Assembly: GCA_963920705.1 (NCBI GenBank)
Contig: OY987227.1
Coordinates: 25,773,935-25,837,934, forward strand
Length of the DNA: 64,000 nt
DNA from: Odiellus spinosus
Lineage: Eukaryota > Arthropoda > Arachnida > Opiliones > Phalangiidae
Direction of reading: 5' to 3'
Shown here: piece after piece, positions 1-64,000 of the stretch
How positions within the stretch are numbered: position 1 is the stretch's first letter
How the letters are laid out: each line of letters starts with the position of its first letter
Position numbers and translations under genes: made by a program
Notes under the pieces: generated by a model
Seen by the model: only the letters and a program-made list of their open reading frames with translations
Databases searched by the model: none
Told to the model about the DNA's origin: nothing

Positions 1-717
1 CATAAAGCATGAAATTATCTCGGGGACCATTCGCAGACTATAATATCCGTATTTTTCCCACTCTTATGTCATCGCGACATCTTCACTCATCATCATTACA
101 GCTCTGATATTAGAGTCAGGTGGGAAATTGAACTTGTTTTACCAGTGTCGCTATATGATGTTTGAGAACTTTTGTTCAACGATCATTTACCATAAGAAAT
201 AATAATAATAATGGCTACAGGTAGGGGGGATTAAGGCTTAAATTAATCCATATTAAAGCCCTTTTATGATAGGAATATTTCGAGAAAATGGGGGCATAAA
301 ATATATCTTCGCGTTTCGTTTCCTAAACTCATTTATTTTTACTATTTTCATTCACACGAAGGTAAAGTTGTTTATTTTACTAGGTTACTTTTGATTGGAC
401 GAAATATTTCATTAATGAGAGTTTTATAAAAAGTATTACATTGATTAAATCCCTCGAAATTACGAATCGCGGTAATCATCGATAGAGAAAAAAAGACATT
501 GGAATTTTAGACTAACACGAACGATGGAAAAATCCGCGGCTACTAATTTCCCGTTTCGCGATTAATTTTAACGGTTAGAATCGTAATAAACATTAAAAAA
601 ACAATTGGTGGGCCCTAAAATCGCGAAATGAAAATCAGTTTTGAACGAGAAGAACGGGTTTCAGAAGTTATACTTTGAAAACTGTCAAATAAGTCTTAGC
701 TTTTGGCGCGCGCCACC
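1..717. other. Intergenic, no gene seen
   Basis: No coding stretch, RNA gene or clear repeat is recognisable. The sequence is AT-rich with scattered CG dinucleotides. It ends where the long inverted repeat upstream of TAF1A begins. Confidence 0.5.
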
Positions 718-1986
718 ACCGTCGTTGATAGATGGCGCTAGGGGTTCCATAAGGCACATAAAAATTACCAAATATTTTTCACTCGATCTTTCTCGAGAAT
801 AAAGTTTGGATTTTTATGAAAATGAGCCACTGAAGTTGAGCGCTAGAGGTTCCATAAGAAGGATAAAAATCACCAAATTTCTTTCGCGAGTATAAAGTTT
901 GGATTTTTATGATAAAGCTTTTTCTTTTATAGGGAGTTGAAATATTGAAAATGAAAATGAATTTAAATAAATTGGTAATTTTAACGGAATTTAAAGCCGA
1001 GATTATAATTTATTTCGAAAGTTATTATTTTTAATAATTGTAAAATATTAATGTAAGATAATTTATATTGTAAATAAAACAATTATCTATATATTATAAT
1101 CTCCCTATTCTTATTGCAGGGTTTGAGACATTATTAATTAAGAGAAAAGTTACGGTCATTTTAAGATAAGTTTCAATTTTGGATTTTTACTATATTTCAA
1201 TAAATTAAACAGTATAATTAATATTTATTTAATCAATTAAGGGGCAGAACTAATTACGGAGACTAGAAATAGTTTCTTATTTAATTAGTTAAATAAATAA
1301 TATTTATTCTGTAAATTAATAGTTAGCGCCTATCATTTAACCATTAATCATTAAAATAATATTAAAAAAAAATTAATATTTGAAAATGAGCCCAAATAGT
1401 AAGAGAAATTAAATATTTTGTTACGTGCCAAGGAACATGGTTGGCTGACAAATTAATTTTAACTTAATTATTATAAACTGAGTAAACTATTGACCCTCAT
1501 TGATAAAATATATCATATTAAAAGTGGGAATTGCCAAGAGGTCGCCAGAAAGATTAAATTCATGAAAAAGTTATTAATTTGGTCAGGGAAATTATTTAGA
1601 AATGTTTAGGGAAAACCTGGAAAAGTCAGGGAAATTAACTTTCAAACTTTTATAATAATGTCTCAAACCTGCAATAAGAATAGGGAGTTTATAATATTTA
1701 TTAATTATTTTATTTACACTATAAATTATCTTACATTTATATTTTACAACTATTAAAAATAATAACTTTCGAAATAAATTATAATCTCGGCTAAAAATAC
1801 CGTTAAAATTACAAATTTATTTAAATTCATTTTCATTTTCAATATTTCAACTCGCTATAAAAGAAATAGCTTTTTCTTAAAAATTCAAACTTTTTTCTCG
1901 CGAAAGAAATTTGGTGATTTTTCTTTTTCTTATGGAACCCCTTGCGCCATCTGTCAACGACGGTGGCTCATTTTCATAAAAATCCT
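718..1986. repeat. Long imperfect inverted repeat (foldback element)
   Basis: The left arm (about 718-1140) and right arm (about 1647-1986) are reverse complements. The tip CCGTCGTTGATAGATGGCGC at 719 pairs with the CAACGACGG-ending segment at about 1930-1964. The inner end CTCCCTATTCTTATTGCAGG (about 1102) pairs with its complement at about 1665-1685. The left tip region is partly duplicated: a GAGCGCTAGAGGTTCCATAAG copy lies at 838. The middle (1141-1646) is AT-rich and has no coding capacity. This looks like a non-autonomous foldback or MITE-like element. Its right arm ends only about 130 bp before the TAF1A start codon. Confidence 0.75.
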
Positions 1987-2115
1987 GACCAGAGCGATCA
2001 AGACACATCGTCTGCTAGGGCTCGGGCCCTGTGTTCACTGTTCAGCAGTCATCAATGTGACACTGTCAAAGGTTTTACTCAAAACTTTACCCAGAAGAAA
2101 AGTAAAAGCATTAAA

Positions 2116-5100
2116 ATGACATCAAAAAGAAAAGTAGGTGAATCATCTTTGCCGTCCAAAAAAAGGACAAAGCCGATAAGTGTACCCAGCAATTTTAAGT
2201 GTTTTTCAGTTACAGTTGGTAAAAAGTCTAAATCTAAACATGGTAAATAAAAATATAGCCATCACAGTAAATTTATATCGCAAATCCTAATCACATCTTT
2301 ATTCAAACGCAGCCAAATTCATTGAACTGCCAACTTTAGTCTCGCATGATTCCAGCGTAAAAATTCATCCGGATGAACTGCCAAACTTGGTAATATTAAT
2401 TTTACAACATTTACATAGTGCCCAAATACATAATTAAAACTTTTACGACTCATTTACTCATTAAAATAGATCAAAATATTTGAATTGGTTTTGAATTATA
2501 ATCAGAAGAAGCCAGACTTATACCAATGTCTCGTTCCTTTGAGAAGTAAATTATTAGATTCGTATCTTTAAATCGAGTCTACGTGATTAAAGCTTGAGGT
2601 TGTTTAGATCTTAGTTTCAGAGTACCAAGGAAAAGGGATATTTTTTACTCTTTACTTAGTTGTATCGTGTCTAAAAGATACGAAAAATCAGCAAAGTTTC
2701 TCATTCATCTCGCTGTGGAAAAATATGGGAAAGATCATATATTTTTTAACGTAAGTTTCGATATTATCGACAAATATTATTAGAGGTAATAAATGACGAT
2801 GTTATCCGCAGGCATCTTTTAGATTTATGGAAAACAGTTTAAATTTTTCTATTGATAAAGTGGAACTATTTACAAGGTTAGTTTTGAAACAAACGATGCG
2901 AAATTTTATAAAACTTTGCCATCTTCTTCGCGTAGAAACATTATAACGTTAGGAAAACTTAACAAACGAGAAGTAGTACTCGAATTGGTCATGTTAAAAT
3001 GGAGACACGATGATTTTAATCCACCTCGTGATATAATTCAGGTAAGAAATCAAGCGTGCGTTAATTTATGATTTAATATGTTTAACAGGCCAGATTTCGA
3101 AATGGCCTAATGTTAAATCTAAATTTAATCAGAGAATTTCAACGTACCGTAACCTTTTACGGAAAAACCACATTATTGACATATTGTACGCCGCTTACCT
3201 TTCGCTCTACGATTACGTATCTTGGGTGAAATGCCGTCCAAATCTTAATGAGATTGGAATTGAAACTGAGCAGAGAGAGGAGGAAGGATTAAAGTACAAA
3301 GATAGATTCATTGATTCTGTATCCGAGATTGTATCCCAAGATGGAATATGGGATATTTTTGTTATAAAGATTAGAGAAGTAAGTTATTGTTCCATTTACG
3401 CAGTAAAACTTCGTTATAAACAAATTCTAGGAGGGGGTTTGGTAGAAAGAACCAATTTCATTATATCGCCCTTGGCTTTACAAACGACAAAGTATTTGGT
3501 AGAGGTCACGTAAAGAAAAGAGTAGTTTAACTATTAATCATTATAATCAGAGTTGGTTTGCTATAACTAGGCCTAAAAATTTTCCTCTACTTAAAGGGAG
3601 CCCAATTTTCTTGGTTCGCACAAAGGTTTATAGAGCTACATAACCGTATAATATAGTTTCCTATTAAGTGTGTCACTCTGTATGTGAAACGAAAGCTAAG
3701 TCAATTTATATCCTCCCCTTACCAAAAAAAGTTAGTCTTAAGAGGTCTTGGGGAAGTCTTTCAGGTGTCTTATCTCTTATGTAGTCTTAAGAGGTGTTGG
3801 AGAAGTCTTCCATTACGTCAAGAAGCCTTGGGGAGGTCTTAAAGACTTCCCCAAGACTTTTGTAGCGTTCTTGAAGACCTCTTCAGATCAGACTAACTTT
3901 TTTCGTAAGGGTCTACTGGCAAAAGCAGCTCGATATTAACGCAGGTTTGACACAGACCTGCAAAACCTGGAAAAGTCAGAGAATTTTAAAATTGTTCAAA
4001 GGTCAGGGAAAAGTGCAATTTCTATCCTTTCGTGGATCCAGCGGTTAAAGGAAAATTTCATCATTTATAACAAAATTTCGTCCCCTAAACCTAGGCATAT
4101 TTCTCGATTAGGAGTCAATATGTCGAGTTATAAGTGATATTTCATTATAATTTTCTTCGGTAGGACTTGGTGATTCTAAATATTTTGTTCTAAGCAATTT
4201 GAACGCGTTATAACGAGCTTTTACCGTATTAGTTTCAAGTTTTAAAATTTTATTTATCTCAACCTTTTAACAGATGTTAGAACACTATAATGAACTAGAG
4301 AAATGCGAAGAGTTATTAGAAAGCTATCTCTATGCAAATTTGGATCATATTCACGCTCACGTCTATCTTTACGATTTTCTAAGAAAACAGAACCGAAGTT
4401 TTGAAAAACAAAGACGAGCCCTTGAAAATATCGTCAAATTATCACCATCTGATACATTAGCCTTAGATTACGTTCAAATTTTGATCACTGGTAAGTAATT
4501 AGTAACGAAACCGTTAACAGTAATTTACTTTGCGATAAATTTTTTTACGATTTTAGAATCGAATGAGAAAGAAGCTGTAGATGTTTTGTTCAACTTCTTA
4601 GAGTATTTCTATAATAAGGAAAACACACTCGCTTGGGAATTATTGAAGAAAATAGCTTTAGAAAATTACAAAGAGACTGACAGTGTTGTTTGGAAATGTA
4701 CAAAGAAAAATTGGAAAAAGAGACGATCATACTGGCCAATTTACCATTTCGACGAATGTACGGTTGATACTGGAACCTTGGAAAAAGCGCAATGTGCGAT
4801 GTACAAATGCATTTTTTTCCAAATTGTGGCGAGTTCAAGCGAAGAAGGTAAACTAAAATTTAATTTCCTGACCAAATTAGCCCTGTACCACTAAAGTTTC
4901 CAGGCCTAAATAGCTGACTCTCGTTTAAATATTATTTTTCTGAACTGCCCAGGTCCTTATTACTAGATAACCATCGTTATGGACTGGGCTCAATAGTGTA
5001 GGGCTAATTAGACCCGGCCCAAAATAGACACATCAAAATGGCATTTAAAAGAAATTTTTGGTTTCAGATCTCAGTTATATTGAAATAGTAAAGGATTTAT

Positions 5101-5186
5101 TGCAAGTTCAATATCCAAAACTGTTTAAAAAACTAAAAAAGAAATTACAAAAGATTGAAAGTTTTCGAGCAAATGCCTTATCGTAA
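2116..5186 (+). CDS. TAF1A: TAF1A homologue, TBP-associated factor of RNA polymerase I (SL1/TIF-IB), 9 exons
   Basis: TAF1A is a TBP-associated factor of the nucleolar SL1/TIF-IB complex that directs RNA polymerase I to rDNA promoters. Hand-spliced exons are 2116-2242, 2506-2545, 2621-2750, 2812-2876, 2936-3041, 3094-3378, 4274-4490, 4557-4847 and 5068-5186. All introns are GT-AG and phases agree throughout. The product is 459 residues; human TAF1A is about 450. The start is the first in-frame ATG and is followed by a basic Lys/Arg-rich N-terminus. Recognition rests on the C-terminal third: the HAHVYLYDFL helix (exon 7), the WKKRRSYWPIYHF block (exon 8), which matches the human pattern around WxxRKxWWPxFHF, and the Lys-rich end VQYPKLFKKLKKK. 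Exon 6 uses the second of two nearby AGs; using the first runs into a stop. The last exon converges on and overlaps C1D. An ATTAAA at 5269-5274 may serve as the poly(A) signal. Confidence 0.88.
3717..3910. mobile_element. Small TIR element (MITE) inside TAF1A intron 6
   Basis: The terminal inverted repeats are about 21 bp: CCTTACC then A7 then GTTAGTCT on the left (3717-3738), and AGACTAAC then T6 then CGTAAGG on the right (3890-3910). Inside are two direct copies of CTTAAGAGGTCTTGGGGAAG-type sequence (3737-3760, 3786-3809) and an inverted AAAGACTTCCCCAAG. It lies wholly within the 895-bp intron between exons 6 and 7. No target duplication is evident. Confidence 0.7.
5096..5101 (-). terminator. 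Candidate C1D poly(A) signal (AATAAA), inside TAF1A exon 9
   Basis: TTTATT on the plus strand reads AATAAA on the minus strand, 77 bases after the C1D stop. It falls within the coding part of TAF1A exon 9, so the C1D 3' UTR would be antisense to TAF1A coding sequence. Confidence 0.4.
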
Positions 5187-5958
5187 TCTTTTCTTTTTGC
5201 GAGGATTTTCTGGCGATTGAGATGATTCCTCGCAATTATCATCTATAAATATGTAAAAAAAACAAAAAATTAAAACACTGTTGATAGTAATGGTTATATT
5301 TTATTAAAAAATACTATTAGTAAAAGATTCTGACCTTTTGGAATTACTTTTGGCTCCCATAAGGCGCTTCTAACAAATCGCTCAGCAGCTTTGGAATTTA
5401 CTTTAGGGGCTTTAGCTTTATCAACTATTTCTTTCATTCTTAGCATGTAGTTTTTTATCCTTTCCTATAATAAGAAGAGATTATTTCGCTATTGAAATTA
5501 AAGGTATGTTTTAACTATAAAGTGTGAAAGAGAACCATTTCGTGTTTGATTCCGTGATCTTGCGGATTGACGCATTTGGTGTTAAGATAAACTGAAAAAT
5601 AACGGTATTAATTTATTGCCCACGTTTAATGGATTGTCAATTAAATTGCTTACTCCAGTAAAGGGAATTTAACATGTACGCGTTAGAAATACTGAGTCTG
5701 GCTTGATCTAATGGTTGTAGCTGAAACAAATTGGTGAAAAATCAGAATGTTAATTTTACTCTTTGACTAAGGCTTACGAATATTCACTTTTTCTCTTAAC
5801 TCATCAGAGGTAGTTACGGATAAAGGTTCAACAATTTTTTGAACTTTATCAAGTGTAGTATGAAATTCTCTCATTTTTACTTCCAAGTCGATGGGAAAAT
5901 TGCTCTTCTTACTCGTAAACTCCTCGTTTTTACTTTTTTTCAATATAACATCCGCCAT
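5178..5958 (-). CDS. C1D: C1D homologue (Rrp47/Lrp1 family exosome cofactor), 5 exons
   Basis: C1D is the metazoan counterpart of yeast Rrp47. It is a small nuclear Sas10/C1D-domain protein that binds RNA and partners the Rrp6/EXOSC10 exosome in rRNA and snoRNA 3' processing. Exons on the minus strand are 5958-5788, 5720-5654, 5591-5536, 5464-5335 and 5242-5178, giving 162 residues (human C1D has 141). Diagnostic blocks are [20 protein letters not shown] (human: LDPLEQAK...AYTLNS), then [36 protein letters not shown] and [14 protein letters not shown]. The last exon gives an acidic-serine stretch and the basic tail PRKKKRLR, a likely NLS. The start is the first in-frame ATG (MADVIL). Donors of introns 1, 3 and 4 (GTGAAT, GTTCTC, GTCAGA) are weak. 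Reading through intron 4 gives an alternative end at 5294-5296 with AATAAA at 5300-5305. Its role in rRNA processing is functionally close to that of TAF1A. Confidence 0.88.
5269..5274 (+). terminator. Candidate TAF1A poly(A) signal (ATTAAA)
   Basis: ATTAAA lies 83 bases after the TAF1A stop, within C1D intron 4. If used, the TAF1A 3' UTR runs antisense across the last C1D coding exon. Confidence 0.35.
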
Positions 5959-6038
5959 TTTATGAACAGTCACCACTGTCTTCTGCTTAGACTGCTTCCA
6001 ATCCAGATTCCAGACTGTGAAAACTGAAAATAGCGAAA

Positions 6039-6088
6039 GACTAACCAACGCCTCCTATATTTTATCATATAGGAGGCGTTGGACTAAC
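6039..6088. repeat. Perfect hairpin flanked by 7-bp direct repeats
   Basis: A 16-bp arm CCAACGCCTCCTATAT at 6045-6060 pairs exactly with ATATAGGAGGCGTTGG at 6067-6082 around the loop TTTATC. GACTAAC occurs on both sides (6039-6045 and 6082-6088), which looks like a target-site duplication around a 36-bp palindromic insert. It lies 80-130 bp upstream of the C1D start codon, probably in its 5' UTR or promoter. Confidence 0.8.
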
Positions 6089-6305
6089 AACTTGCATTTG
6101 GTTTGTGGGAAATAAAATTAAAAATAGTCTGGCAACCTGTAACTACAAAAATATGGCGGCGCGACTATGACTGAGACAAGCGCCCATTTCCGGCAAATCG
6201 ACCAGGACTATTAGCCACTTCAACGGTAGAAAAGGGGGTAGGCATCCTTCAGTATCAGGTATACAAAGGAACAGGTTCCCGAAATCAAAAAAAGAAAATT
6301 AATTT
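6083..6305. promoter_or_regulatory. C1D upstream region with ATGGCGGC motif
   Basis: This is sequence upstream of C1D. AAAAATATGGCGGC at 6147-6160 resembles the metazoan YY1/Pho site (ATGGCGGC) often found near starts of housekeeping genes. The promoter role is inferred from position only. Confidence 0.3.
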
Positions 6306-6352
6306 TTTTCAAGGGGTGTTTTTTTTTCAAGGGGTGTTTTATTTCCAACGGG
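6306..6352 (+). repeat. Degenerate outlying units of the 22-bp minisatellite
   Basis: Two to three imperfect copies of CAAGGGGTGTTTT lie about 370 bp before the main array (TTCAAGGGGTG twice, then CCAACGGGTGGGG). They show that the repeat unit existed outside the amplified island. Confidence 0.6.
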
Positions 6353-6719
6353 TGGGGAGTTTTGAAGAATAGGTCCCGGTAGCCATTTTTTATTTATTAT
6401 TTTTTTTTTTAAAAAAAAAGAGAAAAATTATGGTGTCAAAATTATTTGGGGCCGACAATTATCAACAAAGATATGTACGTTTCAAATTTGCCATTTTCCC
6501 GTTTTGCGCCATCGCGGTTCAAGGGAGGAAACGGCGGTAGATTAGAGGGATACCGCCAAGGTTCGTAAAAAAGCGCTATAACCTAACCTAACCTAACCTA
6601 GCCTAACCTAAAAATATTTTTTTTTGGAAAAAAAACAAAAAAACATTTTCTAATTTCAAATTTCAAGTCACCTACCCTTTAAAGTAAGCTTCGACCACCA
6701 ACCTTCACCGTCAAAATTT
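6353..6719. other. Spacer before the satellite island
   Basis: No gene is seen. The stretch holds A/T homopolymers, the telomere-like tract at 6582-6610 and the run-in CAAAATTTTACAAGGGG that starts the array. A similar ATTTTACAAGGGG phrase recurs at each internal linker of the 22-bp array. Confidence 0.5.
6582..6610. repeat. Interstitial (CCTAA)n telomere-like tract
   Basis: There are about six CCTAA pentamers, one with a single change (CCTAG). TTAGG is the canonical arthropod telomere unit. The tract sits about 110 bp outside the satellite island. Confidence 0.7.
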
Positions 6720-9700
6720 TACAAGGGGTGTTTTATTTTCATAAAGGGGTGTTTTATTTTCATAAAGGGGTGTTTTATTTTCATAAAGGGGTGTTTTATT
6801 TTCAAAAACAGGGTGTTATATTTTCAAAAAAGGGGTGTTTTATTTTCAAAAAAGGGTGTTTTATTTTCAAAAAAGGGGTGTTTTATTTTCAAAAAAGGGG
6901 TGTTTTATTTTCAAAAAATGGGTGTTTTATTTTCAAAAAAGGGGTGTTTTATTTTCAAATAAAGGGTGTTTTATTTTCAAAAAAGGGGTGTTTTATTTTC
7001 AAAAAAGGGGTGTTTTATTTTCAAAAAAGGAGTGTTTTATTTTCAAAAAAAGGGGTGTTTTATTTTCAAAAAAGGGGTGTTTTATTTTCAAAAAAGGGTT
7101 GTTTTATTTTCAAAAAAGGGGTGTTTTATTTTCAAAAAAGGGGTGTTTATTTTCAAAAAAGGGGTGTTTTATTTTCAAAAAAGGGGTGTTTTATTTTCAA
7201 AAAGGGTTGTTTTATTTTCAAAAAGGGGTGTTTTATTTTCAAAAAAAAAGTGTTTTATTTTCAAAAAAGGGGTGTTTTATTTTCAAAAAAGGGGTGTTTT
7301 ATTTTCAAAAAACGGGTGTTTTATTTTCAAAGAAGGGGTGTTTATTTTCAAAAAAGGGGTGTTTTATTTTCAAAAAACGGGTGTTTTATTTTCAAAAAAG
7401 GGGTTTTATTTTCAAAAAAGGGGTGTTTTATTTTCAAAAAAGGGGTACCCCTTGTAAAAAAAATAAATACACCCCCTGTAAAATAAATAATCAAAAATTT
7501 TACAAGGGGTGTTTTATTTTCATAAAGGGGTGTTTTATTTTCATAAAGGGGTGTTTTATTTTCATAAAGGGGTGTTTTATTTTCATAAAGGGGTGTTTTA
7601 TTTTCAAAAACAGGGTGTTATATTTTCAAAAAAGGGGTGTTTTATTTTCAAAAAAGGGGTGTTTTATTTTCAAAAAAGGGGTGTTTTATTTTCAAAAAAG
7701 GGGTGTTTTATTTTCAAAAAATGGGTGTTTTATTTTCAAAAAAGGGGTGTTTTATTTTCAAATAAAGGGTGTTTTATTTTCAAAAAAGGGGTGTTTTATT
7801 TTCAAAAAAGTGGTGTTTTATTTTCAAAAAAGGGGTGTTTTATTTTCAAAAAAAGGGGTGTTTTATTTTCAAAAAAAGGGGTGTTTTATTTTCAAAAAAG
7901 GGGTGTTTTATTTTCAAAAAAGGGTTGTTTTATTTTCAAAAAAGGGGTGTTTTATTTTCCAAAAAGGGGTGTTTATTTTCAAAAAAGGGGTGTTTTATTT
8001 TCAAAAAAGGGGTGTTTTATTTTCAAAAAAGTGGTGTTTTATTTTCAAAAAAGGGGTGTTTTATTTTCAAAAAAGGGGTGTTTTATTTTCAAAAAAGGGG
8101 TGTTTTATTTTCAAAAAAGGGGTGTTTTATTTTCAAAAAACGGGTGTTTTATTTTCAAAGAAGGGGTGTTTATTTTCAAAAAAGGGGTGTTTTATTTTCA
8201 AAAAACGGGTGTTTTATTTTCAAAAAAGGGGTGTTTTATTTTCAAAAAAGGGGTACCCCTTGTAAAAAAAATAAATACACCCCCTGTAAAATAAATAATC
8301 AAAAATTTTGCAAGGGGTGTTTTATTTTCATAAAGGGGTGTTTTATTTTCATAAAGGGGTGTTTTATTTTCATAAAGGGGTGTTTTATTTTCATAAAGGG
8401 GTGTTTTATTTTCAAAAACAGGGTGTTATATTTTCAAAAAAGGGGTGTTTTATTTTCAAAAAAGAGGTGTTTTATTTTCAAAAAAGGGGTGTTTTATTTT
8501 CAAAAAAGGGGTGTTTTATTTTCAAAAAATGGGTGTTTTATTTTCAAAAAAGGGGTGTTTTATTTTCAAATAAAGGGTGTTTTATTTTCAAAAAAGGGGT
8601 GTTTTATTTTCAAAAAAGGGGTGTTTTATTTTCAAAAAAGGGGTGTTTTATTTTCAAAAAAAGGGGTGTTTTATTTTCAAAAAAGGGGTGTTTTATTTTC
8701 AAAAAAGGGGTGTTTTATTTTCAAAAAAGGGTGTTTTATTTTCAAAAAAGGGGTGTTTTATTTTCAAAAAAAGGGGTGTTTTATTTTCAAAAAAGGGGTG
8801 TTTTATTTTCCAAAAAAGGGGTGTTTTATTTTCAAAAAAGGGGTGTTTTATTTTCAAAAAAGGGGTGTTTTATTTTCAAAGAAGGGGTGTTTTATTTTCA
8901 AAAAACTGGTGTTTTATTTTCAAAAAAGGGGTGTTTTATTATCAAAAAAGGGGTGTTTTATTTTCAAAAAAGGGGTATTTATTTTCAAAAAAGGGATACC
9001 CCTTGTAAAAAAAAATAAATACACCACCTGTAAAATAAATAATCAAAAATTTTACAAGGGGTGTTTTATTTTCATAAATGGGTGTTTTATTTTCAAAAAA
9101 GGGGTGTTTTATTTTCAAAAAAGGGGTGTTTTATTTTCAAAAAAGGGGTGTTTTATTTTCAAAAAATGGGTGTTTTATTTTCAAAAAAAGGGGTGTTTTA
9201 TTTTCAAATAAAGGGTGTTTTATTTTCAAAAAAGGGGTGTTTTATTTTCAAAAAAGGGGTGTTTTATTTTCAAAAAAGGGTGTTTTATTTTCAAAAAAGG
9301 GGTGTTTTATTTTCAAAAGAGGGGTGTTTTATTTTCAAAAAAGGGGTGTTTTATTTTCAAAAAAGGGGTGTTTTATTTTCAAAAAAAGGGGTGTTTTATT
9401 TTCAAAAAAGGGGTGTTTTATTTTCAAAAAAGGGGTGTTTTATTTTCAAAAAAGGGGTGTTTTATTTTCAAAAAAGGGGTGTTTTATTTTCAAAAAAGGG
9501 GTGTTTATTTTCAAAAAAGGGGTGTTTTATTTTCAAAGAAGGGGTGTTTTATTTTCAAAAAACTGGTGTTTTATTTTCAAAAAAGGGGTGTTTTATTATC
9601 AAAAAAGGGGTGTTTTATTTTCAAAAAAGGGGTATTTATTTTCAAAAAAGGGATACCCCTTGTAAAAAAAAATAAATACACCACCTGTAAAATAAATAAT

Positions 9701-10800
9701 CAAAAATTTTACAAGGGGTGTTTTATTTTCATAAATGGGTGTTTTATTTTCAAAAAAGGGGTGTTTTATTTTCAAAAAAGGGGTGTTTTATTTTCAAAAA
9801 AGGGGTGTTTTATTTTCAAAAAATGGGTGTTTTATTTTCAAAAAAGGGGTGTTTTATTTTCAAATAAAGGGTGTTTTATTTTCAAAAAAGGGGTGTTTTA
9901 TTTTCAAAAAAGGGGTGTTTTATTTTCAAAAAAGGGTGTTTTATTTTCAAAAAAGGGGTGTTTTATTTTCAAAAGAGGGGTGTTTTATTTTCAAAAAAGG
10001 GGTGTTTTATTTTCAAAAAAGGGGTGTTTTATTTTCAAAAAAAGGGGTGTTTTATTTTCAAAAAAGGGGTGTTTTATTTTCAAAAAAGGGGTGTTTTATT
10101 TTCAAAAAAGGGGTGTTTTATTTTCAAAAAAGGGGTGTTTTATTTTCAAAAAAGGGGTGTTTATTTTCAAAAAAGGGGTGTTTTATTTTCAAAGAAGGGG
10201 TGTTTTATTTTCAAAGAAGGGGTGTTTTATTTTCAAAAAACTGGTGTTTTATTTTCAAAAAAGGGGTGTTTTTTATCAAAAAAGGGGTGTTTTATTTTCA
10301 AAAAAGGGGTGTTTTATTTTCAAAAAAGGAGTGTTTTCTTTTCAAAAAAGGGGTGTTTTATTTTCAAAAAAGGGGTGTTTTATTTTCAAAAAAGGGGTGT
10401 TTTTTATTTTCAAAAAAGGGGTGTTTTATTTTCAAAAAAGGGGTGTTTTATTTTCAAAAAAGGGGTGTTTTATTTTCAAAAAAGGGGTGTTTTATTTTCA
10501 CAAAAGGGGTGTTTTATTTTCAAAAAAGGGGTGTTTTATTTTCAAAAAAGGGGTGTTTTATTTTCAAAAAAGGGGTGTTTTATTTTCACAAAAGGGGTGT
10601 TTTATTTTCAAAAAAGGGGTGTTTTATTTTCAAAAAAGGGGTGTTTTATTTTCAAAAAAGGGGTATTTTATTTTCAAAAAAGGGGTGTTTTATTTTCAAA
10701 AAAGGGGTGTTTTATTTTCAAAAAAGGGGTGTTTTATTTTCAAAAAAGGGGTGTTTTATTTTCAAAAAAGGGGTGTTTTATTTTCAAAAAAAGGGGTGTT
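6720..10800 (+). repeat. Array A: 22-bp minisatellite with higher-order structure
   Basis: The unit is GGGGTGTTTTATTTTC followed by six A, repeated through about 4.08 kb (very roughly 180 units by length). Variants include CATAAAG units at block starts and 21- or 23-bp length changes. Blocks of about 0.65-0.81 kb are separated by near-identical linkers at about 7445-7505, 8252-8312, 8996-9057 and 9651-9713, which contain TACACCCCCTGTAAAATAAA in reverse orientation and ATTTTACAAGGGG. The unit has no stop trinucleotide in any plus-strand frame, so all three frames stay open for hundreds of codons. I regard these as non-genic. Confidence 0.95.
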
Positions 10801-13760
10801 TTTTACAGGGTGTGTATTTTTAATTTTTTTTACAGGGGGTGTATTTTTAATTTATTTTTTTACAGGGGGTGTATTTTAAATTTTTTTTACAGGGGGTGTA
10901 TTTTTAATTAATTTTTTTACAGGGGGTGTATTTTTAATTTATTTTTTAACAAGGGGTGTATTTTTACAGGGGGTGTATTTTTAAATTATTTTTTTACAGG
11001 GGGTGTATTTTTAATTTATTTATTTTACAGGGGGTGTATTTTTAACTTATTTTTTAACAGGGGGGTGTATTTTTACAGGGGGTGTATTTTTAATTTATTT
11101 TTTACAGGGGGTGTATTTTTAATTTATTTTTTTTACAGGGGGTGTATTTTATTTTTTTTTTTTACAGGGGGTGTATTTTTAATTTTTTTTTTTACAGGGG
11201 GAGTATTTTTAATTTATTTTTTTACAGGGGGTGTATTTTTAATTAATTTTTTTACAGGGGGTGTATTTTTAATTTATTTTTTTACAGGGGGTATATTTTT
11301 ACAGGGGGTGTATTTTTAATTTATTTTTTTACAGGGGGTGTATTTTAAATTTATTTTTTACAGGGGGTGTATTTTTAATTTAATTTTTTTACAGGGGGTG
11401 TATTTTATTTTTTTTTTTTTTTACAGGGGGTGTATTTTTAATTTTTTTTTTCACAGGGGGTGTATTTTTAATTTATTTTTTTACAGGGGGTGTATTTTTA
11501 CAGGGGGTGTATTTTTATTTATTTTTTTACAGGGGGTGTATTTTTAATTTATTTTTTTTACAGGGGGTGTATTTTTAATTTATTTTTTACAGGGGGTGTA
11601 TTTTTAATTAATTTTTTTTACAGGGGGTGTATTTTTAATTTATTTTTTTACAGGGGGTGTATTTTTACAGGGGGTGTATTTTTAATTTATTTTTTTACAG
11701 GGGGTGTATTTTTAATTTATTTATTTTACAGGGGGTGTATTTTTAATTTATTTTTTAACAGGGGGTGTATTTTTACAGGGGGTGTATTTTTAATTTTTTT
11801 TTTTCAGGGGGTGTATTTTTAATTTATTTTTTTTACAGGGGGTGTATTTTATTTTTTTTTTTACAGGGGGTGTATTTTTAATTTATTTTTTTACAGGGGG
11901 TATATTTTTACAGGGGGTGTATTTTTAATTTATTTTTTTACAGGGGGTGTATTTTTAATTTATTTTTTTACAGGGGGTGTATTTTTAATTTATTTTTTTT
12001 ACAGGGGGTGTATTTTATTTTTTTTTTTTTACAGGGGGTGTATTTTTAATTTTTTTTTTTTTACAGGGGGTGTATTTTTAATTTATTTTTTTACAGGGGT
12101 GTATTTTTACAGGGGGTGTATTTTTATTTATTTTTTTTACAGGGGGTGTATTTTTAATTTATTTTTTTTACAGGGGGTGTATTTTTAATTTATTTTTACA
12201 GGGGGTGTATTTTTAATTAATTTTTTTACAGGGGGTGTATTTTTAATTTATTTTTTTACAGGGGGTGTATTTTTACAGGGGGTGTATTTTTAATTTATTT
12301 TTTTACAGGGGGTGTATTTTTAATTTATTTATTTTACAGGGGGTGTATTTTTAATTTATTTTTTTACAGGGGGTGTATTTTTAATTTATTTTTTTTACAG
12401 GGGGTGTATTTTATTTTTTTTTTACAGGGGGTGTATTTTTAATTTTTTTTTTTACAGGGGGTTTATTTTTAATTTATTTTTTTACAGGGGGTGAATTTTT
12501 ACAGGGGGTGTATTTTTAATTTATTATTTTACAGGGGGTGTATTTTTAATTTATTTATTTTACAGGGGGTGTATTTTTAATTTATTTATTTTACAGGGGG
12601 TGTATTTTTAATTTATTTTTTTACAGGGGGTGTATTTTTAATTTATTTTTTTTACAGGGGGTGTATTTTATTTTTTTTTTTTACAGGGGGTGTATTTTTA
12701 ATTTATTTTTTTACAGGGGGTGTATTTTTACAGGGGGTGTATTTTTAATTTATTTTTTTACAGGGGGTGTATTTTTAATTTTTTTTTACAGGGGGTGTAT
12801 TTTTAATTTTTTTTACAGGGGGTGTATTTTAAATTTATTTTTTTACAGGGGGTGTATTTTTAATTTATTTTTTTACATGGGGTGTATTTTTTATTTATTT
12901 TTTTACAGGGGGTGTATTTTTAACTTATTTTTAACAGGGGGTGTATTTTTACAGGGGGTGTATTTTTAATTTATTTTTTTACAGGGGGTGTATTTTTAAT
13001 TTATTTTTTTACAGGGGGTGTATTTTTACAGGGGGTGTATTTTTAATTTATTTATTTTACAGGGGGTGTATTTTTAATTTATTTTTTTACAGGGGGTGTA
13101 TTTTTAATTTATTTTTTTTACAGGGGGTGTATTTTATTTTTTTTTTTTACAGGGGGTGTATTTTTAATTTTTTTTTTACAGGGGGTGTATTTTTAATTTA
13201 TTTTTTTACAGGGGGTGAATTTTTACAGGGGGTGTATTTTTAATTTATTTTTTTACAGGGGGTGTATTTTTAATTTATTTATTTTACAGGGGGTGTATTT
13301 TTAATTTATTTATTTTACAGGGGGTGTATTTTTAATTTATTTTTTTACAGGGGGTGTATTTTTATTTTTTTTTTTACAGGGGGTGTATTTTTAATTTTTT
13401 TTTACAGGGGGTGTATTTTTAATTTATTTTTTTACAGGGGGTGTATTTTTAATTTATTTATTTTACAGGGGGTGTATTTTTAATTTATTTTTTAACAGGG
13501 GGTGTATTTTTACAGGGGGTGTATTTTTAATTTTTTTTTACAGGGGGTGTATTTTTAATTTATTTTTTTACAGGGGGTGTATTTTTACAGGGGGTGTATT
13601 TTTAATTTATTTTTTTACAGGGGGTGTATTTTTAATTTATTTATTTTACAGGGGTGTATTTTTAATTTATTTTTTAACAGGGGGTGTATTTTTACAGGGG
13701 GTGTATTTTCAATTTATTTTTTTACAGGGGGTGTATTTTTAATTTTTTTTTACAGGGGGG
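10801..13760 (+). repeat. Array B: ~30-bp minisatellite, G-rich strand on plus
   Basis: The unit is ACAGGGGGTGTATTTTTAAT followed by TTATT and a T run, about 30 bp but varying by T-tract length. A short 17-bp form lacks the TAATTTATT part. It follows array A across a sharp junction at 10785-10810 and ends at the palindromic centre. Confidence 0.95.
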
Positions 13761-13774
13761 TGTACACCCCCTGT
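13751..13774. repeat. Palindromic centre of the mirrored island
   Basis: ACAGGGGGG, then TGTACA, then CCCCCTGT form a near-perfect palindrome. To its left all units carry the G-rich sequence on the plus strand; to its right all carry the C-rich complement. Confidence 0.9.
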
Positions 13775-16700
13775 AAAAAAATAAATTACAAATACACCCC
13801 CTGTAAAAATACACCCCCTGTAAAAAAAATAAATAAAAAATACACGCCCTGTTAAAAAAATGAATTAAAAATACACCCCCTGTAAAAAAAATAGATTAAA
13901 AATACATCCCCTGTAAAAAAATAAATTAAAAATACACCCCCTGTAAAAAAAAAAAATTAAAAATACACCCCCTGTAAAAAAATAGATTAAAAATACACCC
14001 CCTGTAAAAAAAAAAAAATTAAAAATACTCCTCCTGTAAAAAAAAATAAATAAAAATACACCCCCTGTTAAAAAAATGAATTAAAAATACACCCCCTGTA
14101 AAAAAAAAAAAAATTAAAAATACACCCCCTGTAAAAAAAAATAAATTAAAAATACACCCCCTGTAAAAAAATAAATTAAAAATACACCCCTATTAAAAAA
14201 ATAAATTAAAAATACACCCCCTGTAAAAAAAAGAAATTAAAAATACACCCCCTGTAAAAAAAATGAATTAAAAATACACCCCCTGTAAAAAAAAATTAAA
14301 AATACACCCCCTGTAAAAAAAAATAAATTAAAAATACACCCCCATTAAAAAAATAAATTAAAAATACACCCCCTGTAAAAAAAATGAATTAAAAATACAC
14401 CCCATGTAAAAAAAAAATTAAAATTACACCCCCTGTAAAAAAAAATAAATTAAAAATACACCCCCTGTAAAAAATAAATTAAAAATACACCCCCACTAAA
14501 AAAAATAAATTAAAAATACACCCCCAGTAAAAAAAGAAATTAAAAATACACCCCCTGTAAAAAAAAATAAATTAAAAATACACCCCCTGTAAAAAAAAAA
14601 AATAATTTAAAAATACACCCCCAGTAAAAAAAAAAAATTAAAAATACACCCCCTGTTAAAAAATAAATTAAAAATACACCCCCTGTAAAATAAATAAATT
14701 AAAAATACACCCCCTGTAAAAAAATAAATTAAAAATACACCCCCTGTAAAAATACACCCCCTGTAAAAAAAATAAATTTAAAATACACCCCCTGTAAAAA
14801 AAATGAATTAAAAATACACCCCCTGTAAAAAAATTAAAAATACACCCCCTGTAAAAAAAATAAATTAAAAATACACCCCCTGTAAAAATACACCCCCTGT
14901 AAAAAAAATAAATTTAAAATACACCCCCTGTAAAAAAAATGAATTAAAAATACACCCCCTGTAAAAATAAATTAAAAATACACCCCCTGTAAAAAAAATA
15001 AATTAAAAATACACCCCCATTAAAAAAAAAAAATTAAAAATACACCCCCTGTAAAAAAAAAGAAATTAAAAATACACCCCCTGTAAAAAAAAATGAATTA
15101 AAAATACACCCCCTGTAAAAAAAATTTAAAATACACCCCCTGTAAAAATACACCCCCTGTAAAAAAATAAATTAAAAATACACCCCCTGTAAAAAAAATA
15201 AATTAAAAATACACCCCCTGTAAAAAAATAAATAAAAATACAACCCCTGTTAAAAAAATGAATTAAAAATACACCCCCTGTAAAAAAAAATTTAAAAATA
15301 CACCCCCTGTAAAAATACACCCCCTGTAAAAAAATAAATTAAAAATACACCCCCTGCAAAAAAAAAAAAAAAATTAAAAATACACCCCCTGTAAAAAAAT
15401 AAATTAAAAATAAACCCCCTGTAAAAAAAAATAAATTAAAAATACACCCCCTGTAAAAATACACCCCGTGTAAAAAAAAAAATTAAAAATACACCCCCTG
15501 TAAAAAAAAAAAAATTAAAAATACACCCCCTGTAAAAAAATAAATAAAAAATACACCCCCTGTAAAAATACACCCCCTGTAAAAAAAATAAATTAAAAAT
15601 ACACCCCCTGTAAAAAAAATTAAAAATACACCCTGTAAAAATACACCCCCTGTAAAATAATAAATTAAAAATACACCCCCTGTAAAAAAATAAATTAAAA
15701 ATACACCCCCATTAAAAAAAATAAATTAAGAATACACCCCCTCTAAAAAAAATAAATTAAAAATACACCCCCTGTAAAAAAAAAAAAAATTTAAAATACA
15801 CCCCCTGTAAAAATACACCCCCTCTAAAAAAAAAAATTAAAAATACACCCCCTGTAAAAAAAAAAATTAAAAATACACCCCCTGTAAAAAAATAAATTAA
15901 AAATACACCCCCTGTAAAAATACACCCCCTGTTAAAAATAAGTTAAAAATACACCCCCTGTAAAAAAATAAATTAAAAATACACCCCATGTAAAAAAATA
16001 AATTAAAAATACACCCCCTGTAAAAAAATAAATTTAAAATACACCCCCTGTAAAAAAAAATTAAAAATACACCCCCTGTAAAAAAAAATTAAAAATACAC
16101 CCCCTGTAAAAAAATAAATTAAAAATACACCCCCTGTAAAAATACACCCCCTGTAAAAAAAATAAATTAAAAATACACCCCCTGTAAAAAAAATTAAAAA
16201 TACACCCTGTAAAAATACACCCCCTGTAAAATAATAAATTAAAAATACACCCCCTGTAAAAAAATAAATTAAAAATACACCCCCATTAAAAAAAAAAAAA
16301 TAAGAATACACCCCCTCTAAAAAAATAAATTAAAAATACACCCCCTGTAAAAAAAAAAAAAAATTAAAAATACACCCCCTGTAAAAAAAATAAATTAAAA
16401 ATACACCCCCTGTAAAAAAATTAAAAATACACCCCCTGTAAAAAAATTAAAAATACACCCCCTGTAAAAAAAAATAAATTAAAAATACACCCCCTGTAAA
16501 AAAAATAAATTAAAAATACACCCCCTGTAAAAATACACCCCCTGTAAAAAAAAATAAATTAAAAATACACCCCCTGTAAAAAAAATAAATTAAAAATACA
16601 CCCCCTGTAAAAATACACACCCTGTAAAAAAAATAAATTAAAAATACACCCCTTGTAAAAAAAAATTAAAAATACACCCCCTGTAAAAATACACCCCCTG

Positions 16701-19700
16701 TAAAAATACACCCCTGTAAAATAATAAATTAAAAATACACCCCCTGTAAAAAAATAAAAATACACCCCCATTAAAAAAAAAAAATTAAGAATACACCCCC
16801 TGTAAAAAAAAATAAATTAAAAATACACCCCCTGTAAAAAAAAAAATTAAAAATACACCCCCTGTAAAAAAAAATAAATTAAAAATACACCCCCTGTAAA
16901 AAAATAAATTAAAAATACACCCCCTGTAAAAAAATTAAAAATACACCCCCTGTAAAAAAAAAAAAATTAAAAATACACCCCCTGTAAAAAAAAATAAATT
17001 AAAAATACACCCCCTGTAAAAAAATAAATTAAAAATACACCCCCTGTAAAAAAATTAAAAATACACCCCCTGTAAAAAAAAAAATTAAAAATACACCCCC
17101 TGTAAAAAAAATAAATTAAAAATACACCCCCTGTAAAAATACACCCCCTGTAAAAATACACCCCCTGTAAAAAAAATAAATTTAAAATACACCCCCTGTA
17201 AAAAAAATGAATTAAAAATACACCCCCTGTAAAAAAAAATTAAAAATACACCCCCTGTAAAAAAAATAAATTAAAAATACACCCCCATTAAAAAAAATGA
17301 ATTAAAAATACACCCCCTGTAAAAAAAATTTAAAATACACCCCCTGTAAAAATACACCCCCTGTAAAAAAATAAATTAAAAATACACCCCCTGTAAAAAA
17401 AATAAATTAAAAATACACCCCCTGTAAAAAAATAAATAAAAATACAACCCCTGTTAAAAAAATGAATTAAAAATACACCCCCTGTAAAAAAAAATTTTAA
17501 AAATACACCCCCTGTAAAAATACACCCCCTGTAAAAAAATAAATTAAAAATACACCCCCTGCAAAAAAAAAATAAATTAAAAATACACCCCTGTAAAAAA
17601 ATAAATTAAAAATAAACCCCCTGTAAAAAAAAATAAATTAAAAATACACCCCCTGTAAAAATACACCCCGTGTAAAAAAACAAATTAAAAATACACCCCC
17701 TGTAAAAAAAAAAATTAAAAATACACCCCCTGTAAAAAAATAAATTAAAAATACACCCCCTGTAAAAATACACCCCCTGTAAAAAAAAAAATTAAAAATA
17801 CACCCCCTGTAAAAAAAATTAAAAATACACCCTGTAAAAATACACCCCCTGTAAAATAATAAATTAAAAATACACCCCCTGTAAAAAAATAAATTAAAAA
17901 TACACCCCCATTAAAAAAAATAAATTAAGAATACACCCCCTCTAAAAAAAATAAATTAAAAATACACCCCCTGTAAAAAAAAAAAAATTAAAAATACACC
18001 CCCTGTAAAAATACACCCCCTCTAAAAAAAAAATTAAAAATACACCCCCTGTAAAAAAAAAATTAAAAATACACCCCCTGTAAAAATACACCCCCTGTAA
18101 AAAAATAAATTAAAAATACACCCCCTGTAAAAAAATAAATTAAAAATACACCCCCTGTAAAAAAATAAATTAAAAATACACCCCCTGTAAAAATACACCC
18201 CCTGTTAAAAATAAGTTAAAAATATACCCCCTGTAAAAAAATAAATTAAAAATACACCCCATGTAAAAAAATAAATTAAAAATACACCCCCTGTAAAAAA
18301 ATAAATTTAAAATACACCCCCTGTAAAAAAAAATTAAAAATACACCCCCTGTAAAAAAAAATTAAAAATACACCCCCTGTAAAAAAATAAATTAAAAATA
18401 CACCCCCTGTAAAAATACACCCCCTGTAAAAAAAATAAATTAAAAATACACCCCCTGTAAAAAAAATTAAAAATACACCCTGTAAAAATACACCCCCTGT
18501 AAAATAATAAATTAAAAATACACCCCCTGTAAAAAAATAAATTAAAAATACACCCCCATTAAAAAAAAAAAATTAAGAATACACCCCCTCTAAAAAAAAT
18601 AAATTAAAAATACACCCCCTATAAAAAAAAAAAATTAAAAATACACCCCCTGTAAAAAAAATAAATTAAAAATACACCCCCTGTAAAAAAATTAAAAATA
18701 CACCCCCTGTAAAAAAATTAAAAATACACCCCCTGTAAAAAAAATAAATTAAAAATACACCCCCTGTAAAAAAAATAAATTAAAAATACACCCCCTGTAA
18801 AAATACACCCCCTGTAAAAAAAAATAAATTAAAAATACACCCCCTGTAAAAAAAATAAATTAAAAATACACCCCCTGTAAAAATACACACCCTGTAAAAA
18901 AAATAAATTAAAAATACACCCCCTGTAAAAAAAAATTAAAAATACACCCCCTGTAAAAATACACCCCCTGTAAAAATACACCCCTGTAAAATAATAAATT
19001 AAAAATACACCCCCTGTAAAAAAATAAAAATACACCCCCATTAAAAAAAATAAATTAAGAATACACCCCCTGTAAAAAAAAATAAATTAAAAATACACCC
19101 CCTGTAAAAAAAAAAAAATTAAAAATACACCCCCTGTAAAAAAAATAAATTAAAAATACACCCCCTGTAAAAAAATAAATTAAAAATACACCCCCTGTAA
19201 AAAAATTAAAAATACACCCCCTGTAAAAAAAAAAAATTAAAAATACACCCCCTGTAAAAAAAATAAATTAAAAATACACCCCCTGTAAAAATACACCCCC
19301 TGTAAAAAAAATAAATTTAAAATACACCCCCTGTAAAAAAAATGAATTAAAAATACACCCCCTGTAAAAAAAAATTAAAAATACACCCCCTGTAAAAAAA
19401 ATAAATTAAAAATACACCCCCATTAAAAAAAATAAATTAAAAATACACCCCCTGTAAAAAAAAGAAATTAAAAATACACCCCCTGTAAAAAAAAATGAAT
19501 TAAAAATACACCCCCTGTAAAAAAAATTTAAAATACACCCCCTGTAAAAATACACCCCCTGTAAAAAAAATAAATTAAAAATACACCCCCTGTAAAAAAA
19601 ATAAATTAAAAATACACCCCCTGTAAAAAAATAAATAAAAATACACCCCCTGTAAAAAAATAAATAAAAATACAACCCCTGTTAAAAAAATGAATTAAAA

Positions 19701-22055
19701 ATACACCCCCTGTAAAAAAAAATTTAAAAATACACCCCCTGTAAAAATACACCCCCTGTAAAAAAATAAATTAAAAATACACCCCCTGCAAAAAAAAAAA
19801 AAAAAATTAAAAATACACCCCCTGTAAAAAAATAAATTAAAAATAAACCCCCTGTAAAAAAATAAATTAAAAATACACCCCCTGTAAAAATACACCCCCT
19901 GTAAAAATACACCCCCTGTAAAAAATAAATTAAAAATACACCCCCTGTAAAAAAAATTAAAAATACACCCTGTAAAAATACACCCCCTGTAAAATAATAA
20001 ATTAAAAATACACCCCCTGTAAAAAAATAAATTAGAAATACACCCCCATTAAAAAAAATAAATTAAGAATACACCCTCTCTAAAAAAAAATAAATTAAAA
20101 ATACACCCCCTGTAAAAAAAAAAAAAATTAAAAATACACCCCCTGTAAAAATACACCCCCTCTAAAAAAAAATTAAAAATACACCCCCTGTAAAAATACA
20201 CCCCCTCTAAAAAAAAATTAAAAATACACCCCCTGTAAAAAAAAAAATTAAAAATACACCCCCTGTAAAAATACACCCCCTGTAAAAAAATAAATTAAAA
20301 ATACACCCCCTGTAAAAAAATAAATTAAAAATACACCCCCTGTAAAAATACACCCCCTGTTAAAAATAAGTTAAAAATACACCCCCTGTAAAAAAATAAA
20401 TTAAAAATACACCCCATGTAAAAAAATAAATTAAAAATACACCCCCTGTAAAAAAATAAATTTAAAATACACCCCCTGTAAAAAAAAATTAAAAATACAC
20501 CCCCTGTAAAAAAAATTAAAAATACACCCCCTGTAAAAAATAAATTAAAAATACACCCCCTGTAAAAATACACCCCCTGTAAAAAAAATAAATTAAAAAT
20601 ACACCCCCTGTAAAAAAATTAAAAATACACCCTGTAAAAATACACCCCCTGTAAAATAATAAATTAAAAATACACCCCCTGTAAAAAAATAAATTAAAAA
20701 TACACCCCCATTAAAAAAAAAAATTAAGAATACACCCCCTCTAAAAAAAATAAATTAAAAATACACCCCCTGTAAAAAAAATAAATTAAAAATACACCCC
20801 CTGTAAAAAAATTAAAAATACACCCCCTGTAAAAAAATTAAAAATACACCCCCTGTAAAAAAAATAAATTAAAAATACACCCCCTGTAAAAAAAATAAAT
20901 TAAAAATACACCCCCTGTAAAAATACACCCCCTGTAAAAATACACCCCCTGTAAAAAAAAATAAATTAAAAATACACCCCCTGTAAAAAAAAATTTAAAA
21001 TACACCCCCTGTAAAAATACACCCCCTGTAAAAAAATAAATTAAAAATACACCCCCTGTAAAAAAAATAAATAAAAATACAACCCCTGTTAAAAAAATTA
21101 ATTAAAAATACACCCCCTGTAAAAAAAAAAATTTAAAAATACACCCCCTGTAAAAATACACCCCCTGTAAAAAAATAAATTAAAAATACACCCCTGCAAA
21201 AAAAAAAATTAAAAATACACCCCCTGTAAAAAAATAAATTAAAAATACACCCCCTGTAAAAATAAAATAAATTAAAAATACACCCCCTGTAAAAATACAC
21301 CCCGTGTAAAAAAAAATTAAAAATACACCCCCTGTAAAAAAAATAAATTAAAAATACACCCCCTGTAAAAAAATAAATTAAAAATACACCCCCTGTAAAA
21401 AAAAAATAATTAAAAATACACCCCCTGTAAAAATACACCCCCTGTAAAAAATAAATTAAAAATACACCCCCGGTAAAAATACACCCCCTGTTAAAAATAA
21501 GTTAAAAATACACCCCCTGTAAAAAAATAAATTAAAAATACACCCCCTGTAAAAAAAATAAATTACAAATACACCCCCTGTAAAAAAATAAATTAAAAAT
21601 ACACCCCATGTAAAAAAAATAAATTAAAAATACACACCCTGTAAAAAAAATAAATTTAAAATACACCCCCTGTAAAAAAAATTAAAAATACACCCCCTGT
21701 AAAAAAAAAATTAAAAATACACCCCCTGTAAAAAAAAAAAAATTAAAAATACACCCCCTGTAAAAAAAATTAATTAAAATTACACCCCCTGTAAAAAAAA
21801 TTAATTAAAATTACACCCCCTGTAAAAATACACCCCCGGTTAAAAAATAAATTAAAAATAAACCCCTTGTAAAAAAATAAATTAAAAATACACCCCCAGT
21901 AAAAAAAAAAAAAATTAAAAATACACCCGCTGTAAAAAAATAAATTAAAAATACACCCCCTCTAAAAAAAAAATTGAAAATACACCCCCTGTAAAAAAAA
22001 TAAATTAAAAATACACCCCCTGTAAAAAAAATAAATTAAAAATACACCCCCTGTA
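13761..22055 (-). repeat. Array C: ~30-bp minisatellite, inverted copy of array B
   Basis: The unit is the reverse complement of array B: TACACCCCCTGTAAAAAAAT then AAATTAAAAA. It extends over about 8.3 kb. Rare variants recur at about 2.2-kb spacing. CAACCCCTGTTAAAAAAATG occurs near 15240, 17450 and 19670. The phrase around TACACCCTGTAAAAATACAC occurs near 15622, 16197, 17825, 18473, 19965 and 20628. This shows a higher-order repeat of about 2.2 kb, present roughly three times. Confidence 0.95.
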
Positions 22056-22828
22056 AAAAACACCCCTTTTTTAAGATAAAACACCCCTTTTTTGAAAATA
22101 AAACACCCCTTTTTTGAAAATAAAACACCCCTTTTTTGAAAATAAAACACCCCTTTTTTTAAAATAAAACACCCCTTTTTTTGAAAATAAAACACCCCTT
22201 TTTTGAAAATAAAACAATCCTTTTTTTGAAAATAAAACACCCCTTTTTTGAAAATAAAACACCCCTTTTTTGAAAATAAAACAACCCTTTTTTGAAAATA
22301 AAACACCCCTTTTTGAAAATAAAACACCCCTTTTTTGAAAATAAAACACCCCTTTTTTGAAAATAAAACACCCCTTTTTTGAAAATAAAACACCCCTTTT
22401 TTGAAAATAAAACACCCCTTTTATGAAAATAAAACACCCCTTTTATGAAAATAAAACACCCCTTTTATGAAAATAAAACACCCCTTTTTTGAAAATAAAA
22501 CACCCCTTTTTTGAAAATAAAACACCCCTTTTTTGAAAATAAAACACCCCTTTTTTGTAAATAAAACCACTTTTTTAGAAATAAAACCCCCCTTTTTTGA
22601 AAATAAAACACCCCTTTTTTGAAAATAAAACCCCCCTTTTTGGAAAATAAAACACCCCTTTTTGGAAAATAAAACACCCCTTTTTTGAAAATAAAACACC
22701 CCTTTTTTGAAAATAAACCCCCTTTTTTGAAAATAAAACCACTTTTTTTAGAAATAAAACCCCCCTTTTTGGAAAATAAAAAACCCCTTTTTGGAAAATA
22801 AAAAACCCCTTTTTGGAAAATAAAACAC
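22056..22828 (-). repeat. Array A-prime: 22-bp minisatellite, inverted copy of array A
   Basis: Units are AAAACACCCC, then TTTTTT, then GAAAAT, the complement of array A. It includes three TTTTATG (CATAAAA) units at about 22429-22470, like the CATAAAG units on the left. Some units near the distal end are decayed (CCACTTTTTTAG, CCCCCTTTTTGG). It joins array C through the mirror image of the A/B junction. Confidence 0.93.
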
Positions 22829-23317
22829 CAAATTGAGATTGAGAAAAAAAATTGAGATTAAGAAAAAAAATTGAGATTAAGAAAAAAATTGAGATTAAGA
22901 AAAAAATTGAGATTAAGAAAAAAATTGAGATTAAGAAAAAAATTGAGATTAAGAAAAAAATTGAGATTAAGAAAAAAATTGAGATTAAGAAAAAAATTGA
23001 GATTAAGAAAAAAATTGAGATTAAGAAAAAAATTGAGATTGAGAAAAAAAATTGAGATTGAGAAAAAAATTGAGATTGAGAAAAAAATTGAGATTGAGAA
23101 AAAAATTGAGATTGAGAAAAAAATTGAGATTGAGAAAACAATTGAGATTGAGAAAAAAAATTGAGATTGAGAAAAAAAATTGAGATTGAGAAAAAAAATT
23201 GAGATTGAGAAAAAAAATTGAGATTGAGAAAAAATTGAGATTGAGAAAAAATTGAGATTGAGAAAAAATTGAGATTGAGAAGAAATTGAGATTGAGAAAA
23301 AATTGAGATTGAGAAAT
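22829..23317. repeat. 18-bp minisatellite (ATTGAGATTRAG + A run)
   Basis: About 27 units of TTGAGATTGAG or TTGAGATTAAG plus six to eight A. The ATTAAG form makes up one uninterrupted block (about 22857-23035), with the ATTGAG form on both sides. It is unrelated in sequence to the GGGGTGT arrays. The reading IEIKKK on plus, and its antisense readings, are composition-driven. Confidence 0.92.
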
Positions 23318-24466
23318 AAATAATAAATACACCCCATGTAAAAAAAAATAATAAATACACCCCCTGTAAAAAAAAAAATAAATACACCCCCTGTAAAAAA
23401 AAAAAAGAATAACTACACCCCCTGTAAATAAAAATAAATAATAAATACACCCCCTGTAAAAAAAATAATAAATACACCCCCTGTAAAATAAATAATAAAT
23501 ACACCCCCTGTAAAAAAAATAAATAATAAAGACACCCCCTGTAAAAAGAAATAAATAATAAATACACCCACTGTAAATAAAAATAAAAAATAAATACACC
23601 CCCCGGTAAAAAAAATAAATACACCCCCTGTAAATAAAAATTAATAATAAATACACCCCCTGTAAATAAAAATTAATAATAAATACACCCTCTGTAAAAA
23701 AATAATAAATACACCCCCTGTAAATAAAAATAAATAATAAATACACCCCCTGTAAAAAGAAATAAATAATAAATACACCCCTTGTAAAAAATAATAAATA
23801 CACTCCCTGTAAATAAAAATAAATAATAAATACACCCCCTGGAAATAAAAATAAATAATAAATACACCCCCTATAAAAAAAATTAAAAAATACACCCCCC
23901 TGTAAAAAGAAATTAATAATAAATACACCCCCTGTAAAAAAATAATAAATACACCCCCTGTAAAAAAAAATAATAAATACACCTCCTGTAAAAAAATAAT
24001 AAATACACCCCTGTAAATAAAAATAAATAAATACACCCCCTGTAAAAAAAAGTAATAAATACACCCCCTGCAAAAAGAAATTAATAAATACACCCCCTGT
24101 AAAAAGAAATAAATAATAAATACACCCCCTGTAAATAAAAATAAATAAATTTACCCCCTGTAAAAAAAAAAAAAATTCACCCCCTGTAAAAAGAAATAAT
24201 AAATACACTCCTTGTAAAAAAATAAATAATAAATACACCCCCTGTAAAAAATAATAAATACACCCCTGTAAAAAGAAATAAATAATAAATACACCCCCTG
24301 TAAAAAAAATAATAAATACACCCGCTGTAAAAAAAATAATAAATACACCCCCTGTAAAAAGAAATAATACACCCCCTGTAAAAAGAAATAAATAATACAC
24401 CCCCTGTAAAAAAATAATAAATACACCCCCTGTAAAAAGAAATAAATAATAAATACACCCCCTGTA
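23318..24466 (-). repeat. Array D: third GGGGTGT-core minisatellite (24-33 bp units)
   Basis: The unit is AATAATAAATACACCCCCTG followed by TAAA and a short A, AAGAAA or TAAAAA spacer. Units share the TACACCCCCTGTAAA core with array C but have a different spacer and more length variation. The array ends sharply at CCCCCTGTAAG (24466). Confidence 0.93.
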
Positions 24467-24930
24467 AGTTTTATTTATTCCATTTTTTTGTACCATTACT
24501 TTTGAAATTATCAACCTTCTCTACAGAATTTACATGGGATCCTGGGTCGGCTGTAAAATGGAAATTATATCTTTGTTTTTGAAAAATAACAACTAGATAA
24601 TTTAGCGGAACATTTTAATCATTTTGTTTAGTTTTGTAATTACATAATTTTGGAAGCACATTTCATATATACTTTTATAACTTTTTGTTTCGAATACGAC
24701 GTATCGTCTTTAGGCACTGTCTTTTCAAAGCCCCGAACAACACCAACGGCGGACGAACAAAGCTCCGACGGTATAAACCGCGCGGACCATATTTTCTACG
24801 GCTTATTTACGAAGGTTAACCTTTAGATAACGCGAAGGTACCGAGTTAATTACGCGTATCACGACGCGTTTCTAAATTTTATTTATTAAACCGAGTGGAC
24901 AGCCCGATTCATCAGGCCGGCAGTCATCAG
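24467..24930. other. Dscam 3' UTR and flank
   Basis: No coding sequence is recognised. TTTATT at 24880-24885 reads AATAAA on the minus strand, about 46 bases after the proposed Dscam stop, so the mature 3' end may lie near 24860. The satellite island begins about 400 bp further on. Confidence 0.4.
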
Positions 24931-24965
24931 TCACGTGACGTGAAGTCTGCGAAAATCCGCTTCGT
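24931..24965 (-). CDS. Dscam: Dscam proposed last coding exon
   Basis: The acceptor CCTGTCCTAG is followed by codons for DEADFRRLHVT and a TGA, in phase with the donor at 25052. Using the next AG instead gives DFTSRD and a stop. The exon is short, so it is tentative. Confidence 0.35.
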
Positions 24966-27900
24966 CTAGGACAGGAACGTACACCTTCTTACCTTAAAAG
25001 AATATTTAAATATGGCGATTACAGATATTCGATCGGTGACGAGAGTTTTACCTTTTCCGAAAGCGTCACGCTGGTCGCGGTCGCATTCCGCTTCCGAAAG
25101 CTCGTGGCTGTCGCCGAAACTTCTGAAAGCGTGTTGACCGCCGTGGAATGTGTATGTTGTTCCCTCGCTGTCGCTCTCTTCACCAGAATGGCTGTTCAAA
25201 CGACAAGTGAACAATAGCGCTGTTGAGATTCTAATTACAAAGAAACGAGAGAAAAGTAGAAAAAAATAGGTGCTTTTTTTTTTGGATCACGGTAAATGGA
25301 GGCCCTTAGGACTCGGATTTTGGTTTAAAATTAAAACATACATTGACACGTATCAAAAGTCTATAAAACCATTTCCGTTGAAGTTACTAACTCCTTATTT
25401 TCGTCGTTGACGAAAGAATTGACGAACGAGCTCGTGGACCAGCATTTTTCTATCATTACTCGTGCTAAAATTAACGAATACCTTATCATTTAACCACGCT
25501 ATAAATAATGTATCGTAAACAAATTCGAATATTGCTTTTCAGCTCAGCACGATAAAACTTGAGTTGGGAACTTCCCACGAAAGGTGATTTTATAGACTTC
25601 TGATCGTAGGTTTTTTTGGAAAAATAGTTCCCAAGATAGTTGCGCAGCAAACAGCGGAGTTGAAAAAACTATTCGGTTGGCTGAATTTCACTCTACAGCT
25701 AATTTTACGAGGTGCAATTTATTCTTCGTGTAAAATTCTGGTGATAATTTAACGTATTTAAACCCATTACGCATAGAAATAGTAAATAATTTGGCTAAAT
25801 TTTATTTATGCGATTACGTAACTGATTACAGTCTTCGGTAATGCCACATACCGTCGCTCTCAGTTACGTAATCGTGGAGTGATCAACCCAGCGCACTTTT
25901 TCCGTTCATAACGGCACGTGTAACGTCGTCTGCTTCGCGCGGATCATGGAAACCATGTATCTAGCTTCTATAGGTAAATTTTCGAATCAAATAAGCTCAG
26001 AGAATGATTTCGTTTCTCGATTTTAACCTTTTTAAATTGAGAACCGTTCGACAATTTCTTGAATTAAACGATCAATTGTTAATTAGGATAATAGGATACG
26101 TTTAAACTCGTTAATACGCGTAGCCACGGTGTGAATAAAGAATGTGATTATGTAAAGGAAAAGTTAATTCCGTTATTGTGCCACACAATTTTACAAAGCC
26201 TTCGAACGAGAAAAAAAATTGTAATTCTTACACGCGGGCTTGTACCAAATACGTGTAGAGACATTAAAAAAATGAGTTCTTATAGTTAAATGTATTTTAC
26301 GAGCCTGGCCGCTTCTCTACAGAAACAACAGTTACAACTGTTGCAGTATAGACATCTGGGAAGAAACAAAATAAAATGAATCGCCGTAACCCTAACCCTA
26401 ATTAATTAATCAAAATAGCTATAGCGTTTAATTTAATCATCATTGAAATTAATTATTGATTTTATCAATTATGGGTCAAATTTGATGTTAATCAAAGAAT
26501 ATTAAGAAATAGAGTTATAATAACACTTATGTTATAAAGATGTCCTCAAAAGTCAAATTACAAATATATAATTCTAAAGGTACGCGTGTCTTTCGGTATA
26601 TACTAACCATTTCAGTTGAAAAACTTACCCTTCAGAAGTTAAGCTCGAATGGCGGTAAGGGGATCTCGTAGCGTGGACTAGACGGACTGGATTTTTCTCG
26701 ACCGGTGGTCGGACGGGTAAAGGAGGCATGATCCCTGTTGAAAGCAATAAATAACAGAACGATAATCGAAAATTAAAATTAATTATTGCGAAAATAATTA
26801 TAGGGAGTTAAAAAAAAGCAGAGTCGAACATAGCGCTCGGAATAACTAGGATTTTTTCAGATATTTTAATCTCAGATAAATTGTTAATATAAAACCACAA
26901 ATTATATACCAGAAGTAGACGAAACCCTCCTTAGAAGTCTACTACTCTAATGTTCGATATAGCGCTCCTCTCTGTATGGGTAAAAATCCCAATTTTACGA
27001 GATCGGAGGGGTCCTACTTCATACCCCCCTGTCTACGGAAAATTGGAAATTCTCTCACTCCACAAACGACGACGTTTTTTTAACGAACTCCGAGGCTGCT
27101 AGAGATATTCTCTCGACGAACTCCCGCTCCGAAAATATCTACCGTTAGGAGGCGTACGAATCGCGCTTTTTGAAACTAACCCATACAGAGAGGGTAGACA
27201 AGACCAGGGAGTAACAGACTTCAAAGGAGGGTTTCATCGGCTTCTGTTAATAAACAAATTACGCGTTTATTCAAACGGATAATGCGAAGATAAAAATATC
27301 TTGTTTCTCGAAATCCGCGTGTAGAATGAAATATAATAATTATATTTTAATCTAAATTGAAAGGAACAGCGACTAAACTGAATACATTTTAGCTTCAAGA
27401 TCTTAATTTTGTTAAAATCGACGAAGAGACTCGAGTTTCAAATCAGCGAATGAATAACTCGTATAACCAGAGGTATATAATAACCCCCTTCGGGGGGAAG
27501 TATGAAAGGTAGGCAAAATCGACGAACAACAAGTGCCCGGCGTAAATCGCGGCGGATCGACACACCGCTCTACTCCCAAAAAATAGTTACACCATTTTGA
27601 ACCTCACTAAATTTTCCCTACGCACACTTCCGGAACTCGCGAGCTGAAGTCAACCTTCGACTCCATTTTAGCAGACAGCCTGACTCCCGAGACAGGAAGT
27701 TCTAAACACAAATCGAGCCGTCTTGTTTATACAAAGACCATTTACTAGAGTAGCGACATTGAGTAGTCCAGCGCGAGCTAGTGGCCTAGATAGTCAGCAG
27801 CGGGCTCTTGTTGTTCGTGATTTTTAGCATTGGTAGTATAGGGGCTTTCATACTTCCCCCCGAAGGGGATTATTATATAACTCTGGTTTAACGTATCAAT

Positions 27901-30900
27901 TTCCTACAACAATGAGCACAAAAAGTTCGCCTTACATTCAGATACGTTAACTCGAATAAGAAATGGATATTTTTTCGCGAACGGATAATTAAGTTATAGG
28001 AATTCCGAGCTCTAGTCGAAAAGTTCGCGTTAAACCAAATGATACTTACGGGGCGTTTGATATAAATTATGAGAAGGGTGTAACGGGACGGATGAACTTT
28101 CCATGATATGCGAATACGAGTCTTCGTCTTCTTCCTAATTCAAGATTTGGAGGGTTGTTAATTCTTCGAAAAGCCGAGGGAACAAATGATGCGACAAAGA
28201 AAAAGATAAGAATGGTCGGGCCTTAGCATGTAGTAACCGTTTTCAAGAAAAATCAAACTGACCGATTTAAATATAAATAAAAATGAAATGAAATCGGTAG
28301 AAAATTAGGATACGGACGCCAAAGGAAATACATAGATACGCATCTCTCAAAATTGGACTGGTCGCTCAAACAACGATCTTAGTACCATAATACTGAAGTC
28401 CATATGGGGGGGGGGGATCTAATTTTTCAAGCGTTTCTTAAATAAAAACGTTTAACCATAAACTAGCCTGCCTTTTAGCAATAGAGGTTTTTTCCAGACC
28501 CTTCTCATTGCTCTTAATTGATGCAAAAGGGCGAAAAGAAATTTATCGCAAAGTGGCTTCCGATAAAGAGCTCTTCTAGCCCTCGTGTAACATTAGTCTG
28601 AGATATAAAAAACACGTTGCCATCATAAATTAACTTCAAATCCCTCCCCCCCCCTACTCTTTCTCTAAGCAAGTATACCTATTAAAACTGATAAAGGCAG
28701 AGTTTAAACCATAATTGAAGGTGGCGGTGCTAAGTCTAACTCTCTACACAATTTTAAAAGAAGCCCGAGACTTCATGAGTCAATCAGCAGCGTCATTCCA
28801 CTCTTTGGCTCATGCTAAGTCTTATTACTTAAGAATTTTCGACTAATTAACGACGGTTCAATTAAAATAAAAAAATTTCGTTGTATTATTTTTTGAGGAC
28901 CAAGTATTTACAATTTGGAGGTCGGTTTGTGGTCAAAAATTTAAAAGGTATTCCACAAAGGAAGATATAAGTTACAATATTTTAGAGGTGGATTGGTAAA
29001 TGAAATATTAATTTAATGTGAAAAAATGATTTTGGAGCACGAAAGATTTGCGGGAAATCGAACTGGGGGCGCTCTTTGTTCATTCAAAATACTCACCCAT
29101 TTAGGTGGAGGATATGGCACTTCGTAGATGTGTTCTCGCCTTCCAATTGTCCGCCTCATACTCTGACTGCTTTCTCCTCCTTCCATAATGTGTTTATGAC
29201 TTCCGGGAAGGACTCGACTGGTGGCGTAAGGCGACGGGTAATAGAGTTGATCTTTCGGGATACTTCCACTTTCGGGACTACCGGGTTTCCGGTCCAAGAC
29301 TGACATGTTCATACCCTCGCACGATTTCTCCTCTCGTAATCTACACTCTAAAAGTCCGAGGAAGACACGGTTTTTTAAAAATCAAGCACCGCTTCGGCGA
29401 GATGGAAACTGACCCCGAACCGGAGTATTATCGTGACGTCGACGTTTCATAACCACGACGCAAGCCACGACCGAAATGACGAATAAAACTACGATAGCGC
29501 ACGAAGCGGGCACGACGATGCCCAGGCTTCGGTACAGTGCTGAACGGCGTTCGTCCATGGCCGTGAACGGTGGAGCTACTGAAAGTAAAAGTCTTTAAGA
29601 ATTCGTCCTGGTCTCAAACTCAAAACTCCTTGGTAACCGCGTTAATATATATTAATAAAGCTTCTGATCGGTACTTACCTCCACCCATCGTTAATGTAGC
29701 GAATATATACTCGGCCTCAGTTGGCCCGGCATCAGTATGGGCCACCACGAGAGCCGTGTACCAGGTTGCGGGAGACAAGTCCGTGACGAGGACGGATTTC
29801 TGGTTGGGCATAATATTATTGGAAACGAGAATCCATTCTTTTTGACTGTGTCCTTTGTACTGGATTACGAAGTACTTGATAGGGCATCCGTTCGTCTGCC
29901 AGGCCGACAATTGGAGTAAAACTGACGTGGAATTTATCTCGATGAATGAATCTTTGTCGGGAGCTATTGACACTATAAAATATTAAGTGAAAAAAGCTTG
30001 AAGTCAACGAGGGGGAGAATGTTTTGTGTCCGCTGTTCTTCGAAACTGCCAGTGTCGTTTCAGCTAAGACTAAATACTGGATACCTCTCTTAACAGATAA
30101 AGAAGAAAAACAAAACCTAGCGTTCATAAGGCAAGCTCTAACGGCGTGTTCTTAAACGTATTGTTTCTTTTGAAACTCAATTTTATCCTGGATTATACCT
30201 TTTTAGTTTGACAAATCCATTAACTTCATTTGAAAGCTATATATATTTAAAACTCGATCCCTGTAAACTATGTCTACTAAGAGATATATTTTAATTAATA
30301 GTTATAAAATTCACCTACAAAATTGTAATTATCGAATGGATTTAGACGTCAAAAGCGTCGCTATAAACCAAAATTGAAAACGAGATTTTCTCGGCTGACC
30401 CCAAAGTTTAAATCAAAGCTCGTTTAGTTCAGAGCCAGAGACAGATAGCTATATAGGGGTCAACCGCGCGGCCACGGACGATCGATATTTGAAAATTATC
30501 AATTCATTAAATCTTCTGGGCGTAAATTATCCAGTCTCGTCGGCCTCATAACTGACATAATCTCCATTCAACGAGAAACTACGCTACAGCTTCGAAGGGA
30601 AAGGGTCTTTCGCGTCGCCCTATAAATTGATTTAGAGAATTATCGCGCGTGAAAAGCGTGGCTCTTCGTGGCTTTATTGTCAAACTTTTGATTCGATACA
30701 CGCTCCAGATCTCCTCGCCCACTTAAAGGGAGACTGATAACAAAATTAGGAACTGCTCTTGTAATAAATAACTTGTCAGTCTCATCGCGACCATGGAGAA
30801 GGAATTTGCAGCAATGAATCCCCTTTTTAATCTCAAGAATTTCATTTATGTATTTTCTTTGATAGCTCTGTTGTCGTAATTACTCTAATCAGACTTCCAT

Positions 30901-33900
30901 CATGTTCATCGTGCGAATTTATAGCCATTTCCTATTGGTCGGGACAGTCGCGTGACTAAGTATAAGTATTTACCCACAAACCCTTATAATGAATCAGATG
31001 TGTGTTTGCCTTACCATCCCTCCATCCACAAACCACATTTTGTAGAAAAACGTGTAATTCTTCCATAGGTGCTAGGTTAATCACTTTTGGAACAATTATT
31101 GAGTTTAGCTTATATGGCGCATGCGTATTGGATTTTAGCATGTAAATTAGGGGAATAAATAATTTCCGACCAAAACTTTTGACCGCATTAAGTTCCCCAC
31201 CCCATTTACTGCCAGAAACGCTCAAAAACCTTAAGAAAACTGAGGAGGAGGTCCCAAAATACTAAATCCCCACTTATACAGTAGAAAAATAAAAAATAAA
31301 AAATCATACTTTCAAATTTACGTGGTATTTGTAGGCGAAATGCAGTTGAAATTAAATAAAATTAGGTTATAATGGTTTCTAATACCTCCGCCTTGGGTTC
31401 TGGATCCCACAGTTGAACTGGCTTTACTCTTGCCGATGCCGTTGAAAGCTACGATGTAAAATTCGTAAAGACATCCGCAGTCCAAGTTCTGGTACGTATA
31501 GCTAGTCTGATGGGCTGCCATCTGACGGTCGTCCCACGCTTCCTGTTCTTTGTGACTGTAGAGATAGTACCCTGCGTGGATAGTAAAGCCGTAGGATTGA
31601 GTCAGTTACGCTGGAATACAATACAAAAACGATACAAGACGACACGTTCATGAATTGCACAGTGTCCATTGTTTACCATACAATTCATCTTAGTTCTGTG
31701 GCGGTAGAGTAATACAATGGAATACGTAGTAAAATATCGTAGTGACGTCATGAGAATTGCTCATTATATCCCTTTTTCAATCTAGAGCAACGTCCACACA
31801 AGGCAAATTGAAATGCTTTCAATTTCCCAACAGTCTTGTATGGTCAAAATGAACCTTTTAAGCTACAAAAATCTCATACTTAAACCCTTTTCAGACGGGT
31901 CGTAACTAGCCGGTTTAATCAGATTTAACCATGGTTTATTCAAAATTAACCGAGGTTTATTGAACTGAAAAGGCTATGTAAACCTCGGTTAAATCTGATT
32001 AAACCACAGCTAATTACGCCTCGTCTGAAGAGGATATTAGGGCCAAAATACTCTAGATATCATTTTGGAAACTTTAGCTTCCAAATTCCCAACAGTCTTG
32101 AATGGTCAAAAAAAAAAAAAAAAAAAAATCTACATTTTAAGCTCTAAATATAATAATATATATGGCTAAAATACACTATACATTTCATTTTGGGTTTTCC
32201 AAACGTGTTAAAAACGTTTTGGAAATATTTCGCGCGAACGAGGCTTCTAATGTCGTGTATAACTCCATTAGAAAATGCAAATAGAATTAGGTGGAATTCT
32301 GTAATATTGATACCATATCCTCGGAAGAGCGTATAAAAACGAGATATTGGCATTAATGTCGCCTAAATATCGCGGTAATGGATAGTAAAGAGGATGATGA
32401 TTTCGATTCGCGCGCTTGTCAAATATTGTTAATCGAATGAAGACGAGTCGGGATATTAGGTTTGATTCGTGAATAATCTCGAATTTAGTCTGGAATCGGG
32501 TAAATATATATTAATTAGGCCACCTCCGTACCTGAAACGGGTGGATTATCGCCGAGCGGAGCGTTCCACTGAAGATGGATGGACGAGGTTGTGACGGCTT
32601 CAACGGACAAGACGACGGCTACCGGAGGATCTGTAAACAACGGTAAATCGAGAATCGCGAGCCAAAAGCTCTTTCAATTAGTCCTATCAGAAATAGATGA
32701 ACCGAAATTATCAACGAGAGCTTAGTTTGGGAAATGCATTTTATTTGGAGTGAATGGGGAGGGTAAGCACTGGGGGAATGGGCTTCCTCGGCCTCAATGA
32801 AATACCGAGGAGGATCTTGGGAAACTGATCGCCCCACGTAGCGACGGCTGCAAACCAAGCCAGGTGGCGCATTCAACGTTTCTCGGCTAGGCGAAATTCC
32901 GCGGGGGAGGGGGCTACAACTGTCGTCTAAGAGAGGGGAAACGGAGAACTTGCCTGTGGCGTTAGAGGAATAGCTCGTTGATAATTTCGGTTCATCTATT
33001 TCTGGTCCTATATATGCAAAATCCGGTACACCAACTCTACTCTAACCGTGAAAGTCACCCGAAACTCGATGAGTGGAACGGTCTGGTAATCTTTAGTAGA
33101 GTTCTCGGGTGACATTAACCACGAGTATAAATTCTACTATCCAATTCCTCCTATTTGCCCGTTTCGTAGTTTATAATACTGGCTTCAATTTACATCCGAT
33201 TAACACGCGAAGGTCTTATAACTCTATATATTTGGCGGACTAGGTATACGAGCCGTTACCGATTTAATATCAGAAATTTAATCCATCGTATTGTCTAATT
33301 CCTCTATGTTTCGTCTACAAGGTGTTGTTCCGCCTTCATGAACCACTTCCATTACTCACAATGAAACCTTACCACTAACTTGGCTAGGTCTATAACTAAT
33401 CTGCGACTGGCCTTAGAAATATTATCCACTCAAAATTAAATTAAAACATTAAATATTAATGTTATTTTTATTACTAAATGAAAGAAAGAGAAAAATCAAA
33501 GATTTTCTCTAAAATGTCGTAGAAATTTTATGATTTTTGCTTTTCTAAAGTTAAATTTCATAAATTCGGACTCCATACGCGTAAAAACCGTACAAAAACT
33601 CACCCAATGTTTCTCAATAATTTACAGTTAATTGTAAAACTCGCGAACTAAACTCGCTAAGCCTAAATCCTTCGAGAATAAATTTTAGACTGGAAACATT
33701 TTTGGAGAAAACTGAGTACTCTTGTAAACAGCTCTTTCGGTTAATTCAAACGCCATTTCAAAGATTAACTATTTCCATCAGCAGAAGCCGATGAAACCCT
33801 CCTTTGAAGTCTACTACTCCAATGTTCCATATAGCGCTCCTCTCTGTATGGGTAAAATTCCCAATTTTACGAGTTAGAAGGGGTCCTAATTCATCCCCCC

Positions 33901-36900
33901 TGTCTACGGAAAATTGGAAATTCTCTCTCTCCACAAACGACGACGTTTTTTGGACGAACTCCAAGGCTGCTAGAGATATTCGCTCGACGAACTCCCGCTC
34001 CGAAAACATCTACCGTTAGGAGGCGTACGAATCGCGCCTTTTGAGAATAACCCATACAGAGAGGGGTAGACAAGACCAGGGAGTAATAGACTTCAAAGGA
34101 GGGTTTCATCGGCTTCTGATAAAAATAACTAGTTTATATGCTATAGTAGCCCTTTAAGTATGGAAAATTCACAAATTTTGAGAAACTTAAATGACCTAAA
34201 TAAATACCAAACCAAGTCGAAATCGAAAGGGATTTTTAGCTTACCGTTCTCCAAAGTTTCGATGACAATCTCGTCGGAAGGAGGCCCCGAGCCTTTCGAA
34301 TTGAAAGCCTGCACGACAATGCTGTACTTTGAAGCGCGTCGTAAAGTCGAGATGACAGCTTCTTCCTTGAAGCCTTCGCCGATTTCTATGGTCCGATAGT
34401 TGTAGGGATTGGGAGAGTTTTGTATTCTATAACCGAGGTAATAGCCTTTCAGTTTCCCATTACGATGCTCTTTCTTTGGACTCTGAAAACAAGAAAATAA
34501 GGAAAATAAGATTATTTTCAAATAGAAAGATCCATAGAAAACTAAAATGAGAAACTCGAAATAACACAACTTTCTTCCAAGGGATAATGTTTCAGACTTT
34601 CTTAAAGGTAATGCGATGATCTAATCCAACTTATAAGTGCAACAAAAACACTAATTACGCGGGAAAGAGAGGAAGAAGAATATGGTTGTCATCCAAAATA
34701 TTTGTTATATACTTTTCCTATAAATAAATCGCAAAGATCGTGAGCAATGTACGACAGTGCTATGACGTCGAGAGATTATTAAAACTGAAACTTATGCTTT
34801 CAAAACACAAAGCTAGAAACGTTCTTAATCTAAGCACAAAGCTAGAAACGTTCTTAATCTAAGCACAAAGCTAGAAACGTTCTTAATCTAAGCACAAAGC
34901 TAGAAACGTTCTTAATCTAAGCACAAAGCTAGAAACGTTCTTAATCTAAGCATAAAGCTAGAAACGTTCTTAATCTACGCACAAAGCTAGAATCGTTCTT
35001 AATCTAAGCACAAAGCTAGAAAGGTTAGTAATCTACGAACAAAGCTAGAAACGATCGTAATCCACGCATAAAGCTAAAAACGTTCTTAATCTAAGCACAA
35101 AGCTAGAAACGTTCTTAATCTAAGCACAAAGCTAAAATCGTTCTTTATCTAAGCACAAAGATAAAAACGTTCTTAATCTAAGCACAAAGCTAGAAACGTT
35201 CTTAATCTAAGCACAAAGCTAGAAACGTTCTTAATCTAAGCACAAAGCTAGAAACGTTCTTAATCTAAGCACAAAGCTAGAAACGTTCTTAATCTAAGCA
35301 TAAAGCTAGAAACGTTCTTAATCTAAGCATAAAGCTAGAAACTATGTTAAATTGTGCAAAGAAAAAAATTGTTCAACTTCAAAATCACTTTTGTTTCAAT
35401 AACACCCAAGATTATCGAGTTTTGATCTGATAAAAATGAACAAATCGTTCGCTTCTGTTGCATACCGAGGTCTCTCGTAATCAGGCGAAATGAATTAATC
35501 TTTTGATAAATACATTTAAAACAATTTTCTTCAAAGTTGGTAAATGGAAGTCGAGCCACGTTAACAATACGGTGGTCTAAAAAGTTTCGGAGTTTCTGGT
35601 ATGGCACGCGTATAGCGTTAATTAGGGAAAATGTTTCAGTCGGGAGTCAACGAGAATTAAAAGTAGAAAGAGAAATGATTCTGTTGGGGGATGAGCTCGG
35701 CGCCCGTTTTCGTGGCTTCCGAGATAGAGAAAGAGCCCGAGTTTCGCTCGCTAACTTTTACAGAAATTAATGATCGCCTTTAATATTACTTTGGAAGCTA
35801 AATTAGATTCAGTCGGAAACGTTTTCCCGGAGCCCTCATTAATTTAGACGCCCTTTTAAAAGGACTTTTCGAAAAAAAAAAAAAAAAAAAAAAAAAAACT
35901 ACCTAAAAAAAGTGGAAACAAAAAAAGTTACCCTTAGAAAATAAGAGTGTATGGTCGCTCTAATCTAACTTTTCTTGGTCCGGGTTATAAGAATAAAAAA
36001 AAACTTAGAAAGTAACTCATTTCTAATCTGTTTAGAGTTAAAGGGATACTGAAGTGCTTCGATAATTATAATGCAATTATTTATAAAGAAAAATGGTAAC
36101 AGTTTCACTTTAATACCTTATAATCTTTGAATTTCAGCTAATTACGCTAAGACAGCTGTAGTTATTGTAAGTTTACATTTGGTAGAAACTGAAACTCATT
36201 ATGACCCTCGCAGTAATATAATAATTAGCCTAAAAATAACACCCCGAATGAACGAATTTTTTTTTCTATAATTCGTCGATTTAAAATTATTCTAAGATAA
36301 GGGTGCTAGAGACCAAATTCTATCACAGAGCAACGCAGGTTGACTAATTTAACAATCAAACAGTGTAAAGTGACATCCTATAAATTATATTGATTAAAAC
36401 TAACTTGTTAATTGGTTGCGATAATAAAATGAAGCAAATTATCCAAAATAATTTGTGAAAAATCTGTCAATTCTTATCATTAAATTTTATGGCTAAATTT
36501 AGACTCCACGCTATTAAAAAAAAATAAAATTAAATTAAGTAGCGCATGAACTTTACGGAGTTTAAAAAAATAATACTTGTGAGCGGGGATTCTTCTTCAA
36601 TCTAGAAATTTTGCTAATCTAATTTACTTTTTTTTTTTTTTTAAATAATTAAGAAGAATAATTGAAGTGTTTGTTTGCATTTTATTGTTTCAAAAATAAC
36701 TTAGATAAGGTACTGCACCAAATAAAACACTAAATATTTAATAAGTTAAAGATATCAACTTGAAATTAGAGCGTACCCACCTGCCACGTTATACGAACAG
36801 ATCTCGATGTTATGGCTGAAGCCTTTACGGAAATTGGAGGTCCTTCAGGCGCTAGAAAAATATAATTAGCAAATTAGATCGAATCACCCTAATTAACAGG

Positions 36901-39900
36901 CTTCAAGTGACAGAGAAGCTTCGGATATCTTTTAAAAAAAGCTCTAAAACGTTGATTGAAAACTGGGCTTAACTCCTACAACAATTTATATGGTTACTTC
37001 AATACTCGCTCGAATATATATATAGACTAAGATCAAGACTTAAAGGCTTATTTTAGATCCAGATGACCTTTTCTATCTAGAGTTCATTATCCTCCGTATA
37101 TAGGAACCTTTGCAAAATCGAATTAAGCTTAAAGAGCCAGTGCTTAATATAAAATTCTCGGCCGCAATTTCCGCAAAGATAAAAAAGGCAAAAGGGTTAG
37201 GTTTAAGACGGTAGTCTCCTCCTACGGGTCTTTCCCGAGTTGAAAAGGAAAAGTTTTCACCGACGGAGGTCAAATCGAAGCCACGTCCAGTCCATTCGAA
37301 TTAAACGAATCAATACCTTAAACATTCGGATGAGATGAATTATCTAAGCGCGACCTCTGCCGGGATATCTTCCTTTCCCTCAACAAGGCTTCATTGATTA
37401 AAATTGGTCGAACACGATATAAAAGGGGATATAAATGGGCCTCGAAGAGGAGGTGGGTAAGGGTACCGAGATGTTCCGTTAAAGGCCTAACTTAATTATG
37501 GAAGATTACCTTCTTCGCCCGTGGAGACGTGAACGGTCTGACTTGGCCGACTCCAGCCCAAAGCGTTTTCGCTCGAGATGCGAATTTGGTAATTGGTGAC
37601 CGGCTTCAATCCACGAATCGAGAAACTAGACTCGCTGCCGGGCAAAATGACGCTTCCAGTCGACGAAGTCGCTTTCGCCTTAGAGCTCCAACTGTCTGTG
37701 CGAGAGAAAAAGAGAAAGTACGCGAGAGTAAGATAGAGAGAATGAGGAAAAAAAATTAGAAAACTTTTAAACGTAATTAGGATTTTTTCCTCGGCGTCTA
37801 GCGTTCCTCGGATACACCTATGCCTATCCTATTACAATTTACTGTTCATTCTAACTTAATACAAAGTTGGCTCAAGCTCTATACCCTTTTTTAGAGCAGG
37901 AATAAAGATGTTGGCAAGAGATGAATGGTTTTTATTTGATCTGATTGAATTCGACTAAAAAAATGATTTTTGTGGAAACGAAGTTAGTATTCATGATGAT
38001 ACGACTAAGATTACCATTTTGTTTCAAACCGATCGGAATCGTTTTGAGCTCCATATGCTCAAGCACCAACACAAACCAATTTATTGCGGACGCTATATTG
38101 GTTTGAAACTGGTTCCCGAAGCAGTTTCGGGCTATCGATTCAAGAGAAACGTTTTGAAAGTGCTTGAATCGACTCCAAGGCGTAGTATGAACACCATCCA
38201 ATTTGATCTAAATTCGTCTGCAGACTAAGCGAGAATTAGCTCCAATGGCAATTTGAAAATGAGAGCATATTTAATTTCGAAAAAGGTTGCTAAAATGTCC
38301 CCAATACTAAAGCCGCGTTCACACCAGACTTTTTTAACCGTTTTGTAAAGGTTAAATTATACTTTTTGCCTCCATATTTTAAACCTAGAGATCATGCACG
38401 CTATCCCAATTTTATGTTTAACCAAACTTATAGGATGACATAAAAAAATTATTATTTGTGCATAAAATCTAATTTAAAAAATATTTAAAAATAATGTAGA
38501 TAATTATTTAAAATGTAAGTAATATGACAATATGGCCACACAATAGAGTATTAGTTGATTTGAAATCCAAAGGGGCTTTATTTTCTAATTTATTTTTAAA
38601 GAAATAAGAAAGAGAAAAAGGAATAGAAAGTCCGAAAAAAAAAATCCTTGGTGATAAGAAGATTATTTAAAAAAGAAGACTTTTTATTCCTAACAGCTCA
38701 GTGAAAAAAAATACTGAGAACCGAATTTTTAATAAATCTAACAATAAGGTTATTGTCGTAGTCGCGGATGTCTCAATTCATTTCGTAATTTAATTTCGTA
38801 CGCGAAAATGTCAAAAATCATGATTGCTACCATAATAGAAGTTTTCTCAAATAATATTGACGCTCAACGAATTGGCACAAATGGAAAGTAATATTTTTTA
38901 AGATTTTCTAAAATATTTCTGAAGAGTGATGGCTAAGAAAATTTTATTCCTTATTCAAGAGCATTAAGATGATATAACATTTTAAATTTAAAGGGACAGT
39001 GAAAAATTAAATTTTAAGAAATGTTAGACATAAAATCAGAAAGAAAATTGGACAGGCTTTAAAGTGAATCGACGTCATCGACCACCTGCTGTGGGAGGGA
39101 GGGAGAAGGAAGGAGAAAGTCAATCTTATTTTCCTTAGGCGAAACCGGGTCGTAACCAGGGCAACGACACTTCAAGAGAGCCAATAAGATACAAATTTTT
39201 GATTATCCAATATATGTTAAAAATTAACGTACTAATAGCAAAATTTAAGGAAAGCACTCTAATTTTAAAATTCAAACACTTAGATAAGCGTACCAATCTA
39301 ATGTAGCGAATGATCTGTTTTGAGACTTATCTTAGATATAATTAGATTTATCATGACTATTGTAATAAAACGCTTGGTTCCAAATAATAATAATAAAAAA
39401 GATTCTAGACTATCATAATTCATAGAGGTCGGGGTTTGGATAAGATAAGTTCCGTTTGTTTTATCTTTATTCATATTTTGAAATTATCCACGGGAAGTCT
39501 ATGTTAAACGCAATGTAATCGCGAATAATTAACCGATTATTTTTTTATGATTAACCGATTAACCAAATATTTGTGGATAATCTTGTTCGAACTCCGACCT
39601 CTAATAATTTACGACCCAACTATCTGAGAATTTTGCAAACCTCTTTTAAAGTCGCTTTCTTTTCTTGTTAATTAAGCGATAACCAATTTGGCCAGAAATT
39701 ATCCAGTCAAAACTAGTCTAGACACGAGGGAAGATGATTAAGCTAAGCCTAATCTAACTATTTTTGATGGATAATATCTAGCATATAAGAATGAATTTCC
39801 ACTCTCCCGTTAAATATATATATTTAACAAGTTGGGAAACCAAAATATAACCTCCCCGACCCCGACGTTAAGGTAATCTAACCTAACCTAACCCTACCTA

Positions 39901-42900
39901 AAATAAAAGATGAAAAGAAATGTAGAGTATTGGATGAGTAGAAGAAACAGCGAAATAGGCAAAATATTATATCACATTGAACCTATATGCATTTCTTCAG
40001 TATACCAACACAACCCTAAATAATTCTCTACTTAAAACCAAACCTAACTAGAGAAAAAAAGGAAAATAAATAAGATATAACCACAGATTTCAAGATAAAT
40101 AATCCAGTCCATAATTCAGTATTAAAACAAAAAAATCAGAATAAAGACAACTGAAATTAGCAATCTTTGGTAATATGTAAAATAGCCCTTACACGAACAA
40201 TTTAAGTAAAGCAAATTATCAAATAAACGCCAAATAAGCCAATTAATTAAAATTAAAAATATTAATCTTACCACTACCAAATAGCGGGCAGAAAACACAG
40301 ACATCAAGATAACATTAGCAAAATAAATTTTCAACACCGGTAATCCTGAGAACTAGATTCTACAAAATCTTCTGGAATAATAAATTTATTTTAATCTAAA
40401 AAATATAAAATCTTAAAAAAAATATCTATACAAATAACATATTGATAAACCAATTAAAATTAGATGCCAAAAACATTTAATCTCGATATGAGATTAAATA
40501 CACAAGGTCAAGGTTCTTCTTTTAAAACCATATCAGAATTTTGACGGTTGTAGAGTATTTGTAGACCAAGTAACGTGAAAAGGCAAAATGTTATATCAAA
40601 TTGAACCTATACATGGCTTCAGTATACAACACAAGTTGTGAAACAAACGTTATTTTACGTGACTACACACTAGCTAAAACATCACCGAAAATAAACGACA
40701 GTAGGCATTAATAACTCTTTTACGAAAACAAAAAATTACTACAGAGAAAAATGAGTCAGAAAAAAAAAACCTTTTGATTTCCAAACTAATATTTCAGTCA
40801 CAACTCAGTAATAAAAATTAGAGTTCAGGTCAATGAAAATATACCAAAAATGTCCAAACAAATAATAAACGCATCAAATAAATGATTCAAATTCAAAATT
40901 ACTTCCTTACCAATAAATTGTATTCAAACGAATGAAACTTAATTTAAAATTTCAACGAGTCAAATCTCTAGAGAACAAACTTCGTCGAAGATTTCAAAAG
41001 AAATGAAACGATTTTACGTTCAATAAATTAAAATTTAGATAAGCAAGGTCAAGGTCCCTCAGTAAAATCATATCGGCGTTAAGAAAACTAGAGTATTTGT
41101 AGACCAAGTAACGTCATTAGGCAAAATATTTGATCAAAATCAAGTTATGACCTCGGTATCGTCATATAACCGTAAATAAACATATTCAATAAACAATTAA
41201 CGAATAAGCTTTCCGCATAACACGCTAAACTACGAACTGTGACGTACAATTTCGCTTTTTGGTGCTACACGACCTACAGATACCTTATAAGCCTACGTCT
41301 AAAAACACGTTTTTTGGTGATAATGCTGTGAGTAAAGAATAGATGTTTCTCTTTTGGCCCTACCATAAATTTTTTATATTTTTTTTTTTCTGACAGGGCA
41401 GGCCTGAGTAAAAATATACCAAGTTGTGAAACAAACGTCATTTTACGTGACTCCACACTAGCTAAAATGTTACCGGAAATACACGACAGTAGGCATTAAA
41501 AGCCTGGTTCTATTATACTTAATTGGGATTAACATTAAATTCATGTATGAAAAAGTGTGAAACTAAAACTAGCAGTCATCACGAGATCCAATCACGTGAT
41601 TCTTTTCCTCACTCTGTCTACATTTCACTCTTGGGTCAACCATATCATACATGACTATTAAAACACGAGAAATTTCAATGTCAATCCGGTTTAAGAAAGT
41701 TCGTCAATTGTTAATTGTGGCATGACTAAAGCCGGATTCACACAGACCTATTTTCACGCTTTTCACGGTCACGCGCGAGGGGCAATGGGCAAACCACTCT
41801 TGGAATCAGGTGTACAAACTAAATGGAATCACGCGAATCGATTCGGAATCAGGAGAATCGATACGGAATCACGCGAATCGATTCGGAATCACGAGAATCG
41901 ATACGGAATCACGCGAATCGATACGGAATCACGCGAATCGATTCGGAATCACGCGAATCGATTCGGAATCACGAGAATCGATTCGGAATCACGCGAATCA
42001 CGAATCAATTCGGAATCACGCGAATCGATTCGGAATCACGAGAATCGATTCGGAATCACGCGAATCACGAATCAATTCGGAATCACGCGAATTGATTCGG
42101 AATCACTGACAATCAAATGAATCTGGAATCAGGTGTACAAAATTTTTCTAGAGTGGTTTGCACCTCGCTCGCGCGTGCTAATGGTACTTCTATGAGTTCA
42201 CGAGCGTGAAACGCGTAAAAACAGGTCTGTGTGTATCCGCGTTAACCTGGTTCGCTCTGCGCATGTACACAATTTCGCACGAAATACATTTGCGAAACGC
42301 GCGAAAATTATAAAAAAATTAATTTGAAAATCCGTGCCAGTAATTAAAACCAAATACGCCACTGTTTGCAAGTTTGCCAGAAGATTACGATATTTCCCCA
42401 TACATGAAGCTGATTCTCCCAAGAATATCAAAAAAAATCACATTGATATTTTCCATGCGTAAAGAGGTTTCCGACTTCAAATTTAGTGGTCTACACATAC
42501 TCGCGTGCTGGCGAACTCGATTTTACACGTGTCACAAATACACTGGAAACCTACTCTACTTCTGTTCGAGGAGAGTTTTCACGACTATCATTTTTCTTAA
42601 GTGGTTTAACATTATGCATAAATCCGCCTCAGCTTCAAATCTTATACACCAATTCCCCTTGAACTGGTTAAAAATTCACCGAGTATAATCGAAGTTATTA
42701 TTGTCTTATCTCTTATCTAAATTATGTTGTTTCAATCTTCCATACCCGTGTAAACGCACCTTTATTTAAGTTCTTCAATCCACCCCAAGTTTGCACCAGA
42801 GATAAGCCTATACTGCCCGTTATACCTTTGCTTTTTCGAGTAAATGATATATATGGAAAATAGCTTAGGCGCATGCTGCCAACTAAAACTGCCATTAATC

Positions 42901-45900
42901 GGTCAAATTTCTTTAAATTTTTGTATAAATTCTCAAATAAGTTCTAAACTATCTCGAATTTTAAATTAATTTTTCGACTTTCTAATTAATTAGATTAAGA
43001 TGAACCATTTTAATATTTTTAATTATAATATAAATTAATATTGCGTTTCATTTCCCTAAACAATATCAAACAAAATCACCCCATGAGGCTAATTTGCATA
43101 CGTTCCAAAAAGATACTATATAAACCTTTCGAAGGGCTATGTTAATCGAAGTAACCGTGCGTGATGGCCATGAAGTTAGGGGGAAAACCCCCCCCTTTCA
43201 ATGTCTTGCTGATTCTTGATCTCTAGGCGCTTGGCGACGCAATTTACCCATTGGTGGGGCGATGTTTGGAGTCAGTGGAAGGTTGATGTGAACTGTACTA
43301 GTGGGGGACGCCTCGCTAGTATGGAACGCTGAGATCGGAAACTGGAGGTTGGACCTTGGTGCGGGGATGGTCGGAGGTGATTATGACAGTGGGAGACGTC
43401 CCATTGCTTGTAATCGCCTTCGGCTGTTCATCATCGAGGTTCGACCGTAAAGTGGATGGTGGAATGCGATGATGTGCAATGGGAGACGTCCTGTTGTATG
43501 TCTTTGCACGACACTTGAAACTCAATGTGGCAGCCACGCTTAAAGGAGGTAATTCCCCGGAATTGAACGATAAGCTGGTATGATTACGTCTCTAGACTTT
43601 TGGCTCCACGAGCTAGGTCACGTGACTTCCGTTTACACAGGATATCCGCTTACACACACAGACAGACACACAGACAGACACACAGACACACAGACAGACA
43701 GACACACAGACAGACACACAGACAGACACACAGACACGACCAGTGTAACACCTCCCCCTGAACTAAAGTTCAGTCGGGGAGGTAAAAACTCGCGATAAGA
43801 TGAGGTGTTAAGCAAAAAAAGGGTATATTCAATTTTCAGCAGTCAATCTCACTGAAAACTGAGTGCCGTCAAATAATACGAACCCCTTTTAAGATGAGAA
43901 GCGTCGAAAGAAAATATTCTCAAAGCTCCTATTGCTTTATTATGTTTAAAGAGGCTTCAGTTAGTTGGAAAAAAAAAAAAAAATAAGATAGCGTATTTTT
44001 TTCCTGGAAATAAAGTTGCGCCGCAATATGATATTTTTTATTTTTATATTGAAGAGAAATTTGGAGAGGGGGGGGGGGAAGAAAACCAATTTTGATTTAA
44101 TACGACTCTTCATAAATTTCATTTTTTTTTTATTAAAGCTAAAATGTCCTAGTTGATGGAAATTCGAGATATTATATTCACATTCGAATCCGTCTTTATA
44201 TTATAGATTTATTAATAATTATGTTTGGAAAATGATAAGAATTGGAAATGGATTTATACACTATATCAGAAGCCGATGAAACCCTCCTTTGAAGTCTATT
44301 ACTCCATGGTCTTGTCTACCCCTCTCTGTATGGGTTAGTTTCAAAAAGCGCGATTCGTACGCCTCCTAACGGTAGATATTTTCGGAGCGGGAGTTCGTCG
44401 AGCGAATATCTCTAGCAGCCTCGGAGTTCGTCAAAAAAACGTCGTCGTTTGTGGAGAGAGAGAATTTCCAATTTTCCGTAGACAGGGGGGTATGAAGTAG
44501 GACCCCTCCGATCTCGTAAAATTGGGAATTTTACCCATACAGAGAGGAGCGCTATATCGAACATTAGAGTAGTAGACTTCAAAGGAGGGTTTCATCTACT
44601 TCTGACTATATTTGAGCTCATTGAAATAAAAGTAGTCGCTACCAGCTTTTCTTGAACACAAGTTTCTTTGGTTTAGTATTATGGGGAATTTTATTACGAG
44701 AAAGATATCAAATGGCAGGTTCCACGAATTTTATACCTCTCTTACACCTAGTGCCTATTGGTCAAAGGTACCGAGCTCAACCATAGTTACCACCTCGCCC
44801 TATCTACAATCGTCAAGCCTGGGGTATGGCCTACAAAATAAAACAGTACCAGGGACTACAAAACATGTAAAGTCAACCCAGCTTATGTCCAGGGCCATTT
44901 TAAGGGTATGGGGGCTCCATGGTGTTTCAGTGTTAAGCCTTTGCCTTGGACAATAACTAAATTCGCGATCCTGTTTTATCCAAGAGTGTTAGCCCTAGTT
45001 TAAAGACTTCCTATGAGCGGTAACCAAATAGCCCATTTTGTTGTGCTCAATAACATGCTGGTCCCCGACGACAGCGATCTTAATACCACCCTACTTAAGC
45101 CTTTGTTCATAATAAAATAAATAAATGCGAAGGGATATTTAAATGTACTTGTACTACAATAAAAGATACTATAGCTCGACTTAAAGGAAGGGTAAAGTTA
45201 AAAATAAATAATTTTTTATCAATTCTACTACTAAAAATAACACCTGTGAAAGATTCTGATTTCGGTAATTAAAACAGTCGCTCCGACCAATCAAAATAAA
45301 TTTGGTTTGACAAAAATGCCGCGAAAAGAGATCTGATATACACGTGATTACTTTCACATGTTCCGTTGATTTTCTAATAATAGTCAGAATCTTTCAGATT
45401 TTCTGCACAATTACTTACTACTAGAACTGGTCTTATTTTTAATAATTGAATTAATATAAAATATCTTAATTTTCCCTCTTCATCCTCCCTTTAAAATATT
45501 TTTCTATACCGCGTCTTTAAAAGTGTATCAATGTTCAGAGGGAAGCTCACTTACAGGGTGTACTGGTCTAATGTATTTTCTACGAGACGCCTGTAGAAAT
45601 ATTCTACTTGCCGTGCATCAAGGTTAAGAGAAAAGCTCGCTTATAGGGGTAATTCCTACAAAGTTTTGCAAGCACGATAAAAATATATTATATTTATAAT
45701 TTCTTATTGAATTGTTACGTATTATAATTAGATAATTTTGATTTTATAATCACTGGAACGCAATTTATTAAGAAAATTATGTTTGTAGAGTCTTGTTAAG
45801 TGTAATATATTTCTTTAAACTAAATCCACGAACTTGTATTCGAATCATTAAGCCTTTTGGGACAATATCAACGAGAATAAACGTAGATATGACAAACAAA

Positions 45901-48900
45901 ACAAAAGAAATTTCACGAAAAGCGAAAAACAGATGACACCCAAAGAAATGAACGCTACCGAAAAAAGGAAATTAAAAACTAAATTAAAAGAATAAAAAGC
46001 AGAGAACATTTTTTAGTTGAAAAGAAAATATTTCCAGTAAAAGAATCAAACATCACAGAGACGGGAAAAAGAAGTTGTCTTTAAGCTCGAGCTAATTATC
46101 AAAAGCGAAAAAATGAGTTTTTTTTATGTCATTTCGCTCTATCGTGTTTCGGGTAAGAGTGCCTTTACAAAACGTACAACTAGAGCTCGGAATTCGTATA
46201 ATTTTTATTAATCGGATAAAATCTAAAACTGATGGATATCATCCGTTTGATTAAAAATAGACTATTTTTCATTTATCTTATTAGAAGATAAAGTAAAAAA
46301 CATAATCCATATCCGTTTTTATCCGAAAATGGCCTTATCTTAGAATATTATCCGCGTTATACGTTCGGATAAAAAAAAATTTATTTTATTTTCGCGAAAA
46401 ATAACGAATAAAAAGATGATTTAAAATCTTAGTTTCGTTGTTTTATTTATATTCTTCAAAATAAGTCAATTTGAAATATTAATCTTATATTTTAGACTAA
46501 TTCTGGAAATGTGAATTTTCTTATCCATCGTTATACGTTTGAATACGAGTAATTTGTTCGTAGATAAACATTCAGGTAAACCTTATACAGTTAACAATTA
46601 TACGAATATAAAAATTATTTTTTAGTTACAATTTATCCGAAAATAAAATATCTGAAAATATACGAATAACAGAAGATAATGGATATCCGATTCAAACCGT
46701 TTTAAGCGTCACGTGTTCACGCATAATCTTTATAAATCGATTTATTATAATTTCATCTATCGGTTGTTGAAACCGAATCGGTATGAAACTGGTTCCCGAA
46801 GCAGTTTCGAGAAATCGAATCAAATCGATTTGAGAAAAGACGGTTTCCCGTTCATACGACTCTAGGGAAACGTTTTGAAACGATTTAAATCGATTCTAAG
46901 GCTTAGTATGGTGGATTATTTAGTCCAAACAAGAACCTGCTAGTACCTTCCAAAATCAACCGCTTCAATTTTAACATTTTTAACCACCCATTTTCGCGAA
47001 TTAAATCTTTAGCTTTCACCGTCAAATTACAAATTTATATTCTGATAAGCTTGTGACGACACCGTGCATGGTTATAAGAACTTACAGCCACGCCCCCCTC
47101 GAATGATTGCTTGTTTATTCTAGGCCAATTTGAGAGAGAAATAAAGGAGAGGGGACATCCAGGAAGAAAGTGAGGAGACAGTCAACGAAGACAAAAGGAG
47201 GAAAAAAATAAATAAAACAAGGCACTCGTTCGCTCCGTCGAAGAAAATAGTCAGAGACCTCCGCAACCTCCCCAAGAAAAAAAATTCGAGTTCATAAATT
47301 ACTCTTTTCTTGTTTGCTATGCCGTCACGGCTGCTTAAGAGAGCTTCAGTCTTTCATCCTCTCACTAGGTTCAAGCTATAGCTCGCCGTATACGTCGAAG
47401 TACCGAAATGCCTTTCGACAATAAAATACACAGCGAAAAGGGGAAAAAAAAAAGATAATAACTGGCCTGCCTCGAACAAAAAAAGAGCTCAGACCTTCTC
47501 GTTAATAGCCAACCCTGCCATGACATTTTTCTTTTATCTGAACGAAAGGAAAAAAAAAAGATAAAAACACATCCAAGCTCGAGATAGGATGAAAGAATCT
47601 TAGTAACGTTTTACTAATATTTACAATATGGTTTGGATTATTTTGAAAATGGTTTAAATTTAAAGAGATTTAAAGAGAGAGAGCGCTCAGAATTCGTATA
47701 ACTTTTGTTAATTGAATAAGACCATCGTGAATGTCAATCATATATTATCCGTTCGCGAACAAAATATTCGAGTTTAATCACTACTCTGAATTTTTGAAGC
47801 TTCACGTATCCGTAGACGTTACAAGTCTGATTCCTCAATCTTTCTATTACTTGATACCCGTTGAAAACCATATTATACATTGGTATACAGCGCCCGTTTA
47901 TATACTAATGGGGCGCCCAAAAACCAGATTCAGAATTAGCAAGCGGAACCCGTCACTGGTTCTAGGATAAGAACAGGTTCATGAAAATCTCATATTTTCA
48001 TTCAAAATCCTCCTTTTAGTCTATATACGGGGGCAATATTTGTCTCAAGGATGCGTCAAATTTCCCGACGGAATACGAGGAGGAACAAGCTTTCGAGACT
48101 ATAACATAGAGTTCGTGACTCGAGTATATAAATCCGAACTTATTTGCATAAACACCCCTTATAACTGAAGTATTCCCCGAGGGAAGGGGCTACTCAAAAG
48201 TCCTAAGTAGATTTACCATTCCTCCCTTCATCCTACATTTTCGACGAATACTGGGCTATTCCCTCATATTCGGGGGGTGCGAAATAACCTCGTAGCTAGG
48301 TCGACCTCTCATCAGAGAGTCCCATACCCTTTAAAATATTCCAAATACCCCGAGGAGACCAAGTTCCAACGCATTATTATTCTAAGCTATTAAACGACTT
48401 AAATATTTAGACCCTCTAGATACGGAGGAAGCGGAAAACCGACGAGAAATTAGCGAACCGATTTATAATATTTTCCTGTTAAATCATTTAAGACTAAAGT
48501 TATGGCCCCCTTTTAAACATAACGTAAACTCCGCGATGACACAGATGGGGTGACACTAAGAAATTTGCTTCACCGGAAAAATTCCATTAGTTTAAAAGGT
48601 ATGGGGGCGAAACTTAAATTTTTATTATATCCACATGGGTTGCATTAATATCTTGTCGTTTAAAGGTGTGGTGTAGTAAATTTTCTTCGAAAAGTAACTC
48701 GAAGATTCATAATGAGCTAAATATCTCAATTAAGCGTTTCCTTATCTTATCAAATCATCTTTAACGATAAGGATAATCTTCCAGATTAAATAAAGATCTC
48801 GAATGATGGATTAAGGCCACATTTTTAAAATTAAAACCATGGTTATTATGATGTACCAATATCAGATTTTTGTTCCTTCCAAGGGTGTAAAATAATATAA

Positions 48901-51900
48901 ATTATAAAGTATATCATTAAAGGGATAAACTCTGAAAATCGTCAAAACTCCCCAAAGGTTTCGTGGTTATTCGCGGTTAATTATTAAATTTACGAAATTA
49001 GGCTCGAAGAAATTTCAGATTTATTTCAAATGGCCACTCAATTGTTGATCCAAATGAGAGTTCATTTATGAAATGACGAGCGAGCCGAAAGAAATATGGC
49101 TTTAGACGATATTTCATTGACAACCACAACTCACTTTCCTTGAGAAATTATAGTCAAAAATTTCTTCGGAACGGATTAGGCTTAGCGAGTTTTTAATTGG
49201 CGACTATGATAATTAACTGTAAATTACCGCCAACTTCGGTAGAGTTTTGATACGATTTTAACCCATATTATAGTTTATAAATCGATTAAAAATGCACTCA
49301 TTTCGAAAGGTCATCATTAAACTACAATTATGTTCAAAGTAAACTTCTTAAGACTGACTTTTCTATACGTTAATCCAGAAGCCGATGAAACTCTCCTTTG
49401 AAGTCTACTACTCTAATGTTCGATATAGCGCTCCTCTCTGTATGGGTAAAATTCACAATTTTACGAGATCGGAGGGGTCCTACTTCATACCCCCCTGTCT
49501 ACGGAAAATTGGAAATTCTCTCTCTACAAACGACGACGTTTTTTTGACGAACTCCAAGGCTGCTAGAGTTATCACTCGACGAACTCCCGCTCCGAAAATA
49601 TCTACCGTTAGGAGGCGTACGAATCGCCCTTTTTGAAACTAACCCATACAGAGAGGGGTAGACAAGACCCGGGAGTAATAGACTTCACAGGAGGGTTTCA
49701 TCGGCTTCTGATTAATCTAATCTCCGAGACAGACTGAGCAAAAAACTAGGGGCTAATCACTATCCTGTCTATAAACATTCCCTAACACGATCCTAATCAC
49801 GTAATCCCAGATTACGCAATCGGTCTAAGAGAAGCAGGTTTTATAAGAATGTTCTTTTAGATATACGGTTTCAAAACATCAATTAGAGGCAAAGTTAAAT
49901 TTAAATGTTTACTTTAATCCATGAATATGAAGTCTTTTACGCTTTTAAACTCAAAATATTATTTTTACAGTCATATATCAAAACCCTGCCTTCATCCTCA
50001 ACATCTCCAGTATATATCTCGAAGCTTCGTATTAGGGAAGAGCGGGACGTAAGCCATAACTATATGGTATTAATTTAAACAGGGGCACTTCCCTCGGAGT
50101 TTAGAGCATAACCGTTTGGGTTCAACACATCTTCCGGAACAGTATAAACAAGAGGGCGAGAAAGCGTCTTAACACCAAAGGGTAAAGGCAAACCCGGTCT
50201 ATACAGGGCATAAAGTCTAGACTATAACTTAAGCCTTGGTTGGTTGTTCTCTAAACCAAATACGTTATGACTATTAGCTAGGAAGGACGAGCCAAGGAAT
50301 AAGACTTATCAACGGAAACTCGTAGCGTTAAGACAAGGAGAGAGCGTGCTTACGACTCGCTACGTCTCTCGCTAGCCAATGATGTTTACTCTTCAATTTA
50401 TTTAATTAACGGGTAAAACATTTCCGCGTTGCTCGTATTAATGTCCGCAGCCTCTTCGCTAGCGGCTCTTTAACGGGAATGTCCAGTATGTACGTGTATA
50501 TATTGAGGGGAAAAGGCCCTACTAGGTTTTGACGCTGCGAAGAACCTATAGTTATTACCCGAATGTCAAATTAAACAGCACTTTAGAAAGTTTTCAGAGG
50601 ATAACAGTTATAGCCGAGGCTTAAAGGCGGCGCGAAAAATTATATTACAAGCGATTTAAATGAATATACTCAATAAAAACCTTTATTTTCTCTTTTTCTA
50701 TGAAATGAATTGAAAGTACTTATTTAAAGAAAGCCGAACTAATATTCTAATTGCGGGTAAACGTTGTGTTTGAAATTATTTCAAACTGGTTCAAGTTTTA
50801 AAGTATTATTTGTAACTAATTAAAATGACAGACAGATATTATAATTAAAATTGTGCTGTATAACAAAATTTTTGGTTTGTGGGTTTTTAAAACAAAGTTT
50901 CCTGTTTCATATCGTGTGTCAGAACAGCGATTGTCTATTAAAACAGCGTTTTTCTTTAACAAAATTAATCTAACCTAATTTGCTTGTTATATTTTATTTT
51001 AATAAAATTTAGAAATGGATTAATAAGGGATTAGTGCGCCCGAAAACTCTCCTGAAACATTTAATAAACAGTTTTCCGCAACCATGAAGAAGTATTTTAA
51101 TATTTTAATCTAACATAATCCGCTCTCATAATAACGCTGTTTTGTTTAAACGTCATATTGTAAAGCCGAATTGATTGCCCCCTAAAACTAATTACTTCAA
51201 AAATTATAATTCTTAATCAGATTGAGAAATATATCTTTTTAAAACGTATACAGCAATACGTGAACTTCGTAAAACAAATCGAATCAGAATAAATTTCATC
51301 ATGGGACCAAAAGTGAATAACATTCGACTAAGCAGAAGTTAATTTTTAATTTGTAAAAGTATTTATCTCGAGTGTAAGTCATTAATATTTATGAGGCCGT
51401 TTGTCTGGTTCCTAAATAAGACGACCGTGCCTCTATCTAGGAACACTAACTTAGGCTTAGTGACTTCAGTATCCCGGTTTCTTTCTCTAGAAACCTGACT
51501 AATCAATCAATATATTAATTAGGAATTATCTTAAGTTGTCAGTGATTTTAAATTCAATCTTGGTTGCATTTCTTTATAATAAGTTAATGCCAGATAATTA
51601 TATATGTTTAACCATTATCGATGGAAAATAGTTTTCTTATAACCCTCCCTTTAAAGTGGTAGAGTCTTAACGGTTCTTCGACCCAACTTAAAGGGAGAAT
51701 GCAACCTAATTACAAGTGATTTTTTATCGATTCATTATCGTTTAAATAGGCCTAATCCATCGATAAAAAGTTTATAATACAAATATTAAACTAGAAAAAA
51801 ATTTAAAACTTACCCTGAAAATAGGCTTAGCGGGATTCATGGAGATCCTGAATCGCGTCCGTGTAAGGTCTAGCGACCAATGAGCAAAGGCCCGTCGTTC

Positions 51901-54900
51901 AGGCGAGATCTCCACGAGACTTACGTCGCGCGCGATTGGTCGCTAGACCTTACACGCGAGGAAAACAGGACCTCCATGAATCCCACTAAGCCTATTTTCC
52001 GGGTAAGTTTTAAATTTATTTCTAGTTTAATATTTGTTTGTAAATATTTTCAGTAGTGGATTAGGCTTATTTAAACAATAAGGAATCGATAAAAAAAATC
52101 ACTTGTTGTTAGGTTGCATCCTCCCTTTAAGGAAAACAATTTAACTCGAGCCCAAATTTGAAATTAGCGAAGATGAGAAAGTGAGGACTGACTTTTAGTT
52201 TCAAGATCAGTTATCAATGTAGTTAAACCCAATGCGGATTGTTACACAATGTTAAATATCTCGTAAGGTATAACATTTGAGCATTGCTAACTGGCTATGA
52301 ACTTATATGTAGAGACAAGAGTCTTCCGAGAAACGCGTAAATTTCATTTATTGTACAAATCCCTTATAATATTTTAGCATAGATGGTCCCTATATTTCCA
52401 CGTACGTTTCATGAAGGAGCTATAAGGATATTAATTTGATTTGGGACTTTTTATTTCTATAGTTATTAACCCTGCCCTACATCACTTGGAACTTTACGGG
52501 CACCTATATCGCGTCCTTTTACCAAATTTGAGACAATTCCTAGTTCCTAGAAAATAACTAGCTTATTTACGGTTGACAAACATAAAATCGAATTATTATA
52601 TCCAGAACTAATTTATTAAAACCCAAAATCAGAGTACATGAAGTTAGAATAAGTCATTCTAGAAAGCTTCTGTAAAACCAAAAGTCTATTACTTCATTTC
52701 AAAAAAGTACACAACACCCCGTGGCTTAAGTCTATCAGCAAAGGCCGAGTTTTACGTCATAGCCCATCAATAAAAAAATGGCAAAAAAGTTATCACCCCT
52801 GTCTGGCTCAAGTGATTTGGACTCTTCCTTCATATTTTAAGTCGCGAGAGACGGAATTTAGGCGGGCCACGCTTGACTATATTGCCTTCCCTCCCAACTC
52901 CGAAATTTCTACAAAAAGGGGCGCTTCCGAATTCACTACTTACATTGACTGCGGCCGTTAGAGAATCAGCCGGTACACACAGTTAATTTGGTTAGTGACG
53001 TCATTATAAATGTAACAAATCGGAACCGTCTCGTTAACTGCACGAAACCCCAAGTGAATTTTACCAGGGAGGTCCTGACATTGATTAATCAACCTCACAG
53101 GGGATAATTCACTCTGGTAAAATCGTACCTTGGTGACAAAAATTGTCTACACCGGAAGTTTCTAGCTACCGATACACGGGGTGAAATTTTGAAGGGGAAA
53201 AAAAACTCTAAAGTAGACGATGCTCTCATGGATTACTTCCGGATTTGTATCGGTAAGGGGGTAAAATGTCTGGCAGCCATGTTTGAAACAAACATCTTCA
53301 ACTACTAGTATAGCAAATCGTACCAGAGTGAGTTATCCCTGTGAGTTTGATTAATCCATGGTCCTAACCACCCCGTTAACTTAATATAAATGTACATTAT
53401 CTCTACATCAACGAACGACCCAGTATGGACAAAACTTCATTATTTAAATAGATTATTGGATTAGGAATAAGCGAAAGATTTTGAATGGGTTTTTCCGTTC
53501 TAATTATTTGAGATAATGTGGTGATGTTAAGGGATGACGAAAAGTTTCCACTCCTTCCAATTTCATACGCTTAGAATGGGCGAAAATATATCAAATACGT
53601 AATTCAGAGAGATGGGAATCATGTTTCTATTCCATCTCAAATTGTCAGTACTTACTACCTTACGATACACTTATTTCTATGATTGTCTTACTTATAGATA
53701 TAATAGGAAGCTATGTTATTGAGTGTGATGAAAACTAAAGGTGGAATACAGCGACGATTTGAATAAACGGGGATATAAGGTTATTTTCCACTATAACTTT
53801 CCTAATAAACAATAAACTCCAGGTTTACGCGCTCGATTGGACGAGATATAATTCAAATTTGGAGGTTTTAATGGTACAGTTACAAACGGGGGAGTTTAAT
53901 TGAAAACTATCGAGGTTATTATAAAAGAGACCTGACATATTTAAAGGAACGATAACATCTAATTTTAAAATCGGAATTTTGGAAATTCAATTTGGTAAAA
54001 TTAAAGGGATATTGCAAGCTAACAACAAGTGATTTCTTTTTATCAATTCCTTATCGTTTAAATAGGCCTAATCCACTTGTAAAAATAAATTATAAACAAA
54101 TAATAAACTAGAAATGAAACTTAACCAGAAAATAGGCTTAGCTGGATTAATCCAGACCCTTAATTTATTCGTATTGACGGATCAACGACCAATCGAATCG
54201 TATAGAAAGTCTCAGAGATCTCGTCTTAATTACAGGTCTTTCCTCATTGGTCGCTGACTCAGGATCTCCATGAGTTCAGCTAAGCCTATTTTTCGGGTAA
54301 GTTTTAAAATTATTTCTAATTTATTTGTAAATGTTTTACTGGTGGATTAGGCCTATTCAAAAGATAAATAATCTATAAAAAGTCACTTGTTGTGTTGCAT
54401 TCTTCCTTTAAAGGGTGGAAAAGAGATCTTTTTTGTTTTGGTTTTAAAGTGGGAATGAAGTATTTTTAACTATAGATCAATTCGGTAATTCTCTGCAGGA
54501 AAAATAGTTCCAAGGAGCGCGAAATATGAGAAGAGTAATTAGCAAAACTTTTGTAAAATATTCTCAATTAAAATTCTTAGAAACTTAAAATTTATAAAGT
54601 TTGCTCCTGATCATTGTTAATTTTTATATGATCTCCTTGATGGCCCGAATTTAATTATTTCAATTATCTCCATAGATTTTAACCTAGTCTATTTTCGAAT
54701 AAATTGAACTAATTTATATTATTTTACTATTTTTATAAGCCTTTAAGCTCTCGTTGGATTTCATTTACAGCTTATTTAATTTTAAATAAGTCAGTTTTGT
54801 GGAAACATCTTATTTCAAAATTAATATCCCAGTGGTATTCAAGAGAAGTTGACACTGACTACACTTTTAGACTCAGCTTTCCTAATTAATTAGGTATTTA

Positions 54901-57900
54901 AATTAATTTCTAAAGTTTGGTAAAGTTTGAATAAAAATAAATATAAATTCGGGCCAATCAAATTATTTCAGCCTTCAACTACGCTTGTAATGTCCTAACA
55001 TTAAGAGAATAGGCGGGTGTTTGATGCCCAAGATCTTCTACAGCAAACGCCTGCCTTAATCTAAAAGCTGATTGATTTTAGTCCCACGGTTCCCTTTAAG
55101 CTAACCCCATATTTGAACGCGAAGACTATATTATCAGAAGCCGATGAAACCCTCCTTTGAAGTCTATTACTCCCGGGTCTTGTCTACCCCTCTCTGTATG
55201 GGTTATTCTCAAAAGGCGCGATCCGTACGCCTCCTAACGGTAGATGTTTTCGGAGCGGGAGCTCGTCGAGCGAATATCTCTAGCAGCTTTGGAGTTCGTC
55301 CAAAAAACGTCGTCGTTTGTGGAGAGAGAGAGAATTTCCAATTTTCCGTAGACAGGGGGGATGAAGTAGGACCCCTCCGATCTCGTAAAATTGGGAATTT
55401 TATCCATACAGAGAGGCGCGCTATATGGAACATTGGAGTAGTAGACTTCAAAGGAGGGTTTCATCGGCTTCTGATATTATTCAAATATAAATATTATATT
55501 AATATAAATATTATATAAACCTTTTACTCAGTTCAGGCAACCGTTTGAAAATTTTAATTTTGAGAAATCAAATCAAAAACGAAAAATCCCCCTAAGGCGA
55601 TTTAAACACGAAAATAGTTTCGTTAAAATATCTCAACCTTTTAAAAATCAGCCCTACGGTTCTATATAAAAAGACTCAAAAATTAAATTGAAATTAAAAC
55701 AGTTCTTGGGGAAAAAGTGGAAGAGAAAAATCAGAGCAAAATTTGCATCAGAGCCTTTTAAAATTCAACCCCGAGAAATGAGGTTCAAACCCCCCAAAAA
55801 ACCCCTCGGGACTCCTATAAAAGGCGAGAAAAGAAGGGTTCGGAAAATCGCCTTTGCTCAGCGTCCTGTTAAGACTGGGGGGCCAAGCCAACACATCCAT
55901 TAATAAGCGTTTAAGCTCGGAAAAGGCCCCGACGGCGAAAGGCTGCTTTATAATTTGCCCGCGCATATACTGAGACCGTCGCTCTTGACTATTCCATTAT
56001 GGTAATTCAAATCATTGCGAGAAAGCAAGAGGGGGATGGGGGCTAAAAGGGACTCTGGCCAAAAATTGGGCAGAGGAAAGGGTGTTAATTTTACACCGCA
56101 GGCCAAATTAAGACCCGGAAAGATAATTGAAAATCGGAAATGACGTCCGATTGAAGGCCACAGTTGGTATAGAGCCTTGGATTAATGTTAAAAGTTTGTC
56201 TATTATTTTGAATTTATTTCTTACACAATATATTAGTATATATATTGTGTTTAAGGGTAATAATTCAAGTTAACTAATTTCTTCCTACGATGTTTGATAT
56301 AAGCCGCGTTCATACTAGGCCTTGGAATCGATTATAACGTTTCGCTAGAGTCGTGTGAACGGAAAACCGTCTTTTCTCGAATCGATTTGATTCGATTTCT
56401 CACAACTGCTTCGGGAACCAGTTTTACACCTATTCGGTTTCAACAACCGATAGATGAAGCTACAATAAATCGATTTATAAAGATTGTGCGTGAACAGGTG
56501 ACGCTTAAAACGATTCCTGGCGATTTGAATATCGGTTTGATTTTACCGTTTCAAATCGATTAAGAAATAATAGTGTGACCATAGTTATAATGAATCAAGG
56601 GGCCTCATCCATTCCAAATATGCCGATTATTGAAAATGTTAGGACTTAAAAGTAATACTTAAATGTAAAATTAAATCGTGGCTTAAAACATGTTCAAAAA
56701 CATTTCAAAATTTAGTTCAAGCTCGGAAATTTGTAATCTTTTTTAAACTTTACGCGTAATTTTTATTTGAATTCTGAACAATCGTGAACCGACAGTTAGG
56801 ACCACGGTAGCACAGAAATTATAGTTAAATAAATAGAAAATCGAAAATTGCCCGTACAATGCTTTGGGAACGGGTTAAGTCTGATATCACTACTTCCGGT
56901 AGCTCGCCTATTGGCGCCGAGTGTCCGAGTAGGCATTAAACAGTAGATTAAAATAGTAAAGACTAAATAAACTTAGCGTTTTTAGTCTTTGATGAACGAA
57001 AAATATAACACGCCCTATTTCCGGAAGTTGAAGAGACCTAGTTTGGATTGGAACAGCTACCAACTGAATTTTCTATTACTTATATTTTCTATAGTAAAAA
57101 ATACGTCCCGTATTCATTTTAGACAAGTTTTTTTCCGTTTCCCGTGAAAGTAATGAAACAATAATCTCGGTACTTACCATTATCACCTCGGTATTCTATC
57201 TTGTAAGCGGTGATAGGACTGTTCCCGTTAAACGGTGGCGTCCAGTTAATTGTTATTGAGCGACTGGTCACTTCGGTGGCGTGAATGTTGGTTGCCACAT
57301 CCGGAGCTTCTGTTAACGACAATTATAATTAATAAACCAATTATTTAAACCATCCAAGAGTATTATATTTATGACTGATAAGCTCACCTTGAACTATAAG
57401 TTGAATATTTCGTTCATCTTCGCCGAAAGCGTTCGATCCGACGCAAGTATAAGTGGAAGAATCGTGCCTCTCAACCGACTCTATCAGTATTTCGGATAGC
57501 ATGCCGTCCTCGACTTCAGTCGAAACAATTTGAATTCTGCCGGAGAGAGCAAAACAAACGTCTTAATCGCGGCAAAAAACTGGTACAAATAAGTAGGACT
57601 AAAAGATTTGGTTGGGAAAAAACGACGTCACCTCTATTAATTGAACTTTGACCTACTGATAATAGAGACAAGAATAATGTTGCCCATAAAAAAATAAAAG
57701 CTTTTTTCTGATAAAATTGGTATACAATGAAATTTTACTACCTGTTTTTGTACTAGCGTTTAATTAACTAGTTATATGTCTTTTTATTTTGAAGATACGT
57801 AGTCTTAATTGCCTTTAAAATTTCTATCAGGTTTAACCTTTATAGTGAGTGGATTCGTGACTAGCCTAAAATTGGTTATGTTCTATATCCGGTCTTAAAG

Positions 57901-60900
57901 GTAATGACGTTTTTAACCATTCACATGTGTGCAATGACGTCAGAGGTATATATTTAGCCAATCAGAAAATTCCAAAAACGGAACATAGCCAATTTGATCC
58001 GCAATCAGATTCCCCGAGCCTATTAGTCATTGTGTTTGTTGTTAGAAATATCACTATTCTTCGATTTATTACGTATTCATAGCAAGTAAATTAATCTATA
58101 AATTAATTTATCAAGTGTGTTCTAAATCACTCCAAGAGCAAGATTATATCTGGGTGATTCAGACCATCGTCGAATAACTTTTTTGTATTTCACTGGGGGA
58201 AAATCTAGCGCTCGCCAAGCAAGCTTTTTTTGGCTCTCTTTCGTTAGAGCAACCGATTGAAAGCAATATTTTCAATAATTTGATTGGGTGATGCAATTTT
58301 TTTCCAAATTTTTAGGGCGACCGAGGGCAAGAGAAATTATATTTTTAGCGAGATTCAGTGGAGTTCGCTATAAGCTAGCGATGAGGGGCTGATCAATTCG
58401 TTTCAGAGTGTACATTGAAATGAATTTTATCAGGTTAATCCATCTAATCCCATAATTATTGAACCTATAGTAGTTATTAATTTAATTTAATCACATGGAT
58501 TAAATCAACCAAGGGAGTACACACTATACACACTTTCTCGTAGAAGTGATTGGAAATGGTATGCCTAGAAAAAGTGCCATTTACCTTAATATTGCGTCTC
58601 TTATAGTGGGTTTATATCCACTCAGAGATATAAGAAGCCGATGAAACCCTCCTTTGAAGTCTATTACTCCCGGGTCTTGTCTACCCCTCTTGTATGGGTT
58701 ATTCTCAAAAGGCGCGATCCGTACGCCTCATAACGGTAGATGTTTTCGGAGCGGGAGTTCGTCGAGCGAATATCTCTAGCAGCCTTTGAGTTCGTCCAAA
58801 AAACGTCGTCGTTTGTGGAGAGAGAGAATTTCCAATTTTCCGTAGACAGGGGGGATGAAGTAGGACCCCTTCTAACTCGTAAAATTGGGAATTTTTCCCA
58901 TACAGAGAGGAGCGCTATATGGAACATTGGAGTAGTAGACTTCAAAGGAGGGTTTCATCGGCTTATGGAGATATCAAAGAACATTTTATCTTTAATATAG
59001 CGATAATATTTTACCTAAAAATAGATATATGTAATAACGGGGTCGAGGAGTTAATCTTTTAGAAAGGTTTTATGATATAGAAAACCCTATTAAACTAGAA
59101 AAGAAAGTTACGCGAAGAAAATCTTAAATAAATTGACCTTTAGAAGAAAAATTGGTAATATCTCCAGATGCTTTTTAAACGAATTGACCCCATGCCCTCC
59201 ACGCGAGCCCGCCAGTCTATACACTGCACTGCTTTAATAAAAGATAAAAAGATTCCCAATTTATACGTTCATTAATAATTTAGAAAAAAAAAGAGCCATA
59301 AAATAAAACGTTGCTGGCCTCAATTTAAAATCTAAATGGGAGTTTATTCCCTTTTTTTTCTGTTAAATATTAATATTTATGTTTAAAGGGAACGTGCAAA
59401 GATAACCTATTCATAATTAAGTTAAACTGATAAAACTTTTGATTGTTTAGAGTAGAAATTAACAAGTTAAAAAATATATATAAATTATGTTAGGTACCTA
59501 TACTGCAAATGCTAATTAGCAAACTTATAATATAAGGGGGCAATCAATTGAAAGTCAACCCGAATAATCTTTGCAATTAGACGTTCCTATTTTGCTCGAA
59601 ATATTTTAGATGTTAAACAAATTTGAATACAAACGCCTTTAAGTTAATTACAATTTGTTTCCACACTGCCTTTAAAAACAAAGATCTCGGCCAGATATTG
59701 CTTTGATTAGAGATTAACCTATAATTAAAGATGGCATACAAGATAAAAATATAGATTAAGGGTATGTTAAACGTAAATTTAATTTTAATTCGAGAATTTG
59801 ATTTATTTCACAGAATATTTTTCAAAATCATTCCAAAACTTTTTCGAGGATTTTCTTACTCGAGTTGGAATAAACTTTTCCTAGAATTTTTTATGAAACG
59901 TAAAACTGGCCAAGGAATAAAACCAGTCCCTTCATCCAATGGAAACATAATATCCCTCTTAATTTGTACGTTCTCAGGTTTCGTTAATTAGTTAGAAAAT
60001 GTTCTTTAAATTTAAATTCACACAAAGCGGTATAGAAACGGAATCTAAATGTAGATTAAGAAATTATTCTAGAATCTAAATATCCCGTAGATTATAGCCG
60101 TGTTCACACAAGAGACATTGAAACCGTTTTTAACCGATTTAGAAAGGTCAAATGTGTAAAATTTTGAGGTCAAATGATAAGTCCTCAAAATATGTAATTA
60201 TTATCTTGAAAAACTGAATTGAAGATTAAAAAACATTTCTGGTTTGATGTTCCTCTGCCACTTAGCGTGCATGTACCTTTAAAACTTATGTTCTCTCCTG
60301 ACTCAAATTATCGAGGCAGAGTCCAAATCACTCGAGCCAGACAGGGGTGATGACTTTTTTGGCTAGTTTTAAGTGATGGGCTAATACGTTTACCTTTCCC
60401 TTTGCTGATAGCAGAAGTCTACTACTCTAATGTTCCATATAGCGCTCCTCTCTGTATGGGTAAAATTCACAATTTTACGAGATCGGAGGGGTCCTACTTC
60501 ATACCCCCCTGTCTACGGAAAATTGGAATTTCTCTCTCTAAACAAACGACGACGTTTTTTTGACGAACTCCAAGGCTGCTAGAGATATTCCATCGACGAA
60601 CTCCCGCTCCGAAAATATCTACCGTTAGGAGGCGTACGAATCGCGCTTTATGAAACTAACCCATACAGAGAGGGGTAGACAAGACCAGGGAGTAATAGAC
60701 TTCAAAGGAGGGTTTCATCGGCTTCTGATACTATGTATATAGAAATAGAAACATTGTTCTGAAGTTCTTGTTTAAATTTGTTTTTACCAATGTCCTTCAT
60801 ATATTACCCATCGACTTTTAAGGCACACTTCAAGAACAGATTGAAATTCTTGTAATACCTTCCAAATTTCTCTACAGAGAATAATAATAATAATAAAAAA

Positions 60901-61039
60901 AGGTACGAACCTTGGTTTACTGGTATCCACCGGAGCTCTTTCTTTCCTCCAGACGAAATTAATTGGTCTTTCTCCGAAAGCTCTACACGGTAACTTGGCC
61001 GTATCTCCAATTTTCAAAGTTACGGTGTGGAAAGGAGAC
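24931..61039 (-). CDS. Dscam: Dscam-family cell adhesion receptor, 3' half of gene (15 exons), lacking FN3-FN4-Ig10
   Basis: Dscam proteins are single-pass immunoglobulin/fibronectin receptors for homophilic recognition in neurons and, in arthropods, haemocytes. The normal order is Ig1-9, FN1-4, Ig10, FN5-6, TM, tail. Exons on the minus strand are 61039-60911, 57536-57388, 57309-57178, 37695-37510, 36851-36781, 34482-34245, 32630-32532, 31571-31386, 29972-29679, 29578-29414, 29347-29097, 28134-28050, 26734-26629, 25191-25052 and 24965-24931. All phases agree (about 755 codons) and the 5' part lies beyond the window. FN2 splices in phase straight to a domain that matches FN5 (LDCGCLYEFYIVAFNGIG) and then FN6 (INSTSVLLQLSAWQTNGCPI, DLSPATWYTALV, FATL). 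No FN3, FN4 or Ig10 exon is seen in the 1.6-kb intron between them. Introns are rich in MITEs. The last two exons are the least certain. Confidence 0.85.
25052..25191 (-). CDS. Dscam: Dscam cytoplasmic exon 4 (acidic, TTYTF)
   Basis: It reads HSGEESDSEGTTYTFHGGQH, then a Ser/acidic stretch (SHELSEAECDRDQ). It joins the preceding exon in phase 2 (GG|C gives Gly). The donor is GTAAAA. Read-through would continue to a second donor-like AAG|GTAAGA near 24990, a possible alternative end. Confidence 0.65.
25192..26628. other. Dscam intron, no exon seen
   Basis: A 1.4-kb intron. It holds two CCCTAA units near 26388 and no recognised element. Confidence 0.4.
26629..26734 (-). CDS. Dscam: Dscam cytoplasmic exon 3 (proline-rich)
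   Basis: It reads RIMPPLPVRPPVEKNPVRLV and then ATRSPYRHSSLTSEG. PPLPVRPP is an SH3-ligand-like motif of the kind found in Dscam tails, which recruit Nck/Dock adaptors. The acceptor is GCTTTCAACAG and the donor GTAAGT. Confidence 0.72.
26910..27246 (+). mobile_element. MITE family M1, copy 1
   Basis: A 337-bp element starting CAGAAGTAGACGAAACCCTC and ending with CATCGGCTTCTG. Terminal inverted repeats are about 38 bp, and subterminal CTCTGTATGGGTA and ACCCATACAGAG are also inverted. It has no coding capacity. There is no exact target duplication here, so this is an older or rearranged copy. Confidence 0.85.
27465..27888. mobile_element. Foldback/MITE element with ~46-bp TIRs
   Basis: The left end AACCAGAGGTATATAATAAC followed by CCCCTTCGGGGGGAAGTATG (27465-27508) pairs with CATACTTCCCCCCGAAGGGG and ATTATTATATAACTCTGGTT on the right (27849-27888). 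The interior has no coding sequence. It lies in the intron between Dscam cytoplasmic exons 2 and 3. Confidence 0.8.
28050..28134 (-). CDS. Dscam: Dscam cytoplasmic exon 2
   Basis: It reads EEDEDSYSHIMESSSVPLHP and then SHNLYQTP. It starts in phase 0 after acceptor TTGAATTAG and ends in phase 1 at GTAAGT. It is the only exon found that links exons 1 and 3 of the tail in frame. Confidence 0.6.
28135..29096. other. Dscam intron, no exon seen
   Basis: Contains a G homopolymer (about 28407-28416) and a C run near 28647. No repeat family or exon is recognised. Confidence 0.4.
29097..29347 (-). CDS. Dscam: Dscam cytoplasmic exon 1 (juxtamembrane)
   Basis: It reads CRLREEKSCEGMNMSVLDRK, then tyrosine-containing segments (LYYPSPYATS) and HIYEVPYPPPKW at the end. 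It joins the TM exon across an intron of only 66 bp (29348-29413). The donor is GTGAGT. Confidence 0.78.
29414..29578 (-). CDS. Dscam: Dscam transmembrane exon
   Basis: It starts VAPPFTAMDERRSALYRS, then a hydrophobic span of about 24 residues (LGIVVPASCAIVVLFVISVV, ending ACVVVM), then the stop-transfer KRRRH. This fixes the receptor as a type I single-pass protein. The acceptor is TACTTTCAG. Confidence 0.87.
29679..29972 (-). CDS. Dscam: Dscam FN6-like domain (single exon)
   Basis: It reads VSIAPDKDSFIEINSTSVLL, then WQTNGCPIKYFVIQYK, DLSPATWYTALVVAHTDAGP and YIFATL. The GCPI, ATWY and FATL signatures and the position before the TM identify the last FNIII domain of Dscam. Both flanking introns are phase 1. 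Confidence 0.85.
29973..31385. other. Dscam intron, no exon seen
   Basis: A 1.4-kb intron between FN5b and FN6. A small open frame on minus at about 30956-31225 has no family resemblance and I left it out. Confidence 0.45.
31386..31571 (-). CDS. Dscam: Dscam FN5-like domain, second half
   Basis: It reads GYYLYSHKEQEAWDDRQM, then SYTYQNLDCGCLYEFYIVAF and NGIGKSKASSTVGSRTQGG. The L-x-C-G-x-x-Y motif followed by A-x-N-x-x-G is the hallmark of the FNIII domain after Ig10 in classical Dscam. Confidence 0.85.
31885..32033. mobile_element. 149-bp inverted-repeat element (MITE)
   Basis: The arms, about 45 bp, include TTCAGACG and GGTTTAATCAGATTTAACC on the left; the right arm is their complement with a few changes, ending CGTCTGAAGAGGA. 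It lies in the intron between FN5 halves. Similar sequence flanks it on both sides (about 31825-31878 and 32084-32145, both with TTCCCAACAGTCTTG). Confidence 0.75.
32532..32630 (-). CDS. Dscam: Dscam FN5-like domain, first half
   Basis: It reads DPPVAVVLSVEAVTTSSIHL and then QWNAPLGDNPPVSG. It joins FN2 directly in phase 1 (G|AT gives Asp). Acceptor TTTGTTTACAG, donor GTACGG. Confidence 0.82.
32631..34244. other. Dscam intron where FN3-FN4-Ig10 exons would be expected
   Basis: I examined this 1.6-kb stretch on the minus strand for FNIII or Ig signatures (W, LxPxTxY, YxC) and found none. It contains MITE M1 copy 2. The only sizeable open frame (about 32619-32876) is not FNIII-like. Confidence 0.6.
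33782..34118 (+). mobile_element. MITE family M1, copy 2
   Basis: A 337-bp copy starting CAGAAGCCGATGAAACCCTC and ending CATCGGCTTCTG, with intact TIRs. The flanks (CCATCAG / ATAAAAA) do not match. Confidence 0.88.
34245..34482 (-). CDS. Dscam: Dscam FN2 domain, second part
   Basis: It reads SPKKEHRNGKLKGYYLGYRI, then ISTLRRASKYSIVVQAFNSK and GSGPPSDEIVIETLEN. NGxLxGYYxGYR and FNxKGxGPxS are typical of Dscam FN2. Ends in phase 1. Confidence 0.87.
34483..36780. other. Dscam intron with 29-bp minisatellite
   Basis: Besides the minisatellite at 34806-35343 the intron has A and T homopolymers (about 35871-35898, 36630-36642). No exon is seen. Confidence 0.45.
34806..35343. repeat. 29-bp minisatellite in a Dscam intron
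   Basis: About 18 units of CACAAAGCTAGAAACG followed by TTCTTAATCTAAG. The outer units are nearly identical and the middle ones (about 34990-35170) carry more changes. Confidence 0.92.
36781..36851 (-). CDS. Dscam: Dscam FN2 domain, first part
   Basis: It reads APEGPPISVKASAITSRSVR and then ITWQ, ending in phase 0 at GTGGGT. Acceptor TTTTTCTAG. Confidence 0.82.
37510..37695 (-). CDS. Dscam: Dscam FN1 domain, second half
   Basis: It reads DSWSSKAKATSSTGSVILPG, then LKPVTNYQIRISSENALGWS and RPSQTVHVSTGEE. It has the LxPxTxYxIRxxxENxxGxS pattern of FNIII. It joins FN1a across a 19.5-kb intron. Confidence 0.85.
38020..38195 (+). repeat. Dispersed element M2, partial copy
   Basis: Shares the core ACTGGTTCCCGAAGCAGTTT with copies at 46693-46910 and 56310-56585, followed by AGAAACGTTTTGAAA and GGCGTAGTATGAAC. 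It is flanked by GGTTTGAAAC-type inverted motifs. Confidence 0.6.
39877..39899. repeat. Short interstitial CCTAA tract
   Basis: About four pentamers (CTAACCTAACCTAACC) with one CCCTA interruption, a second arthropod telomere-like tract in the window. Confidence 0.5.
39920..41510. repeat. Diverged long tandem repeats (~540-630 bp)
   Basis: TAGAGTATTTGTAGACCAAG, then AGGCAAAATATT, recurs at about 40549 and 41090, and more weakly at 39921. GTTGTGAAACAAACG, then TTTTACGTGACT, then ACAGTAGGCATTAA, recurs at about 40634 and 41421. The order is preserved, indicating old tandem duplication. No coding frame is kept. Confidence 0.6.
41727..42244. mobile_element. Foldback element enclosing a 20-bp minisatellite
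   Basis: The left end TAAAGCCGGATTCACACAGA followed by CCTATTTTCACGC pairs with GCGTGAAACGCG and AACAGGTCTGTGTGTATCCG at the right end. Inner inverted pieces (AAACCACTCT and AGAGTGGTTT) flank a pair of GGAATCAGGTGTACAAA motifs that bracket the minisatellite. Confidence 0.75.
41823..42113 (+). repeat. 20-bp minisatellite GGAATCACGCGAATCGATTC
   Basis: About 14 units with C/A (ACGCG or ACGAG) and T/A (GATTC or GATAC) alternation, plus two CACGAATCAATTC insertions. A 20-bp unit without stops yields overlapping 20-residue-period open frames, which I do not treat as coding. Confidence 0.9.
43140..43800 (+). repeat. Unclassified repeat with tetra/hexanucleotide microsatellite and 3' hairpin
   Basis: GC-richer than its surroundings, with GGGAGACGTCCCATTG and GGGAGACGTCCTGTTG motifs. 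It is followed by an (ACAG/ACAC)n microsatellite at 43652-43738 and a stem-loop at 43750-43783 (ACCTCCCC-CTGAAC, loop TAAA, GTTCAG-T-CGGGGAGGT). It could be the 3' end of a non-LTR retroelement, but no protein signature was seen. Confidence 0.45.
44267..44604 (-). mobile_element. MITE family M1, copy 3, TSD ACTATAT
   Basis: A 338-bp copy in reverse orientation relative to copy 1. Perfect 7-bp target duplication ACTATAT at 44260-44266 and 44605-44611. Confidence 0.92.
44660..45125 (+). mobile_element. Possible 3' end of a non-LTR retroelement
   Basis: Balanced base composition with a short open frame (about 44681-44956), then a tail ATAATAAAATAAATAAATG like the A-rich ends of Jockey/R1-type LINEs. 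No reverse transcriptase motif is visible, so the class is a guess. Confidence 0.3.
46693..46910 (-). repeat. Dispersed element M2, copy 2
   Basis: Close reverse-complement match to 56310-56520. It shares TTTATAAATCGATTTAT, CATCTATCGGTTGTTGAAAC, ACTGGTTCCCGAAGCAGTTT and AAGACGGTTTCCCGTTCATA-like sequence. Confidence 0.7.
49376..49710 (+). mobile_element. MITE family M1, copy 4
   Basis: A 335-bp copy. The flanking heptamers GTTAATC and ATTAATC match at six of seven positions, consistent with an aged 7-bp duplication. Confidence 0.9.
51687..52131. mobile_element. Foldback element M3, copy 1 (~445 bp)
   Basis: Arms of about 160 bp. CTTAAAGGGAGAATGCAACC and AATAGGCTTAGCGGGATTCA on the left match AATCCCACTAAGCCTATTTT and GTTGCATCCTCCCTTTAAG on the right. 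The short unpaired middle is GC-rich. It is almost entirely palindromic and has no coding sequence. Confidence 0.82.
52729..52825. repeat. Dispersed repeat shared in inverse orientation with 60321-60413
   Basis: CTATCAGCAAAGG, then GCCCATCA, then CACCCCTGTCTGGCTC and AAGTGATTTGGACTC, match the complement of the later copy. Confidence 0.6.
53075..53368. repeat. Inverted repeat, ~47-bp arms, 200-bp loop
   Basis: TGACATTGATTAATCAACCT, then CACAGGGGATAATTCACTCT on the left, pairs with AGAGTGAGTTATCCCTGTGA and GTTTGATTAATCCATGGTCC on the right. MITE-like, with no coding sequence in the loop. Confidence 0.7.
54000..54413. mobile_element. Foldback element M3, copy 2
   Basis: A second, diverged copy of the 51687-52131 element. 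It has the same TTTAAATAGGCCTAATCCAC, AATAGGCTTAGC and GCTAAGCCTATTTTTCGGGT blocks and the same CTTTAAAG terminal phrase. Confidence 0.8.
55135..55473 (-). mobile_element. MITE family M1, copy 5, TSD ATATTAT
   Basis: A 339-bp copy with perfect 7-bp target duplication ATATTAT (55128-55134 and 55474-55480). Reverse orientation relative to copy 1. Confidence 0.93.
56310..56585 (+). repeat. Dispersed element M2, copy 3
   Basis: Starts near GCCGCGTTCATACTAGGCCT. It shares CCGTCTTTTCTCGAATCGAT, CTTCGGGAACCAGTTTTACA and CAACCGATAGATGAAGC with the complement of 46693-46910. Ends near AATAGTGTGACCATAG. Confidence 0.68.
57178..57309 (-). CDS. Dscam: Dscam FN1 domain, first half
   Basis: It reads EAPDVATNIHATEVTSRSIT, then INWTPPFNGNSPITAYKIEY and RGDN. 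PPF-x-GNSPI is a strong Dscam FN1 signature. Ends in phase 1 at GTAAGT. Confidence 0.9.
57388..57536 (-). CDS. Dscam: Dscam Ig9 domain, second half
   Basis: It reads IQIVSTEVEDGMLSEILIES, then VERHDSSTYTCVGSNAFGED and ERNIQLIVQ. D-x-S-x-Y-x-C and SNAFG(E/Q)DE...QLIVQ match the last Ig before FN1 in Dscam. Confidence 0.9.
58632..58967 (-). mobile_element. MITE family M1, copy 6, TSD GAGATAT
   Basis: A 336-bp copy with perfect 7-bp duplication GAGATAT (58625-58631 and 58968-58974). Both termini carry a point change (AAGAAG and CTTATG instead of CAGAAG and CTTCTG). Confidence 0.92.
60321..60413. repeat. Dispersed repeat, partner of 52729-52825
   Basis: Inverse-orientation match containing GAGTCCAAATCACTC and GAGCCAGACAGGGGTGATGA. 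M1 copy 7 is inserted directly at its end. Confidence 0.6.
60412..60727 (+). mobile_element. MITE family M1, copy 7, left TIR deleted
   Basis: A 316-bp copy. CAGAAG is followed directly by TCTACTACTC, so 22 bases of the left TIR are missing. The deletion ends coincide with two GAAG tetramers of the intact TIR. Confidence 0.88.
60911..61039 (-). CDS. Dscam: Dscam Ig9 domain, first half
   Basis: It reads SPFHTVTLKIGDTAKLPCRA, then FGERPINFVWRKERAPVDTS and KPR. It supplies the first Ig cysteine and the core Trp. Starts in phase 2 after GCGCATTTCAG, so a further 5' exon must exist beyond the window. Donor GTTCGT is unusual. Confidence 0.83.
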
Positions 61040-63336
61040 CTGAAATGCGCCGCCACTGTCGAGCCAACCGTGAGAAAGAAAAAAATACAAAAAGAACAAA
61101 AAAATAAATGACGAGAAAAGGTTAAGATTAAAACACCTTCGCGCTTTGAAACGAAAAGAGTATCTTCTACCCTTTTTTTCACTCAAGATAATTTATCAAT
61201 AGAACTCGGTACCTAAGCTTAAGGAATAAGAATAGAGAACGTACCTTTAGCCATAGAATAGACATATATTGTGACTACACAATATCAAGAATTTTAGAAG
61301 AAAAAGAAGAGGTAAAAGACTTTAGGGAAAATTTTATCGTTCGGAAGATAAATTATTTCACGGTTTAATTAAACAGACGCGGTATATTAAAGTGGGGAGG
61401 AACCGAGGAAGGCTCAAAACAAAGCAGCAAAAGCAGGCTGCTCTTTCAGATAAAAAAAAATAAAGATAGAGTGGATTATGGCCTTATTTATGAAACTACC
61501 AGCTGTTACTAGTCGTGCCAAAAATATACATACATATTCAGATAAAGATACCTAGTTGAATTCATTTTGTTTATAACCTCAGCAAGAAAGACGGTGGGAG
61601 GGGGGCTATGAAGATCATCAGTAATTGCAAGGATTCATAGACGAAAGGGGAAGGAGTTAAACTTTTAGGACTAATGGGACGATGCCAGAGGTATACAATC
61701 GGCTATAATGGGGGTCACAGAAAGAAAATTGCGCCATTTTTCTTGCCTTTATTGCGTAATGGCGAAAATTGGCCCTTCCCATAAATTAAATGATATCGCT
61801 GGTAGGCATGGGTCCTTACTCTTATGGTAGGTTTTAATATACTCTTGAGAAAACCCAAAATATATTATCGTATTTCATTCTCCCTTTAAAATAACAATTA
61901 TAATGGTACTAAAAGCCGAGGCGTATTGATACAAAATACTAATCCTCGTGTAGATAAAGGGAAATAGTCTATCGAATAGAATATACATAATCTGGATTTA
62001 GAAGAACCCCATAGTCTAAAGGGGCTTTCACACGAGTCAATTTTTCCCTCCAACTAGTTGGTATAACTCCACCGTTCACACCGTTAACAAATGAATGATA
62101 TATAGACTTGAAGATTAATTTCAGTCGCTTATAGAAATACTGTTCATCTTTTATATGGCTCATCAAAATTATTTAAAATCTTTTTTCACTAATCGCAATA
62201 AACAAATCAAACCGCAGCCTAATCCTCAATCGAAAAGAGACCCTACCAGAGCTCGTGGATAATGTTTCACTACCCAGATTGAGCGGGAAATAATCACTAA
62301 CACGTGGAGTATACGTCATAAAATGTCTGCAATCGGTAAATTTCCCCAAGTTGCCTAGAAACTATTTGGTGGTAAAAATTGGCCAATGTGAAAGGCTCTT
62401 AACGGGAAACCAAATCCCCATCGAAATCTACTGATACACTAGGAGAGGTATACAACTTTGACTTAGTAACAAATCCTATCCAGTCTGTCTAGTTTTTTCT
62501 CCCTATTACACAATGTAGACGTGTTACCGAAAGCGATGTAGTCTGGGGATGATTCCAGGCGGAATCCTTTAGGCTATACGGGATGAAATGAAACGGAAAA
62601 TGTTTCCGGATTCTTAGCTATAAACGAAGCTCGCCAACACTATACTGTCTATACCGGCTTAACTAAAATCCGCCGATTAGAAACTTTAGTTATATCCCCT
62701 CCGCACGGTTTATATTGATACGGTTATAAAACCCGCGCAGATCTAAGACGGATAAAGCTGAGAGAGAAAACTTATTACAAATAATGGGATTAAAGGGACA
62801 GTACCGCTATTTTCTCATAATTTGTCAGTCAAAACTGAATTTTACCTTGTTGAAACACACAAGATAAATACACCATTTAGCCATTACTTGGGGCGCTATA
62901 GCGGCAAAGGGGCGAACTTCCTCTTGGTGAAAATGACAGGGAAAATAACCTGCATGGGGTAATACGCGGGATACTACGCGCGCCTCACCAAGTTAACGTT
63001 TCTTTTTCGCCACTAGTAAGCGTTTCGAGCGCGGGCATGCGCACAGTGGAAGAGCAAAGTGGTGTATTATATTTGATAAACGAGCTGAAAATGTACTTGG
63101 CTCATGTGCTTGTATGTTATAATAAAGCAAGGTGTTTTCCAATAAACTGTGTTCATCACATCAATACTTAAATATTTTTCTGGCGGCTTAACACGCGGAT
63201 TATGCGAGTTGATATTGAAATTTATAGGCTTGAGATAATTAAGGTTTCGATTTTAACAAAGGTTTCAGTTTTCTGACTTAGTTATAGGATTTTATAGGAC
63301 AATCTCTGCGAAATTATAGGATTATATAGGACAAAT
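61040..63336. other. Upstream Dscam intron or flank, no exon seen
   Basis: No Ig-like exon was recognised on the minus strand. Small open frames are unsupported. Confidence 0.45.
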
Positions 63337-63674
63337 CAGAAGTAGATGAAACCCTCCTTTGTAGTCTACTACTCTAATGTTCCATATAGCGCTCCTCTCT
63401 GTATGGGTAAAATTCACAATTTTACGAGATCGGAGGGGTCCTACTTCATACCCCCTGTCTACGGAAAATTGGAAATTCTCTCTCTCCACAAACGACGACG
63501 TTTTTTTTGACAAACTCCGAGGCTGCTAGGGATATTCGCTCGACGAACTCCCGCTCCGAAAATATCTACCGTTATGAGGCGTACGAATCGCGGTTTTTGA
63601 AACTAACCCATACAGAGAGGGGTAGACAAGACCAGGGAGTAATAGACTTCAAAGGAGGGTTTCATCGGCTTCTG
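63337..63674 (+). mobile_element. MITE family M1, copy 8, TSD GACAAAT
   Basis: A 338-bp copy with perfect 7-bp duplication GACAAAT (63330-63336 and 63675-63681). Confidence 0.93.
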
Positions 63675-64000
63675 GACAAATAAATAATTTTACAATAATT
63701 TTAGACCGTAATAAAAGAGAAAAATGGTAGAAAAATCTCCTCTGAGTAAAGCTAATTTTTTTAAAGTTTACTAAAATTATCTTTAAGATACATTTATGAG
63801 GTATAGATTAAAAAAAAAATGGTACTATTTTAAAGGGAATATAACCACGAACTTAGATTCATTTTTCCTCATCCAAAAATATAGGATTTTATAAGACTAT
63901 TATAGCAATTATAGGACCTCTTGCAGCCCCGAAATTATTCGAATTTCCATAAATTTATAACTTAAATTATTCAAGAATCTTTTCAAGGTACGAAACTTGG

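Follow-up and report, generated by a model that had tools for sequence, protein, structure and literature searches.

The window analysed here is a 64,000-nt stretch of the Odiellus spinosus genome (OY987227.1:25,773,935-25,837,934), within which all coordinates below are given, and it contains a mirrored satellite island, hereafter the window island, of about 18 kb: a nested mirror of very short repeats that adjoins a Dscam gene and sits between genes, with exons on either side. The left neighbour is presumably C1D, a name taken from the appearance of an exon, although 0 Pfam families were found in the two open frames tested for it. The location between C1D and Dscam proposed in the earlier note on this DNA holds on the Dscam side, where DSCAM (PF25059) was recovered, and is left without a Pfam family on the C1D side.

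Each side of the island carries 22-bp and 30-bp arrays, both arms being oriented toward a palindromic centre, in the nested order that had been described (22, 30, palindromic centre, inverted 30, inverted 22) and with the unequal lengths reported for them, namely 4.1 and 3.0 kb for the left 22-bp and 30-bp arrays and 8.3 and 0.8 kb for the right 30-bp and 22-bp arrays. The mirror applies to these shells but is incomplete, with an 18-bp and a 28-bp array on the right having no left counterpart, and of the span previously given as 6720-24466 the right end stands, at 24467, whereas the left edge moves to near 6274. The features are as follows:

6274..6354, + strand: outer left remnant, a tandem repeat with a 37-bp edge common with the island at C14:1.70-1.72 Mb, then approximately three 18-bp units (6303-6354)
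6355..6715, + strand: dispersed MITE-like element with sequence matches elsewhere and TAACC repeats inside, cut off where the 22-bp array starts
6723..10802, + strand: left 22-bp array, five segments with four short edge units between them
10789..10821, + strand: left 22-to-30 junction, 1 mismatch to the junction pattern
10799..13763, + strand: left 30-bp array, built of 17- and 30/31-bp units
13724..13774, no strand: palindromic centre near 13763, arms head to head, hairpin z -12.3
13764..22057, - strand: right 30-bp array, block duplications of ~2.2 kb
22038..22070, - strand: right 22-to-30 junction, 0 mismatches to the junction pattern
22057..22829, - strand: right 22-bp array, tandem repeat
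22830..23321, - strand: 18-bp array without left partner, tandem repeat
23314..24467, - strand: 28-bp array, a relative of the 30-type, without left partner; right end of the island, single-copy DNA beyond

Folded as DNA, the centre reaches -62.1 kcal/mol (z -12.3), and 0 of 200 shuffles were equally good. The 22-to-30 junction is nearly identical on both arms when scored with a 33-base pattern (right 0, left 1 mismatch), which occurs at 57 places at ≤2 mismatches, two further ones having 1 mismatch and no further one 0; the pattern also picks up variant units within 17-bp arrays, so that only some of the 57 places are 22-to-30 junctions. Translated repeats excepted, no open frames of at least 150 aa were found in the island, and the long open frames inside the arrays were rejected as genes, being such repeats.

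The window island is one of many mirrored islands in the genome. A search of the whole 443-Mb assembly for the same units, which the earlier note had recommended, recovered the inner unit as 87,160 exact 18-mers, unevenly divided between the strands (34,390 vs 52,770), a bias that pure mirrors would not yield and that counts against them. Centres at which arms meet head to head number 153 in the assembly, as against 12 tail to tail; the 153 have half-sites in common, with a spacer of 0-30 bases that varies by locus (50 distinct positions listed). The junction between 22-bp and inner units, counted separately from the 33-base pattern, lies at 63 places in the genome, and both strands are represented in only 9 of its 35 clusters, which indicates that many islands have a single arm or a mate altered by mutation; all nine are convergent, as are four of the four two-strand clusters obtained with the 33-base pattern (13/13 overall). 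Of 19 places examined for the outer edge of the 22-bp array, 17 have it conserved, and two of these lie within the window's left array. Divergent arms were found in one (L067) of the three islands picked without regard to their centre, and twelve islands (L038-L049) had been picked for a convergent centre, their convergence being left out as a test. From the outside inward, shells commonly follow the order 15-18-bp, 18/22-bp and 17/30/32-bp, with short G-rich units, and in both arms the G-rich strand is directed toward the short palindrome in the middle.

Mirrored order within the window's 30-bp arms is local only: 12713-12951 against 15915-16154 scores 18.8 (maximum of 30 shuffles, 10.1), and no positional correlation was found across the entire arms (Spearman -0.04 and -0.15). 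The order of variants is mirrored in L052 and L068, where the rotation control was beaten just modestly; it was sought and not found in J51 and L036-37, and in L069 and L050 the rotation control scores equally well. Inner arms are locus-specific on average, with exceptions, as in 14 loci the mean similarity of a locus's own left and right inner arms is 0.86 vs 0.59 across loci, a value reached by 0 of 20,000 random pairings, and in 7 of the 14 at least one arm finds its best match at another locus. At the window, the 30-bp arms have a mutual similarity of 0.98, the best among 24 other arms being 0.85, and the 22-bp arms (0.96 vs up to 0.99 with other loci) are not closer to each other. At 95% identity the left arm is 54% covered by a 33-kb control of other loci and 7% by its own right arm.

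That the arms changed in length after the mirror arose, as had been proposed, is borne out by the duplicated blocks of ~2.2 kb in the right 30-bp arm, by the left 22-bp array, which is interrupted by a 28-type edge motif at 7460, 8268, 9012 and 9669 and thereby split into its five segments, and, on the left margin, by a dispersed element that has been truncated; the inequality of the arms fits these duplications and this truncation, and the outer left shells were probably lost through deletion. At least 20 other places align to query bases 1-361 of the element at 6355-6715 (among the best 40 of 258 candidates scored), and four full copies were inspected. As regards the label "MULE-like" for this element, 9-bp duplications are readable by eye in two of the four full copies (L054, L055). 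An age gradient from the centre outward was considered and dropped, since percent-match values follow no clear trend within the window island and only a weak one within J51.

In the island at C14:1.70-1.72 Mb the inverted repeat extends at both ends into ~500 bp of non-tandem DNA, 93-94% identical, whose query bases 1-414 were matched only there (among the best 40 of 370 candidates scored). This inverted duplication of non-tandem, apparently single-copy and mostly otherwise unmatched DNA points to local duplication by fold-back more than to transposon ends. Single-copy flank lies within the inverted repeat at one of the four islands compared and is absent from it at the window island, whose right flank is single copy, unlike the left, and whose two flanks have a longest match of 43 bp. 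The 37-bp edge common to these two islands was found at only two places at ≤3 mismatches. At C14:6369-6385 kb the same edge unit opens both ends, which are 94% identical over 289 bp, and end sequences otherwise vary among islands. No convincing target-site duplication was found at the window island or J51, the exact matches being ≤8 bases, AT-rich or within repeats; the C14 ends were checked for such duplications by eye only.

On balance, we lean towards placing the window island among satellite macro-dyads that form one family across the genome, with mirrors formed or renewed locally by fold-back and arms that then changed in length. Islands may, we infer, be copied to other loci with their edges included; a DNA end that has broken or stalled would fold back at one of many short palindromes and prime on itself, leading to one arm being copied in inverted orientation, sometimes with adjoining host DNA, and each arm would later lengthen or shorten via block duplication or deletion. 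Fold-back copying as the maker of the mirrors, in general and at the window island, is suggested by the 153 vs 12 centres, the convergent clusters, the locus-specific arms, the inverted flank and shared 37-bp edge on C14, the conserved 22-bp outer edge, the mirrored order in L052 and L068 and the block repeats. It is weakened by the inclusion of flank at only one of four islands, the seven of 14 loci without a reciprocal best mate, the 22-bp arms that are not each other's closest, the 9/35 two-strand clusters, the lack of mirrored order across the window arms and in J51 and L036-37, the divergent L067 and the strand bias of the 18-mer. The simplest reading is that the islands are a putative selfish by-product.

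It is possible, though we think it doubtful, that the islands are instead non-autonomous foldback DNA transposons of the FB/Tetris kind, with inverted ends made of tandem arrays, moved whole by a transposase made elsewhere and expanding in their tandem parts later. Such an origin would suit the long inverted ends and hairpin centre, the listed open frames (≥150 aa) that are translated repeats only, the dispersed copies with recurrent shell order and edges, the similar ends at C14:6369-6385 kb and the 37-bp edge common to two loci, but it sits poorly with the want of a convincing target-site duplication at the window island and J51, with ends that differ among islands, and with an inverted repeat at C14:1.70-1.72 Mb that includes DNA for which no other match was found. 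Should the arrays simply form an ordinary satellite library, in which related units lie in random orientation and the window mirror is an accident of inversion, the unit families common to several loci, the single-strand clusters and the one divergent island (L067) would be expected; this improbable explanation is already strained by the orientation counts, both for centres (153 convergent vs 12 divergent) and for two-strand clusters (13/13 convergent).

Tandem arrays are difficult to assemble, and the fusion of a read with its reverse complement is one artefact to be considered; a simple artefact of assembly is very unlikely here because the arms are unlike in length and sequence, the flanks differ (the right being single copy, with shared matches of ≤43 bp) and the same plan recurs at many places. 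We give as little credence to a selected chromosomal element, for example a centromeric, barrier or hairpin-RNA sequence, which the strong potential hairpin of the centre and the comparable symmetries described in putative centromeric regions of Tribolium (in the excerpted text of PMC13081366) would favour, but against which the position of the window island between genes must be set.

Five unit strings had no match in the literature searched. Primate alpha-satellite arrays run head-to-tail. In their layered form, layers of repeat variants flank a younger core; the islands likewise have layers on both sides of a core, but with the two sides inverted relative to each other, which is not stated for the primate layers in the excerpted text of that paper (PMC2729386). 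Short satellite-like arrays dispersed over the genome are likewise known from the oyster, where, according to the title, they are borne by Helentron elements (PMC7492417, excerpted text). The closest known systems are the Tribolium macro-dyad satellites and foldback transposons, and, given their publication (PMC13081366; PMC4079207), the earlier view that this layout lacks a named counterpart is not supported. In the excerpted text on Tribolium, macro-dyad symmetries of the intermingled satellites TmSat1 and TmSat2, with 225/704-bp monomers of ~110-bp subunits, occupy multi-megabase, putative (peri)centromeric regions, and satellite macro-dyads are said by the authors to be documented in that genus only (PMC13081366). 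The islands resemble them in having oppositely oriented subarrays that form a kb-scale palindrome, and in intermingled satellites with recurring transitions (22-to-inner at 63 places, outer edge at 17/19); unlike them, they are separate, with 15-32-bp units, at least three nested shells and locus-dependent centre spacers, and the window island measures ~18 kb, with single-copy DNA on the right and exons on both sides. Tetris, a foldback transposon of Drosophila virilis, has, in the excerpted account, long inverted ends with tandem repeats, and shares with the islands these ends, a variable tandem-repeat number, the absence of a conserved open frame and the presence of its tandem repeats as satellite-like arrays also; it has 8-10-bp target-site duplications, a defined flanking domain and 220-bp repeats (PMC4079207), whereas for the islands no convincing target-site duplication was found at the window island or J51, and the ends agree at some loci and vary at others.

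A tentative extension of the fold-back reading is that the islands are self-building palindromes, in which arm would be copied from arm by fold-back at built-in palindromes, with new variants arising near the centre and spreading outward symmetrically like onion layers. If true, this would amount to replicative satellite growth without a transposase and, were the islands transcribed, to a source of long hairpin RNA. With many small islands, each having its own variants and flanks, the origin of such palindromes would become testable at each locus in turn, through the extent of flank copied, the likeness of the arms and their joint change, and the islands connect three subjects that are usually separate, namely foldback elements, satellites and inverted duplications.

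The nested mirror of 22-bp and 30-bp arrays about a palindromic centre, described in the earlier note, was recovered both by Tandem Repeats Finder and by motif painting, and the island in the window is a real and striking structure. Its arrays, all located by these two methods, are listed here with one dispersed repeat of its surroundings (window positions):

6723-10802, + strand: 22-bp units
10799-13763, + strand: 30-bp units, left arm
13764-22057, - strand: 30-bp units, right arm
22057-22829, - strand: 22-bp units, right arm
26935-27282, 33758-34133, 44412-44655, 49358-49636, 55117-55518, 58664-58954, 60354-60582 and 63322-63683: open-frame fragment STTPMFHIALLSVWVKFPILR

The arms turn at two units placed head to head, and a 171-base strand of the centre folds at -62.1 kcal/mol against a mean of -23.4 for shuffled sequences (z -12.3). 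The 33-base junction between the 22-bp and 30-bp units has no mismatch to its pattern in the right arm and one in the left; an 18-bp and a 28-bp array finish the right side and have no counterpart on the left.

The window (C3:25773935-25837934 in a 443-Mb assembly of 286 contigs) carries a TAF1A-like gene (PF14929) left of the island and, to its right, - strand open frames matching the DSCAM C-terminal Fn3-like domain and Fn3 in Pfam, which bears out Dscam as the right neighbour; no Pfam family was obtained for the exons previously named C1D. Positions 24440-25200 match only themselves in the assembly. A dispersed repeat of about 97 bp lies twice in Dscam introns (46704-46800 and 56410-56506), at no fewer than 38 more places, and also beside the sister island at C14:1.70-1.72 Mb; the repeated open-frame fragment listed marks a second dispersed repeat, present about eight times around Dscam exons. 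Tandem Repeats Finder also reported two unrelated minisatellites, of 29 bp (18.5 copies, 34806-35342) and 20 bp (GGAATCACGCGAATCGATTC, 13.4 copies, 41825-42106).

That the arms grew or shrank after the mirror arose, as had been proposed from their unequal lengths, is supported on both sides. The longest exact repeats of the right 30-bp arm (165-347 bases) are spaced mostly 2.1-2.3 kb or 4.4 kb apart, while those of the left 22-bp array lie mostly 656-828 bases and more apart, in register with a short edge unit whose four copies cut this array into five segments, the right 22-bp array (773 bp) equalling about one of them. At the left edge lies part of a dispersed element (6355-6715). Of 258 candidates 40 were scored, and among these 20 other places align over this whole stretch; the four copies examined elsewhere continue into an inverted second end, absent in the window. 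TCAAA stands on either side of the break in the element, and satellite-edge sequence lies to its left (6274-6354). The element may have inserted into the left arm, a later deletion removing its right half together with the outer shells.

The proposed search of the whole assembly for the same units was run, and the island is not unique. Counts on the two strands are 34,390 and 52,770 for an 18-mer of the inner unit (its backwards sequence, 0), and 2,434 and 2,326 for a 22-mer of the 22-bp unit; the strand bias of the former suggests that the assembly contains long arrays of a single orientation. Half-sites within 30 bases of each other are head to head in 153 cases and tail to tail in 12, and the 50 distinct centre positions that were listed from these 153 group into 33 clusters (40 kb) on C1-C5. 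The 22-to-inner junction was located 63 times, in 35 clusters, nine with both strands, always + then -; the 33-base 22/30 pattern, which also picks up variant units within arrays, gave 57 places in 21 clusters, four with both strands and all four convergent. Pooled, both strands occur in 13 of 48 clusters and a single strand in the remainder; islands with only one arm, or mates that have mutated, are thus common. At C3:27051849-27060772, five convergent centres spaced 2-3 kb, four of them nearly identical, are perhaps a tandem array with the mirror as its monomer.

Twelve islands (L038-L049) were selected by their centres and are therefore no test of convergence; a 22-type outer shell lies on either side in L038, L048 and L049. 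The first three islands of the 18-mer list, not picked by centre, comprise two convergent mirrors (L065, L066) and a divergent one (L067). In J51, joined from L062, L051 and L063, 16-bp and more 30-type shells follow the 18-bp shell on either side, and one short palindromic segment, identical on both arms, joins the 16-bp and 18-bp blocks. Locus-specific unit variants are present on both arms of L068 and L069. A related non-tandem element (..GTCAGGGAAAATCGTTGGAAAAGGTC..) lies beside L057, L063 and L070, perhaps by chance.

Judged by sequence likeness, the inner arms of one locus appear, on average, to belong together: across 14 loci mean left-right similarity was 0.86 versus 0.59 between loci, and none of 20,000 random pairings matched the observed sum. 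The own mate was the best match for both arms at seven loci and not at the other seven. The window's 30-bp arms score 0.98 with each other (best of 24 other arms, 0.85) and its 22-bp arms 0.96 (other loci, up to 0.99). A control of 33 kb from other loci, longer than the right arm, matched 54% of the left arm at 95% identity, and the right arm itself matched 7%. Both arms are therefore specific to their locus in the inner array, but not in the 22-bp array. When shared rare k-mers were ranked outward from the centre, with a rotation control, their correlation was 0.96-0.98 in L052 (control equal or higher in 7-12%), 0.73-0.88 in L068 (3-5%) and 0.38-0.51 in the whole window island; it was about zero within the 30-bp arms of the window, reached 0.13 in J51 and fell below zero in L036-37.

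At C14:1704-1723 kb the inverted repeat runs more than 500 bases beyond the arrays at 93-94% identity, which is explained by an inverted duplication that overran the array into neighbouring DNA. Of 370 candidates 40 were scored, and among these bases 1-414 of this stretch match those two places only; bases 415-511 are a dispersed repeat. The confinement of bases 1-414 argues against a transposon, whose ends would be expected again wherever it had been copied. For inverted duplication, fold-back priming would be a natural route, since the islands carry short perfect palindromes such as ACAAGGGGTACCCCTTGT. The flank lies inside the inverted repeat in one of four islands with both flanks compared, that at C14:1.70 Mb, and was not found there in the window, J51 or C14:6.37 Mb.

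With regard to spread, a 37-bp edge leading from the end of the dispersed repeat (C14 bases 415-511) into satellite sequence stands at the left end of the window island; allowing 3 mismatches, its sole other occurrence is at the right end of the C14 island, whose left end differs by a two-base insertion. Of 19 junctions in opposite orientation, 17 keep the outer edge of the 22-bp array, two of the 17 lying within the window, and this edge is mirrored in the two islands with both edges caught. Edges and shells therefore seem to have been copied together; the route may have been ectopic exchange, circles or transposition, and the ends of the window island and J51 show no convincing target-site duplication.

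The earlier view that no named satellite has such a plan is not supported, as Tribolium macro-dyads (PMC13081366) and foldback elements (PMC4079207) share parts of it. Macro-dyads, which according to their authors are documented in Tribolium only, have in common with the window island opposite subarrays, intermingled satellites and conserved transitions, but they lie in multi-megabase putative (peri)centromeric regions and their units are longer (PMC13081366). Tetris and other foldback elements also have tandem repeats in inverted ends, but are described as having a flanking domain and target-site duplications (PMC4079207). The literature searched, most subscription journals lying outside it, yielded no account of such units or of dispersed mirrored islands with several shells. 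The window island is new in form and setting and of a kind already known, and its chief worth is as one among many small mirrored loci for testing the origin of palindromic satellites.
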